Source of the DNA: Dendrophyllia cribrosa
Lineage: Eukaryota; Cnidaria; Anthozoa; Scleractinia; Dendrophylliidae
Assembly: GCA_024195265.1 (NCBI GenBank)
Contig: JAJLRJ010000003.1
Span: 31,587,643-31,651,642 of the forward strand
Direction: 5' to 3'
DNA: 64,000 nt
Notes under the pieces: generated by a model
What the model was told of the DNA's origin: nothing
Seen by the model: only the letters and a program-made list of their open reading frames with translations
The model's database searches: none
Shown: piece by piece, positions 1 through 64,000 of the stretch
How the letters are laid out: each line of letters opens with the position of its first letter
Position numbering within the stretch: the first letter of the stretch is position 1
Made by a program: the position numbers and the translations under genes

Positions 1-1865
1 GTTGATCATCAGTTTAAAAAAACTAAGCGTTCAGATTAGATACAATTTACTGTTATTATAAATTATGTTTGTTTACTTATTTCCCATTATTTGTTCAGGC
101 TTTTCGATAAAAGATAATTTCTTAAAAGTATTTACTAGTGCTAGTGAGGAATACGATTTTAGGCCGGATATTTTAATTTACTTGAATCATCATTGAGGTT
201 TGTCCCCTGATGTTCACCTTCAAGGCCTCAATAAAGAGTTTAAGACATTACAATTTCTGAATTACAATTAATACGCCACTGAAGGCCTAATAATGTCGTA
301 CGAAAATACAAACATCACTGGTAGCGAAACCTGTGAACATTCAGACCGCCCAATGAACTCATATTATAACTCCCTGGATGGTTAGCAATTTATATGCAAA
401 TACATACATTTAAATGCTAATTCCTCACTTTGTTACTATAATTATAGTGATCCGCTAGCGATACTCCTTATAACGAACTGAATTTCAATGCAAGACTGTT
501 CTCCTGTTTATTAACTGAAATATTTGATAACATCTCAAAAGTTACTACACAAAAACCTTGTCAATGGCTTCTTTTGTTGGCTAAGATCCAGAGATGCGCC
601 GGCGGAGACAGAACGAATTAACATTTTGGTGTTTACGTGATCGTGGTCATAATATCTGAAATGCTCTTTAAGTATTAATGCTCAGCGCTATATGAGTTTA
701 GTCTCAACCGATTTGCAGCACGAATCGAGAGAAAAGGTAGGCTTCCGACTTACATGAACATACTTAAAACAGCGTTTCTAGCATAGTTAGAGTTGTTACT
801 TTTAAAACGTCTTAAATTTGTGTCTTACTACAGCCGATTTCACTGCAGTATGCAATCCCAGGGTTTCCCAAACATTATATATTTTCTTTTATGAAGCAAT
901 TACATGGGCGAATTTTCTTCACCTATCTCTAATCATAGGCTATCATTGCAGCTCAATCAGCCATCAGATCAAGTCTGAAAACCCCAGCTCGGGGTCGATT
1001 TATTTGCAATATTCGCCTATAGTTGTGGTACTTTCCCGCGTGAGAGTATTTGATGGTTTTTAAGCTTAGAAATAATGAAAAGAAAAAAAAAACATTTTAA
1101 CCATCTATATTTTGCCAAAAGAAGTGCATATCCAGACCGATTAATCCTATAATGAACGTTAATACGTTAAGTTATTAGCTTCCCCTCGGTTGAGGCTGGT
1201 TTTCCGTTTACCTCTGGAAATGTATTTTGCATACAGTATTCGGTATTCTATGGAATTCTTACTCACTAAGTTATTAACTGAAAGGGAAAGTTCAGGTGTG
1301 CATAATTAGAGAAGCTGTTTTGCTTCAGGGCTGAACCGAAGTTATCAATATCGAACCTTATTACCAACTGCCTGGGGATAGGAACATTAAACCTTATCGA
1401 TCTGTTTCTATGTAACCCATAACAAGACAGAAACAGCAAAACAGCACGTTAGGTGACAGAATGGAGTGGCATGTATGAGTTACACTGAAACTAGACAAAG
1501 CAGTTTTAATATAAAAATACAAAGGAAACTGAACACCAACTGAGAAAAACCTCGGTCGAATTTTCTGGGGGAATTACATGTAATTCTGGTTTACCGATCT
1601 CGCACCTAAAATGCACGCTTGTTTCTTTACAAAATAGCTGAATGAATATGGCCTCTAAGAATTTATTTTCGATGCACTGAAGTCTGAGTCAGGCGGGCGT
1701 CAAAAATACAACGACCACCTGCTGAAGCCAAAGAGAAGCCAAAGAACTGGCATAATGCCTCGGCAAATGTCACGGGCTAGGATGACACATTTGCATAAAG
1801 GTTACTGATAACTATCCTTTAAAACCGAATTTTATTAATCTATGCTTTTACTCTCGAATGGTTGT
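1..1865. other. AT-rich intergenic stretch, no gene seen
   Basis: I see no domain, splice-linked exon chain, RNA gene or long repeat here. The longest open frame (818-1063, 81 codons) has no recognisable motif and is probably chance. Confidence 0.5.
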
Positions 1866-2012
1866 ATAGAGCGTTTTCACTTGACGTCATAGCCGCCATA
1901 TTGGTGTTCCCGTACAAAAGAATTTTAAGTAACTTCTTTTGTTAGGAACACCAACATGGCTGCCATGGCCTTTGTCATTTGAGTCCCACGGGAATGAGTG
2001 AAAACGCTCTAT
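1866..2012. mobile_element. 147-bp MITE with ~16-bp terminal inverted repeats
   Basis: The left end ATAGAGCGTTTTCACT is matched by its reverse complement at the right end (about 1997-2012). Inside, the arms continue imperfectly (GCCGCCATATTGG-like on the left, CCAACATGGCTGCC-like on the right), so the element folds back on itself. There is no coding capacity. The superfamily is not assigned; flanking bases suggest a short TA-type duplication but do not prove it. Confidence 0.75.
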
Positions 2013-3393
2013 TATCGGTTGAACGTTGATTTCAGATATCAGCCCCGAGGTGATGTTTTACACCGCCGCTCGGTCAATCAGAAAATATAATGTCCGGTAG
2101 TTAGGGCTTCATAAAGGGCACGAACAAGCTGAGTCATCTAACCTTTTTTTTCGTATTTGTCAGTGACAAAAATCAGCCAATAGACTGTGAGAAAAATATG
2201 AAACACAACAGTTTCAAATGCATAAGAAATGCGAGGGAGTACCCGATACAGTTCTTTTTTTATGGTTTAACTGATCAAATCCATTGACGTTTTACTTGTT
2301 GCGCATGTTTTTTCTCACGCCGTAATTATGCTACTTTACCTTCGACTTCATTACTTGCCTGATAATTCCGTATCTCTTTTCCCTTATACGGTAAAATGAC
2401 GTAGAAATGTAGAAGCGGTATACATAAAACAACATCATTAGTTCTCCTGTTTCGCCCAAACAAGTAAGCCTGCTTCTCTGCGCGTTAAAAAACTCCAATT
2501 GGTGACTGGAAGCCTTGTTAATTTAAAGCTTGTATACACAAGGCAACAGCGACACAAGGCAACAGCTATACAAGCGCGCAAAGGTAAGCTATGAAGAGTA
2601 GAAATGGTACTTTAGCTACGGCTTTTTTAAATGAACGTCGCAAGCTCAACACTAGGAAAAATAGGCAAAGCTTCGGACACCTGTTTCGGATTAATTTCTA
2701 GAATTTCGGTCAACGTGGTTTATTTAGCGGATACTTAGGTAGTCTTTTGACAACTTGATCTGGCGATTTTCAGAGGGCGATATTTCACGACTTTTAAAAA
2801 TTGTCCTCGTCGTTTTATTCCATGTTTTGTTTTCAAATTGCTAATAAAGGCTAGAATATTTCATGTCGTGAAACGTGAGAACTGCCTGAATGAACTCACC
2901 GGAATTGAGCAATTTCAAAAAGCAATGCAGCCTAGTCCCTCTTTTTCTTTTTTTACCAATTAGCTTTTGTCCTGAAAACACAGTTTGTAAAAATGTGGCT
3001 GATGTAGATTTTCTACAAAAACGAGTTTCAGTCACACACAGAATTAGGGAAATGCAAACCTTCCTCTTATTTTAACATATATTTCCGCCTCTGGCCATTC
3101 ATTTGCTTTTGTTTTATTTGACAAGACGTCACATTCACATTGGTAATTATAGACATTGTTTGCTTTTTTGGCGAGACAAAAGACAAAGGCTGTAACAAAC
3201 TTGGAAAAAAGTGAAATAAATTTCATCTATAACGTTAACATCACCCTATAGGAAACTCCCTGACAAACTCGCTAAAAGACTCAACACTACATTAACATAA
3301 CCAACATATGACTCACAAATAAAATTAGATGTTTTGGGGGTTAACTTCGATTCGTCTCGGCGTTCGCGCTAGTTTTTCTATCTTTTTGCTGCT
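2013..3393. other. Intergenic, no gene seen
   Basis: Only short overlapping open frames on both strands (for example 2841-3075) with no protein-like composition. I see no repeat or RNA gene here, apart from the tandem CAAGGCAACAGC words near 2540-2565. Confidence 0.4.
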
Positions 3394-3441
3394 ACACCGT
3401 GCTGACGAGACCCAACCAGGTCGAAACAGCTGTCCACGGTT
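3394..3441 (+). ncRNA. Type I hammerhead ribozyme motif
   Basis: All catalytic elements are present in order. Stem I 5' strand is 3394-3401 (ends ACCGTG). The CTGACGA core is 3402-3408. Stem II pairs GACC (3409-3412) with GGTC (3419-3422) around a six-base loop. GAA is 3423-3425. A very short stem III pairs ACA (3426-3428) with TGT (3431-3433). C17 is at 3434, and the stem I 3' strand CACGGT (3435-3440) pairs with ACCGTG. Cleavage would fall after 3434. A near-loopless stem III is what is described for hammerheads in animal retroelements, which are thought to work as dimers; ACAGCTGT is self-complementary, which fits. Activity is inferred. Confidence 0.8.
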
Positions 3442-3469
3442 GCATTTTGGCTTTCAGTTTGGGCTCTAT

Positions 3470-4090
3470 CAGGGGCACCCAACGATGGTTTATCCCAAAA
3501 CTCCCTAAAACACCGTTTTAGGCTGTCTAAAGTGCTTTTAAAACTATATAACTGAATTATAAGCTTCCCTAGAAAATCTTAATCTGTTCGGTCGTTCTAG
3601 GGGAACTTTGGTCTTCACGAATTTATTAGGCATGTTTTACCCATTTCCCGAAAACCTCAGGTCGTTTTTGGAGATTATCGAAAAGGTTAGGTCACCCAAT
3701 GATGCCTTTTGATAGCCGAAAATTTTAGGGAACCTTTTTATAGGATGAAGGATGTGAGAAGGTTATTCGAAAACCCCAGGGATTTCAAATGTGATATCGA
3801 ATCTTCTAGGGCGACAGAGAACTCTCTTCATCCTCTCCTCGCTATAAATCCAAAGTCGGTATAGAAAATGTTAAGGGCTTAAATTTTTTAAGAAAATTCT
3901 AGAAAACTTCAAAGGAAAAGCGCGATTTTCGAAAAAAAAGTACGAGAAGCCATTAAGAAAATCCGAAAATCTCAGATGAATGGAACTGCCATCTCGAAAT
4001 TCGTAGGATCCTTTGTGGTTTCGAAATTTCTAGGGAACCTATACCTTTCCGAACAGATATTTAACAGAAAACGATCGTTGGGTGCCCCTG
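3470..4090. mobile_element. 621-bp TIR element with 6-bp target duplication (element A)
   Basis: The ends are CAGGGGCACCCAACGAT and its exact reverse complement (17 bp). The 6-bp direct repeat CTCTAT flanks it at 3464-3469 and 4091-4096. The interior has no coding region. It carries many short words of the type GAAAnnTTCTAGGGAA in related forms, repeatedly in the same orientation. The terminus is closely related to that of the 9.9-kb element at 28995-38891 (CAGGAGTACCCAACGA), so this looks like a small non-autonomous relative. Confidence 0.85.
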
Positions 4091-4187
4091 CTCTATCATG
4101 TCGTTGTTGCGTTAGTTGTTCTACGTAGTATCAGCTTTGCTCACTATGTTTCAATCAGTCCGACTGAATGATAACTTTTTAATAGGA

Positions 4188-4314
4188 TAACAAACATCAA
4201 AATTCAAGAAAAATCCCAAATTTCATTTTGTAAAATATTGAAAAACAAATGGTGTCGTGCAAAAGTACTGCTGAATAGGTTTCATTTGAATGGTCACACC
4301 ATTCAAATGGTACA
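4188..4314 (+). repeat. Dispersed repeat fragment shared with 55.69-55.83 kb
   Basis: The order of words (CAAAATTCAAGAAAAATCCC, a TGAAAAACAAA stretch, AAAGTACTG, then TTTCATTTGAATGGTCACAC) recurs with mismatches at about 55705-55815. The end of this copy forms a small hairpin, CATTTGAATGGT against ACCATTCAAATG. It is a piece of an old interspersed family. Confidence 0.6.
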
Positions 4315-4321
4315 ACTACAC

Positions 4322-4500
4322 CAGGGCTGTCATTAAGATTTGAGACAGGCGTTGCTCTGATCTTAACACCCGTAACAATCTTGTTGCTTTGTCGTTCAAT
4401 TTAACCTATGACAGGCAAGATCACCCGTAACATCAAGGTCTAATCAAGTGCACTCACCCGTAACAGATGCTACGGGTGATGGCCCTTAATGACAGCCCTG
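4322..4500. mobile_element. 179-bp MITE with TACAC target duplication
   Basis: Perfect 16-bp terminal inverted repeats (CAGGGCTGTCATTAAG at the left, its complement at 4485-4500) are flanked by TACAC at 4317-4321 and 4501-4505. The interior repeats the word ACCCGTAAC several times. It sits directly against the left end of the larger foldback at 4506-5100. Confidence 0.85.
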
Positions 4501-4505
4501 TACAC

Positions 4506-5100
4506 CACAGGGAGCCCACACAATCTGTTCGTGTAACATAATTGTTTGTAATTTTATTGGAAATGTATTGGATTTACCTAAATTTCATATTATAGCGACG
4601 TATCGCCAAATGTTTGTACTGATTAACGCCAATTAAATGTTAAATTACCTTATTTGTCGTGTGTTGTCGTCCTTTTGCCGTAAAAGTGATATTTTGAGCG
4701 ATTTTTAAAGGATTCTGAGTTATCACTTTTACGGCAAAAGGACAACAACACACAACAAATAAGGTAATTTAACGTATGCTTAGCGTTAATCAGTACATAC
4801 ATTTGGCGATACGTCACTATAATATGAAATTTAGGTAAATCCCATACATTTCCTATAAAATTACAAAAGGTTATTACAGTAATAGACCACTTTCATAATG
4901 GCGGCCGATTTATTTATTCTTTTATATGTATGTTAATTAGCCTCACTGGCCTCGGTAACATGTGCAAAATTCAAAAGAATTTTTACTCTAAAATGAGGCC
5001 AGTGAGGCTAATTAACATACATATAAAAGAATAAATAAATCGGCCGCCATTATGAAAGTGGTCTATATGTTACACAAACAGATTGTGTGGGCTCCCTGTG
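4506..5100. mobile_element. Foldback element, interrupted by another MITE
   Basis: The 34-bp outer ends (4506-4539 and 5067-5100) are inverted copies with one mismatch. The pairing continues inward through about 4546-4690 against 4722-4870, with a spacer of roughly 30 bp at 4691-4721. The right arm is split by the insertion at 4882-5066; without that insertion the arms align throughout. ACTACA occurs at 4315-4320 and again at 5101-5106, consistent with a target duplication that was later split by the neighbouring MITE. Confidence 0.8.
4882..5066. mobile_element. 185-bp foldback MITE inside the right arm of another foldback
   Basis: The arms are about 70 bp each (4882-4951 and 4996-5066), starting ATAGACCACTTTCATAATGG and ending with its complement. 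The spacer is about 45 bp. It is nested, so it is younger than the host foldback at 4506-5100. Confidence 0.85.
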
Positions 5101-5700
5101 ACTACAAAATGATTATCGCTCCGAAATTGAATATGGATCAACACTGTTGTCAAATCTTTTAACATAACGGTTGTGTAAAGAGCAGCTGAAAGCTGATAAA
5201 TGGCTATCTTTTCAACATGCTGATTCTTGACGCAAGTAATATGGGTTAAGCTGTAAGTTACAACAGAAGCTTATCACGTTGTTATTATGAGCTTCTAGAT
5301 ACAACTCAGCCAGACAAGCTCAGCTCGTTGCATAGCAGTTTTTAAGTCGATTTTAGAACTTGGCATTACTTACACAATGTACTGAGACTCTACGTAAGAG
5401 TTTATTTTGCCCGGATTTCAAGTTGTTTTGCTTTTTTCCAACAGGCGTCTACAATTTTTCATTGATAACAAGAGGAAAAAGCAAACTTTGATTACTACAC
5501 AGAAAGGTAAATGTTTCATAATTATTATTCTCCTTAAATGACTTAATAATTACTTTAAACGGTTCATTCATTAAAACAAAAGCTCAGCCAGAGAATTTTC
5601 AAATTACTTAAGATGCGAATAGTTCTTCTCAAACTCATCGATAATTTATCAAGTTTCAACAAAGACATCATAAAGGTCACGAAAGTTTGGAAACTCGATC
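5101..5700. other. No gene or clear element seen
   Basis: AT-rich sequence between two mobile elements. I find no open frame of note, no splice-linked exon and no inverted repeat of useful length. Confidence 0.4.
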
Positions 5701-5704
5701 TTAA

Positions 5705-6149
5705 AGGGGCTAAGTCGCGAGGATGGCGGGTGAGTACTGGGTACTAACAACTTGAAAAACGTCCGGTGGCTTTTTATCAAGTTGGCGGCCATTACAGTCG
5801 AATTCGCTGCAATCCGTTCCATCCCGTCGTATTGCGTGGAAGGATAGATCTCAAGTTTACAAATTAGTTAGAGTATTTACTTGGCTAGATTTTTGTTAAA
5901 TTATTTCTGCGATTTGTTAGTCGTACCTTCGAAAAATTCGATGTATTCCAGTAGTGGTGGAAGTTGGGGAGGAATTAAAAAGCGAAATCGATCGTGTGTT
6001 TATTTACCTCGCGTGGTTCGACACGAGTGCAAGCGCGATGAAACTTGCCGCGATCCGGGAGGGAACAATAGAAATTTGACATGTGTGACGTCAGGTGACG
6101 TCACATGACAGGAACTCATTGCGCAGACTCATCTTGCGACATAGCCCCT
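5705..6149. mobile_element. 445-bp TTAA-flanked MITE
   Basis: The element starts AGGGGCTAAGTCGCGA and ends with a near-complement (TCTTGCGACATAGCCCCT). Both sides carry TTAA (5701-5704, 6150-6153), the duplication typical of piggyBac- and Kolobok-type transposases. Near the right end is a tandem pair of TGACGTCA-like words. No transposase is encoded; the 75-codon frame at 5881-6108 lies inside and is not protein-like. Confidence 0.7.
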
Positions 6150-6177
6150 TTAATAAGCATAAATTTTGGTGATTTCT

Positions 6178-6350
6178 ATAATCAGTTTGAGAAGCTATAT
6201 CAAACAATCCAAAGAATGTTTCATCAGGGATCCAAACACCTCGAAATCAGTTTAAAAAAAACTTGGCTGCGGCTCGTTGTTTCAATCCACTTCCAGGGTT
6301 TTGGAAATCCTGATTTAACACTCTTCCTCGTGTTTGATATATAACAACAA
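6178..6350 (+). repeat. Dispersed repeat, copy 1 (shared with 21.54-21.76 kb)
   Basis: Ordered matches to 21540-21760: a GTTTGAGAAG start, a GAATGTTTC word, CACCTCGAA, an A-run, TTGGAAATCCTGAT and a GTTTGATATAT end. The copy here lacks the expanded CACTTCACACTTCG array present in the other. No coding potential seen. Confidence 0.65.
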
Positions 6351-6580
6351 AATTAATACAAACCAATCATCGTGGGCGTCACTGATGGAAGTAACTGGTC
6401 GAGTCTTTCCTTCAGTTCTTTGCTTGTTGTGACGTTATTAAATTCAATAATAGAGAGATTAAGCACCGCGTTTTACGGCAAACGGCAGTTGTTTATCTTT
6501 ACCTTTCTTCGAATCGTTAAATAAATTCACCAGAAATCGAAAATAATTCCGGCATGTTCTTGACAAATGCGCAACTACAC

Positions 6581-6768
6581 ATAGACAAATTCGGCTAACG
6601 CATTGTTGTACCCAATTCAAACCTTCTGGGAATAACATCCTTTGTTCACAGTATTTCCATATAATTTCCATGTCAATGCTTCATTGATATGGAAATACGA
6701 CGAACAAAGAGTTCTAATCCCAAAAGGTTTGAATTGGGTACAACAATGCGTTTGCCGAATTTGTCTAT
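6581..6768. repeat. Foldback with ~80-bp arms
   Basis: Left arm 6581-6661 pairs with 6688-6768 (ATAGACAAATTCGGC against its complement, then the shared TTGTTGTACCCAATTCAAAC word) around a spacer of about 26 bp. Outside the arms, ACGGCAAACGGCAG occurs in the same orientation at 6474 and 6780, so the full element may be longer. The short frames on both strands here simply mirror each other. Confidence 0.7.
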
Positions 6769-7082
6769 TTCCATGTAGAAACGGCAAACGGCAGACAGCA
6801 AAAGTTGGATTTCTGTCTTCACGGGAAAAGCGTGATGCCTAATCTCTCAGGATTTGCGTCAAGCCCAGGACCGGATCAAAAGAAAATATTTCGTTATTCC
6901 TGATAAGCAAAAACGTGCCAAAACACTCGATGTTGCTGCTTTTGATGTCTTGTAGTCCTGGTTGTCACAACACGTCAAAGATGATATCGTAAACCTCCAG
7001 GCGGTGTTGGGAGAAATTTAATCTTGAGGTTATTCAGTTTATTTTTTCTTGACGCTGTCAACATTTCAGCTCTCCGTGATCT

Positions 7083-7560
7083 AGGATAGGATAGGATAGG
7101 AAACCTTTATTTATACACGATATGTTTAAAAGCTAAAAGCTTGTGGGGTCGTGTAATTAAAAATACACATGCAGTCACTAAGATAAATTTTCTAAATAAT
7201 AACTTAAAAATAATAATACTCCAATTACTCTAGTAACTGGATTCACACATCAGATCAATTATATACATAATCTTTTAACTTAAAATTTAAAATCGATGCG
7301 GATGTAACACTAAAATTATAGTCCATAAAAGTCTTAGAGGACTCTAGCATACGGGCTAGATCCTTATACCCGGTATCTTTAGCCATGTCTTTATTTATTT
7401 TTGTCAACGTATTCCAAAGAATGGAACCCCTATATGCTATAGAATTTTTCATATCATCATCAGTCGCGTGTTGAAGCGTGGGACTAATAAAGAATCTTTT
7501 GCCCTCGGTGAAGTTGTGAGGTTTTGCTTCTTAATGATGCAGCTACTTAAAGTATCCGGT
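7083..7560 (-). mobile_element. LINE 3'-end relic
   Basis: On the minus strand, 7452-7255 reads as about 65 residues with SIAYRGSILWN followed by a charged stretch, the kind of C-terminal tail seen in CR1/L2-type LINE reverse transcriptases. Downstream on that strand the sequence ends in a tandem TATCC repeat (7083-7102 on the plus strand, GGATA units), a typical 3' terminus for such LINEs. The catalytic part is missing, so this is a dead 5'-truncated fragment. Confidence 0.55.
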
Positions 7561-7925
7561 AATCTCTCTTTGGTTGCCTTATGTATTAATTTAAAAATAG
7601 ATAATTTATAATAAAAATACAAAGTTGTCCACTGTGATAATTCTGTGAAAAGATTATCTTTACTTCTTGGAGAAGTTGCTGCGCTCCTCCGTTTTACATC
7701 CTTCTCTGACGTACTGGCGTTCGAAACGTCATGAGTTTGATTCCCGTGGGGAATCAGATTTGTCTTTACCCATTTTCATGACGTGTTGAATAAAATTAAC
7801 TTATTACGCTTGATATTCGTACGATATTTCATAATAATTATAATATTTCTCGGTGGAAATACCGGGTTCTAATGATTCGAACTGAGAATATTGTTTACTT
7901 GTAGATTCTGAACATTGATGAAGTC

Positions 7926-8858
7926 ATGGATCAAAGCCCATTCAACACGTCAAATCAGGCATGCTGGAACTGCACAAGCGATCAAACTGGCACATCAGAA
8001 GATTATTCTTCAATCATTCAGCATTCAGCCAAAGAAGCAGTGGTAGTTCTCTCTGTGATTTCCGGCTTGGCCAGCCTCATAGGAAGTGTGGGAAATGCCT
8101 TGGTTCTTCTTGCAGTCTTGAAAAACGAGCACCTTCGAACGATACCCGATCTCTTCATCACCAGTTTGGCATTCTCTGACTTCACGGTTTGCGCGCTGTT
8201 TCTGCCAATGTCCATTTACTACTTTCAACACCCAGAGGCCAGAGATGAAAACGTGTCGTTTTATCAAGCAAAACGTTTCCTCGGCCACACCTCCATGGTC
8301 GCATCTGCAACCAATATGTTCGCAGTGACTATTGATCGCATTTTTGCGATTAGATTTCCATTCAAATACACTGCTACAATGACAAAGATGCACGCTCTGA
8401 TTGAGATCACGATTGTATGGATCATCTCTTTTACATTTGGCGTTCTATACACGCGTGACTCCATCTCGTTTCTTTACGTGGGATTTTACAGCGTAATTCT
8501 GTTATTCAGTACCATAGCGTTGTACATCTACATCTTTGTAACCGCGAAACGCCAAGAGAACAGAATTCAGGACATAAGAAAGGTGTCTGATGGCTCAGTA
8601 GTGGAGAAAAAAGTGGCCAAAACCATTTTCACAGTTGTAGGTATTTACGTGATATGCTGGCTACCGATGCCTCTATTTCCAGCAATTGTCAATCCTTCAA
8701 CAAAACCGGTGCAGTTTGGAAAAGGGTTTCCTTGGGTTCAAACTCTGCTGGCTTGTAACTCGGCAATCAATCCTTTTATTTACTGTATGAGGAGTCAAAA
8801 GTACCGCACAGCATTCCGTCAAATACTGAAAATGAAGCGCCTTGTCAATAATCAGTGA
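7926..8858 (+). CDS. Class A (rhodopsin-like) G protein-coupled receptor
   Basis: A 310-residue intronless receptor. The extracellular N-terminus (1-37) has N-glycosylation sequons at N7 and N15. Seven membrane segments follow. Landmarks: GN at 56-57 (TM1), LAFSD ending at D85 (TM2), DRI at 137-139 (the DRY position), CWLP at 244-247 (TM6) and NPFIY at 282-286 (TM7). The C-tail is short. The cysteine normally found at the top of TM3 is absent, and ECL2 is very short with no cysteine, so the canonical disulfide cannot form. The start is the first in-frame ATG, about 20 bases after TTGTTTACTTGTAG, which looks like a 5'UTR intron acceptor. The ligand is unknown; the layout resembles the orphan amine/melatonin/adenosine-like receptors that are expanded in cnidarians. 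Family assignment is firm, subfamily is not. Confidence 0.93.
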   Translation: MDQSPFNTSNQACWNCTSDQTGTSEDYSSIIQHSAKEAVVVLSVISGLASLIGSVGNALVLLAVLKNEHLRTIPDLFITSLAFSDFTVCALFLPMSIYYFQHPEARDENVSFYQAKRFLGHTSMVASATNMFAVTIDRIFAIRFPFKYTATMTKMHALIEITIVWIISFTFGVLYTRDSISFLYVGFYSVILLFSTIALYIYIFVTAKRQENRIQDIRKVSDGSVVEKKVAKTIFTVVGIYVICWLPMPLFPAIVNPSTKPVQFGKGFPWVQTLLACNSAINPFIYCMRSQKYRTAFRQILKMKRLVNNQ

Positions 8859-9495
8859 ATACGGCGCTTGTCCGCGAATAAGCTGTTAGAGTACTTCAGC
8901 AATGCACAGGATGGAGCGGATTCTCATACTGTATAATGCCGATTAAGTCCTGGGTTATCAGTTTCTTAAGTTTTTTTGGCTGGCAAGCAAAAAATATTGT
9001 GATAAAGAATCGTTGTTTTAGTTAATATTTGTATAATATTTGCAAAGAATACCTAACTTGTGGTCTTACAACAGGGTGGGCTTGTAAGCGACATTTTACG
9101 GCATGTGTCTTTGTTGGAAATTGGTCAGAAAGGCAACATGCAGAATCTTTTTCGGGCGTAGTTCGAGATTGCTTTTTGTAGGTGATACATCAACAATGTA
9201 CCTTGATGCCGCTCACTTGCGCAACATACTTTCTATAAGTCTTGTTGGGAACTAAAAAAAGATACGGACTTTGAGAAAGTCTTACTAGTATTCTTATTAC
9301 CAACTTAACCAACCACAAACAAGCACGAACGTGTATGAATACAGTTATCGTGAAAGGCCTCAGAACACCTTGTTAATGAAAATTATGGCCCAAAGGGAAA
9401 GATGTCCAGTATATGGCCCCTACTCCGGCCTTGTCCGTGGTCCAGCATCTTTCCGTTTTTGCGTCGACGAAGGAGACGCTTCCTAATCTTGTCGG
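8859..9495. other. Receptor 3' flank, no other gene
   Basis: Probably holds the 3'UTR of the receptor gene. I do not see a convincing poly(A) signal or any other feature. Confidence 0.4.
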
Positions 9496-9640
9496 CTAGG
9501 CGGAACGAATCGAGAAAAGTGTCGGTACCAAATCTGCGCCATCTTGAAACGTCACAATAGTATCCAGCATGCTTAGCGCTTCGTCTAGGCGGAACGAATT
9601 GAGAAAAGTGTCGGTACCAAATCTGCGCCATCTTGAAACG
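9496..9640 (+). repeat. 56-bp direct repeat, two copies
   Basis: 9496-9551 and 9585-9640 are identical except for one base (CTAGGCGGAACGAAT start, ATCTTGAAACG end), with an 89-bp period. The near-identity points to a recent local duplication. Confidence 0.8.
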
Positions 9641-11026
9641 AAGTTGTTTAAACGCCGTCGATCTTTAAATAGGATCGCACTGATATGTGGCGCATAAAAA
9701 AGACTTTATGCTTTTCAAAGGAACGAAAAGCTGGACAATTAGCCGGTCTCTGTCTAAATTAGACTCTTACTGCAAGTAAAGTAATGGTTGGCTGCAGCGG
9801 ATTTCTTTTCCGTTTGGATTCAATTTTTGCTCGCTGTTGTTGCAATCAAAAATATAGACGGTCCTTTGTTTGCTTTATTACTTTACTAAATAAAATTCGA
9901 TTTGTTTATGATTTTGTTCAGATTTATCAAAGATCGAGTAAGCTTACGTTTGAATCACATAATCTTTATTACATCTGTGCTGCTGCTTGCCCTGTATGTC
10001 AAATTGTATGTCGAATTTTGTATTGTATGTCGAATTTTCCAGATATATTTGCATGTAGCTGACCAAATGCGAACCGGAAACGTCTCTATAGAAAGTAACG
10101 CAGCTGTCACGCTGTTTCTTACGCATCCGCAACAATAACCACAATGTTTGCGAGTTGATTACACTAAGGGTGAACAAAAACATTTAGCAGAGCGTAAATC
10201 GACATCAATACCACTTACATTTAAAAGTTATAGTTCATTTTTTTAAAATTACACAATAAACAAGATTTAGTTGATCACTTTAAATTTAAACAATTAATTC
10301 ATTCTTGGTAAATTAAAATAAGTCATTCATTCAAATCTCACGTAAATCTCATTGATAATAAACAGTTCTGATCTATATACAACAAATAATTGTTACAATT
10401 ATTCTTGGAAGTACTACACTGAAACCCTGACATAATGAAGTACAAAGGGTCTGGGAAAATATGTTCCTTATAACAAGGGTTCGTTTTATCGGAGTTCTTT
10501 TCCATACATTTTACTATAAATGGGCTGAGGGATATCATTCCTTATACTGGGGTCGTTGTCATATCGGGGTTCCCTGTACATATCAACCAAAGGGAAATAG
10601 AAGGCTGGGGCTGGAAGGGGAACGACCTGGATTAGGAAAAACGGGGGAATGGCTGAAACTGGGTAACATGCGTGACAGGCGTAAACAGGGAGGGGACGTG
10701 AGGGGGGAGGGACACGCGAAAAGGGATAGGGTCCTTCAACCCTGCCCCCCGGCGCCCCTCCTCCCCCCTCTGCCCAGTTCTCCTCTCCCCGATGCCCTAC
10801 GCAGGTGTGTCAAGACGAGATGGCTAAGGAGACGCACTTTAATCTATGATTACTACTAGTTTAAAAGTAATTTTCCTTTAGAAAACGAAGTTTTGGTAAA
10901 AAATGAATCTTTTAAAGATTTGTTAATTGCAGGAAAATTACATAAAAACAGAAAAAGGGCGTGAACCGCGGGCCACATCAATGTATATTAGTCTCTTTTG
11001 TTTTGACAAAACATTACACATTGTTT
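9641..11026. other. No gene seen; includes a G/C-rich patch
   Basis: 10590-10830 is strikingly G-rich then C-rich on the plus strand (runs such as GAGGGGGGAGGG, then CCTCCTCCCCCCTCTGCCC), unlike the AT-rich surroundings. A 132-codon frame spans it (10461-10859) but its glycine, arginine and proline bias follows the base composition. I would not call it a gene. Confidence 0.4.
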
Positions 11027-11040
11027 CTGATTGACATGAT

Positions 11041-13510
11041 TTTTTTTTTTTTTTTTTTTTTTTTAGTTTAATTGAAGTTTATTGATAAGTACAATACAAT
11101 ATACAATATTAACAAACAAAGAACAACGTTACAGAACTGAAATAAAAGGAACAGACAAAATACAACTGCTATATCAAGCTTGTTTGCGGCTAAAGGCTCA
11201 GGGATTCACGGACACTTGAAGGCTCTATAGATAATTTGTGTTTCAGAAAAGCTTTAAAGGCTAAGAAACTATATGGTTCGCTTTCTTTGGCTGCGGTGTA
11301 GATATAAAAACGAGCGACAATCAGGCAAAGATTAAACTTATGGAAGGATCTATTCTCAGGGAGATATCCGTAAATCTTATCATTATTGGTCAAGGACACT
11401 GAGGGCGAGTTATTATCGTTCCACCAAGAGGTAAAAAGGTTCCAGAAGGAGTGGACATGCTGGCATTCAGCAAACAGATGCTCTACGGTCTGCTTCAATT
11501 CACACACATGACAGGAGGCACTGTCAGCAATTTTGGCCTTGAAAAGTTTGTCGCGAGTGTACAGAATGTGATGGTTTATTTTAAACTGAAACATAGAAAG
11601 CTTTATGTTTTTTGTGAGCTTGAATGGAAGAACGTATAACGCCTCAATTGTCCGATCTGTGAAGCCAGCCTCAACAAGACGAACTTCTGATGTTGGTTTT
11701 TGGAAAGATTTAGATACATAAAACGCGCGTGCTTGCCGGCAAGTGGGAGGTGAGTTGTTAAATGGCTGAACTGAGTCATCCGAAACTACCAAGTAATTTT
11801 CGTTATCACATCCAAAGACTTTCCTCCAATGCTTTGGTATTGCATTACACAAGCCAATATAGCACAAAAAGGTTGTGTTAATTTTGTACTTTTCCTTGAA
11901 TGCTGCAAACGTCAAGAACTTTCCTTCCTTGTCTAAGATGTCTGGCAAGGTCTTAACGCCAGCATCATACCATTGCTTATAAAAAACAGATTTGCCGCCA
12001 ATAGTGACTTCATGATTATTCCACAGAAACTCATTTTCGATTTCGTTCTTTGTCTTTACTGTGTGCTTGGATATGCTCTCCCAAGCACTGAGAACGTCTC
12101 GGTAAAAAAGCGGCAGGAGAGGGAGCACAGGTAAAGTTCTTAACGAGTAATTACATTTAAACAACAACGGACCACCTACACTGTCTAAAAGGCTAAACGG
12201 TATTGTCTTCCAAGATTGCGCTTGAGGGTCTAAAAGACGTTTCACCCATCCTGCCTTCAAAGATTTATCTATTATATCGAAATCAGGCATGCTGAGTCCG
12301 CCGTCTTTTATCCTTCCAATCATAGTTGAGTGCTTGATTTTGGGTGGTTTGTGGTTCCATATAAAGTTGGATACAGATTTGTTCACTTGATCGACAAAAC
12401 CAGCGGGAACGCTGAGAACAGAGGAAATGAAAATTATTTTTGAAAGAGCTAAGCTTTTGACAATGGTTATTTTTCCAAAGAGTGTTAAATCCCTAGAGGA
12501 CCAGACGTTAAGACACTTTTCCAGGGCGACAAATTTTTTTTCAAAGTTATCCTTTGTTGAAGCTTCCGAATCACATGAGAAAGAGACGCCTAGACAAACA
12601 CACTTCTTGGGCCAGTTTATGTTGAAAAGGTTTGTCGATTGTGGTCTAGTTTTTCCCAACCACAATGCCTCCGTTTTTGATCTATTCAGCTCTAATCCGC
12701 AACACTCTCTAAAAGCCGCTAACTTCTCGAAAAGCTTTTCAACTGACTTTTCGTCACGCACCAAGCATGAGGTGTCATCCGCGTATTGAGATAACTTATA
12801 CTCCCTGCCTTTGAAATTTATACCGGTGATCAATTTGTCGTTTCTTATTGAATTTGCTAAAATTTCGACAGCAGTTACAAAAAGTACACCAGAAAGAGGG
12901 CAGCCTTGCCTTACACCGCGCTCTAATTCAAAAAACGACGTTGCATAACCATTATTTATAACGCAGCTTTGAATATTGCTGTAAAAAGTATTGACCCACT
13001 GTATTAAAGGAGCGCCGAAATTAAACGTCTCTAAAGCCTTTTTAATAAAGTTCCACTCTAAACTGTCAAAGGCTTTTTTGAAATCCAAAAACAATGCTAT
13101 ACCTGGATTATCTAGCGTTTTTGTGCACTCTATAATGTCTGCTATTAAACGTATGTTTTGACCAATAAAGCGGCCTTTGATATATCCCGTCTGGTCCTCG
13201 TGTATAAGGCTGGGTAGCACCTTCGCAATTCTAGCTGCGATTGCCTTAGTGGCAACTTTATAGTCTGTGTTCAGAAGCGAGATAGGCCTCCAATTGTCCA
13301 AAAGAGTCCTGTTTTTGTCTTTCTTTGGAATTAGAGTGATGATACCTCTCTTTTGAGAAATTGACATTTCACCCTTTTCAAACGCATAATTAAAGCTGTC
13401 AACTAATTCTTGCCCTAATAACTCCCAAAAGGAAAGATAAAATTCCGCAGTTAAGCCATCCGTACCGGGAGACTTGCCTTTGGAAAAACTTTTAAGTGAG
13501 ACATAACATC
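11041..13510 (-). mobile_element. 5'-truncated non-LTR retrotransposon (LINE) with 14-bp target duplication
   Basis: CTGATTGACATGAT occurs at 11027-11040 and 13511-13524, exactly flanking the element. On the minus strand the 3' end is a 24-base poly(A) (T-run 11041-11064), preceded by a 3'UTR of about 125 bp and the ORF2-type reading frame. The 5' end is cut inside the reverse transcriptase region, so the upstream endonuclease domain is missing. Perfect duplications, an intact frame and an intact poly(A) indicate a fairly recent insertion that was dead on arrival. Confidence 0.95.
11190..13508 (-). CDS. LINE ORF2 fragment: reverse transcriptase with C-terminal zinc-binding domain
   Basis: The frame is open from the truncation point (about 13508) to the stop at 11190; the first internal ATG is at 13367. 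From the N-terminus: KGKSPGTDGLTAEF (the usual lead-in motif), LIPKKDKN, NWRPISLLNTDYK, ALFLDFKKAFDSLEW (catalytic Asp motif), RGVRQGCPLSGVLF, and QYADDTSCLV with the catalytic YADD. The C-terminal part has CHVCELKQTVEHLFAEC with a WNLF motif, a typical zf-RVT zinc-binding module. The pattern is that of the L1/Tx1 group. The apurinic endonuclease domain that normally precedes the RT is absent through 5' truncation, so the copy cannot move by itself. No internal stop or frameshift is apparent. Confidence 0.93.
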   Translation of the reverse strand, partial: CYVSLKSFSKGKSPGTDGLTAEFYLSFWELLGQELVDSFNYAFEKGEMSISQKRGIITLIPKKDKNRTLLDNWRPISLLNTDYKVATKAIAARIAKVLPSLIHEDQTGYIKGRFIGQNIRLIADIIECTKTLDNPGIALFLDFKKAFDSLEWNFIKKALETFNFGAPLIQWVNTFYSNIQSCVINNGYATSFFELERGVRQGCPLSGVLFVTAVEILANSIRNDKLITGINFKGREYKLSQYADDTSCLVRDEKSVEKLFEKLAAFRECCGLELNRSKTEALWLGKTRPQSTNLFNINWPKKCVCLGVSFSCDSEASTKDNFEKKFVALEKCLNVWSSRDLTLFGKITIVKSLALSKIIFISSVLSVPAGFVDQVNKSVSNFIWNHKPPKIKHSTMIGRIKDGGLSMPDFDIIDKSLKAGWVKRLLDPQAQSWKTIPFSLLDSVGGPLLFKCNYSLRTLPVLPLLPLFYRDVLSAWESISKHTVKTKNEIENEFLWNNHEVTIGGKSVFYKQWYDAGVKTLPDILDKEGKFLTFAAFKEKYKINTTFLCYIGLCNAIPKHWRKVFGCDNENYLVVSDDSVQPFNNSPPTCRQARAFYVSKSFQKPTSEVRLVEAGFTDRTIEALYVLPFKLTKNIKLSMFQFKINHHILYTRDKLFKAKIADSASCHVCELKQTVEHLFAECQHVHSFWNLFTSWWNDNNSPSVSLTNNDKIYGYLPENRSFHKFNLCLIVARFYIYTAAKESEPYSFLAFKAFLKHKLSIEPSSVRESLSL

Positions 13511-13524
13511 CTGATTGACATGAT

Positions 13525-14660
13525 GTCCATCATTAAATACCGTCCTAAAGTGATGACTTCACAAAAACTAAATTTGTGCAATGATGGGATTTGATGAGAT
13601 ACTGTAAATGGAAAGAGCCTGATGAAAAATGCCCATTGAAAATGTATGGAGTCATAAAAGCAAGAAAGTGCCATATCACCCCAAAATTGCAATATCAAAG
13701 ATACCGATTTTTGGCAGGCGGGCATTTTTATCATGTTCTTTCAGGTTATCTCAACAAATCTCATAATTTCACAAGTTTAAGTATTTGTGACAACATAAAG
13801 AAAATATAAAATATTACTTGGGAAGCTGACAAGTAATAACACTTTCCAGAAAGAATGGAATACTGATTACTTGGGAAGCTGACAAGCAACTTCGAGTTCA
13901 GCGAGCAATAGCCGAGACAAGAAAAAATTTAAAATAAGGAAACGAGTTTAAACTCGCGCTCTGCTCGTTGGTTTGAAACTGTAATAAATGCGTTCTTGCT
14001 GTCAACAGAAATCGTCAATACTAATCCTGTGTCACATATATACTGACGCCATACTGACCACGTTTTCGAAAGCGGCGACTCACGTTGCTCTCATTTCTGT
14101 TCAGTTTGACCCGCGTTTAGCGGCAAAGAAAAAAATATGCTGTACCAAAACTACAAAACAAAACTTTATAAGCTTACCATGCAATAAAGCAAGAGGTCTA
14201 GTCTTGCTTGACTGCTGGAGTCTGCTTGAATGATTCATATGGCTGCACGTACAGAAAAATCTTTAAAAGACAAATATGCCGCAACCATCAAAAGTACATA
14301 GTCAATGATGATACGGTTCCCCGGGAAGGTTGGCGAAGAAATAACAAAGTAAACTCAGTATTAAGCATTGAAAATAGACTATTCAATGATGAAGCGAATG
14401 AAGCGAATAGTGGACATGAATTGATCGACGAAGCGATCCTTTCTGGTCACCAAGACAACGATTGGTGCGGTACACTGAGTTCGGTACGGAAATACCCAAA
14501 TCGACCAATCACAGAGCGGCTTTGTAATGCTACATAAAGGACCACTGCAATTTTTTACCGTTTCATCTCGCGTCAACATGTCAAAATATTCTGTTCATCT
14601 GCTCTGATATGTTCGCAATACTTAAGGGTGGAGGCGATCGTTGATATTTGAAAAGAACAC
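13525..14660. other. No gene seen; short direct repeat
   Basis: ATTACTTGGGAAGCTGACAA occurs twice, near 13815 and 13866 (period about 51 bp). The open frames at 13988-14233 and 14208-14537 have no recognisable domain and no supporting splice context. Confidence 0.35.
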
Positions 14661-15665
14661 AGTGCACCTAGCCCCCAAGTTTTTCTTTCTTTTAATCAAC
14701 TCAATGTACGTTGAAAAGTCGAATAGTGAAATCTTTCTTGTTGCGTTAGTGAGTTATAGAGATTTGAATTTACAAAATGCTAATTAGATGACGTCAAATC
14801 AAGACTTTACCATTATTTCTACTTCAATTTACAATACGTAGTTCACAGCTTAAGGATAATAAATTTAAAGTGCCCCTGCGATCAAATTTTATAGTTGATT
14901 TTTATTTCAGTTTTCATAAGAAAATAATGTAATTACTGACCTGTCCAAACCGTTTTTCAATCTGATCACGGGGAGGCGGTTTTTTTCGACTGTACTTTTC
15001 TCATTTTCACGGCCGCCATTACATTTGCATGTTCCAGTAGTTTCAAAAGAAGCGAGAGAAAGTGACGTCAAAGACTCACTGGCTTAAAATTGCAGTGTGT
15101 GAATACAGCTTATTTAGTATGCGGCACGGGAATTTTGAGCTTTCAGATTGCCAAACTCGTGTTCTGCATACTAAATAAGCTGTATTCACACACTGCAATT
15201 TTAAGCCAGCGAGTCTTTGACGTCACTTTCTCTGGCTTCTTTTGAAACTACTGGAACATGCAAATGTAATGGCGGCCATGAAAATGAGAAAAGTACAGTC
15301 ATAAAAAATCCGCTTTCCCGTGATCAGATTGAAAAACGGTTTGGACTGGTCAGTAATTACAATATTTTCTTTTGAAAAATGAAATAAAAAATAATTATAA
15401 AATTTGATCGCAGGGGCACTTTAAGAAATACTAAATAAAAACTGTTAATGGTCAATTGATTTGTAAAAAAAATATTACTTGGAGGTGGAAACAAGTAGTT
15501 GTATGATAAACGATTCTTGATTTGACGTCATCTTATTAACATTTTGAAATTCAAACCTCTATGATTCACTAACGCAACTTTAAAAAAAGAAATATTTAAC
15601 TATTCAACTTTTCAACGTACATAGAGTTGATTAAGCGAAAAAACAATTTTGGGTTTAGGTGCACT
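14661..15665. mobile_element. Older foldback, interrupted in the middle by a TTAA-type foldback
   Basis: The outer arms (about 14661-14818 and 15508-15665) are inverted and clearly diverged: AGTGCACCTAG at the left end, TAGGTGCACT at the right, sharing ATCAACTC/GAGTTGAT and TTGACGTCATCT words in between. The centre is replaced by the younger foldback at 14869-15420. The right end is followed by TTAA; the expected left TTAA is not intact. The end motif AGTGCACCT resembles the inner element's AGTGCCCCT, so these may be related families. Confidence 0.75.
14869..15420. mobile_element. 552-bp TTAA-flanked foldback element
   Basis: The arms are long (over 200 bp each) and highly similar. The ends are AGTGCCCCTGCGATCAAATT and its complement, flanked by TTAA at 14865-14868 and 15421-15424. 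The centre, around 15120-15175, is a short spacer. No coding capacity. TTAA duplications point to a piggyBac- or Kolobok-type transposase acting in trans. Confidence 0.88.
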
Positions 15666-16050
15666 TTAAAGGTACATTCATCTCGTGACGCTATACGCAA
15701 AGCTCGAGAAGCGTATCTTATCATAAGGGTCAAACCCTTGAACCCAAAGGTATCAACAAGCGCGAAGAAATGTAAACTTCGCATTTATATATTTTACATA
15801 TCGTCTTTCATTAGTTTTATCTTGTTATCTTATTTTTTTTTTTGTTTCTTTTAAATTTGAATTGTTACATTTTTTAAATGTAACGTCTTTCCATTGTAAT
15901 CTCATATCCTTTTGTTTCTTGGCGATTTATATTGTAACGTTTTTCTTGTATATGACGAAATATTGGAAAGAATATTATAATCCCAGTTTTACAGTCAGCC
16001 TTGCTTTGTTAGTTACTTCGTACTTTAAAGGTACCAGAAACCTCCTTTGT

Positions 16051-16510
16051 GGGTGTGGCTCGCAATAATTTTACCCCTAAAAGGTAATAAAATAATTCTG
16101 ACAGTGGTCATTTTCTCAGTCAAACACGTGTGGTGTTTCATTCCGCACCCCTCCCCCCTCTTTTGTGGGTGTGGCTCGCAATAATTTTACCCCTAAAAGG
16201 TAATAAAATAATTCTGACAGTGGTCATTTTCTCAGTCAAACACGTGTGGTGTTTCAATCCCCATCCCCTTCCCACTCTTTTGTGGGTGTGGCTTGCAATA
16301 ATTTTACCCCTAAGAGGTATTAAAATAATTCTGACAGTGGTCATTTTCTCAGTCAAACACGTGCGGTGTTTCATTCCCCACCCCCTTCCCACTCTTTTGT
16401 GGGTGTGGCTGGCAATAATTTTACCCCTAAGAGGTATTAAAATAACTCTGACAGTGGTCATTTTCTTAGTCAAACACGTGTGGTGTTTCATTCCCTCCTC
16501 CCCCCTCCCC
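16051..16510 (+). repeat. Tandem array, four copies of a ~117-bp unit
   Basis: Units start with GGGTGTGGCTCGCAATAATT at 16051, 16167, 16284 and 16401 (periods 116, 117, 117). Each carries AATTCTGACAGTGGTC and CAGTCAAACACGTG and ends in a C-rich tract. Because 117 is divisible by three, long spurious frames appear on both strands. Preceding words (GGTACCAGAAACC, TTTGTGGGTGT) are the reverse complement of words at 52980-53120. Confidence 0.9.
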
Positions 16511-16777
16511 CAAGGTAGCACCACAGTTTCTTCAAAAACTAACACCAAGAAACCCATTCTGTCTTGATATTATAACTTTCCTTGCAGTAGTGGAGTTAAA
16601 ATAAATAAAAAATTGTCTTGTTTCTAACAAAAGTCCTATCAAGCGTCACGTGTCACGTGATATGTCCTGATCAACGACGTCACAAAACATGCATTTTGAA
16701 ATGGGTACGATAGCACACGCACAAAACGTTTGAAAACTGTCGCCGTTCAAATATTTAGAATGTCCTTTCCATTGTAA

Positions 16778-17565
16778 GGGCCTGTTTACATGGAGGGAGG
16801 GTGACTCGGATACCATGGTCACCATCCCAGCCGGGCTAAAACATAGCCCGCCTTTAAATGAGCGGGTTATTAGGGCGGGCTATCACATAGGCGAGCTATC
16901 TTTTATTATATTTGGCGGGCTCTTGTTTTGGTGGGCTCATGTTTTAGCGGACTTTAGTTATTGCAACGGCGTGCTCTATTTAGCACTACATAACAAACAT
17001 GTTTTTATCGCTTGTTCCGCTTGCTTTTGCAGTTTCCTTGGTTTAACGGCTTGCTTGTTGTTAATGCAACGAAATTATCAGACGATTTACTATGATTTTC
17101 TTCGACAGCCGGAGGTTTTTGACAAATAAACACGACAAAAATATTCGCCACGCTTGAATGGCACCGCCATCATGTTGGCGCGGGTTTTCAAGTCAACAGA
17201 AATAAAAGTGAAAACTGCAAAGGACCGCAAACGATAATGCTGCTAACAACATACGTAGGATGTACAAGAGACCTAACCAGCCAAAACAAAATGAATAAAC
17301 ACACGATAAACTGCACGGCTGATATAGCCCGCCTAGGAGGGTGACCCTGGGTGACCGTTTACATGTGGAAAAGATAGTCCGCCTAGGAGGGTGACCCTGG
17401 CAAGCAGACAGGGTGACCCGGGTAGGCCGGTGACCCTGTCTATCATGTAAACACTCGGCACTGTGCTTTGTAAAGAAATGTATGAAAAGTTGGCCCTCCC
17501 AGGGTAGCCCGGCTAGGAGGGTGACCCTGGTACCCGGGTCACCCTCCCTCCATGTAAACAGGCCC
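16778..17565. mobile_element. 788-bp TAA-flanked TIR element (PIF/Harbinger-like)
   Basis: Terminal inverted repeats of nearly 30 bp (left start GGGCCTGTTTACATGGAGGG) are flanked by TAA at 16775-16777 and 17566-17568. A 3-bp TWA duplication with a GGGCC-type terminus is the PIF/Harbinger signature. The interior holds repeated GGAGGGTGACCCTGG words near the right end and a 104-codon frame (16815-17129) that is not a recognisable transposase, so I call it non-autonomous. Confidence 0.82.
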
Positions 17566-17568
17566 TAA

Positions 17569-18640
17569 GTCTGCATTTTAGGGTGGTATTCATCATAAAA
17601 AATGAAACATAGAATGCACGATCACTGCAACAAACCGCTGAGAATGGCCGGATCTGGGTTTCCAGACCTAGATCAGACCCAGATCAATATTAATACTTGA
17701 AGTTTTTCTGCCGTAAGGATCAGTTTGCCGTTTCTTATCAGATATTCATCAGATATTTTGGCAGTTATTTTGTCACGTGATCTGTTTTCCTTGATTGGCG
17801 ATTTCCGTTAACACATGGACACGATTAAAAGGCGGCATGATCAGTCCTTACTAGGAATCATAGAAAAAGGAATAAACAAGATTTATATTATGTGACTTTC
17901 TATTTCCCATTTTCGTTGAAAGATGTTAACCGTTATAAGGCAGATGCAAGTAACGTGAAACTTGACAATAAAAGGTTGATCAAATGGATACAAATGCAAG
18001 CAACATGCTTGCCACATTTCATAAAGATTTAATAAATGCTTCTACTTAAAATACAAATCCACCAAATTATTGGTTGAGTCAAGTCTTTTAAGTCTTTTGT
18101 GTTAAAACACACTTGAGGTACTCCATTCACAGATCGATCGGTTCAGTGTTTAATTTCATTATGGATCGTAACACTTACGCATCCTTCGCGGCCAGTGTGA
18201 ATGCAGTTATAAAATGACTCAGAGAACGTGTATTGATACTAAATTCTCAGATTATAGGAACATATATAGATAAGCGTTCCATGTTTTCTTAGTGAAAGAC
18301 ATAACTATTACATTGTAAAATAGTTATTTAAAGTCAAATACACAGTTGAATTCACGAATGCAAATAACATTATTCTCTTTCAACTGATTCAATCTGTCAA
18401 ACAGAGAAACAGTGCGTGAAGTATACACAATGACCGTCACAACGTAAACACGAGAGAGAATGTTCTATCCGGACCGGTAGTGACTCGAGGTAGAACGGGA
18501 AGGTCACAGCTTTCGCAAAGGGAAGGACTTGCAAAAGGAGAGGACTTGAAGCGGAGTCTTTTTGTTAAAACCTCGTGGTAAAATTGAATATCCTGTTTTG
18601 TTATATCAAGGAGAAAACAAAAGACTAATCATTGAGAACT
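17569..18640. other. Upstream flank of the TMEM163-like gene, no other gene seen
   Basis: AT-rich, no recognisable open frame or exon chain. It may hold distal regulatory sequence for the downstream gene but I see nothing specific. Confidence 0.35.
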
Positions 18641-18644
18641 GAAA

Positions 18645-19254
18645 GCTATGCTAATGACGGAAATAATCCCGGTCACGGTTAAAACTTTGAATTCTTTGTG
18701 TAAGAACAAAATATGCAAGAATAACAATGAATCCTTCTTGAGTTTACTATGTCAATTTTATTTCAAAAACGAAATGTTTCCAAGTTAAATAATTTGCTGA
18801 ATCCTTTACATTTAACAATTTGTCGCTGATATCCAAAAGGTCAAGCTGCTGTTTGCGCTGCAACGTAAGTAATCTATAAACAAGCATTAGCGATGAAAAC
18901 AAGTGGCCCTAAAGAACAGCAATGCAGGGAACTGTACGCCCCACGAAACAAAGCTATGCTAATGAAATAATCCCGGTCACGGTTAAGACTTTCTTTGTGT
19001 AAGAACAAAATATGCAAGAATAACAATGAATCCTTCTAGAGTTTACTATGTCAGTTTTATTTCAAAAATGAAATGTTTATAAGTTAAATACATGTAGGTG
19101 GCTGAATCCTTTACATTTAACGATTTATCGCTGATATCCAAAAGGTCAAGCTGCTGTTTGCACTGCAACGTAAGTAACTTATAAACATGCATTAGCGATG
19201 AAAACAAGTGACCCTGAAGAACAGCAATGCAGGAAATTGTACGCCCCACGAAAC
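18645..19254 (+). repeat. Tandem duplication of the leader and first codons of the TMEM163-like gene
   Basis: 18645-18950 and 18951-19254 are two diverged copies of one unit of about 305 bp, from GCTATGCTAATGA through TCAAGCTGCTGTTTG to the CCACGAAAC codons. Both copies contain the ATG that starts the protein and a splice-donor-like CAACGTAAGTAA upstream of it. The first copy is out of context (see 18893-18970); only the second continues into the full reading frame. Confidence 0.9.
18893..18970 (+). pseudogene. Truncated duplicate start of the TMEM163-like gene (25-codon upstream ORF)
   Basis: The first copy of the duplicated 5' region keeps the ATG and the next 18 codons (MKTSGPKEQQ, then CRELYAPRN), then runs into the second repeat unit and stops at TAA 18968-18970. 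If transcription starts upstream of 18893 this is an upstream ORF with a paralogous N-terminus, which could lower initiation at 19198. The transcript start is unknown. Confidence 0.7.
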
Positions 19255-20061
19255 ATGGCGAATTCCAGCGCTCAATGTTTCTCACGGCCGACCTCTCCAA
19301 AGTTGGCCACCCTTTTCAGAGCGGAATTTAATCCTGGGCAAAACGACAGCGTTTCTGAAAAATCGCCATGCGTTTTCTTTACCGAAGAAGAAAAGGAAGA
19401 AGACAAGCCGGAGACAATGTTACAAACGCGAGAAAGAAACAAGTGGAGAAAGGCGGCGCTTGCAGTTGCTATCGCCAGTTTAATCGCATCGCTGCTTTTC
19501 AGTGCGGCTTCGTTTTTTGCTTCGGCGACTATGAACAGTTCGTCCGTTCTTGCGTCAGCTCTTGACACTTTTCTCGCAGTCTTCACTGCTCTGATTATCA
19601 TTTGGAGATTTCGCGACAGCGCATATGTGAAAATTGGACCACAAAGAGAAAGGCAAGGATCGATCGCTTTTGGTGTTGCGTTCGTCATTGGCGCTTTAAC
19701 AACAATCGCCGTTTCAAGTGCTCACTTAATGGACGAAATGAAACCAAACCATTCCGAAATAATGTGGCCATCTCTCTTAGCGTTCTTTTTCGCTTACTGT
19801 GTTCTAACTGCGATGGAGTTCTGGATATCATCAAAACTCAGAAGCTCCGTTCTCATTGCGCTTTGTATAGATGACGGGCTGACAGGCGGTCTCATGTTCG
19901 GCCTTGCAGCGGACGCCTTCACTGTAGATCAACTACCACAATTGTGGTATTTGGACCATGCCATTGCCATCGGAGTTTCGCTCATTATTTTAGTTTGTGG
20001 TATCCAGATTCTGGTGGAAATCTTCGTGTTCAAGAAACTGCCATTTCAGATTTTCAACTAA
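19198..20061 (+). CDS. TMEM163-like membrane protein (zinc transport family)
   Basis: 287 residues, close to the length of vertebrate TMEM163 (about 289), a cation-diffusion-facilitator-related zinc efflux protein of plasma membrane and vesicles. Residues 1-84 are a hydrophilic, acidic cytosolic N-terminus (FTEEEKEEDKPE at 61-72). Six membrane segments follow from about 86 to 277. The TM2 motif SALDTFLAVFTALIIIWRF has D123, but the second aspartate of the family's DxxxD is alanine (A127). TM5 has IDDGLTGG (D225, D226). WYLD (250-253) before the last segment is a strong family match. There is no intron in the coding region, whereas vertebrate homologues are split, so a retrocopy origin is possible; I see no poly(A) tract or target duplication to prove it. 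The start at 19198 gives the family length; a second ATG is at 19255. Confidence 0.88.
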   Translation: MKTSDPEEQQCRKLYAPRNMANSSAQCFSRPTSPKLATLFRAEFNPGQNDSVSEKSPCVFFTEEEKEEDKPETMLQTRERNKWRKAALAVAIASLIASLLFSAASFFASATMNSSSVLASALDTFLAVFTALIIIWRFRDSAYVKIGPQRERQGSIAFGVAFVIGALTTIAVSSAHLMDEMKPNHSEIMWPSLLAFFFAYCVLTAMEFWISSKLRSSVLIALCIDDGLTGGLMFGLAADAFTVDQLPQLWYLDHAIAIGVSLIILVCGIQILVEIFVFKKLPFQIFN

Positions 20062-21539
20062 TATTTCAGAGACTAATATGGCATCAATTGACATAGACCT
20101 CCGTCGAAGGGTGGTGTTTCAGTTTGCATGAGTGGAACTGGCGAAATAAATGCCTGCGTGAATTTAAAACAAACTACAAGAAAAAAGTAATGAAAAGACT
20201 CTTTCGTGAGTATTCCAAAATTGGGTTTATATATTCGTGGTCTTGATTTAAATGAAAAATCACGACCAAAACTGATAGAGTCGAATAGTTGATCGAGGCA
20301 CATGAAATGACTTATAGAAAGAAAGCTCAACTCGAAAGGAAAAAAGGACTCAATTCAATTTTTACAGTGCTTTATGAAAAAGGTTCACAAAATATATCGT
20401 GTCCTGTGCCTTGTTTATTTCGGACACGTTTAAATTGAATTTAAATTAAAGGGAGATAAGTGACATTCCACCTTTTAAACAGAGCTGCTGGCCGGAATGA
20501 ATGAATTTTTTGTCGGTATTGGCACAATACAAAAACCGTAATACAACAAGACAATGCAAGGCCACACTTCACCTCTTCGCCTTTAGGCATTTACACTCTT
20601 TACATATGTAACAACGTTTGATTTTTGACATGAGGCTGAGCTGGGCGACTGGGAATTCTTAGCAGTTTTGAGCCTGGAAACGTTCTTAGTTAACAGGTTC
20701 TGGAGGCGTTCAAACAATTAGAATAAAATAATAACGTAACGGTGTTTAAGTAATGCTTCACATAAGAACTATAGTAAACTTCATTGTTCTGCGGCAATGG
20801 CTCTTTCCCACATAGAATATCTTTGATTTGAAGAATAGAGGAGGAGCTGATGGTTCATAATTATATTTCATTATAAAAATACAGTAAATCCATTTGCGTC
20901 AAATATATTTTAGGAAATGTTCGTGCTTAACCAATCAGAATAGCAGAAGATAATAGCTACTAATTTTGCTTCTTTGATGAAGTTCCCCAAATACAATATC
21001 TTTTAAAAATTACATGTTGTGCGATTGGGTCTCAAAATACTTAAAGCCTTAAAAAATTTAGACTTTATGCACCTTGAACCTTAACTTTTTAGCGGTTTTT
21101 GAGTCTAGGCCAATGAGATCACTAGTTGTAACAATGAAAATAGTTGACATTCCATCGTGCATTGCCGTTTAGCACTATCCTTCTTATGTGGATCATTACT
21201 TAACTTTCCCCCGCCGTATAGAAACGAATTCCTTTACCATTAATTTAGTCGCACCCGACTTGATCTATTTTTTAGAGCCAATTAAGTTAATTTTATTATG
21301 GACCAAAGCACTTGCAGTGAATCTGTAACGAAAAACTCATCACGCTCGATGGAGTGATGAAGATTGCAAGGCAACCATACTGAAAACGACAATACACGAA
21401 GTGACCAACCCCAGTATCATAGGTGCATATATATATATATACACAGGCATTCCACGTTTTCGTTTCAAAGCCGTCTACTAAGTCAAATTTAAAATTAGCA
21501 TAGATTTTGGCAATTTTATTTCTTCGTTTTCTTTGTATT
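20062..21539. other. 3' flank, no gene seen; short TA microsatellite
   Basis: No gene or long repeat recognised. A (TA)n run lies at about 21427-21441. Confidence 0.4.
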
Positions 21540-21760
21540 TAATGATTAGTTTGAGAAGGTATATCCAACACTCGAAAGAATGTTTCGTCGGGTACTCCAT
21601 TCACCTCGAAGTCGGTCAAAAAAAAAAAAACTCGGCCGCACCTCGTTTTTTCAACACACTTCGCACTTCACACTTCGTACTTCACACTTTGCACTTCACA
21701 CTTCGCGGTGTTTGGAAATCCTGATGAAACACTCTCACTCGCGTTTGATATATTATATTA
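21540..21760 (+). repeat. Dispersed repeat, copy 2, with internal CACTTCACACTTCG array
   Basis: Homologous to 6178-6350 in word order. 21659-21705 is a short tandem of CACTTCACACTTCGTACTT-type units that the first copy lacks. Confidence 0.65.
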
Positions 21761-22618
21761 AAACACATGCAACTAAACAAGCACGAGACAGAGCGTATTT
21801 TGTCATGCAGCAGAGAAAAGTCACAGAAAGGGTTTGAGTGAGGAAAGAACTTGCAACCGAGTCTCTGCTATAGGTTTTGGATATTTTGAAAATAACTGAA
21901 AATGATGCCAATGAAACACCAATTCCAAACGCGTCCCGATCACGGTTATGACTGGCTTTGGTTAAGTCCCTAGCCTCCCTCTACGATTTACTGTTAGTCA
22001 TAGTTAATGATTTTTAAACACATTTGGTTTCTTATGAGGTTACACTCAAAGAGTTTGACCGTGCCGCGCATAAAGCCCCGTAAGCGCTCAGTTTTAATAC
22101 AAAGAGTACTCAAAACTATATATCAATTTAAAGCATATAAAATGGATAAAATAATTTCGTTGACAAATTGAAAATTAGACGCAATACGGCACTTTAAACG
22201 CAAATTGACCGATATTTAAAAGCAGTACGACCGTATTAATGACGTATACAATAGAGCCTTTACTTTGGGAAACCTCCATTGAGGGGAAACCTCTCCTGGT
22301 TCCGCCGGGCCGACAAAATGCTCATCTAATCTTTGTAATTATCATCTTTATCAAGGGGAGTGTTTTTTTTATTATCTTCTATTATTTTGTATTTATTTTC
22401 CTGCAAAAAATTCAGACAATAAAATGATAACGTCATCGGTTCGAACATTTTCGTTTCAAAATCTCGGACGTTTCTCTCATAGGGATGGATTGAAAACATT
22501 GACAAAAGACATTTGTTTAAAATTGTTACACGGTCTCCTTGCTATAACGTTTTGTATTTTCGGTTACGGAACCACACCTGGACAGAAATATTGATGTCAA
22601 GTAATGTCTTAGACATTC
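21761..22618. other. No gene seen
   Basis: AT-rich; the only frame of note (22239-22427) is low-complexity and hydrophobic near its end. Confidence 0.35.
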
Positions 22619-22624
22619 TCTTGT

Positions 22625-25581
22625 AGGCCTACTCTGGGACCCAAAGTTGCCTAAAGTCGCCCAAAGTCGCCTAAAGTCGCCCTAAGTCGCCTTAAGTCGC
22701 CTTAAGTCGCTTAATTCCTAACAACCTTAATTAACCCAATATGATAAACTTTGCTATTTCTGGACTGACTTTGTTACAAAAATCCTCCGATGTGTCCTTA
22801 TGGGGTTGTTCCAAACCTTCCATTACAATAGGGACTTTCAGATCAGAGTACAAGATTGACTATGACTAACTTTCGAATTTCAAACCAGTCATATTCCCAG
22901 AGCCCTCGCTTCTCCCTGGTGTTGCCCAGAAGAGAAGGAGGCTCTAGAAACAAGATTGGTTTTTACATTTGATAATCTAAAGCATAAGCACTACTCACAC
23001 TCTATCTCATACTCTGATCTGCAGGTCCCTAATATGAAAAGTACTACAGGTGGCAAATCTATATTAAGCATACAGGAAGTTGCCCCCTACCGCCCCCCCC
23101 CCCCCCCCCCCCCCCCAATTCTCTTTTCCACGAAACAATTTCCCCATTGATCCCACCCACTCACCACCCTCTTAACCCCCAACAGTTACAAGTAATAGCA
23201 TCAAATTCCTCTGCACGAAACAAACGTATTTAATATTATTAGGCATACAGATCACAAGAATAAAAGATGTAATCACCAAACGTCTTTTAGCAACTACTTT
23301 ATGGTGTTACACTCAGAAATAAATGTACGCCAGTAAGTCCAGTTTTAAAATACATCTAGGTTTTTGGTGAGCTTAAAACTTACATTCTGCAAGTTACATG
23401 ACTGCAAGCTCAAAAGTGTAACGCTATAAAGGTGCTTTTATATGTATTGAGTAAATCGTACGCTTACCCATCACAGACAGGTAAAGACAAAGTGACCATC
23501 TCGTCTAGTTCGGCTACCAACAACTTCTAGACATTTCATAGCATCCTCAGATATAAGCTTATTAAAGTCAAAGACCACACATCCAGCCAAATCGATACAG
23601 ATTAATTGAAGTTAGAGAGCCAAGCAAGTACAAAATTCCCTGTTGTTCTTGCAAGACAAGACTCTTTTTGTAAAACGCCTTATTACTTTGAAGTTGTTCC
23701 GCTGTTGGCAGAAAAGCTAGAAAACGAGACTCGCCATTCAAAGCAAGATGGCCGCCAAGGGTGACCAAGAAACTGTTTTGATCATGTGACTTGAAAGTTA
23801 ATCACATCGCGTGATCTAGAAACACGCTGGTCTGGCTAAAGTCACGCAATATTCAAGCTAAAAGCACATCAATATTTGTCTCATAATATCACTGCCAGAT
23901 ACGGTATCCACTGTCACCACTGACTGGCGATCAGATTGTATTTCGGCAAGAAACCTCGTATCAACTACAGAATTCCAGGTAAGTTTTCGATGCGATCAAA
24001 CGGAAACGACCCGGGCCGGACTGTGGCACATGTTGAAAAGTTGGACGAAACCTGGTAACAAGTTTACGAAAGGGATTGTGGATCAAAAGGAAAATGGCGG
24101 ACGTACTCTGGCTTTCTTTTAGGGATGTACCGAAATATTAGTGACAGCTTTCAGAGCCAACATACCGCAAACAACCCAAATGATTCTCAATCGCGGGTAA
24201 AACGCTCCCCATTGCAAAATTGCAAGTGCTTCGGATGAGCCGGTGTGTAAGCCTCAAGCAAGAATGTGCTTCCTATAAGGTGGCATATCCAAGTTTCCAG
24301 CAGCTCAGACTTATTGTAAGAGAAGCACAAAAGCCACAAGCTTACGTTACAAAAAAATGGGTGGGAGTGTTTTGCCTGTTGAAGACCGGAGAGGAGCAAA
24401 TTGGTTGGATACCAGGAAAGGATCAAAGGCTTTTGCAAGGAAGGCATGCCTGTTACGAAAGTTTCGAGCCAAGATAGATAGGGCAACTTGTGTTACTGTT
24501 GGTGATGCATTCACACTGTATTCACTAAGGTACTTATCTTTATAATTTGTGACATTGACAATTAATGGTTGGTATTAATTGTTTTATTTTTATTTTAGCC
24601 TGAATGGAAAACAATCCTTTTAGACTTTATTTCATAAGTATTTTGTAAGTAAATTTAGGTTGTTTATAACTTTGTAACTATGGCAATAATGTATTTCCTC
24701 AAAATAAAGACAACCCATGATGGCATCTGAAGAAAATTGGCAATAATATAATAAAACATTCTTAAAATAATCTCATTGGAATAGCAATTGTTGCTTTTGA
24801 GAGACGTATATTTTGAGGAAATAAAGTATTATTAAATACAGTTTATGGCATCTCACTCCCATTTGATGCATCCACTGTGCATTCTGAATTTAAATTTGGT
24901 TAATAGTAGAGGCAGAAAAATATTAGTTTGCTTGCCAAGGCTGTTGCCTAACCAGAGCCCTATACCCTGAAATGCCCAAGGAATCACTCTGGGCCCCTAA
25001 ATTTCTTGTTGTGACACTTACTATTTCATAGTTTTTGCTTAATTCCTCAGCTTTTGACCCTGTGACCAATGTGGCAACAACCTTGCTTGCTAGCTGGTGT
25101 TTAGGTCATTGTTGCATGTTTATTGTTAATGCATTGACTTCAGTGTGCAGGTCCATATCCACATCATGGGAGGTTATTAGAAATTCTTAGGGGGAGGGGA
25201 CAGAGGAGGGTCTTAAAAGCCACTAAACTGGAATTTGCAGAAGGTTTGGGGGGGAGAGAGGGTGGGGGGGGGGGGGGGGGGGTTTGTTGGAGCATTCAAA
25301 CCAAAAACCTTCCATGGAGATAGTATGGATATTTTCTGAAACAATGCAGTATGGTGTACCATGATGATTCCCATTTTAGAAAAATGCGTATATATACCAC
25401 AACTGTACTTGGTTTCACCTTGGTATCTCTACTTAAATCACTGAAGGTCACCAGAAGGTCGCCCAAAATCACCTAAAATCGCCCAAAATCACCCTAAATT
25501 TTGCAGAAAATATGCTTAAATCGCCTAAAGTCGCCTTAAGTCGCCTAAAGTTACGGCGACTTTGGGTCCCAGAGTAGGCCT
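22625..25581. mobile_element. 2.96-kb TIR element with 6-bp target duplication (element B)
   Basis: The ends are AGGCCTACTCTGGGACCC plus five more bases (22625-22647) and the exact complement (25559-25581), flanked by TCTTGT at 22619-22624 and 25582-25587. Next to each TIR is an array of AAGTCGCCTAA-type units (22654-22712 and about 25453-25555), both in the plus orientation rather than mirrored. The interior contains a poly(C) tract (about 23092-23116), a poly(G) tract (25263-25281) and non-coding sequence. No transposase is recognisable. Confidence 0.85.
24126..24478 (+). other. Unassigned open frames inside element B
   Basis: A pyrimidine-rich acceptor-like site (CTTTCTTTTAG, ending about 24121) is followed by a short frame (24123-24238). 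A second frame, about 24220-24477, reads as well-mixed protein sequence with SFQQLRLIVREAQKPQAYV and KKWVGVFCLLKTGEEQIGW. I do not recognise a domain. It could be a captured exon or chance; codon usage gives no strong support. Confidence 0.25.
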
Positions 25582-25587
25582 TCTTGT

Positions 25588-26183
25588 CCCGTTGTTTAGG
25601 AGGTTGTTGTTCTCATAAAATTCACAAATTTCAACTAATTATCATATTTTCTAGCCAGTTGGAGATCAGGTTGTTGTAAATTTTAAATCAAACATCAGTT
25701 GAGAGATGGAGTGTTGTTTATAGCAACCCCTCAGAATGTCAAATGTTTCTTTGTAGTAATGCTCAGTCATAGGACGACAACTCATGTCGAAACTAATGTT
25801 ACGTACTGGCTTTTAGTATCATTGTATAATGTTCATTGTTTGGTGCTTTTGATTATTAGGCCACTAGTGAAGTTCTTTATTTAGGTGATCGTTTCAATAA
25901 AGACAATTGTTATATAGCTGGAGTTTTTCTCAATGCAACTCGCGCGTTCATTGGTTGATTCATGGTCACATGACATCTAACAAACAAACTGCTTCCCGCC
26001 AAACGTCCATGAGCGGGCAACATTTGCGAAAGCGGGCAACATTTTCACTGTTGCCCGCTAGCGCACGTGATCATACCGTGACAAAAGGTGGCATGATTAT
26101 GATGGGATTGATGTTTAACTCGAGTGCTCGGCGCGTTTTTCAAACTGTGTTGTGTTGTGTTTTTGTGTTGCTATATAACAAAT
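25588..26183. other. No gene seen
   Basis: Contains the inverted words AGCGGGCAACATT and TGTTGCCCGCT (about 26010-26060), a small potential hairpin. Nothing else recognised. Confidence 0.35.
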
Positions 26184-26292
26184 CACTTAATGACTGATCC
26201 CTCAGGAAACAGTGAATTTTGTTTCCCTCGACGAACATCGAGATTCCCGGGAAACAAAATTCACTGTTTTCCTCGGGACCAGTCATTAAGTG
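26184..26292. mobile_element. 109-bp foldback MITE
   Basis: CACTTAATGACTGATCCCTC at the left pairs with GGACCAGTCATTAAGTG at the right. The arms run almost to the centre (AAACAGTGAATTTTGTTTCCC against its complement, with small interruptions). No coding capacity. Confidence 0.8.
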
Positions 26293-26312
26293 TTTAATAT
26301 TAACGGATTTGA

Positions 26313-26545
26313 CAAGTCCCCATTTTACAAGTCCTCTTTTTACTAGTCCTCATTTTACAAGTCTACGCTTTACAAGTTTGCGTTTTTCAAGTCCTCGTTT
26401 TACTAGTCCTCGTTTTAGAAGTCCGCATTTTAGAAGTCCGCGTTTTACTAGTCCCCATTTTAATAGTCTCCTCGTTTTACTTGTCCTCTTTTTACAAGTC
26501 CTCGTTCTACTAGTCCGCGTTTTACAAGTTTGCGTCTTACTAGTC
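26313..26545 (+). repeat. 15-bp minisatellite, about 15 copies
   Basis: Degenerate units of the form TTTTACAAGTCCTCG repeat through the region with substitutions (ACTAGTCC, AGAAGTCC). The period of 15 keeps a frame open (26219-26578), giving a pentapeptide pattern SPRFT/SPHFT on the plus strand and a Lys/Arg-rich one on the minus strand. I regard both as by-products. Confidence 0.88.
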
Positions 26546-27708
26546 AATGGTGGCCCAGTATTCTCATTAGAAAATTAGATGAAATATTTCAAGACATTTT
26601 TCAATAAAATATATATATAAATGGAAAATTCTCAACGTGATAGTGCTGCAACATTTTCTATGTTAATGCACACTTTAGTCACTAACATGTAAGGTGGATA
26701 ACTTAGGCAACGAGAGAGCTCTCTTTCAAGCAGATTTGCTTCACATATATTGAATATTTGTGTAACATTTTTCTCTAGACGTTTCTTTTTGTGTGAGTTT
26801 GCATTCCGTTGATTTTTCTTCCTTTTTTCGTCCTTGCGAGTTCTTGCTTCAAAATGCAGGAAAATGCATCTCCGGGAGACTATAATTTAAAATTGACCCC
26901 CCTAGAGAGGCCCTTACAATCGTGTGCCCACCTGCTCAATTCAAACTCATTGCCCTCCTGTTCAAAATCGTAATGAACCCATGAGAGAGATCTGTTTTAT
27001 AACAGTTCTCTATGACAGTCAATGAAAAAAGTGTTGAGTATAATACTTTAATTATGAAATCACAGCAATATCAGTATTTAAGCTTTAATACTTTTAACGT
27101 TCATTGCAGAATGAAGAGTACGCATGGCGTTTCACACATATATATTTTTAATCTGTGTGAGGGGGGAGTCATGCCATTTATTACCAACAATGCACAAAAT
27201 CCCACCAGTCCCCAAATGCTTATTCCCTTATGGAATTTAATAAATAAATAGCGTATGAAACAGACCAAAGGAAATAATTGAAGGTTTGCCTGGAAAAAAG
27301 CCCTAATTAGTGACTTTTGATAAACTGCTAGATTCTCCTTCCAAATTGCCTTGCATTTCCTTGTGAAACACAGGGAGAAATTGACATTACTATTTACATC
27401 AAAAGTCACATAGGGCCTTATTCCACGCACCCCTTCAATTGAGCTTCAAGATTTCCTTCCTACCTTGTCCTTGCGGTGAGTATGTTAGTACAGAACTGGC
27501 CTTTGTCCGAGATTAACACGTCGCATGTGCTGGCTAGGAGATTGAAATGGGCAGCGCATGCCTTCTTGAGGTTGGAAAGCGTTATTTCCCCAAATTCAAA
27601 AGGAACAAATTTTCTTGGTTGAACAGGTCTGTAGGTTTGTTTATTGTTCGACTCCGCTGTCAGCCTCTGAACAACAAGTTCATGGGGTGCTGCTCCAGCA
27701 CTAAGGTG
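26546..27708. other. No gene seen
   Basis: AT-rich intergenic sequence; frames at 27012-27251 and 27101-27430 lack protein character. Confidence 0.35.
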
Positions 27709-27711
27709 CAG

Positions 27712-27864
27712 GGGCCGGATTCACGAAACCCTCCTAAGTTAAGACATATCCTAAGTAGGCTTATTAGCTTAAAAATAGTCTATTGTCATTCCAACAATAG
27801 GCTATTGTTAAGAAACAATACTTAGGATATGTCTTAACTTAGGAGGGCTTCGTGAATCCGGCCC
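27712..27864. mobile_element. 153-bp foldback MITE with 3-bp flanking repeat
   Basis: GGGCCGGATTCACGAA at the left and its near-complement at the right (TTCGTGAATCCGGCCC) continue inward through TCCTAAGTTAAGACATATCC and its complement. CAG flanks both sides (27709-27711, 27865-27867). A 3-bp duplication with a GGGCC end fits a PIF/Harbinger-type MITE. Confidence 0.8.
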
Positions 27865-27867
27865 CAG

Positions 27868-28779
27868 GATTGCAGAAAACTAGTTTAATGAGATGGAAAT
27901 CATATTTCTATCTCATTGAATAACAATACATCCCATTGCATCATGCTTCGTTCTAAAAAAACTGAATTAATTTTCTGCAATCCTGCACTTTATGTCTTTT
28001 ACTCCGCTCCAGCTTTGCCTCGCTGTCCCATTGCGTCGATACACTCTTCCTCTTTATACTCGCATCTGTCCCTTAAGTTCTTCCCATGCTTGTTGACGTC
28101 TCCTGGGAGGCATCCTTTCAGCATAAAACCAAGAAGATAAATATAAGCTTATCATGTAAACACAATGAGCACCTTTCTTGTTCGAACGAAGCGCGGGAAT
28201 CCACGGCTGAGCAACCTCTCAAGCTTTAGGCCCAGTCCCCTGCATCGATACAAAGTGGATTACCGCCGTCAGCATGTATCTCGGGCTACGAGAAAAGCGG
28301 GCTGCCTCGCAAATTTTGAGTTGTTTATATTTGCAACTTTACATGTAAAAGCCAATATTATTGGTGGCTTTTTGTCGCGACTCACGGGGTATGCAGAGCT
28401 ATGAGAACATTGGGCCACGTCGCAACCGTCATGAAAATCATTTTACTTCTTAATTTCTATGAGAACGCTAGGCCAATTTATTAACATGTAAGAATGAAAA
28501 CGCTTTTGAATTTGATTTTAGTGTTGATATTTTTCCACTCAGATTTTCCATGTCGTTTTCTTATCAAGTTATTATTATTTTTATTTTTTCTAGAGATTTT
28601 GTTTTTGCATAAAATTATGATAGTTTTTTTAGTTTCCTTTTTTAATTAAAAAACAAACAAACAATATAATAAATAATAATAAAATAATAGCCTTTTAAGA
28701 ATTTTTCACTTATATATATTTTTTTTCATTGAAATCAGCCAGTATTTTTCTATGTCTTGAAGTATTTCTTCTAATTTTT
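27868..28779. other. No gene seen
   Basis: AT-rich sequence with poly-T and A-rich low-complexity runs around 28560-28760. Nothing recognisable. Confidence 0.35.
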
Positions 28780-28794
28780 TTATGAGAATACCTG

Positions 28795-28892
28795 ACCACT
28801 ATACTAGTCTGCGTTTTACAAATCCGCGTCACTTGCTAGACCTTACGAGTCTCCACGTCTTACTCACGTTTTTATTTGCAAGTCCATATTTT
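28795..28892 (+). repeat. Degenerate 15-bp minisatellite, left part of a split locus
   Basis: Units related to the 26313-26545 array (ACTAGTCTGCGTTTTACAAA, CAAGTCCATATTTT). The locus resumes at 39668 (TATTTTATTAGTCCACGCC) after the nested insertion, so it is the target site of the 28893-39667 element. Confidence 0.7.
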
Positions 28893-29374
28893 CAGGGTCT
28901 GGAAGGGGGGGTCCTGATCCCGCATTCCCGCTCCGTTTTCACGAAAATCCCGCATCTCGCACTTTTTTCATCGCTTTCCCGGATCCCGTTTTTTCAGGAG
29001 TACCCAACGAACCGCTCCACAAAAAAAACCGCTCTTCACTCTTTTATTTCCTGGCTGGTTATGTTTATTTTTATCTTTTTTTCTGGCTGGAAGATTAATC
29101 TTAACGAGAATTTGCTGGGATTTTGTATCCACAAAATCCATAATGAGTGCTGCTGGCTGGCTAAAAAGAAATAATTCCTTTCTTGCTCGTGCCAGCGTCA
29201 CGCCAGTGTCATGCTCAATTATCTGCGCCTTTTCGTCAACACTGGTTTTTTTAAATAAAGTTAAACAAAAACATACTCTATAATTGTTTTTATTGTCATT
29301 CGCTATGCAATCTTGTTGCTGTCATAAAAAGGTGTAATTATCGGACAGGTAATGTGATTCCAGCGTTGCCAGTT

Positions 29375-30018
29375 ATGACCGAGCAGGACAGCAAATGGTC
29401 CCAAAATAGGCGCGTGTGGAATTTAATCATCGTGTTCTGGTAAGACGCCTTTCTTTTATCTTCTCGTTTTATTGGAGACAAGTTTTCTCTCCAGAGGAAT
29501 TCCTAATGGTAACTCAGTATTTTCCTTTTTTCCGACGCAGGGATTCGCGTAGCAAATCAAATTGCGAAGAGCCGGCTCTGAGTACTTATTTGCTGTGAAT
29601 TTCACATCCAACGACATCTTTGCTGGAAATTGGTAGGGATCTTCTCTTATTTTCCGCCTTAGTATTATTGAGTAATGCAGTTACACTTTATGTCGCCTTT
29701 TTTTTCTCACAACAATAATAATATACTCAATTGTGTAAGAATACAGGGCCACTGAAGCAGCTGAAGGCGTATGTGCCTCGGCAGTGGATACACGTGGATA
29801 TAAAGAACGAGAAATAAATGATATAATTATTGCGCCGCGTCAATTCTTTTGATCTCATGCTTTTAGTAGATCATTGCCGCAGCAGTGGATGTAAAGAACG
29901 AGAAATAGATAATAATTATTAGGTTTTTTGCCTGTTTATTATTTAGCTTCACTGTTTTGTTTCCTAGGTGTCTTGTGGGCCTTCAGCTTTGGCTCGGCTT
30001 TGGAATTCGTATTTTAAG
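29375..30018 (+). CDS. Possible two-exon gene start inside element D (hypothetical)
   Basis: ATG at 29375 opens 21 codons plus two bases (MTEQDSKWSQNRRVWNLIIV and so on) and ends at a strong donor, TG|GTAAGA (29439/29440). An acceptor TTTCCTAG|G at 29967/29968 continues the same frame into a hydrophobic 51-base exon (CLVGLQLWLGFGI), ending AAG|GTAAGCC at 30018. The joined product would start with a polar segment followed by a membrane span. A further acceptor (CCTTCCGCAG, 30407) lies downstream, but the frame then stops within about 22 codons. Two consensus junctions in phase are suggestive; I do not recognise the protein. Confidence 0.3.
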
Positions 30019-30319
30019 GTAAGCCAATTATATATTTTCAATACTGTATTTGAAGTCCTTTTAACTAATGATAAGGTAGCCCCCTGTACAATGACGGGGG
30101 AGTGATCTGCAATACGAAACTTTAATTCTAGAATTTGATCACGTACATCAAAGACTATTATACCATATACATTTGATTACCGGGACGTTCGTTGCCGATT
30201 TTTGACAGCGGTGTCCAATTCTTGCCTTCCATATTCTGTATGTTCATGGTTTTGTTTAGTTTATCCCGTCTAATTTGTCCACACGAGTTCATTGTTTCAG
30301 ATTCACTGATTTACGGAGC

Positions 30320-33300
30320 TTTTACTGGAAATTGACTGCTTTTAAATTTCTGAAATAATTATTAAAGTTGGTTCAAGTATCCAGAGTTCATTTTTCCCCT
30401 TCCGCAGGCGTTGTATTTTTACACTAGGTTTCTCAATAGACATGTTTACCGTTGGGTGCTGCAGGGCCTCTTAAAAACTCAACACAGGTGTTTTTTTAGA
30501 ACATTTCTAATCTTAAAATCTTTGGATTGGTCCGATCTATGGAATTCGTTTGTCCAATTTTGGAAAATATGTCAAGTCGGCATATATGCATTCATCTCGG
30601 AATCATCAAACGTGTCGACACATGAAAGCCGAGCATAACTGGAAAAACGTGCTACCTTGACATAAAAAAGTGCGTTGTTAAGTTTATAAGAATACACCGT
30701 TTGCAAAGAACACCATCAAATCAAAGCAAAATCTACAAGATATTTAATAAACATTTTACACATAAACTGGCGCTTAAAGCTTTTACCGGAAATTGACTGC
30801 CTTCAGGAAAGACCTTGAAATTTCAAAGCCGTTGGGCGTTTCAGGACAGCTCTTTTTGTTTTTCACATTTCTAATCTTAAAATACATTTCTGCTTTATCA
30901 CTGTTTCAATTAGAATATGTTTTTCGCTTCAAGTTTAATAATGTGTTCATAAACGTACACGGTAGTTAGCATTGAATTATGTTCTAGCTGTCGGCTTATT
31001 TTTCTCTGGTTTGTAACCTGAGAGCCGGGATGATCTATCCCGCGGATCACGAGGCCACATAATTTTGTCTCATGTCGCATACAAAGTGGCATTTTTTCCT
31101 TCGTCTTTATATAGTCGGTTTTCTTGTGAGATATTTTACTACTTGCAACTTTTTAGACTGACTTGTCGAAAAAGAGAAAAAAAGAAAAAAAGAGAGTTTG
31201 CTTAGTGATGCCTGGAATTCATCTAAAAATGATTTTTACGCGGACAGATCAGACGGGATAAGGGGCTAAACATGCGGGGAACGAACATATAAAATGCGTT
31301 GTTAAGTTTATAAGAATATGGAAGACAAGATGGTTTGGACAATGCTTTCGAAAATCGCACCGGTTGCAAAGGAAACCATCAAATAAAAACAAAATCTAGA
31401 AGACGTTAAATTAACTTTTTACACATAAACTGGCGCTAAAAGACAGTAATTCAAACAGTTCATTGTATTCACTGTTTTACGCAGCTTTTACCGGAAATTG
31501 ACTGTCTTGAAATTATAAAGCCGTTGGGCGATTCAGTTCTTTTTATAGTGAAATCGTAAGAAAACAGTTGATCAGCCTCATGCTTTTTTTGTCGCTTAAC
31601 TGAGTTATTCGACGAACGTAAACAAAACAAAACTAAACCGGTGTCCCGGGACCGGTGTTCACTTCTGATGCTGTTCATAAAAAGAAAAGCGACATTGAAG
31701 TGTAGTGATAAAACACCCGTATAAATGGCATATGGAATTAACTCATATGCGAAAAATTTGCTTGACCTCACTCGATTTCACTGTTTCAAGAAAAATATGA
31801 TTTTCTCTTAAAGTTTAATTATGTAATCATAAAAGCACACGGCAATCTGGGTAATTGGCATCGAAATGTTCTAACTGTCGGCTTATTCTGGTTTATAGCC
31901 TGCAGAGAACCGGGATGATCTCTCCCGCTGATCTCGAGGCCACATAAATTTTGTCTTATGTCGCATACAAAGTGGCATTTCTTTCTTTCGTGTTTATATA
32001 GTCGGTTTTGTTGCGAGATATTTTACTATTTGCAATTTTTTAGACTGATTTGTCGAGTCTTCCAAATGACGTATGCGAAAAAGAGAGTTTGCTTATTGAT
32101 GCCTGGAATTCATCTGAAAATGATTTTTACGCGGACAGATCAGGCGGGATAACTGGCTATACAGGCGACACTGAACATACAAAATGCGTTGTTAACTTTA
32201 TAAGAATATGGAAGGCAAGATGTTTTCTAAAATCGCATCGGTTGCAAAGAAGGCCATCAAATAAAAACAAAATCTAGAAAACATTAAATTAACTTTCACA
32301 CATAAACTGGCGCTAAAAGACGATAATTCAACTGACAGTTTATTGTATTCAAAGTTTCACGCAGCTTTTACCGGAGATTGACTGCCTTGAAATTATAAAG
32401 CCCTTGGGCGATTCAGGGCGCTTTACTTTAGCACAGTTCTTTTTGTTCTGCACATTTCGGTAAATAAAAAGTGAAATCGTAAAAATACAGTTGATCTGCC
32501 TCATGCTTTTTTGGCCGCTCTGACTTGCCGAGCTTTCCAAATTACGTATGCGAAAAAGAGGCTTTGCTTAGTGATGCCTGGAATTCATCTGAAAATGATT
32601 TTTAAACGGACAGTTCAGGCGGGATAACTGGCTAAACATACAAAATGCCTAAGTTTACAAGAATATGGAAAGGAAGATTTTTCGGACATTGCTTTCGAAA
32701 ATCATACAGGTTGCATAGAAGGCCATGAAATGAAAACAAAATCTAGAAGACTTTAAATCAACTTTTTACACATATTAAACTTAGAACTGGCGCTAAAAGC
32801 CTTTCCTGGAAATTGACTGCATTGAAAGACCTTGAAATTATAAAGCCGGGCAGTTCAGGGCGCTTCTTTTTGTTTGCACATTTCTAACTTTAAAATTCAT
32901 CATCTGTTGATAATTTTGCTGGATATTTATGGGTCTATGGGATTAGTCTGTCCTTTGTAAAATATGTCATGATGTCCGGAAACGGGAAAGCCGAAACAAC
33001 CGCAGAACAGAAATATATTAATTGTCCTGGCTGCGTTCAGGGACGCGCCAAATCATTCACTTTATTGACCAAAGTTAATTAAAAGTGAAATCGTAAGAAA
33101 ACAGTTGATCTGCCTCATGCTTTTCCTTTTGTCGATCAATTGAGTTATTCGACGAACGTAAACAAAACAAAACTTCACCGGTGTTCACTTCTGTTGCTGT
33201 TCATATAAAGAAAAGTGACATAGAAGTGTTGTGATAAAATGGACGTAAAATGGCGTATGAAATTTATACGGAACTCCTGTGCGGAAATTTTGCCTGACCT

Positions 33301-33620
33301 CACTCTTATTTTAGAATTTATCTTTTTTGATAATTTTGCTGAATATTTATCATCTTCCTCGATTGGTCTACACGATTGGTCTTTTTCATTTTGTAAAATA
33401 TGTCATGATGTCCGGAAACGTGAAAGCCGAAACAACCGCAGAACAGAAATGCATTAATTATCCTGCCTTTAGGCACGCACCAAATCATTAATTCACTTCA
33501 TTGACCAAACTAAATTAAAAATGAATTCGTATGAAAACTGAAAGTTGATCTGCCTCATGTTTTTTTTTGCCGATTAACTGAGTTATTTGACGAAAGTATA
33601 ATCAAAACTAAACCAGTGTT
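30320..33620 (+). repeat. Diverged long tandem repeats (0.44-0.89 kb spacing)
   Basis: Marker words recur in a fixed order. CTTTTACCGGAAATTGACTG or close variants appear near 30322, 30779, 31486, 32365 and 32803. CATAAACTGGCGCTAAAAG variants appear near 30763, 31423, 32301 and 32784. TGCCTGGAATTCATCT appears near 31209, 32099 and 32575. AAGCCGAAACAACCGCAGAA appears near 32984 and 33424. Unit length varies through internal deletions. Similar tails of minus-strand frames (31469-31771, 32349-32540) come from this repetition. Confidence 0.8.
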
Positions 33621-34284
33621 CACTTCTGACGCTGTCATGTTCGGGTAATGGTATTTAACGAAAGGATCGGGGAAACCAAACAGACTGTCTCCGGGGAAAA
33701 AATATCTTGTTTTTGCCATTCAGAACCACTCACCAGGTACCGCGAGGACTGTTATCTAACGTCCATCAAATCTCGTTACGCACACCGTATGCGGAAGTGC
33801 AAAAAATATAAACAAACTTTTCTTAATGAGAATGGTCAATGGAAATAATAAGATTTATTCACTAAGCAGTTTCGTTGATTTGACTCATACAATTTTTTGC
33901 CCTTAAATTATTTTATCAAGATTTCACAGCTTTTCAGGATCTATTTTATGTGCGAGGATGTGCGAATTTTATTGCCGCTGCCGACGCAATATTTTTTATA
34001 TGCGTTTCTACTATAGTTTGCAAACTTTTAGGCGATTTTCAAATACGTTTTCATGCTGACATCGAAATTTCAATCACATCGCCGTGACTTGTACTTTATA
34101 CAACCGTTTATAAACGTACCTTAATTGTAGCCGCGTTGCCTGTGCGTTTAGCCGTGGTTTTAAATCCAGTATTGCACTTCAGAGCTTACCGCCCTAAAAC
34201 AACCATACTTGGAATCCTTAAGCATTGTGTGATGGAAATCCTAAGGTAAAGTCTATTAGCCTATTAGCTTACATTAAAAAGGGG

Positions 34285-36708
34285 GATTTTTTTCACTTGC
34301 ACATTTTGCTGCTCGGTTTTGTGAACTACTTGGTACAAATGCCAGTGTGTTTGCGAGCACTTGCGGTGATTTGATGTAAGTTCCAAATTTCATGAGGGTT
34401 GGATTTCTTTTTTTCACTTGCACATTTTGCTGCTCGGTTTTGTGAACTACTTGGTGCAAATGCCGGTGTGTTTGCGAGCACTTGCGGTGATTTGATGTAA
34501 GTTCCAATTTACATGAGGGTGGGATTCCTTTTTTCACTTGCACATTTTGCTGCTCGGTTTTGTGAACTACTTGGTACAAATGCCAGTGTGTTTGCGAGCA
34601 CTTGCGGTGATTTGATGTAAGTTCCACATTACATGAGGGTGGGATTTCGTTTTTCACTTGCACATTTTGCTGCTCGGTTTTGTGAACTACTTGGTACAAA
34701 TGCCAGTGTGTTTGCGAGCACTTGCGGTGATTTGATGTAAGTTTCAAATTACATGAGGGTGGGATTCCTTTTTTCACTTGCACATTTTGCTGCTCGGTTT
34801 TGTGAACTACTTGGTACAAATGCCAGTGTGTTTGCGAGCACTTGCGGTGATTTGATGTAAGTTCCACATTACATGAGGGTGGGATTTCTTTTTTCACTTG
34901 CACATTTTGCTGCTCGGTTTTGTGAACTACTTGGTACAAATGCCAGTGTGTTTGCGAGCACTTGCGGTGATTTGATGTAAGTTTCAAATTACATGAGGGT
35001 GGGATTCCTTTTTTCACTTGCACATTTTGCTGCTCGGTTTTGTGAACTACTTGGTACAAATGCCAGTGTGTTTGCGAGCACTTGCGGTGATTTGATGTAA
35101 GTTTCAAATTACCTGAGGGTGGGATTCCTTTTTTCACTTGCACATTTTGCTGCTCGGTTTTGTGAACTACTTGGTACAAATGCCGGTGTGTTTGCGAGCA
35201 CTTGCGGTGATTTGATGTAAGTTTCAAATTACATGAGGGTGGGATTCCTTTTATCTCTTGCACATTTTGCTGCTCGGTTTTGTGAACTACTTGGTACAAA
35301 TGCCAGTGTGTTTGCGAGCACTTGCGGTGATTTGATGTAAGTTTCAAATTACATGAGGGTGGGATTCCTTTTTTCACTTGCACATTTTGCTGCTCGGTTT
35401 TGTGAACTACTTGGTACAAATGCCGGTGTGTTTGCGAGCACTTGCAGTGATTTGATGTAAGTTCCACATTACATGAGGGTGGGATTTCTTTTTTCACTTG
35501 CACATTTTGCTGCTCGGTTTTGTGAACTACTTGGCACAAATGCCGGTGTGTTTGCGAGCACTTGCGGTGATTTGATGTAAGTTCCACATTACATGAGGGT
35601 GGGATTTCTTTTTTCACTTGCACATTTTGCTGCTCGGTTTTGTGAACTACTTGGTACAAATGCCGGTGTGTTTGCGAGCACTTGCGGTGATTTGATGTAA
35701 GTTTCAAATTACCTGAGGGTGGGATTCCTTTTTTCACTTGCACATTTTGCTGCTCGGTTTTGTGAACTACTTGGTACAAATGCCGGTGTGTTTGCGAGCA
35801 CTTGCGGTGATTTGATGTAAGTTTCAAATTACATGAGGGTGGGATTCCTTTTATCTCTTGCACATTTTGCTGCTCGGTTTTGTGAACTACTTGGTACAAA
35901 TGCCAGTGTGTTTGCGAGCACTTGCGGTGATTTGATGTAAGTTTCAAATTACATGAGGGTGGGATTCCTTTTTTCACTTGCACATTTTGCTGCTCGGTTT
36001 TGTGAACTACTTGGTACAAATGCCGGTGTGTTTGCGAGCACTTGCAGTGATTTGATGTAAGTTCCACATTACATGAGGGTGGGATTTCTTTTTTCACTTG
36101 CACATTTTGCTGCTCGGTTTTGTGAACTACTTGGCACAAATGCCGGTGTGTTTGCGAGCACTTGCGGTGATTTGATGTAAGTTCCACATTACATGAGGGT
36201 GGGATTTCTTTTTTCACTTGCACATTTTGCTGCTCGGTTTTGTGAACTACTTGGTACAAATGCCGGTGTGTTTGCGAGCACTTGCGGTGATTTGATGTAA
36301 GTTTCAAATTACATGAGGGTGGGATTCCTTTTATCTCTTGCACATTTTGCTGCTCGGTTTTGTGAACTACTTGGTACAAATGCCAGTGTGTTTGCGAGCA
36401 CTTGCGGTGATTTGATGTAAGTTTCAAATTACATGAGGGTGGGATTCCTTTTTTCACTTGCACATTTTGCTGCTCGGTTTTGTGAACTACTTGGTACAAA
36501 TGCCGGTGTGTTTGCGAGCACTTGCGGTGATTTGATGTAAGTTCCACATTACATGAGGGTGGGATTTCTTTTTTCACTTGCACATTTTGCTGCTCGGTTT
36601 TGTGAACTACTTGGTACAAATGCCGGTGTGTTTGCGAGCACTTGCGGTGATTTGATGTAAGTTCCAAATTTCATGAAGGTGGTATTTCTTTTTTACTTGC
36701 ATATTTTG
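34285..36708 (-). repeat. 120-bp satellite array, about 20 copies, with a 600-bp higher-order unit
   Basis: Each 120-bp unit differs from its neighbours at a few positions (CCAGTG or CCGGTG; TTCCACATT or TTTCAAATT; ACATGAG or ACCTGAG; TTTTTCAC or TTTATCTC). A block of five units (about 35101-35700) is repeated exactly at 35701-36300. Since 120 is divisible by three, the minus strand is open for 797 codons (34274-36667), giving a 40-residue repeat with TSNHRKCSQTH and QVVHKTEQQNVQ. I treat it as a satellite, not a gene. Confidence 0.9.
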
Positions 36709-38590
36709 CACTAGGGAGTCAGCGAAATATTGTCCTGTTTTAAAATGTAATTTTTAATTAGTTGGTTTTTATCTCTTTGCAGATTTTGACGTTGACTTCT
36801 GACGAAGATGTCACATGTTTCCTGTTCGATGTAAGGAAATATAGTTAACTTTCTGTTTAATGTGATAAGCAGCCGTTAGGAAAACTAAGTATTAATGATG
36901 AACTTGGGTCTTGTCTTTCGTTGCAAGTGCGAGATTTATATTTAATTCAGACCGGGACTGATACAATCCAAAACCGCATGTAGGCAATAAATGTCGATAG
37001 TGAGCTTGAGCTTTGGTGTGATTTTTTGCATTTGTGCTTAGCTATGCATCACATGTTTTGTTTTTATTTGCCAGAGACCTTGTGGGTCCAGGGAGTGGAA
37101 CACAACAAGAAAGCAGGATACATTTCATTATATAAAACGTCCACAAGAAAGGTCTTAAAAGAGAACAGAAGTTGAAAGTAGACTATGTGGTGTTTTTAAA
37201 GCAAAAATATGTAGGTTTTGGCAATCGTTCTTACGTTTTAACATTATTATGACAGCGGAAAAAACCCGTGCCAGAGACAAAATAAGCCTTGGGTACCAAG
37301 TATTTCATTACTGCGCTTATTTGCAAAAACTGAAAACACGCGTTGTTGTCGTGTGCTGCTCAAACAGAGCACCCAGGTATATTTGGTAAGTTTTTCTGAC
37401 ACTGGTTCGAATGAATAAGGTTCAAGTAGACCATTACGATGCCACAGTTAAAGTGCATTAGAACAATCGCTACAGTAAGGATACGGTTAAGTTCCCTCAA
37501 GTTACGGCAAAAAAAAGAAACTTAGAGAATCGTATGGGTGAAGTGACGTCACAAAATGGTGGCTGGCAATGTTTTTTCGGAAGTAACCGATAAAGTGCAG
37601 CAAATCGTACAAGATATCATTTTAGGAGTATAAAAAGAGAATGCACGTTTGCCATTAGTGGCTGAAGAGACTGTTGGTTCTTGAAAAAGTGAAAGGCTAA
37701 AAGACCGCAGCGACCGAATTTAGTTTGTCTTGTTCCTTTTTGGAAGACCTCAAAGTTGACTGTTGCAATAGTTCAAGCGCGATGTCACAAAATCGTTAAT
37801 CACGCGTTTTCACCTGTTTTACTAGCATTTAATTGTCGCAGTACTGTTCATCGTCCATTAATTATCATTCGTAGACTGTTTCTTACTGGCATTTGATTTA
37901 AAAAAGTAGAAAAGAATTTGTACGTTGAATTTATAGAATTATCTATAGTGCCTCAGTTCCCTTGGATCTGAAATACCAGACTTGGATTAGTTTTTCTTTA
38001 TCGTTCAAAGTCTTTTAACATAAGCAAATAACTGTTCTTGCTAAAATTGAGATGATCATACTACACATATTTCAAGACTTTAGCTACTGTGTTATGGAAC
38101 TAAATGTGCGTAATGTTCCATTAATCATATGTTTGATACCTTAATCAAGGTCTAAGGCATAATACATTTCAGTGCTTTCAGATAGACTGACCTTCGAACG
38201 CGTCTCCATAATCTCTGATTACTGCTAGTTCCTACAAGCTTATCATTTACAATATTATATTAAGTCAAGTTAAGGAAAACTCATATGAACATAAAAAGCT
38301 GAACGGAATGTTGTGTTATGGCCGTTTGTGACCATATACTCAAAGTGCAAACTATTCAGCGACATCGTCTAATATAACAACTGCTGCATTGCTACCAATG
38401 TTACGTGTAAAAATTTAAAAGCGGGAAGGGGAATAGAAGCAAGTACACTATTTCACTATTTCACAGGTGAGTGAAGCGTTTCCATCACGAGGTAGGTAAA
38501 ATTTCTACTAATTTTGGGTATGGTGTGGATCCGTGGTAGCATATTTAACCATTAATACAATGGTTTTTGTTAGCGGTTACCGTCCTTTTT
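36709..38590. other. Non-coding interior of element D
   Basis: No domain-bearing frame. A strong acceptor-like TTTATCTCTTTGCAG (ending 36781) is followed by 16 open codons and a GATGTAAGG donor-like site at about 36830, but no partner exon in phase was found. Otherwise AT-rich sequence. Confidence 0.35.
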
Positions 38591-38899
38591 ATTGCTGGCA
38601 CTTTTTAAAGACCAAAACGGTATCCTGGCTGGCAAATGGGAAAAATAAATAAAAATGCTGGGAAATAGTTTTCCCCCTTAAAAAATGTTGCCCTGGCTGG
38701 CAAACACCATTGACAAAACCGATACTGGCTGGTTACTTCGATTGTCAAAATGCTTCTTGCTGGCTCTGAAGAGCGGATAGTTTTTTCCCACGGTAGTTAA
38801 ATATTAACCGCAAATGTCGTTGCGAATACTCAGGAATCATTTTGCGTAAATAGCAATTGAAATTAGAAAAGTTGGTCGTTGGGTACTCCTGTTTTTTGT

Positions 38900-39205
38900 T
38901 CAAAAAAGACTAATTTCTGCAAAAGCTAATAAATGTAAGATGCAGATTGGCCCTTTTTTTTTGAGGTTTACTCCGAGGCCTTTACTCCTTGCGATTTCAT
39001 CTATCGCAGTGAAGGTTTTTAAGTGCTTCAGGAATTGGTTCAGCTCTTTGTGTTCGTCGTGTAGCGGAACATTGAATTTTTCTTTGTGGATCGCCGCGTT
39101 ACTACTGGCGCGGCTAGAAGCCTCGTCTGTGGCCGCAAGAAAGAATGACACCAAAACTCTGACTGTCTTATTCAAAGGAGCAGAGCTGGCATCGCTATTT
39201 GCCAT
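38900..39205 (-). CDS. Hypothetical ORF in element C (possible first exon)
   Basis: From the ATG at 39205 the frame runs about 100 codons (MANSDASSAPLNKT; HDEHKELNQFLKHLKTF) and stops right after entering the junction with element D. It starts about 460 bp inside the right TIR, as a first exon of the outer element would. Donor-like GGAGTAAA sites occur near 38980. The composition looks protein-like (mixed, helical), but I recognise no domain; a longer frame upstream to 39298 exists. The downstream part, if any, is missing from this copy. Confidence 0.35.
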   Translation of the reverse strand: MANSDASSAPLNKTVRVLVSFFLAATDEASSRASSNAAIHKEKFNVPLHDEHKELNQFLKHLKTFTAIDEIARSKGLGVNLKKKGPICILHLLAFAEISLF

Positions 39206-39715
39206 ATCCAAAGGTTGAAATGATAAAACAATCCCTTCAAGATTTACAAAAAATCGTGATAAATCTGATAAATGTAAACTGTAAAGAACAATTAGCATCG
39301 AGTCTGGTATCGCATGGTATCAGCACGTGCACTTTCCTGGCATCCGGTTGAAACAATGGGTCTCTGTCTGCTCGTCTGTTGATTACTTGACAGTTTCATT
39401 ATTAGATAATTTTTTTTATTTTGAAAGGAGACATCACTTAACGCTCGCCTAATTGATTCGCATTTTCCGCTAAAACGTATATTTGTGACGATTTCCTGAA
39501 TTCCCGACAGACAGGCTAAAAAATCCCGCATCCCATGCGCAAATTTGGGCTAATCCCGCTTCCCGGGGAGCAGTAAAATCCCGTTTCCCGTCAAGATATT
39601 TTTTTCCCGAATCCCGCACCGTATTTTGGTCAAATCCCGGATCCCGAAAATACCCTTCCAGACCCTGTATTTTATTAGTCCACGCCAATACACTTTACGG
39701 ATTACAGTGTGTTCA

Positions 39716-39810
39716 GTGACGAACGGCTAGCGCGTTTAGCGCTCGAAACGTCAGTTTCTGAATCTTTTGACAGTGGCCAATTTACCTTATAAACTCAGTT
39801 GATGAATCCG
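39716..39810 (+). repeat. Relic of a Penelope-like element 3' end
   Basis: The stretch with GCTCGAAACGTCAG, CTGAATCTTTTGACAGTGG, CAATTTACCTTAT and ACTCAGT matches the 3' end of the elements at 57.5 and 63.4 kb in order. It includes a decayed hammerhead-like core (GTGACGA, then CGAAAC); the required C before TGA is replaced. It is a solitary remnant directly beside the right end of element C. Confidence 0.7.
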
Positions 39811-40138
39811 AGTTTTCCTGACCGGTTACTTGGTTGGAACAGCTTATCCCGGACAGTCTGTGTAACTTAAAAGATAAGAATTGAACAATTTTCGCCAAAA
39901 GTAAAATTGTAAATACGCAAACTGTAGCCCCTCTCTGCACAGAAAGCCTAGTTGGCTTCGGTTATTTTAGGTAAGAGAGAAGTAAAAACAAAAACAAAAA
40001 ACAGGCTAAAATGTGGCTTAGAGGCTCTAGGACAGTCAAAAAACGACACATGGACAACATTTCTTAAATGATTGTTTATTCTCATATTTCGTTCGCATAC
40101 CAAATTGACGTTGAGGCTTCCATACATGCAAAGTCTAA

Positions 40139-40631
40139 GGCTGCGTTTTTTTGGTAGAATCCGAAATTGGATTTGTGATGTCAGATCATATGGATTTTTC
40201 ATGACCAAAAAAACGATAAATCCTAAAACGGATCATTTAACATAAAAAACCGTTGGTATGCAAATGAAGCTATTTTGACTCGCTTGTGTTTATCAGCCTG
40301 CTCGACAAATAGCTTTCAAAATATAAGCAATAAAATCTTACCTGAATTGCCCATGATATGAAATCGTGAAAGAAACAAAACAGTGAACGGAACGAGTAAA
40401 TTTGTATGAAAGAACGCTTGTCAGATGTACTTTTTTCGAATCCATTCCCCAAAAAACGCTCAGATCACGAATCTAAAAATCCGGATTGAGATTTGATCTG
40501 AAAAATCTCACCGAAGTATGGATTCAACGGATTCATGATCCGTTTTTGGATTTTAGTAAAAAAAAAAAAACGCAAAATCCGTTTTTGGATTCAAGAATCC
40601 GGATTCTGATTTTCCCAAAAAAAGCGCAGCC
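40139..40631. mobile_element. ~493-bp TIR element
   Basis: GGCTGCGTTTTTTTGG at the left is matched by CCCAAAAAAAGCGCAGCC at the right (one or two differences). The right half is rich in AATCCGGATT, GGATTC and GATCCG words. No clear target duplication is visible, so the exact boundaries are provisional. Confidence 0.65.
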
Positions 40632-40634
40632 CAA

Positions 40635-40811
40635 AATAGGCCATTTCCGAGTTGCTTTTTGTCTCGTTATCAAAGCGAGGCTTGGTGCACAACCTTTCAT
40701 ATGAAAATTAGTTTTCATTCACATGTAAATAAAACTAATTTTCACATGAAAGGTTGTGCACCAAGCCTCACTCTAATAACGAGACAAAAAGCAACTCGGA
40801 AATGGCCTATT
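40635..40811. mobile_element. 177-bp near-perfect foldback
   Basis: Arms of over 80 bp (AATAGGCCATTTCCGAGTTG at the left, its complement at the right) surround a short spacer near 40725. Only a few mismatches in the arms suggest it is young. Confidence 0.85.
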
Positions 40812-40869
40812 CTGTTCGTGAGCCTGCGTGTCCTGTAAAGTACGTTGAGGCACGGCATTCGTGGAAAGC

Positions 40870-41023
40870 AGCTTTAGTTAGGTTTAGGTTTTAAGTATAG
40901 TTTTTATAATAGTATCTTATCTATCTAATTGCATGTTGATACCGATATATTTTAAATGTTCTTTTTTTTTATTATTATAGCTGATGAATTGTCCGTGGAT
41001 AAATAAAGATTATCTATCTATCT
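40870..41023 (+). mobile_element. LINE-like 3' terminus with TATC repeat
   Basis: ATAAATAAAGATTATC followed by TATCTATC at 41001-41022 is the kind of 3' end left by CR1/L2/RTE-type LINEs. No coding part remains. Low specificity. Confidence 0.4.
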
Positions 41024-41277
41024 CTGCTCTCTGCTCACCTTGAAAGACCTTACTCAGTCCTCTGCCTCGACCTCATCCCTCGCCCCGCCCCCAGTCTTCC
41101 GGAGAAAGCGGAATACATACGTCAAATTTACATAAATAACCAATGTCGTAAGTCTGCGTATGGAGCTTGACTGATGGGGTTTCATTTAGAGTTCCGTTCA
41201 CTCAAAACCTTTGGGAAATCAGGTTATGTTTGGGAGAAGTTTTGTAGAATAGGTGTCCAGTAATACGTTTGTCCAAT

Positions 41278-44200
41278 ATGAGCTTTTACCTTATGAAAAT
41301 GAAGGATGGAAGCTCGAAAGACTGCCCAAGCGACTGCAGCGGCCATGGTTCTTGTGTCAGTGGGTCTTGTGTTTGCGAGGTAAAGATTCTTAAATGTTAA
41401 GACTTATTTAAGCTTGGCGGTTTGTAGATTTTTGTCTGCTTTCTAGACGTGTTTAGTCAATAGGGATAAATGAAAGACAAGTGTTGCTGAATTTCTTGTT
41501 GAAAGTTTCTGTCGACCGTTATAAACTTAAAATACGTCTCCACGTTTCATCATGTTTACATGTAGTTCATTTCATTTGCCACTCCGGCCAGCGATGCCAA
41601 GTTTTAAAATTAAGGAAACCTTTGACATCCTGTACATTTTTTGACTTCCTGAAGTTATAAAAAAATCTTTCAATATACAAACTTTTCTCGCTTTACATAT
41701 TATAAAGGTTAACGAATGTCTATTTTGCCGGTTTGTACATGTACATACAGTGTACGTAGTATTTCAAATGTGGCAAAACTGAAATCGAACAAATCTTAAC
41801 ATAAAATTAAGTTAATAATAACTTTATTTGAAATCGCAATGAATCCCTTTTATTTCATGTGCTTATCCTGTTTTCATTATGACTGTGCACAGATAATTAG
41901 CAAATCTTGCAGCACACACCATTTTAAGCTTATAAACCTGATAAACTATTGCAAAATTGGATATAAAGTTTCAGCAAATGCCAACGCAGGAAAAAGAAGT
42001 CGCATGCTGGGTAAAACCACTGACATCAACTGTCAAATATAATCAATCATGCTCAATTCAGTACCTGCTAGACATATTGTTTTTGTGGAGCAATTTTAGA
42101 ATACCCGGCCACTTATTTACATATCGCAGAACTTTTTATAGAACGAGGCATATGAAAACAATATTTAAGGAGCCATTCTTATTCAACGAGATGTAAATAA
42201 GTGGCCGGGTATTGAACAGTTTAGCCGTTTTTGTTTTTATTTCATTATTGTGAAGGTCAGGGTAATGGTTTGAAAGATAGCCAATTATCTTTCCCTTAAA
42301 CAATAATTATTGTTTATACTAATACCGGTAAACCCTCAGTTTATATGAAGCTGCAGTATGTTTTTTTTGTCTGTGGCATTTCGCCAGGACACGATTTCCT
42401 TTCCTTAAATCCTATTATATGCCCAAAGGACTGCAACATTATATCACTGTTTTCCATGCATGGGTCCAGTGAGTGCCTTCAGAAACAAAATAAAAATCTC
42501 ATTGACAGCAACTCATGTACTTAACACCTTATGTGGGGCATGCCTTCAGGATGTATGTTTTTTGGTTTCTTGCTAAAATATTGAAACATTGGCTGTTTTT
42601 TATGCTAGAAGACTCTAGTATAAAAAATGAAAATAGGCTAGATGCAATTAACGTCTGATGACTTTAACATCTTATTTTAAGAGCATCGTCTAGACCATGG
42701 ATTTAGATGTATAAGAAATAAATTTATTATCCTGGCTTGTAAACAAAAGCAAAAATCATTCAGTCACTCACATGTCATGTACTGAGTGTTACTAAATAAT
42801 TACACGTAACATCTTATTTGAGACCTTCCCTATAGGATGTGCTAGGATGTGCATTAATATTACTTTAAAGAGGGAGTGGAGAGTGGGAGCAGCTAAATAA
42901 ATTTCTTGCTCCAAAAAGGGGGGTTTATTTGAGAGGGGGACTTAATAGAGGATTTATGGTATCTATGGTTGTACTATTAAGTTGTTGTGAAGTTGTTAAG
43001 TTGTTTATGCGTGTGTGAACATATCCACATGTAACACGCGCAATATAAATTGATTTTATTATTTTTATTATTGTCGTTAACCATTGAATTTGTGGAGATG
43101 TGGTTGTCCAGTGGTTGGCATTTTTGTGAACCTTATCCACTAGGGATAATGCTTAACGTCCTGGACTTTAAAATCAGTACATTCGACTGAGCTCAATCTA
43201 AACGTTTATTACTTCTTGCATTCACTCTTACAACGGGCGTGCACAGAGCTACTCTGATCACTTGTAAAGAATCACTCTAACTTATGCTACTAACAATACT
43301 CTTCATTGCAATTGGCTGTTGCTAAGCGATAATCAATTGGAGTTCGACAATGTTCCTATTGTTTTGTGAATCGATGGCTAAACTCTGAATAAACCTGTCA
43401 CGCACTTAGACAAATGCGAAGTCTCCGACAGCATGTTGGACTGTTAATCTGAAGGCTGATAGTTCAAGCGCTGGGTTCTGCTTTTCTGTTTGTTTCCTTA
43501 GACAATAAAATTTACTATAATTATGTTGTCTCTACCCAGCTGTATATAAATGGGTTGCCCAGCATTCATAGTAGGGACGGACCTTAGGAAATGAGAACCA
43601 TTGAGTCATCCCCGAAGTCGGAAGTTGGGTGTTTCTTTTTATGGCATGCTACCGCTTCTCACAACAAATAGGAAATCCTTTCTTTTAACATCTGTGGCAT
43701 GAGGTGATAAAGACAGAAGACGCAAATAGGAAACAATTAACTTCCTGTTACCATTCGTCAATGTTCTCATTGTTGGGGGCAACCTAGACCAGCATCCCAT
43801 CCAGGGGAAGTAATATTTAATACTCACCTCACTCTCGTCATGCTACAGAAAAAGAGGTCAAGCTCTGGCGTTTTTGGTCCACTTGGCTGGCGAAGACTAA
43901 ACCTGCCTACTGAATATTGAATAATGAATTCATTTTTTTTCCTTTTGGTATCTTTCTAGGTCCAGTATAGTGGTGGGTCATGCAGTGATACAAATACAGG
44001 ATATTTTGTTGGCTTTAGTGCAGTCTTCTTTTTTGTTTGTGCTGTATCTGCAGCTCAGCTGGTATGTTGATTTTCGTTTCAAGTGCAATTTCTGTGTAAA
44101 ACCAAAATACTGTTGATAATTACATGTACCAGTTGATGTGAAATGAGTCGCGTCAGGAGCCCATTACCCGGAGCGTGCAACTACCATAAATGTGTGCAAT

Positions 44201-46403
44201 GGCGTTTTCACAAGTAGGTTTATTTTTAGATAAGCCCTTCCCGCGAATTGGTTTTGGAAAGCCAATCACAAGCAATTGCATAATTAATAACTATTGACAT
44301 GTTCGCATTCCTGTGTGGTGAATGTCTGATTTCCAGTCGCTATGTGAATATGTGAATAGTTATTAATTATGCAATTGCTTGTGATTGGCTTTTTGAAACC
44401 AATTCGCAGGAAAGACTTGTCTAAAAATACACCTACTTGTAAAAGCGCCGTTTCACAGAGGCAGTTACCAGTATGGAAGTTGCACGCTCCGGGATTATGG
44501 GCTCCTGGGCACGTAAAATAAATACAATAATTGTTGCATGTTCAAATTTTTCTTTGTTTGAAAATTTTCAAACCAGTTTGATTTTTGTTTTCCTTTGTTT
44601 CAGCGTAGATTATGATAATGAATCTGAGACAAAGGACTGGTTTGAAAGAAAAATTTGAACCACATGTAATAGATAAAATATGAGTGGCAGCTAGAACTCG
44701 TGTGTTAATATTCATACACTAATTCTGCTGCGAATATCATATATGACTTATAAAACAACAATACAGCATGTAGCTATGTATGAAGCTATTTAGCATTCCT
44801 ATTAGTATTCTGATTCTGTGATACAGTATAGCTGTTCTGTATCAGGATTTACAAGCCTTCATTTAGTACTTTCCTAATGAATTATTAATGAATTTTATAA
44901 CATATATCAAGCCTGCAAATAATTTTCTTCTCTAAGCAAGTCATTTGTTAGTCCAGGAACAATATTGACCTGACAAGAAGTCATTCTGGTCGGAGAATTT
45001 TGTTCTGCATGGTTTATATTCACTGAAAAGTGCCTAAAGTTCAAAGCTAACTATAGAAAGTTTTTCACGTTTCACCAAGAGAAGAGAGTTTTTATGTCAG
45101 AATTTAATTGTATCAGAACTACCCAGTCCATCTTTCATGAGGCCAGCTTAAGCTTTCGCCAGTCAAAATGCCAAATTTACCCGACGTTTGTCCGATGACA
45201 GGCTGTTATTTGCAGCCTTGTATATTATACTTCATCCATGTGGCACAATTGTACTTGGAATGATCATACACTGATTATATAAAGTTTAATATTCCTTTCA
45301 AATGTTTTTTTTAATTAATCCTTTTCTTTTGGACAGGTTCTCTGTGTTCGATCAGAGTTTCGGAACTTGAAGAGGCCAAGTTTAGCCAAAGCTTGCCGAC
45401 TAACAGTGCAAAAGACCCTTTATCTTTGTATGATTATAGCGTGTGGTACAAGAGGTGTTTATTTTTCAATCCAGGTGAGCTAGAGTGTACCAGTATTTGA
45501 GGCTCACAACTGTTATTTTTTTCTTACAGTAGACTCTCTCAACTCTTTCACTCCCAGAGTCAGGGCTTCTGATAAATTACGCGATGGTGCGATTTCGCAT
45601 AATTGTCCTCAAATCACATCCAATCGCATAATTCACGAAAAATCGCATAATAGTCCTTTTTACAGTTGTGTGCTTGGTGACCTTGCCTTTGAGTGGAAGC
45701 GAGGCTGGAGGTGACCTTGCTTTGATACAAACCTTTCTGCCTTTCATATGTTCATAATGCTTTTCTCATGCTAACTAGCTAAATTTACCTCTGAAAAGCT
45801 CCAAGGTCTGTATCAAAGCAAGGTCACCTCCAGCCTCGCTTCCACTCAAAGGCAAGGTCACCAAGCACACAACTGTAAAAAGGACTATTCGTAAAAAATC
45901 ACACAAAATCGCATATGTGAACAAACCACACGATACACTATCGCTTTAGCTAAGAAACTTAAGCTAAAATTTGTTTTTTTCTATTATGAATTATCCTGTA
46001 TCAAATTAACAAACCGGCACTTTAGATCGAAACTGCTTTCGTTCTTAGCCACAACAAGCTTGGTAACCGCGTAAATTTCTTGAGCACATGTTTTATTTGG
46101 CCTGGTTACTAAGGTTAACCAAGATGGCCGCTTGTTTACAGACTCTTTTCTTGGATTCTGTCGTTCGTTTTGGATGTTCCTTCATAGCTAAAAGCTTCAA
46201 AATGTCCCACAAAGATAGCGAGCACCGTTTTAGAACAGGTATTTTCGTTTTCTTCTTCTGAAACCTAGTAAAGCATGCATAAAAAAGTTCCAGAAAAAAT
46301 CGCATAATTGCATAATTTTCCGCATAATAGTCCTTGCTTATCACATAATTTTCCATTTGTGAAGGAAAAGGGAGGGGGCCCGGGGGGGTACTCCCATATA
46401 TGA

Positions 46404-46443
<40 letters not shown>

Positions 46444-47667
46444 GGCAGTTTAGTCTAGGATAGGGTATAGGTATCAGAGATTTTTGGTCTAGAATAGGGT
46501 ATCATTTTCCGCTAAACTGATCAATTGCGTGAAGAATTTAGTCTAGACAAGGTTTACTGCCAAATGGCATTTAAAAATCGGTACGGCGGGCAGTACGGCA
46601 TTTTTGCTGACCCCTGTTAACTAATAGCTGTGATAGTGAACAAGTTTCTGGAAAATAGCAAGTCTGGAATAGGCCTAGGATAGGGTAGGGGTTTTCGGTG
46701 TTTAGTCTAGAATAGGGTTGCAAAATGCAGCTAAAATGGTCTAGTATAGGTTAAGGGTCTCAGAGTCCCAGCGGCACACCCCCACCCAAAAATTTGCAGA
46801 GTACCCCCCCCCCCCCCGGGGGAGGGGGGGCAGCTTAATTAATTTCTTGCTCCAAAAAAAAAAGGGGGGAGGGCTTAATAGAGGATTTACGGTTGTTACA
46901 TTTAAATCCTGTTGAAACACATTCTAAAAACTATTTGATTTAAATTTAATTGTCTGGAATAAAAAGTCCCTGAAACTACATGTGTGTGTACATGTACACT
47001 TTACAAGTGCGATGAAATAGCCTTCTATCCAGGCAGGAGTAGTAATACAATGTACTTGTATTAACCTTTTGCTACATGTATTGGGTTACTAGATAGAAAT
47101 GTCTACCTTTATGATGGGCTAATACATGTACATGGTGTACATTTCATGTTCAGGGCATAATATATTTCCAGACAGTCATCGGTCATAAATGATAATGACT
47201 GGCCAAACAAATTTAAGCTGCCGCTGTTAGTATTAGCTAGTATTAGCTAGTATGTTAGTATAGTCATTGTTACACATACATGTACCAGTCCCTCGCTCTT
47301 AATATTTAAAACTTTTTTTTTCAGAGGTATCTTCCAGACAGCTTAGGAGTGAATCTGTTCAATGCTTATTACCCAGTTATAATTTCTGGCTTCTCGATAA
47401 TAATCTGTTTTTGGGCTGAGGTGAGTTTGGTTTATTTTGATCTCTGTACGCAATGAATATCACCCTTAAAACAGAATAGCATGTACATGTAGGGGCTGTA
47501 CAGTGAAACTACATAATTTGTATAGATGATTGTTATTGGAAGAGTCTGGCTTTTATCCGGAAATTGAAAATAGAATGTCCTGGAGGAATACAATTGTATA
47601 ATTATCTCCAAATATTATGCACTTATTGACAGAGTGGGAGGGCTGGACGGGAAAATATTTGGCTCTC

Positions 47668-47706
<39 letters not shown>

Positions 47707-50700
47707 TCATGACCGAGAGCCAAATATTTTCCCGTCCGGCCCGACCTAACTCAGTCAATAAGTATTTTTTAGTATGACTAGAAAGTACAAGAATAGTTGT
47801 GCAGTGCGAGGTCGCTTGAACTCAAGCGGGGCCGGACAGCTTTTTATAGACTGGCTCACGTCAACCCGTCCGACCCCGCGCACGTCACCTTGCGATTCTA
47901 TTTTCTGTAGGATTGCGTCAGCGGGGCCATACGGTCATATTATAAAAGGTGTTATTTAAGGTGTACATTAACATGCATCTGCCTGTCTATATCAACTGAG
48001 AATATTGTGACACAGTTTAAAAGCTGTACATGTACATGTATGTACACTCATGGTCAATAATATGGTTCTATGTATACTGTAAGTTCAACTTTTATTAAAT
48101 TAAATTCATTTTACAAGTAGTGGTTAGTGTCGATAACATATTTTTCTTATGATTATTGCCAAAACATGTAAGTACAATTTGTAGTAACTACTGTACAGGT
48201 GTCATACTGTTATATTTTTATTAATAAGCAAAAATTGTTTTGTTTTAATTAACATTGTAAACATTTTCTTGATTTTGTTAAATATTGTAGACATTTCATG
48301 TGGTTGGCTTACAGCTGGACAGGCCATGCTTTCTCAACAAGTCTTCATTAGCATTTATCATATTCAATGTATTTATGTACCTTGTCTTTGTGATACATCT
48401 TATAACAACAGAAGTTACAGATGAACAGACTAAGGTATGTATGTTTGTCTTATTATTAATACTTTTAATTTTCTCTTGGACCCTATACAAGTTCATTACC
48501 TGTCTGAATTAAGTCACTGCTTGTCTACGATGTCACGGAACCTGCCAGCCTTTAAATCCTAATATCAAAATAAACTTTCTTTATTCTTGTCCCCATACAT
48601 GTACATTTATTAACTAGCAGTAATCACAGATTATAGAGACGCATTTGAAGGAATTTCCAGCGGAAATGAGCCCCTGAAAAAAACCAATAGGGGCGGCCAT
48701 TTGGGAGACCATCGACCAAAAAATCTCAAATTTTACTGCACATAAACCACAGGACAACCAACACGAAATTAGGATTGCGTTCTTCGAACGCGATTAGCAG
48801 TTAGTAGTGGACAGAAGATTGATAAAAAATTATTAGTGTATGCTATCCCTAAAGCCTGCATGGTTCACACTAGTGACATAATAACTTCAGAACATAATTG
48901 GCATGAAGAAAAAATAAGTTTTTCCCTGATGTCATCATGTTTACATGACTATGTTATTACATGGATGTTCCTATATTATGTTGTTATGTTGTGTTGTTCA
49001 CACTGGTGACATAAAACATCATTAAAAGTTGTGTTTTGCATTTGCGTGACCAAGCCATTATGTTGTATGTTGTCACATGTATGTGACCAGTGTGAACCAC
49101 AAGCTTAACTGCCAGCCCTCTTTTGCGACATTCAATGAACAGGATGGAATTTGCCAGATTTATGCTTGTGAAGTTAACCGTATCACATTGAAATGATCAT
49201 TAAGTCTAATTAACTTCCTTTTGTTTGTTCTGTTTACAGGTTTATTTATCCAACATTTTTATTGGCTTTTTTGTTGTTTTGATGTTCCTGGTGCTAACTT
49301 TATTTCTTATCTATGGAGTGGAGCTGTTCTACAAGGTATGCATCAGTTTGTACAGTAAAACACTTAACTATTCCATCTGCATGGAGATGTCACTCGGTTG
49401 TTTTATTCGATTGGACCGTAATGGTCTGTTACTTTCTGGTGGACTGTTACTTTCGGGTGGGCCGTTACTTTCGGGTAGCCCGTTACTTTCAGGTGGGCCG
49501 TTACTTTCGGGTAGCCCGTTACTTTCGGGTCGGCTGTTACTTTCGTGTGGGCCGTTTAACTTTCGGGTGGGCTGTTACTTTCCGGGAACTGTTACTTTTG
49601 GAACTCTGTGGTAAAATAATGTCAGTAGTAACACCTGATGTTTGTTCTGCCCAGGTTCGTGGGGCATTTATCACTAGAGAATCTTCAAATGTTGACACCA
49701 CACAGGCTACTATGTCAAGATTTGGTCTATTTTCACAAGCATCCCTACAGGTATGTAACAAGATATGAAGGGGTACAGTTGATTACATCTCTTGTAGGCA
49801 CTTACAGTATACATTAGGTAAAAAAATTAAAGGTGCATGATTTTCCGTTCCTGAGGAACGGGTAATTCTAGAACGAGTTCGCTGTATGGAAACAGGACAG
49901 TCCATATTTTTAGCATCTCTCCCCAGTCTCACTCTACGTATCCACACTCGCTCCAGATCTTTTCGGTCATGCACTTTTTTCGGACGACTCGTGCAAAAAT
50001 ACAGACTGTTTTGCAGTCTATTCATTTAGCTGGTTAATACTCTAATGTTGACTTCAATCCTCGGTAGGAAAAAAGATGGTGACTGGTACATTTACCCATA
50101 ATTCTTAGCGCACAAAAACCTTAACAATGTTAATAAAAATGTAAAGAAAAGTTATAAAATCTTCAAACCTAGTCTACACGTTGTCCTTAGTACTGGAACA
50201 AATATTGTAAAAATTTGGCTTTCTTTGTGCCTTATGTGCTGTGTTAGGTCCGCAAGGTATTGTGGTAAAATGAACAGCTGCCATCTTTTTTCCTACGGTG
50301 GATTCACGTATCCATACATGTACTTTATATATACACTGACACTGACTGTATATACTACATATACATGTAAATTCAACTGTTATCATGTATATTTTATTAA
50401 GAAACATCATTCACCTCCCTCGATTCATTCAAAGGACAAATCTGCAGCATGGACGTTTCCTCTGCATAGTAGGCAGTTGGTGCATGCATGTACCATGCTT
50501 ACAAGCATGGTACATGCATGTACGAACTGCATACATAACAGCACTGTATGCACCACCTGACCTTTCTATAATTGTAACTATTGTTATTATTTTATTTTTG
50601 ATAAAAAATTATTCTATTATATTATCTTACTATGTTTTCTTAGATGGGTAGTTAGGTGTCCACAATTAATAGAGGATTAACCCTCGGCTATGACTTCTGA

Positions 50701-53700
50701 CACGTTAATAAACTTATGGTGATAATGATGATGATGATAAGAGGTATTTGTATATGTGTTGTACCTTACAGCTTATCACCTCGCTTTTTCTTCTTGGTGA
50801 CATCATGGGAGAGAAGTGGAAAGACAGGTTTGTCACATAACATACTATGACGTTACAAGGCATACCTAGTATTTACAGCCTGTTAAGGGCATAGCATGAT
50901 TTGCCACATAACACACTATGATGCCACTGGGCATACCTAGTATTGACAGGCTGTTAAGGGCATAGCATGATTTAAAAAGACATGGCATTGTGGTCACGGT
51001 TAACATGCCAGTTGTGTAAAAAGCCCTACAAACACTGAAAACAAAAAACAAAACAGTCATGTCTTTAACACTACATCTGTATCATCATGTTGTACACTGG
51101 TATATACATGTAGGCATTTGTATCCATTTTATGCCAAATTGTTACCTTGTAGTCTGTCTGCTCTGTATATTGTGAACCACTTAATTCCTGTTTTGACATT
51201 ATATAATTTCATTTAAAAGTACATGCATGTGTACATTGAACTGTTTTTTCATTTTCATTAATTTACTTTGTAGATTGCCTGTAGAGGGTAGAAATGTTAT
51301 GGACGTCGTGTTCAGGTTGTTTGAACTGGGTGTAGCTCTCTGGTTTACTTGTTGCCTCTGGAACTGGAAAAGGTGTGTACATGTACAATAAGGGCAAGTG
51401 ATACCGGCAACATTTCCGTGCAACAATGTCACACAACAGTATTGCATTAAAGTCGAGATTGTTTGTTGCCCTTAATTTACTTATTATGTGCAACAAATTT
51501 TCATGTTGTAGAAAGTACAATCATGTAGAAGTCATCTACTTTTTGTAACATGAACATTTGTTGCGCACATAAGTGGTAATACAAAATATAATGTACATGC
51601 AACAAACAATATCTCAACTTCCAACTCGACATTGTTGCACACTAATGATGCCCCTTTTATTTGGCGTTTAGAAGATGATAATGTTAATTTTTGAGTCCTT
51701 TAATAACAATAAAAATTATTGTTTCAGACTAGTTTCCTTTAAATGTTTTCTGCTGTCTTATAATATTTACTCTTGTTTTGTCTAACTGGAAGAGCTCCCT
51801 CAATTTGGTTTGCCAAAGTAAAGACTTAAGTGCTAAATTATGTCAGTGGAGCCTATGCAGTTAGCAGGATTGTTCTTGCCAGGGCAAAGTTTTGGCTGTG
51901 CAACTACTCCCTCCTCCCCGGTCATCTCGTGAGTTCACTGCCTGTATATATTTGTGTTTCTCCTGCCAACACTTTGGGCTAGTGCAAATAATTTTAATGA
52001 TCTATGTACAGGCTGTTAACGTTGTCAGTGAAAAGTTCAGTGCACATTAATGACATGCCACACTGTATGCCAGGATTGTACATTAACTCATTAGATTTTG
52101 GAAGATGATAGAGCAATGTACAGGTGGGGCTCAGGTTGTGTTTGTCTAGATCTTGTCTTATAAATATGTTAGATATAGATTTCTAGCTCGGAAGGAAAAA
52201 GCGGTAGTAAGACTGTTTTTCAGTGCAGCTTATAAACGGCTTTTGTAGTCTGTGTTTTGACAACACGATATTCTTAGTCTATTTTTCTCCATTTTGTTTG
52301 CAGTCCAAGTCAGTTATGGATCTTGAACCCCAAGCGGCTCCTAATCCGTGAGACAGATGAGGTACATGTACATTGTATAGGGGGTGGGGGGAGTGGGGAG
52401 TGCGAAAGGCGATCTGTTCCAATAACCTTACAACAAGTAAAAGTACACAGGAAACGAAGTATTTATCCCATTCGCAAATCGGTTTGGATGTTAGTTTGTA
52501 GTTATGGTTCAATCAACTGATAAACGCACAAACCTCGAGTCATGCAATGTTTATGTTTTGACTCTTTATAAAAAAATCCTCCAGCATGTCCATTCAAACA
52601 AAAACTAATAAGCAGTGCTTCACGTTTGTTTTCGTGATACTTAGGGAAATTAAATTTGGGCATGGGCTCTCCTTTATAAGCGCCCTGGAATCAAAGAGAC
52701 GATGGCTTTTCTTTGATTTGTTGCTTTAATATCTGATTGATATTCGTGGTAAAAGTTTTCATCACGTTGCAGAAGTCCTGTCTTCGTTTTTTGCGTAGGA
52801 TCGTTTTCATTTTGAGAAACTATGTTTGTTAGGAGCCGACCATTTGAAAAATCTTAAATTCGCGAATTAACTATAGTCGTTGATACTGAAGTATCCCTCC
52901 CGTCTTTTTAGATATTAAGCCAGAAACATATGCCGATAGAAACAACCTTTCAGAATGCATTGGAACCTCTTAAGGGCAGACACCCACAAAATGGGTTTCT
53001 GGTACCTTTTAGGGGTCAGACCATCGCCCCAATCAATTTAATATGGGAGTCCCCCTCTCCCCCCTCCCCTTTTGAGGAGTTACCTTACACCCACAAAATG
53101 GGTTTCTGGTACCTTTTAGGGGTTCTTTTCAAAATTTCAGATGGTCGCCCCATATCTTTTATATGGGAGACCACCACCCCCCCCCCCCCCCCCCCCCCCC
53201 CCCCGGGGGTCTTGTCTATGCGCGAATTGACTAAAGTTTTTGTTTTAAAAATCGGGTGAAGCTTATTGCGAGGCTTTTTGTTCTCTTTGGGAAATTATTT
53301 CCCTTTCAGAGTGCTTGCGGAAGGGCTAATTCATTCCTTTATCCTTCTGCTGAAGGTCACCGCTTTTATTCGCTCGCAATTTTTGAAAATTTCCCTCCCC
53401 GTTACAAGCTCATCATGTTTGACATGTAAAAATCAATACTTTTTCTCTTTGGTTTTTCTTTCAGGAAACGAGGCATTTAGTTGGTAGCTCGCATCAGTAT
53501 AATAGCTATAATAGTATTCCGTCTAACCAAACTACTGAAGGTAAGAAATAAAGAAGGGATTTTTCAGTTTTATTGTAAAAAATAAAATGGTTTATAGTGA
53601 ACAAAAAAAGTCAATGATGTGTCAACGTTTTTACTTGCTTATCCATCCAATGATTTAATCTCAGGATATTGATTCTTGTGCGTTTCATTTAAATTGAAAT

Positions 53701-56465
53701 AACGTATTTCGTAAAATATAAACTGAAACTAGGAAGAAATTCGATAGAACACTGAAACGGTACCATCAAAAGGCTCTTCCCACGGCTTTGATTTGAATTG
53801 TTAAACTTTATGGTTTCATCCACACGCTCAAGGCGTATAATCTTGTTACCAAAGTTAAGATTTAATACCGGAAAACGGTAAGGGTTTTAAAAGTTTATTT
53901 CGTCTGTACGGTTATCAAGTGACTAGTTTTGAAAAACCTTGAAAGGATCGCCGGAAATAATAATCGACCTTTTGGTCAAGACGTCAGTGTATGCTTGACT
54001 ATTTTAATAATAGTTAAAAAAAAGTACACTACGCTAGTTTCCATAAAGTTTCCCATCGTAAGTGTTATTCTAAATTTGCTCACTGCAAATCGTCTGTTAA
54101 AGCTTGAAACTAGTAAAAAAGAATAATAATAAAAATACCGAATTACATTTTGCAGAACAGCAGTTAAGTAAGTAGCTTTCATCCACAGACTCAAAAAACT
54201 AGTAAAAAAGAATAATAATAAAAATACCGAATTACATTTTGCAGAACAGCAGTTAAGTAAATAGCTTTCATCCACAGACTCAAATTTCAAAGGGTTTCAA
54301 TCCAGGCAAGAAATACAAATGTAAACAAATAAAAACCGAAACACGTCATTGAAGTGTAACATGAGGCAGAGCGTGATCAGGTATAGTACTAGATAGTCAT
54401 TGATATTTTTAAATTCCTTAGTTTTCCTTAGTTTCCTTAGTTTTCCTTAGTTGCGCTGTACTCTTACTTGACTATCTACTCACTAAAATTTCGTTGTGAA
54501 TGTTTCATACATAACAAAACGATAAGCAACTGTCTACTCGTTAAATTTCGTTACTTAAATAAAAAACATATCAAAACAATAAGCAACTACATCTCGTTAA
54601 ATTTCGTTATGTAAAAAAACATTAAACGATAAGCAACTATTTACTCGTTAAATTTCGTTATGTAAAAAAAACAACAACTATAAGCAACTATCTACTCGTT
54701 AAATTTCGTTCATATAATAACAAAACGAAAAGCAACTGTCTACTCGCTTAAATTTCGTTATGTAAGGCCCGGTTCAGACGCCGAACTTTTCATGAGCCGA
54801 ACTTAATTCGAATTTGGACCGACCCAAATTAACAAAAGTACGCCTGTTGATTCAGACGCCGAACTTAATTAGCCGAACTTAATTCAGTTTGAAGAGAAAC
54901 AAATCGAAAGGTCAGCGATTTTCAGGCAAAGATGTCAGAACACGCACCAGTCGTTATAATAATTTATGCATTAGGTTCGGCTCATGAAAAGTTCGGCGTC
55001 TGAATCAAAGCCGTTCCAAAGCCGAAATTCCCGGCTGAGCCAGGCGGAAAGAACGGCTGAGCCGTTCCAAATTCAAATAGCCGTTCTTAACTGATTCAGA
55101 CGCCGAACTTTTCATGTACTTAATTCAAGGTATTAGGTTCGGCTCATGAAAAGTTCGGCGTCTGAACCGGGCCTAAGTTTCATACATAAAACGGTAAGCA
55201 ACTTTCTAATCGCTGAAATTTGATTATGTAGGACTGAAATATTCATACAGAAGAATAAACTTGCATAAAAAAATTTCGTTACATAGAACAATTTAGTTGC
55301 ATATTATGCCAATGTAAGTATTATTAAACGCCAAAGCAAACGTTACGATCCAGTCTTGCGTGCATTTTATCGGATTGTTTATACTGACGTCATGACATCA
55401 CGCCACAATCAAAGATCGAAAAACGCAAATTCCCAAAATAGCATTTTCGTTATGCACCGGCGCCATCGAGCTCAAGACACTCGGACACATGTTGGCGAAA
55501 CTGCTTGCCTTGGTTCGCTTCAGTTTTGTGAAAGTTTTTCTTCATGGAGCGTTCAAGCACTCCAAGGCTTTTCTTAGATAAGTTCTTGAGATGGACACAG
55601 TGTGACAGACATCCTGGGTTTCTCGGTAAACTTCTGTGAATTTGCATTCGTTTTGTTATTGTCTGTTGTATCATAGCTTACCTTTTTATTCCCAAGTGTA
55701 GCCAAAATCAAAATTCAAAAACAATTCCAAATTCTGGTTTGTAAAAAGCTGAAAAACAAACGGTTCCATAGGAAAGTACTGCCCAGTAGCTTTCATTTGA
55801 ATGGTCACACTTTAAGATTCCATCCACAGATTCAAAAGTAAGAACCACCTTGTACAGCATAATAAACAGTACCACACGGGAAAGTACTACTCACTTAGCT
55901 TTCATTTGAATGGTCATACTGTAGGATATCCACAGACTCAAAAGTTAGGACCACCTTGCATGCACAGCATTATAAAAAGTAAAACAAGAAAGTACTACTC
56001 AATAGCTTTCTCCACAGACTCGAAAGTTAGAACCACCTTGTACAGCAGCATAATAAACAGTACAACAGTGCAACTCAAAAGTTAGAACCACGTTACAGGT
56101 TGAGTGACCCCCGGTGACCGCTTAATAGAGGTTTGACTGTACATGTATTTCGCTTGTGTCTTGCTGTAAATTTATCTGCGTCCAGAATAGATCTTGTATC
56201 CCGGCGAATCTTTCTTATTCAAATACGAGCCACGCTCACTGGATTTGAATGATTGATATTGGACTCTATGTCGATACATGTTTCAGGTCAACTTCAAAAT
56301 CTTGAGATGTCTCGCCCTCGGCAATATATTTATAAAGTTTTAACTCGTGGAACCACTAATCAGGAAAATGATATCCCCGGTCTTACTTTGGATAACAGTT
56401 TGCTGTATCGGTTAACGCACCAGTTTCGTACATTGATTATTCTGATGTGTTTTCAGTCCTCTTAA
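41278..56465 (+). CDS. EGF-like module plus seven-membrane-segment protein, THH1/TOM1/TOM3 - GPR137 superfamily (12 exons)
   Basis: Exons: 41278-41379, 43960-44061, 45337-45474, 47325-47420, 48291-48434, 49240-49335, 49655-49750, 50772-50827, 51274-51372, 52304-52361, 53465-53540, 56287-56465. All junctions are GT-AG and in phase; 413 codons plus stop. Cys 16, 20, 26, 31, 33 and 42 give C-x3-C-x5-C-x4-C-x-C-x8-C, an EGF-like fold. Seven hydrophobic segments follow (about 48-72, 92-112, 127-145, 165-185, 195-222, 254-270, 286-307). FWAE at the end of TM3 and the QKTLYLC...TRGVYF pattern of TM2 match the plant TOM1/THH1 and animal GPR137 superfamily. GPR137 proteins act at lysosomes; the role here is unknown. 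The C-tail is polar. No signal peptide precedes the EGF module, so an upstream exon or alternative start is possible. A GC box (41083-41092) lies about 190 bp upstream. Assignment is by motif only; the last exon is the least certain. Confidence 0.82.
42100..42213. mobile_element. 114-bp MITE in intron 1
   Basis: AATACCCGGCCACTTATTTA and its exact complement form the ends (at least 23 bp). The interior is not foldback and has no coding capacity. No clear target duplication. Confidence 0.8.
42862..42960 (+). repeat. Interspersed repeat fragment (uninterrupted relative of the 46.4-46.9 kb locus)
   Basis: AGCAGCTAAATAAATTTCTT, GCTCCAAAAAGGGG and CTTAATAGAGGATTTATGG occur in the same order at 46831-46892, where a 443-bp element (46379-46821) interrupts the left part. 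Confidence 0.65.
44154..44507. mobile_element. 354-bp foldback in intron 2
   Basis: CAGGAGCCCATTACCCGGAG starts the left arm and a near-complement ends the right (CTCCGGGATTATGGGCTCCTG-like). Arms extend inward past CAATCACAAGCAATTGCATA and its complement. No target duplication recognised. Confidence 0.82.
44539..44659. repeat. Small foldback in intron 2
   Basis: GTTCAAATTTTTCTTTG at the left and CAAAGGACTGG...AAAAATTTGAAC at the right are inverted; arms include AAACCAGT and ACTGGTTT. It follows the previous foldback closely. Confidence 0.6.
45560..46360. mobile_element. Degraded element rich in TCGCATAA words, interrupted by a foldback (intron 3)
   Basis: Left end looks like CAGGGCTTCTGATAAATT. 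AATCGCATAAT and TAGTCC words repeat in one orientation at about 45590-45655, 45895-45915 and 46296-46350. A matching right terminus is not found, so the element is probably truncated. The foldback at 45652-45886 is inside it. An 87-codon minus-strand frame here is repeat-derived. Confidence 0.5.
45652..45886. mobile_element. 235-bp foldback with near-perfect ~80-bp arms (intron 3)
   Basis: AGTCCTTTTTACAGTTGTGT begins the left arm, the complement ends the right arm at 45886. The arms include CTTGGTGACCTTGCC and GAAGCGAGGCTGGAGG with no visible mismatch over most of their length. Confidence 0.85.
46379..46821. mobile_element. 443-bp TIR element with one-orientation TCTAGAATAGGGT repeats (element E, intron 3)
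   Basis: The ends are CCCGGGGGGGTACTC and the complementary GAGTACC...CCCGGGG. GAGGGGG lies at both borders (46372-46378, 46822-46828), though the G-rich context weakens the call. AGTCTAGGATAGGGT-type words occur at about 46453, 46488, 46541, 46663, 46676, 46706 and 46738, all in the same orientation. The related, uninterrupted sequence at 42862-42960 supports the boundary. Confidence 0.7.
47621..47763. mobile_element. 143-bp foldback in intron 4
   Basis: ACTTATTGACAGAGT at the left and its near-complement (ACTCAGTCAATAAGT) at the right. The arms continue with GGGAAAATATTTGGCTCTCG and its exact complement around a GC-rich centre. Confidence 0.85.
48862..49098. mobile_element. ~237-bp TIR element in intron 5
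   Basis: GGTTCACACTAGTGAC at the left and GTGACCAGTGTGAACC at the right are inverted (one or two mismatches). A third copy of the word (GTTCACACTGGTGACAT) sits inside at about 48997. No confident target duplication. Confidence 0.65.
49421..49606 (+). repeat. 18-bp minisatellite in intron 6, about nine copies
   Basis: Units of GTTACTTTCGGGTGGGCC type repeat with small changes. Because 18 is divisible by three, the array stays open in several frames, but it lies wholly between the donor at 49336 and the acceptor at 49654. Confidence 0.9.
50483..50520. repeat. Perfect 18-bp-arm palindrome in intron 7
   Basis: CATGCATGTACCATGCTT, a two-base spacer, then its exact complement. It would form a stable hairpin as DNA or in the pre-mRNA. 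Confidence 0.9.
50827..50973 (+). repeat. Two-copy tandem duplication beside exon 8
   Basis: Two diverged units of about 73 bp (TTTGTCACATAACATACTAT and TTTGCCACATAACACACTAT, each followed by GGCATACCTAGTATT and GTTAAGGGCATAGCATGATT). The first unit starts at the exon 8 donor, so the second carries a decayed copy of the donor context. Confidence 0.8.
52975..53205 (+). repeat. Direct repeat with C-rich tracts in intron 10
   Basis: ACCCACAAAATGGGTTTCTG plus GTACCTTTTAGGGG occurs near 52982 and 53090, each followed by an ATATGGGAG word and a C-rich tract; the second ends in a poly(C) run (about 53167-53202). Related in reverse orientation to the array at 16.03-16.5 kb. Confidence 0.7.
54105..54284 (+). 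repeat. 87-bp tandem duplication in intron 11
   Basis: Two nearly identical units (ACTAGTAAAAAAGAATAATA, ATTACATTTTGCAGAACAGC, AGCTTTCATCCACAGACTCA). The last word links them to the dispersed family at 55.7-56.1 kb. Confidence 0.85.
54470..55300 (+). repeat. ~50-bp minisatellite in intron 11, split by a MITE
   Basis: Units with ACTCGTTAAATTTCGTTATG and GATAAGCAACTATCT repeat about six times to 54765 and resume after 55173 in decayed form (CGGTAAGCAACTTTCTAATC). The element at 54766-55173 interrupts the array. Confidence 0.8.
54766..55173. mobile_element. 408-bp TAA-flanked MITE (PIF/Harbinger-like)
   Basis: The ends are GGCCCGGTTCAGACGCCGAA and its complement, with TAA at 54763-54765 and 55174-55176. 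The internal words CCGAACTTAATT and GAACTTTTCATG recur in both orientations. No coding capacity. Confidence 0.85.
55690..56090 (+). repeat. Dispersed repeat with three partial units (intron 11)
   Basis: AGCTTTCATTTGAATGGTCA, the words CCACAGACTCAAAAGTTAG and ACCACCTTGTACAGCA, and AGTACTACTCA recur with spacing of 75-100 bp. The first part matches 4188-4314. Confidence 0.7.
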
Positions 56466-57284
56466 TCACAGCTTTGTTTTCATTCATCCGCCATACCCCT
56501 AGGATCTTTGTACATGACAGTCACTATCAGGTTGCAAATTGATACCTTTCTTCCGAAGAGTCATAATAGTTGATTCGTTAGAAATTTCTGTTCTTACTTT
56601 CGACTCTGTGGTGTGATTATTCGCGTGAAAGCTACTGAGCGTTCCTTCCTTGCGTTGCTGTTTGTTTATTTGATTTTCTGAAGCCAATTTTTTTAACTTT
56701 TGGCACAGCACAGCACAGCTGTACTTGAGCTCGATAGCTCTTTTTAAGTTCGTGGTGTATAATAACTCGTAATATGACGGATTATAAACTTTCTTGAACT
56801 GTAAGTTAGTGTCCCGAGAACACTGGGCATTCTGCGCGATGTTCCCCCGAGTTGTAAAATACGCAGGTTTTTTTTTTTCAACCAATCAAGAGCAAACCCG
56901 AAACCAATCACCTTCGCGCGTTTTTGCGCTTTTTCTCGCGTTTGTCGCTGACTGAACGCAATTGTTTTGATATTCAATTTATTCACTAAGCTATTGGCGC
57001 TACTTTTTTCTTAATTCGTATGCTTACTGATAATGCCTAGTCAATAATAGAAATCGAAAACTAGAGAGATAACAATAGAACAGAACAGCTCCCCGGTTAA
57101 TCGCACGTAAGCGAAACCCGCAGAACGAATCCGGAAAAAGCAACGCGCTTCTGCGGTTGACTCTTTCAGCCCATATTGGTTGCGGTACATGCATATCAGT
57201 CACTGTTGGCTCAGCTGTCTAACTGACAGAATAGAAATGGAAATGGATTTTGAATACACAAGTAATAGAAACTAAAACTACTTT
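56466..57284. other. No convincing gene
   Basis: A 128-codon minus-strand frame (56885-56499) contains a charged, helix-prone stretch (KRAIELKYSCAVLCQKLKKL) but has no recognisable domain, homologue or splice support. I leave it uncalled. Confidence 0.35.
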
Positions 57285-57424
57285 CGACTGGATGTGTAAC
57301 ACTTCATGTATCACTGTTGTTGTTGTGTTCACCTTAAGAACATCAATAGGGAGAAGGGAATTGAAATTCCTAAGGCGTGTATGCCTTAGACTGCTAATCA
57401 CGAAAACAAGCTCCAGGAGACTGG
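57285..57424 (+). repeat. Left arm of an older inverted repeat hosting the Penelope pair
   Basis: 57285-57318 (CGACTGGATGTGTAACAC, then ATGTATCACTGTT) is the inverted counterpart of 63723-63754, with a 2-base gap. Further inward, GTATGCCTTAGACTGCTA resembles the inverse of 63611-63636. The arms are otherwise diverged and unequal. Confidence 0.55.
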
Positions 57425-57486
57425 GGTTAGTTTCTAGAGAAACTGTGGTGCTGCGTCGGTGGGGGGATGAAACACGAGAATTTAGT

Positions 57487-57505
57487 TTTATCGACTGAGT
57501 CGATA
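57487..57505. repeat. 19-bp palindrome near the element end (minus copy)
   Basis: TTATCGACTGAGTCGATAA has 9-bp arms around one base. The equivalent in the plus copy is at 63428-63446. It lies between the hammerhead-like motif and the element terminus. Confidence 0.8.
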
Positions 57506-57528
57506 AGGTAAATTGACCACCGTAAAAA

Positions 57529-57577
57529 GATTCAAATAGCTGACGTTTCGAGCGCTAGCCCTTCGTCGGAGCGAATC
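57529..57577 (-). ncRNA. Hammerhead-like motif, minus copy of the Penelope element
   Basis: Identical to the motif at 63356-63404, read on the minus strand; see that entry for the structure. Confidence 0.5.
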
Positions 57578-57667
57578 AAGGAATTGTGGGTAGTGTGTGG
57601 TTTTATATAGTAAGCGGTGGAGCTACGCTATTGGTGGAAGTTTGGTGACGTGAAAAACAAATGTAGA

Positions 57668-60381
57668 TTAGTTGAATGAAAAGCGTTCGTTGATTCCGTG
57701 GGGTTTGAGAGTGCCGATTTGAAAGATGATTTTTTGTTCTAGGTTTTTACGGCTTTCTGTGTTACCCTGGTGTAGGGAAAGGCCGCAGATTGTCATGTGT
57801 TGTTTAGAATGGTTAGTAAGATTAAAATGGCGCGCGACTGGTTTGGATGCGTCTTTGTCATTTTTTTCAACGTCTCGGAGATGTTCACGAAAACGGTCGC
57901 CCAGTCTCCTCCCTGTTTCGCCAATGTATATCTTTTTGCAAAAAGTACATGTTATGCAGTAGATAACATTTACGGAGGTGCATGTAAAACGATCAGTGAT
58001 TTTAATAGATCGTTTGGGTCCTGTTATTTTGTCCGCGTTGTGAATGAAAGGACAAGTGTTACATCGTGTGCGTGTGCATTTGAAAGTTCCCGGTACATCG
58101 TCAGATTTCAGTGCGCTCGTAACTAGAAAGTTGCCTATGTTTTTGTCACGTTTGAATGAAATTAGTGGGGGTTGTGAAAAAATTCTGCCAGTTTCGGGGT
58201 CGTTTTGGAGTAATTTGAAATTTTTTTAAAATGATGCTTTTGACTGTGTTGTTGTGTGGGTGGAAAGTGAGGGTGAATGGAATTCTCTCGTTCTCTTCCA
58301 TCTGTGGCATTTGTAGTGCTGATTGTCTGTCGATCTGTTGTGCACGTTGTTGGCCCGTATTAACAACAGAGTCAGGGTACCCACGTTTCTTGAAAAACTG
58401 GCACATTTCTTCTGATTTGTTGGAAAAATCAGAGTCATCACTACATAGACGTCGAAGTCTGAGAAATTGAGAATACGGAATGGCGTTTTTAACGTGCGAT
58501 GGATGTGAGGATGAATGTAACAGATAACTGTGGGAATCTGTAGGTTTGTAGTGCACACTTGTGGATAAACTGTTACCGTTGATTGAAATATTAATGTCAA
58601 GAAAAGCGACTGAGGTTTCGGAAATTTCCCAGGTATATTTTAGAGCTGGATGAAAAGTATTGACAGAAGTTATGAATTGATTAAGTTCCTCTTTACTGGA
58701 AGAGGTAGCGCCAATGCAATCATCGATGTAGCGGCCGTAGAGTTCGGGTTTGGTTCCGTGGTACTGATTAAAAAATTTGTCTTCGATGTGGCCTACAAAA
58801 AGGTTAGCGTAGCTTGGTCCCATTTTGGTGCCCATGGCGACTCCATTTACTTGTTTGTAGTAGTTTTGGGAAAATGAAAAACAGTTAAGTGTCAAAACTA
58901 ATTCGGCCAAGCGGAGCAGTGTTTCTGAGCTTGGGTTTTGAATGGAGCGCTGGTCGAAAAAATATTTTAGTGCTTGAAGTACCTTCGTCATTGGGGATGA
59001 CGGTATATAAAGAGGTAATGTCCATAGTGAAAATTAATTTGTTTTCGCTGGGAAAACTGAAATCCCGGAAAATTTCGAGTGCGTGATTGGTGTCCTTAAT
59101 GTACGAGGGTAGTGATTTGACAATGGGGGCCATGATTTTGTCTAAATAGCTAGAAATTAGTTCGGTAGGACAGCTACAAGCGGAAACAATTGGTCGGCCC
59201 GGATTGTTTGGTTTATGAATTTTAGGTTTGAAATAAACGCGTGAGGTTCTAGGAGTAGTGATGATGAGATTGTTGGCGGTAACTGGTAATTGTTGTTTAG
59301 TAATGAGGTCTTGGATAGTTTCTTTGACAATTTTTTGGTTGGTAGAAGTGAGATCTTTATCAACTTTGGCATAGAAAGCGGTGTCAGAAAGTTGCCGAAA
59401 AGCCTCTTGTCGGTAAAGGTCGGTCCGCCAAACAACTACCGCCCCGCCTTTGTCGGCCGCTTTGATAACAATGTCGCGTCGTTTGCTAAGACTTTTGAGC
59501 GCTGCCCATTCTCCTGTTGAAAGGTTGGAAATTTTGGTGTGGCGGTTAAATTTAAGTTTTTGGACATCGTGACGACATTTTTTGATGAAAAAATCTAGAG
59601 AAGAAAACTGGCCCTCTGGGGGAGTCCATTTTGATTTGCGAACGTTGAGTGTTTCAAAAACATCTTTTTCCGAGGTGTTAGAATTGTCTTCTTTGTCGTG
59701 GAAAAAAGCTCTTAATTGCACGCGGCGAAGGAATTTTTCAACATCTTGTTTGACTGAAAATTCGTCGGTTTGTTTCGTTATAGGAACAAAGTTTAAACCT
59801 TTACTAAGAACAGACCTCTCTGGGTTAGAAAGCGGCAAATTTTCCGGAATGGTAACGACGCCATTGTGACTATCGAATGAATGGTCGCCGGATAATTGAG
59901 GACCTATTAACTGTTCAAGTTTTTGGGTCTTGATTTGGTTAAGGCTGTTGAACAGTTTAGCATTGAGTTCTTGAATTTTAGCGCGAATTGATTGTACTAA
60001 GACAGCTGGACAAATTTTGGAAAGTTCGGAACGGTATTGGATAATTTCCTTTTCGAGATTGTTACGTTTAAGGCACATAGCTCTGATGGTGATCCTCATA
60101 ATATTACGCGAGAAAGAATTTTGGGCATGGTGAATTTCGTGAAAATATTGTTGATTGGAATCAGAGAATGTAGAAGCGTGAAAATTTGAACGAAACCCTT
60201 TAGGAATGACTTTGGATTGGAGGCAACGGCCGATGAAATTGATGTGACTACAAAACCTAGTTTTGGTAAAGATGTGAGTGGCTAAACGAAAGGCTAAATT
60301 AGTGGAAATGGGGGGAAAAGGAATAAGATAACTTACGATTTCCTGGCGTAGCTCCTTGGTGAGTGTCTTGAGGTTAGGCAT
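57668..60381 (-). pseudogene. Penelope-like reverse transcriptase/GIY-YIG protein, two frameshifts
   Basis: Reads as the plus copy: N-terminal half from the ATG at 60381, then a +1 shift near 58983 into the second frame (58991-58146). A second break, a 7-base A-run (six in the plus copy) at about 58224-58230, throws the frame off before the GIY-YIG region, so the endonuclease part is present in sequence (to about 57668) but not joined. YIDD, the catalytic RT motif, is intact. This copy cannot make a complete protein without two frame corrections. Confidence 0.85.
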
Positions 60382-60552
60382 CGTTGTCTTCGGTTCGTTC
60401 GGTGAGAAAGCTGTTGAGTAAGAAATATTGATGTAAAAAGTTAATGGTCGCAGCGAATAAACAACAAATGAATGGGGTTAGTTTCTAGAGAAACTGTGGT
60501 GCTGCGTATTTCTTACTCAACAGCTTTCTCACCGAACGAACCGAAGACAACG

Positions 60553-63265
60553 ATGCCTAACCTCAAGACACTCACCAAGGAGCTACGCCAGGAAATCGTA
60601 AGTTATCTTATTCCTTTTCCCCCCATTTCCACTAATTTAGCCTTTCGTTTAGCCACTCACATCTTTACCAAAACTAGGTTTTGTAGTCACATCAATTTCA
60701 TCGGCCGTTGCCTCCAATCCAAAGTCATTCCTAAAGGGTTTCGTTCAAATTTTCACGCTTCTACATTCTCTGATTCCAATCAACAATATTTTCACGAAAT
60801 TCACCATGCCCAAAATTCTTTCTCGCGTAATATTATGAGGATCACCATCAGAGCTATGTGCCTTAAACGTAACAATCTCGAAAAGGAAATTATCCAATAC
60901 CGTTCCGAACTTTCCAAAATTTGTCCAGCTGTCTTAGTACAATCAATTCGCGCTAAAATTCAAGAACTCAATGCTAAACTGTTCAACAGCCTTAACCAAA
61001 TCAAGACCCAAAAACTTGAACAGTTAATAGGTCCTCAATTATCCGGCGACCATTCATTCGATAGTCACAATGGCGTCGTTACCATTCCGGAAAATTTGCC
61101 GCTTTCTAACCCAGAGAGGTCTGTTCTTAGTAAAGGTTTAAACTTTGTTCCTATAACGAAACAAACCGACGAATTTTCAGTCAAACAAGATGTTGAAAAA
61201 TTCCTTCGCCGCGTGCAATTAAGAGCTTTTTTCCACGACAAAGAAGACAATTCTAACACCTCGGAAAAAGATGTTTTTGAAACACTCAACGTTCGCAAAT
61301 CAAAATGGACTCCCCCAGAGGGCCAGTTTTCTTCTCTAGATTTTTTCATCAAAAAATGTCGTCACGATGTCCAAAAACTTAAATTTAACCGCCACACCAA
61401 AATTTCCAACCTTTCAACAGGAGAATGGGCAGCGCTCAAAAGTCTTAGCAAACGACGCGACATTGTTATCAAAGCGGCCGACAAAGGCGGGGCGGTAGTT
61501 GTTTGGCGGACCGACCTTTACCGACAAGAGGCTTTTCGGCAACTTTCTGACACCGCTTTCTATGCCAAAGTTGATAAAGATCTCACTTCTACCAACCAAA
61601 AAATTGTCAAAGAAACTATCCAAGACCTCATTACTAAACAACAATTACCAGTTACCGCCAACAATCTCATCATCACTACTCCTAGAACCTCACGCGTTTA
61701 TTTCAAACCTAAAATTCATAAACCAAACAATCCGGGCCGACCAATTGTTTCCGCTTGTAGCTGTCCTACCGAACTAATTTCTAGCTATTTAGACAAAATC
61801 ATGGCCCCCATTGTCAAATCACTACCCTCGTACATTAAGGACACCAATCACGCACTCGAAATTTTCCGGGATTTCAGTTTTCCCAGCGAAAACAAATTAA
61901 TTTTCACTATGGACATTACCTCTTTATATACCGTCATCCCCAATGACGAAGGTACTTCAAGCACTAAAATATTTTTTCGACCAGCGCTCCATTCAAAACC
62001 CAAGCTCAGAAACACTGCTCCGCTTGGCCGAATTAGTTTTGACACTTAACTGTTTTTCATTTTCCCAAAACTACTACAAACAAGTAAATGGAGTCGCCAT
62101 GGGCACCAAAATGGGACCAAGCTACGCTAACCTTTTTGTAGGCCACATCGAAGACAAATTTTTTAATCAGTACCACGGAACCAAACCCGAACTCTACGGC
62201 CGCTACATCGATGATTGCATTGGCGCTACCTCTTCCAGTAAAGAGGAACTTAATCAATTCATAACTTCTGTCAATACTTTTCATCCAGCTCTAAAATATA
62301 CCTGGGAAATTTCCGAAACCTCAGTCGCTTTTCTTGACATTAATATTTCAATCAACGGTAACAGTTTATCCACAAGTGTGCACTACAAACCTACAGATTC
62401 CCACAGTTATCTGTTACATTCATCCTCACATCCATCGCACGTTAAAAACGCCATTCCGTATTCTCAATTTCTCAGACTTCGACGTCTATGTAGTGATGAC
62501 TCTGATTTTTCCAACAAATCAGAAGAAATGTGCCAGTTTTTCAAGAAACGTGGGTACCCTGACTCTGTTGTTAATACGGGCCAACAACGTGCACAACAGA
62601 TCGACAGACAATCAGCACTACAAATGCCACAGATGGAAGAGAACGAGAGAATTCCATTCACCCTCACTTTCCACCCACACAACAACACAGTCAAAAGCAT
62701 CATTTTAAAAAATTTCAAATTACTCCAAAACGACCCCGAAACTGGCAGAATTTTTTCACAACCCCCACTAATTTCATTCAAACGTGACAAAAACATAGGC
62801 AACTTTCTAGTTACGAGCGCACTGAAATCTGACGATGTACCGGGAACTTTCAAATGCACACGCACACGATGTAACACTTGTCCTTTCATTCACAACGCGG
62901 ACAAAATAACAGGACCCAAACGATCTATTAAAATCACTGATCGTTTTACATGCACCTCCGTAAATGTTATCTACTGCATAACATGTACTTTTTGCAAAAA
63001 GATATACATTGGCGAAACAGGGAGGAGACTGGGCGACCGTTTTCGTGAACATCTCCGAGACGTTGAAAAAAATGACAAAGACGCATCCAAACCAGTCGCG
63101 CGCCATTTTAATCTTACTAACCATTCTAAACAACACATGACAATCTGCGGCCTTTCCCTACACCAGGGTAACACAGAAAGCCGTAAAAACCTAGAACAAA
63201 AAATCATCTTTCAAATCGGCACTCTCAAACCCCACGGAATCAACGAACGCTTTTCATTCAACTAA
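60553..63265 (+). CDS. Penelope-like reverse transcriptase with C-terminal GIY-YIG endonuclease, one +1 frameshift
   Basis: Roughly 900 residues across two overlapping frames (60553-62049 and 61943-63265). In order: a basic, coiled N-terminal region; KAADKGGAVVVW; YFKPKIHKPNNPGRPIVSA, the Penelope-specific lead-in; FTMDITSLYTVIPNDEG with the first catalytic Asp; GVAMGTKMGPSYANLF; GRYIDDCIG with the catalytic YIDD at 62204-62215; VAFLDINISI. The C-terminus has paired cysteines (CTRTRCNTC, CITCTFC) and KKIYIGETGRRLGDRFREHL, the GIY-YIG nuclease core (IYIG at 63002-63013). The break is one extra base after GAAGGT at about 61951; the second frame resumes CTTCAAGCA. The minus-strand copy has the same break, so it was inherited or is functional. 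Such enzymes copy RNA at nicked DNA using their own nuclease. Confidence 0.93.
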
Positions 63266-63320
63266 TCTACATTTGTTTTTCACGTCACCAAACTTCCACC
63301 AATAGCGTAGCTCCACCGCT

Positions 63321-63332
63321 TACTATATAAAA
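63321..63332 (+). promoter_or_regulatory. TATA-like box near the 3' end of the Penelope element
   Basis: ACTATATAAAAC lies about 30 bp before the hammerhead-like motif. In Penelope elements a promoter in the repeated terminal region (pLTR) drives the next copy. Here it would start transcripts close to the motif. Position-based inference. Confidence 0.4.
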
Positions 63333-63355
63333 CCACACACTACCCACAATTCCTT

Positions 63356-63404
63356 GATTCGCTCCGACGAAGGGCTAGCGCTCGAAACGTCAGCTATTTG
63401 AATC
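63356..63404 (+). ncRNA. Hammerhead-like ribozyme motif in the Penelope 3' region
   Basis: Stem I: GATTC and GCT (63356-63363) pair with AGC and GAATC (63392-63394, 63400-63404). Core CCGACGA instead of CTGANGA (U4 is C). Stem II GGGC pairs with GCTC around TAGC, preceded by one extra A. GAAAC and GTC follow, with a two-base, loopless stem III. Hammerheads with minimal stem III are described in Penelope-like elements. The U4-to-C change would weaken or abolish cleavage. Confidence 0.55.
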
Positions 63405-63466
63405 TTTTTACGGTGGTCAATTTACCTTATCGACTCAGTCGATAAAACTAAATTCCAGGAGACTGG

Positions 63467-63757
63467 AGCGAGCGAACGAGCCAAGAGGAAACTGGGGGAG
63501 AGGCCTCTTCCCCAGAGCCCCCTCGGTTCGCGATACTTTTCGCTCGCTCGGCGCTCGGATCGTCGATCGCGTATTTGCTCGCCCGCTCGACTATCCAGAG
63601 AGGGACTGCTAGCAGTCTATGTATGCCTACGATCAAGAAACACAAACGCCGATCGGTACAACCGCGGAGCTCCGAGGGAACAGTTTCTAACCGGAATAAT
63701 GACGATCCAAATCCACCAATTAAACAGTGATACATCGTGTTACACATCCAGTCGACC
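63467..63757 (+). repeat. Right arm of the inverted repeat hosting the Penelope pair
   Basis: 63723-63754 mirrors 57285-57318. The stretch 63467-63640 is GC-rich with GAGCGAGCGAAC and CGCTCGCTCGGCGCTCGG words, which pair partly with each other. GACTGCTAGCAGTC (63605-63618) is a perfect palindrome. Confidence 0.5.
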
Positions 63758-63888
63758 CATCCCCTAATGAAGACCAGCACTAAGCTGTCTTTACGTCGCG
63801 GGAAGTGACTACATTGTGTGACTACCAGACAATCGAGAGTGACTCTAGAAAATACTCTAACGCACCTTCCTTTATTTGAAAGATTTAG

Positions 63889-64000
63889 ATGCCCCTCACC
63901 GTGACTGCTGGGTTTGTTATGATAGCGAGCGTACTGATGCTGGACCTATGATATTCCCGTGCCTGTGCAAGGGAGATGTAGCCGCTGTACACCATGACTG
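63889..64000 (+). CDS. RING-CH (MARCH-type) E3 ubiquitin ligase, first part only
   Basis: After an acceptor-like AAAGATTTAG the frame reads DAPHRDCWVCYDSERTDAGP, then MIFPCLCKGDVAAVHHDC. This is the first half of a RING-CH zinc finger: CxxC (CWVC), CxC (CLC), seven residues, then HxxC (HHDC, the last codon cut by the window end). MARCH proteins are membrane-bound ligases that ubiquitinate membrane cargo; the membrane segments would lie beyond the window. The exon start could be further left because the frame is open to 63861. No upstream exon was identified. Confidence 0.75.

Follow-up and report, generated by a model that had tools for sequence, protein, structure and literature searches.

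The window, by which we mean the whole 64-kb stretch of coral DNA that was analyzed, contains a hammerhead ribozyme motif lying within a copy of a repeat, here called F1, that is split by a 621-bp inverted-repeat element (element A). It also holds a fragment of the F1 relative F2 and a head-to-head pair of Penelope-like arms (Table 1). The other features of the stretch are a seven-transmembrane receptor frame at 7905-8858 (PF00001; 160 homologues at E ≤ 0.001, and among the 120 listed those with a legible organism name come from Oculina, Stylophora, Acropora and Montipora, which makes a stony coral the most likely host), a 779-aa LINE-type frame on the minus strand at 11190-13529 with matches to RVT_1 and zf-RVT, and, at 34288-36709, a 120-bp tandem array of ~20 copies (96% matches) through which a 798-aa open frame runs on the minus strand. 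At 4506-5100, outer repeats (4506-4540/5066-5100) enclose fold-backs with arms at 4538-4691/4721-4874 (91% complementary) and 4882-4953/4995-5066 (100% complementary); sub-threshold Rfam miRNA matches at 4628-4784 fall on this fold-back repeat and were discarded.

Table 1. Features of the hammerhead locus and of related repeats in the window; signed offsets are counted from the core start at 3402
Feature	Position	Strand	Basis
F1 repeat copy, 5'-truncated, first part (-43 to +67)	3359-3469	+	alignment to L073, L036
Outer stem I helix, 5' strand TGC	3390-3392	+	pairs with 3442-3444
Type I hammerhead ribozyme	3396-3440	+	RF00163; pair counts from 44 distinct rows
Stem I, 6 bp	3396-3401/3435-3440	+	sequence and spacing
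Core CTGACGA	3402-3408	+	sequence
Stem II GACC/GGTC	3409-3412/3419-3422	+	sequence and spacing
GAA	3423-3425	+	sequence
A3426-U3433 pair, adjoining C17 (3434)	3426/3433	+	sequence and spacing
Helix III, self-complementary ACAGCTGT	3426-3433	+	2 bp under AGCU cap (monomer), 8 bp (dimer), cofold
Predicted self-cleavage site	between 3434 (C17) and 3435	+	RF00163 alignment
Outer stem I helix, 3' strand GCA	3442-3444	+	pairs with 3390-3392
Element A target duplication CTCTAT, left copy	3464-3469	+	
Element A, 621 bp, 22-bp terminal inverted repeats (21/22 letters agree)	3470-4090		inverted repeat, target duplication, terminal inverted repeats
Element A target duplication CTCTAT, right copy	4091-4096	+	
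F1 repeat copy, second part (to ~+122, short 3' end class)	4097-4151	+	alignment
F2-like repeat fragment, 3' part only (+106 to +215), ribozyme gone	17211-17323	-	alignment
Penelope-like head-to-head pair, left arm (candidate relative of the mobilizing enzyme)	57419-60507	-	
Penelope-like head-to-head pair, right arm	60507-63455	+	includes frame 61901-63265

Comparison of the window with Rfam 15 (cmscan) gave a single match above any cut-off, to RF00163 (Hammerhead_1, type I), with a score of 49.8 bits against a cut-off of 34 and an E value of 6.3e-10. No second hammerhead was found at E ≤ 10, either across the window or in 2600-4500 searched by itself. Judged by sequence and spacing, the motif has an intact core, three helices and the cleavage site H17. 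The preliminary description had listed the CTGACGA, the GACC/GGTC stem II, the GAA, the A-U pair beside C17 and the 6-bp stem I, and each of these lies where it was placed there, as does the self-complementary stem III word; the type I covariance search that it suggested is the one that cleared the cut-off. An outer helix of stem I, TGC/GCA, is separated from the inner stem by a TAC/T internal loop. Loop II, CAACCA, agrees with the Rfam CAAAUA at four of six places, and the contact between the stem I loop and loop II is putative. A looser structural motif has this single site in the window; of 600 dinucleotide-shuffled strands, 2 contain it. The window motif is a genuine type I hammerhead. By itself, such a ribozyme is ordinary for corals: the available text of PMC7229834 reports more than 6000 type I hammerhead motifs in A. 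millepora, 1508 of them canonical and the canonical ones residing in 220-240-bp tandem repeats, so that a hammerhead in coral DNA is to be expected.

In the monomer, helix III consists of only 2 bp, and cutting would therefore probably be best in a dimer or with the aid of a protein. With the nearest-neighbor model, the monomer 3390-3446 is predicted to prefer a competing fold, in which GCUG pairs with CAGC and the hammerhead core is destroyed, at -18.0 kcal/mol; the hammerhead, outer helix included, comes to -12.1 kcal/mol. RNAalifold also prefers the competing fold. When two copies of 3390-3446 were cofolded, a double hammerhead with an 8-bp stem III was obtained at -40.1 kcal/mol, compared with 2 × -18.0 (-36.0) kcal/mol for the separate monomers, and its mean pair probabilities ranged from 0.82 to 0.97 by helix. 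As a prediction, this bears out the earlier proposal that two transcripts could pair through stem III as a stable dimer. With longer flanks (3361-3469 or 3361-3470) the hammerhead was predicted neither in the dimer nor in the monomer, its pair probabilities being near 0 for 3361-3470, in models that omit tertiary contacts. Complementarity of the 3' flank as a built-in block of the ribozyme was rejected, as it was equalled by 68 of 500 shuffles. The window ribozyme resembles the newt satellite hammerhead in being type I; two copies of the newt ribozyme are described as joining through helix III and cutting better as a dimer (PMC6155905, available text), and the amphibian hammerhead tetraloop is palindromic (PMC7229834, available text). 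However, the newt repeat is a satellite array of ~330 bp, whereas the F1 repeat is dispersed.

Throughout the 627-Mb assembly that contains the window, a core pattern in which the helix III letters were left free gave 805 matches and a pattern with helix III fixed as ACANNTGT gave 736, the reversed control giving 0 in both cases; the free pattern still sets the length of helix III, and minimal hammerheads would not be counted by it. Counted by eye, exact ACAGCTGT is present in 83 of the 100 matches listed out of these 805. We used the pattern counts because a genome search with RF00163 (73 matches from 74 scored of 97571 candidates) did not include the window's own motif and is thus a poor count. 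By the letters of their stems, four main types can be told apart among the fetched ribozymes, F1 (the window type) to F4. The loci retrieved yielded 96 ribozyme occurrences, some from places retrieved twice, and 16 of these match the window exactly over 58 nt. The preliminary description had named substitution of the core in every other copy as evidence against the motif, and this is therefore not what the genome holds. It had also raised tandem or dispersed copies; those seen are mostly dispersed (805 core matches in the genome), intact head-to-tail dimers being rare. Searches for hammerhead relatives elsewhere gave 0 and 0 in viral contigs and 0 in prokaryote contigs; the one match in a looser viral scan (L001) had no Rfam family above cut-off and was taken as chance.

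Pair statistics were computed from 45 rows, the window among them, of which 44 are distinct and comprise 660 cells. The rows are related to one another and were selected by the core pattern, and the support that the statistics give is thus for stems I and II as well as the outer helix; it does not extend to helix III. Paired cells make up 93.0% of the 660; shuffles gave 84.0%, and sliding the rows never gave more than 38.0%. Cells changed on both sides number 72, versus 27.9 in shuffles. Two of the five pair measures fail against shuffles, namely pairs with changes on both sides (6 versus 5.7) and further pair types (16 versus 17.0). At its outermost position, the outer helix has UA in 15 rows, GC in 10 and AU in 9, and is unpaired in 10.

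When element A is removed, 166 of 166 letters of the window copy align to other F1 copies, at 98.8% to L073 and 98.2% to L036. Because F1 copies align continuously across the junction once element A is taken out, element A was inserted later, inside the hammerhead repeat. The distance of 23 bp given earlier between the motif (end 3441) and the element A target duplication (start 3464) is accurate; the companion statement, that the motif lies outside every element that can be delimited, fails, as element A is nested within the motif's own repeat. The guess of an unrecognized retrozyme or Penelope remnant fared well, the motif belonging to a dispersed non-coding hammerhead repeat (805 matches) whose insertions have Penelope hallmarks. 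A diverged direct repeat spanning element A was rejected, since 94 of 500 shuffles matched or exceeded its score of 21. The window copy lacks an inverted partner, and no clear target duplication was seen by eye in its printed flanks. The sampled copies are mostly 5'-truncated and dispersed. In 20 loci picked by their 3' tail there are 18 ribozyme spans, 12 of which keep a loose core and 8 the strict motif, with 3 identical to the window's 58 nt; the copies thus decay, and no sign of selection on single copies was seen.

The F1 unit of 510 bp was taken from one permuted locus (L072), in which the 3' tail (+154 to +221) lies at -356 to -289 before the next core. For F2, two loci contain ribozymes 527 bp (L029) and 531 bp (L064) apart, with the whole unit between them. 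The GC content of the repeat unit is 0.44, and no long reading frame is present, the longest ATG frame being 57 aa in the F2 unit and 47 aa in a 478-nt stretch of F1. Head-to-tail arrangements are present in L029, L062, L064 and L072. Genome-wide, intact head-to-tail pairs gave one match at ~270-298 bp (F1 only) and one at 503-533 bp (F1/F2), with patterns that would miss damaged dimers. A 283-bp tandem period, derived from L062, had one genome match and was discarded; L062 is a partial tandem, and the unit is 510 bp by L072. Folded as a circle, the F2 unit is predicted at -177.4 kcal/mol with 65% of its bases paired (mean of 60 shuffles -138.1, z -6.65) and the F1 478-nt stretch at -143.0 kcal/mol (z -5.18).

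These properties recall the metazoan non-LTR retrozymes described for Acropora millepora, mussel and axolotl (PMC7229834, available text), which likewise have a non-coding unit between ribozymes with a GC content below 0.45, a type I ribozyme with a 2-bp helix III and a tetraloop (the invertebrate-like form, as in the window), a stable predicted circle and a coral among their hosts. However, there are differences. The F1/F2 unit of 510-531 bp lies outside the ~170-400 nt given for those retrozymes, the F1 copies sampled are for the most part dispersed, truncated or arranged head-to-head, intact head-to-tail dimers are rare, and the hammerhead fold is absent from both predicted circles (the F2 unit and the F1 478-nt stretch). 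In animal retrozyme circles, the hammerhead is mostly reported as left free, according to the same partial text.

Among 32 distinct F1 loci, four re-fetched duplicates excluded, 16 contain a head-to-head pair, 13 a single copy and 3 direct copies only, and none is tail-to-tail; leaving out L062 and L065, both fetched for holding two motifs, brings the count of head-to-head loci to 15 of 30. Among 100 places listed for the ACANNTGT pattern there are six neighbor pairs closer than 1 kb, four in the order - + and two + +. Twenty head-to-head pairs have a gap below 60 bp (L034-L103), and in 14 of them both outer ends fall in a defined class, short (+100 to +145) or long (+200 to +226), the other six being unscorable. 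Of the scorable pairs, 13 are long/short, 1 is short/short and 0 are long/long. Ten of these 14 come from loci picked by the motif (9 long/short and 1 short/short, or 8 and 1 without L065), and four come from L084-L103, which were picked by the long 3' end, so that there the long end is given. Target duplications of 7-11 bp flank 7 of the 14 pairs, one pair has 5 bp and six have none; in a mixed-flank control, 74 of 2000 reach a 7-bp duplication.

In the 20 tail-picked loci (of 43 3'-end matches), the 5' ends of the long arms are spread between -197 and +43, and their 3' ends lie at +214 to +221. The reference copies end at +221 to +224 and longer 3' ends could therefore not show in the end scoring; evidence for a real F1 end there comes only from the comparison free of that limit, in which F1 matches do not reach past the +225 bin. 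Copies that start exactly at the cleavage site number 3 in the genome, versus 0 at one control offset, which is suggestive of cut RNA as a template and too few to claim it.

Insertions of this kind are familiar from Penelope-like elements (PLEs). In rotifer Penelope elements, head-to-head is the arrangement most frequently observed, one inverted pseudo-LTR carries an optional tail, and the target duplications are 8, 9 and 10 bp, with some inserts having none (PMC3846280, available text). A purified Anolis PLE cleaves both strands of its target and extends them, starting inside its RNA, and its hammerhead cleaved RNA only in the presence of its protein (PMC11167929, available text). Taken as a group, the hammerhead-bearing PLEs share with F1 the head-to-head arms, the tailed arm, a type I ribozyme and, for the half of the scored F1 pairs that have them, short target duplications (PMC7761336, PMC11167929 and PMC3846280, each in part). 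In contrast to PLEs, the F1/F2 unit has no long frame, and so no reverse transcriptase plus GIY-YIG frame, and F1 possesses helix III, whereas the PLE motifs described in the available texts are minimal variants, usually without it.

The window pair at 57419-63455 is called Penelope-like on the basis of matches of frame 61901-63265 to RVT_1 (23.4 bits, cut-off 29.6) and GIY-YIG (21.9 bits, cut-off 22.6), both below the Pfam cut-off, together with the tandem and head-to-head copies of its family. That family gave 93 matches scored of 11154 candidates, most of them 99% identical, and frames of up to 935 aa are common; it looks very young in this genome. Some copies stand in tandem, 3049 bp apart, and among the 93 places listed the neighbor pairs closer than 8 kb comprise 16 in the order - +, 6 + +, 1 - - and 0 + - (n = 23). 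Measured against the tandem copy L104, the left arm of the window pair extends 59 bp further than the right, an inequality that resembles the short and long ends of F1. In one inter-ORF stretch of the family, neither Rfam at E ≤ 10 nor our own scan gave a hammerhead, and the stretch had no significant similarity to F1 or F2; the link between F1 and Penelope is thus carried by the insertion geometry. Two of the hammerhead loci retrieved, L036 and L045, contain GIY-YIG fragments with 39-41% identity to the window PLE; L037, which overlaps L036, shows the former once more.

Because the sampled F1 geometry matches that of Penelope elements and not the tandem arrays of coral retrozymes, we read F1 as a retrozyme-like element mobilized by Penelope-type machinery, and F2, by its homology with F1, in the same way. 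The locus represents an intact type I hammerhead in a 5'-truncated copy of this non-autonomous, non-coding retroelement that was later split by element A, and to this account, together with the cycle given below, we assign a probability of about three in four. The window copy, a single short-ended insertion, is probably a fossil, and its ribozyme could cut if it were transcribed. In the cycle that we propose, the repeat would be transcribed and the ribozyme would cut after C17 (3434), the folding predictions favoring a dimer or protein help. A Penelope-type reverse transcriptase would then take RNA that spans the cut site, be it uncut, rejoined or circular; if RNA was the template of the copies, any copy that spans the ribozyme derives from a molecule uncut or rejoined at the cut site. 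Synthesis would begin on both strands of a target broken in staggered fashion, each time at one of two preferred places (~+122 or ~+218), and the resulting cDNAs would come together at their 5' ends. Such a process would yield head-to-head pairs in which one 3' end is short and the other long, flanked by duplications of ~7-11 bp, which is the arrangement seen in the sample, the enzyme being the presumed part.

The insertion geometry, the single tailed arm and the 7-11-bp duplications are all PLE-like, and they would also fit an account in which F1 is no independent retrozyme and represents instead the solo pseudo-LTR and tail of an autonomous, hammerhead-bearing PLE of this genome. Type I hammerheads do occur in PLE pseudo-LTRs (PMC7761336 and PMC11167929, available texts), and the GIY-YIG fragments in L036/L037 and L045 are consistent with such a parent. 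We nevertheless regard this account as unlikely, if deserving of real weight. F1-F4 keep helix III, whereas published PLE hammerheads are, in the texts available, minimal and usually without helix III or tertiary contacts. The unit closes on itself at 510-531 bp with no long reading frame, and the single PLE inter-ORF stretch examined, from one family, has neither a hammerhead nor significant F1 similarity.

To our knowledge, head-to-head pairs with one tailed end are no usual LINE pattern, which counts against F1 being an ordinary non-LTR retrozyme of the published coral kind that is mobilized by LINEs. The type I hammerhead, the GC content of ~0.44, the non-coding unit and the stable predicted circle (z -6.65 for F2) would suit such an element, corals are known hosts (PMC7229834, in part), and repeats with 15-bp LINE-like target duplications are described from a sea anemone (PMC4918200, available text). 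However, the unit of 510-531 bp compares with 220-240 bp in A. millepora and ~170-400 nt in animals, and intact tandem dimers are rare here, as against published arrays of up to 62-mers, both as given in the parts of the reports available. Mobilization of this kind is improbable for F1, and we keep to the Penelope-type reading.

That the core is intact although the copy carries a nested insertion could be taken to mean that the host has kept the ribozyme at the window locus for a domesticated or regulatory role, in the manner of the amniote intronic hammerheads. This is very improbable, given hundreds of dispersed copies where the amniote type is a conserved locus of few copies, the decay of those copies (8 of 18 spans in tail-picked loci with the strict motif) and the lack of any Pfam match at E ≤ 0.05 in the six frames of 1-7901. 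A chance match has a negligible probability, given the E value of 6.3e-10 and the 2 of 600 shuffled strands with the looser motif, and is refuted by 805 genome matches versus 0 in the reversed control.

For the mover of animal retrozymes, PLEs have been proposed as a strong candidate on the grounds of shared type I hammerheads, tandem copies and coexistence (PMC7229834, available text). The F1 insertions add structural evidence to that proposal, which can be put to the test because the genome also contains a young Penelope family in many copies. A wider form of the idea would have coral hammerhead retrozymes as non-coding satellites of PLEs, with a Penelope reverse transcriptase acting in trans from two fixed start places and writing both strands of the break, such that the retrozymes form one mobile system with the ribozyme-bearing pseudo-LTRs; we advance it tentatively, as falling somewhat short of an even chance. 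In the literature searched, the reach of which mostly left out subscription journals, no report of retrozyme insertion ends of the F1 kind was found.

Two further observations concern individual copies. L034 and L084 share what appears to be the same inverted junction, with ~-41 joined to +34, and one may be derived from the other or the junction may recur; the window copy, too, starts at -43. In L032, a copy of type F3, a second, shortened ribozyme-like sequence that lacks stem II directly follows the first.
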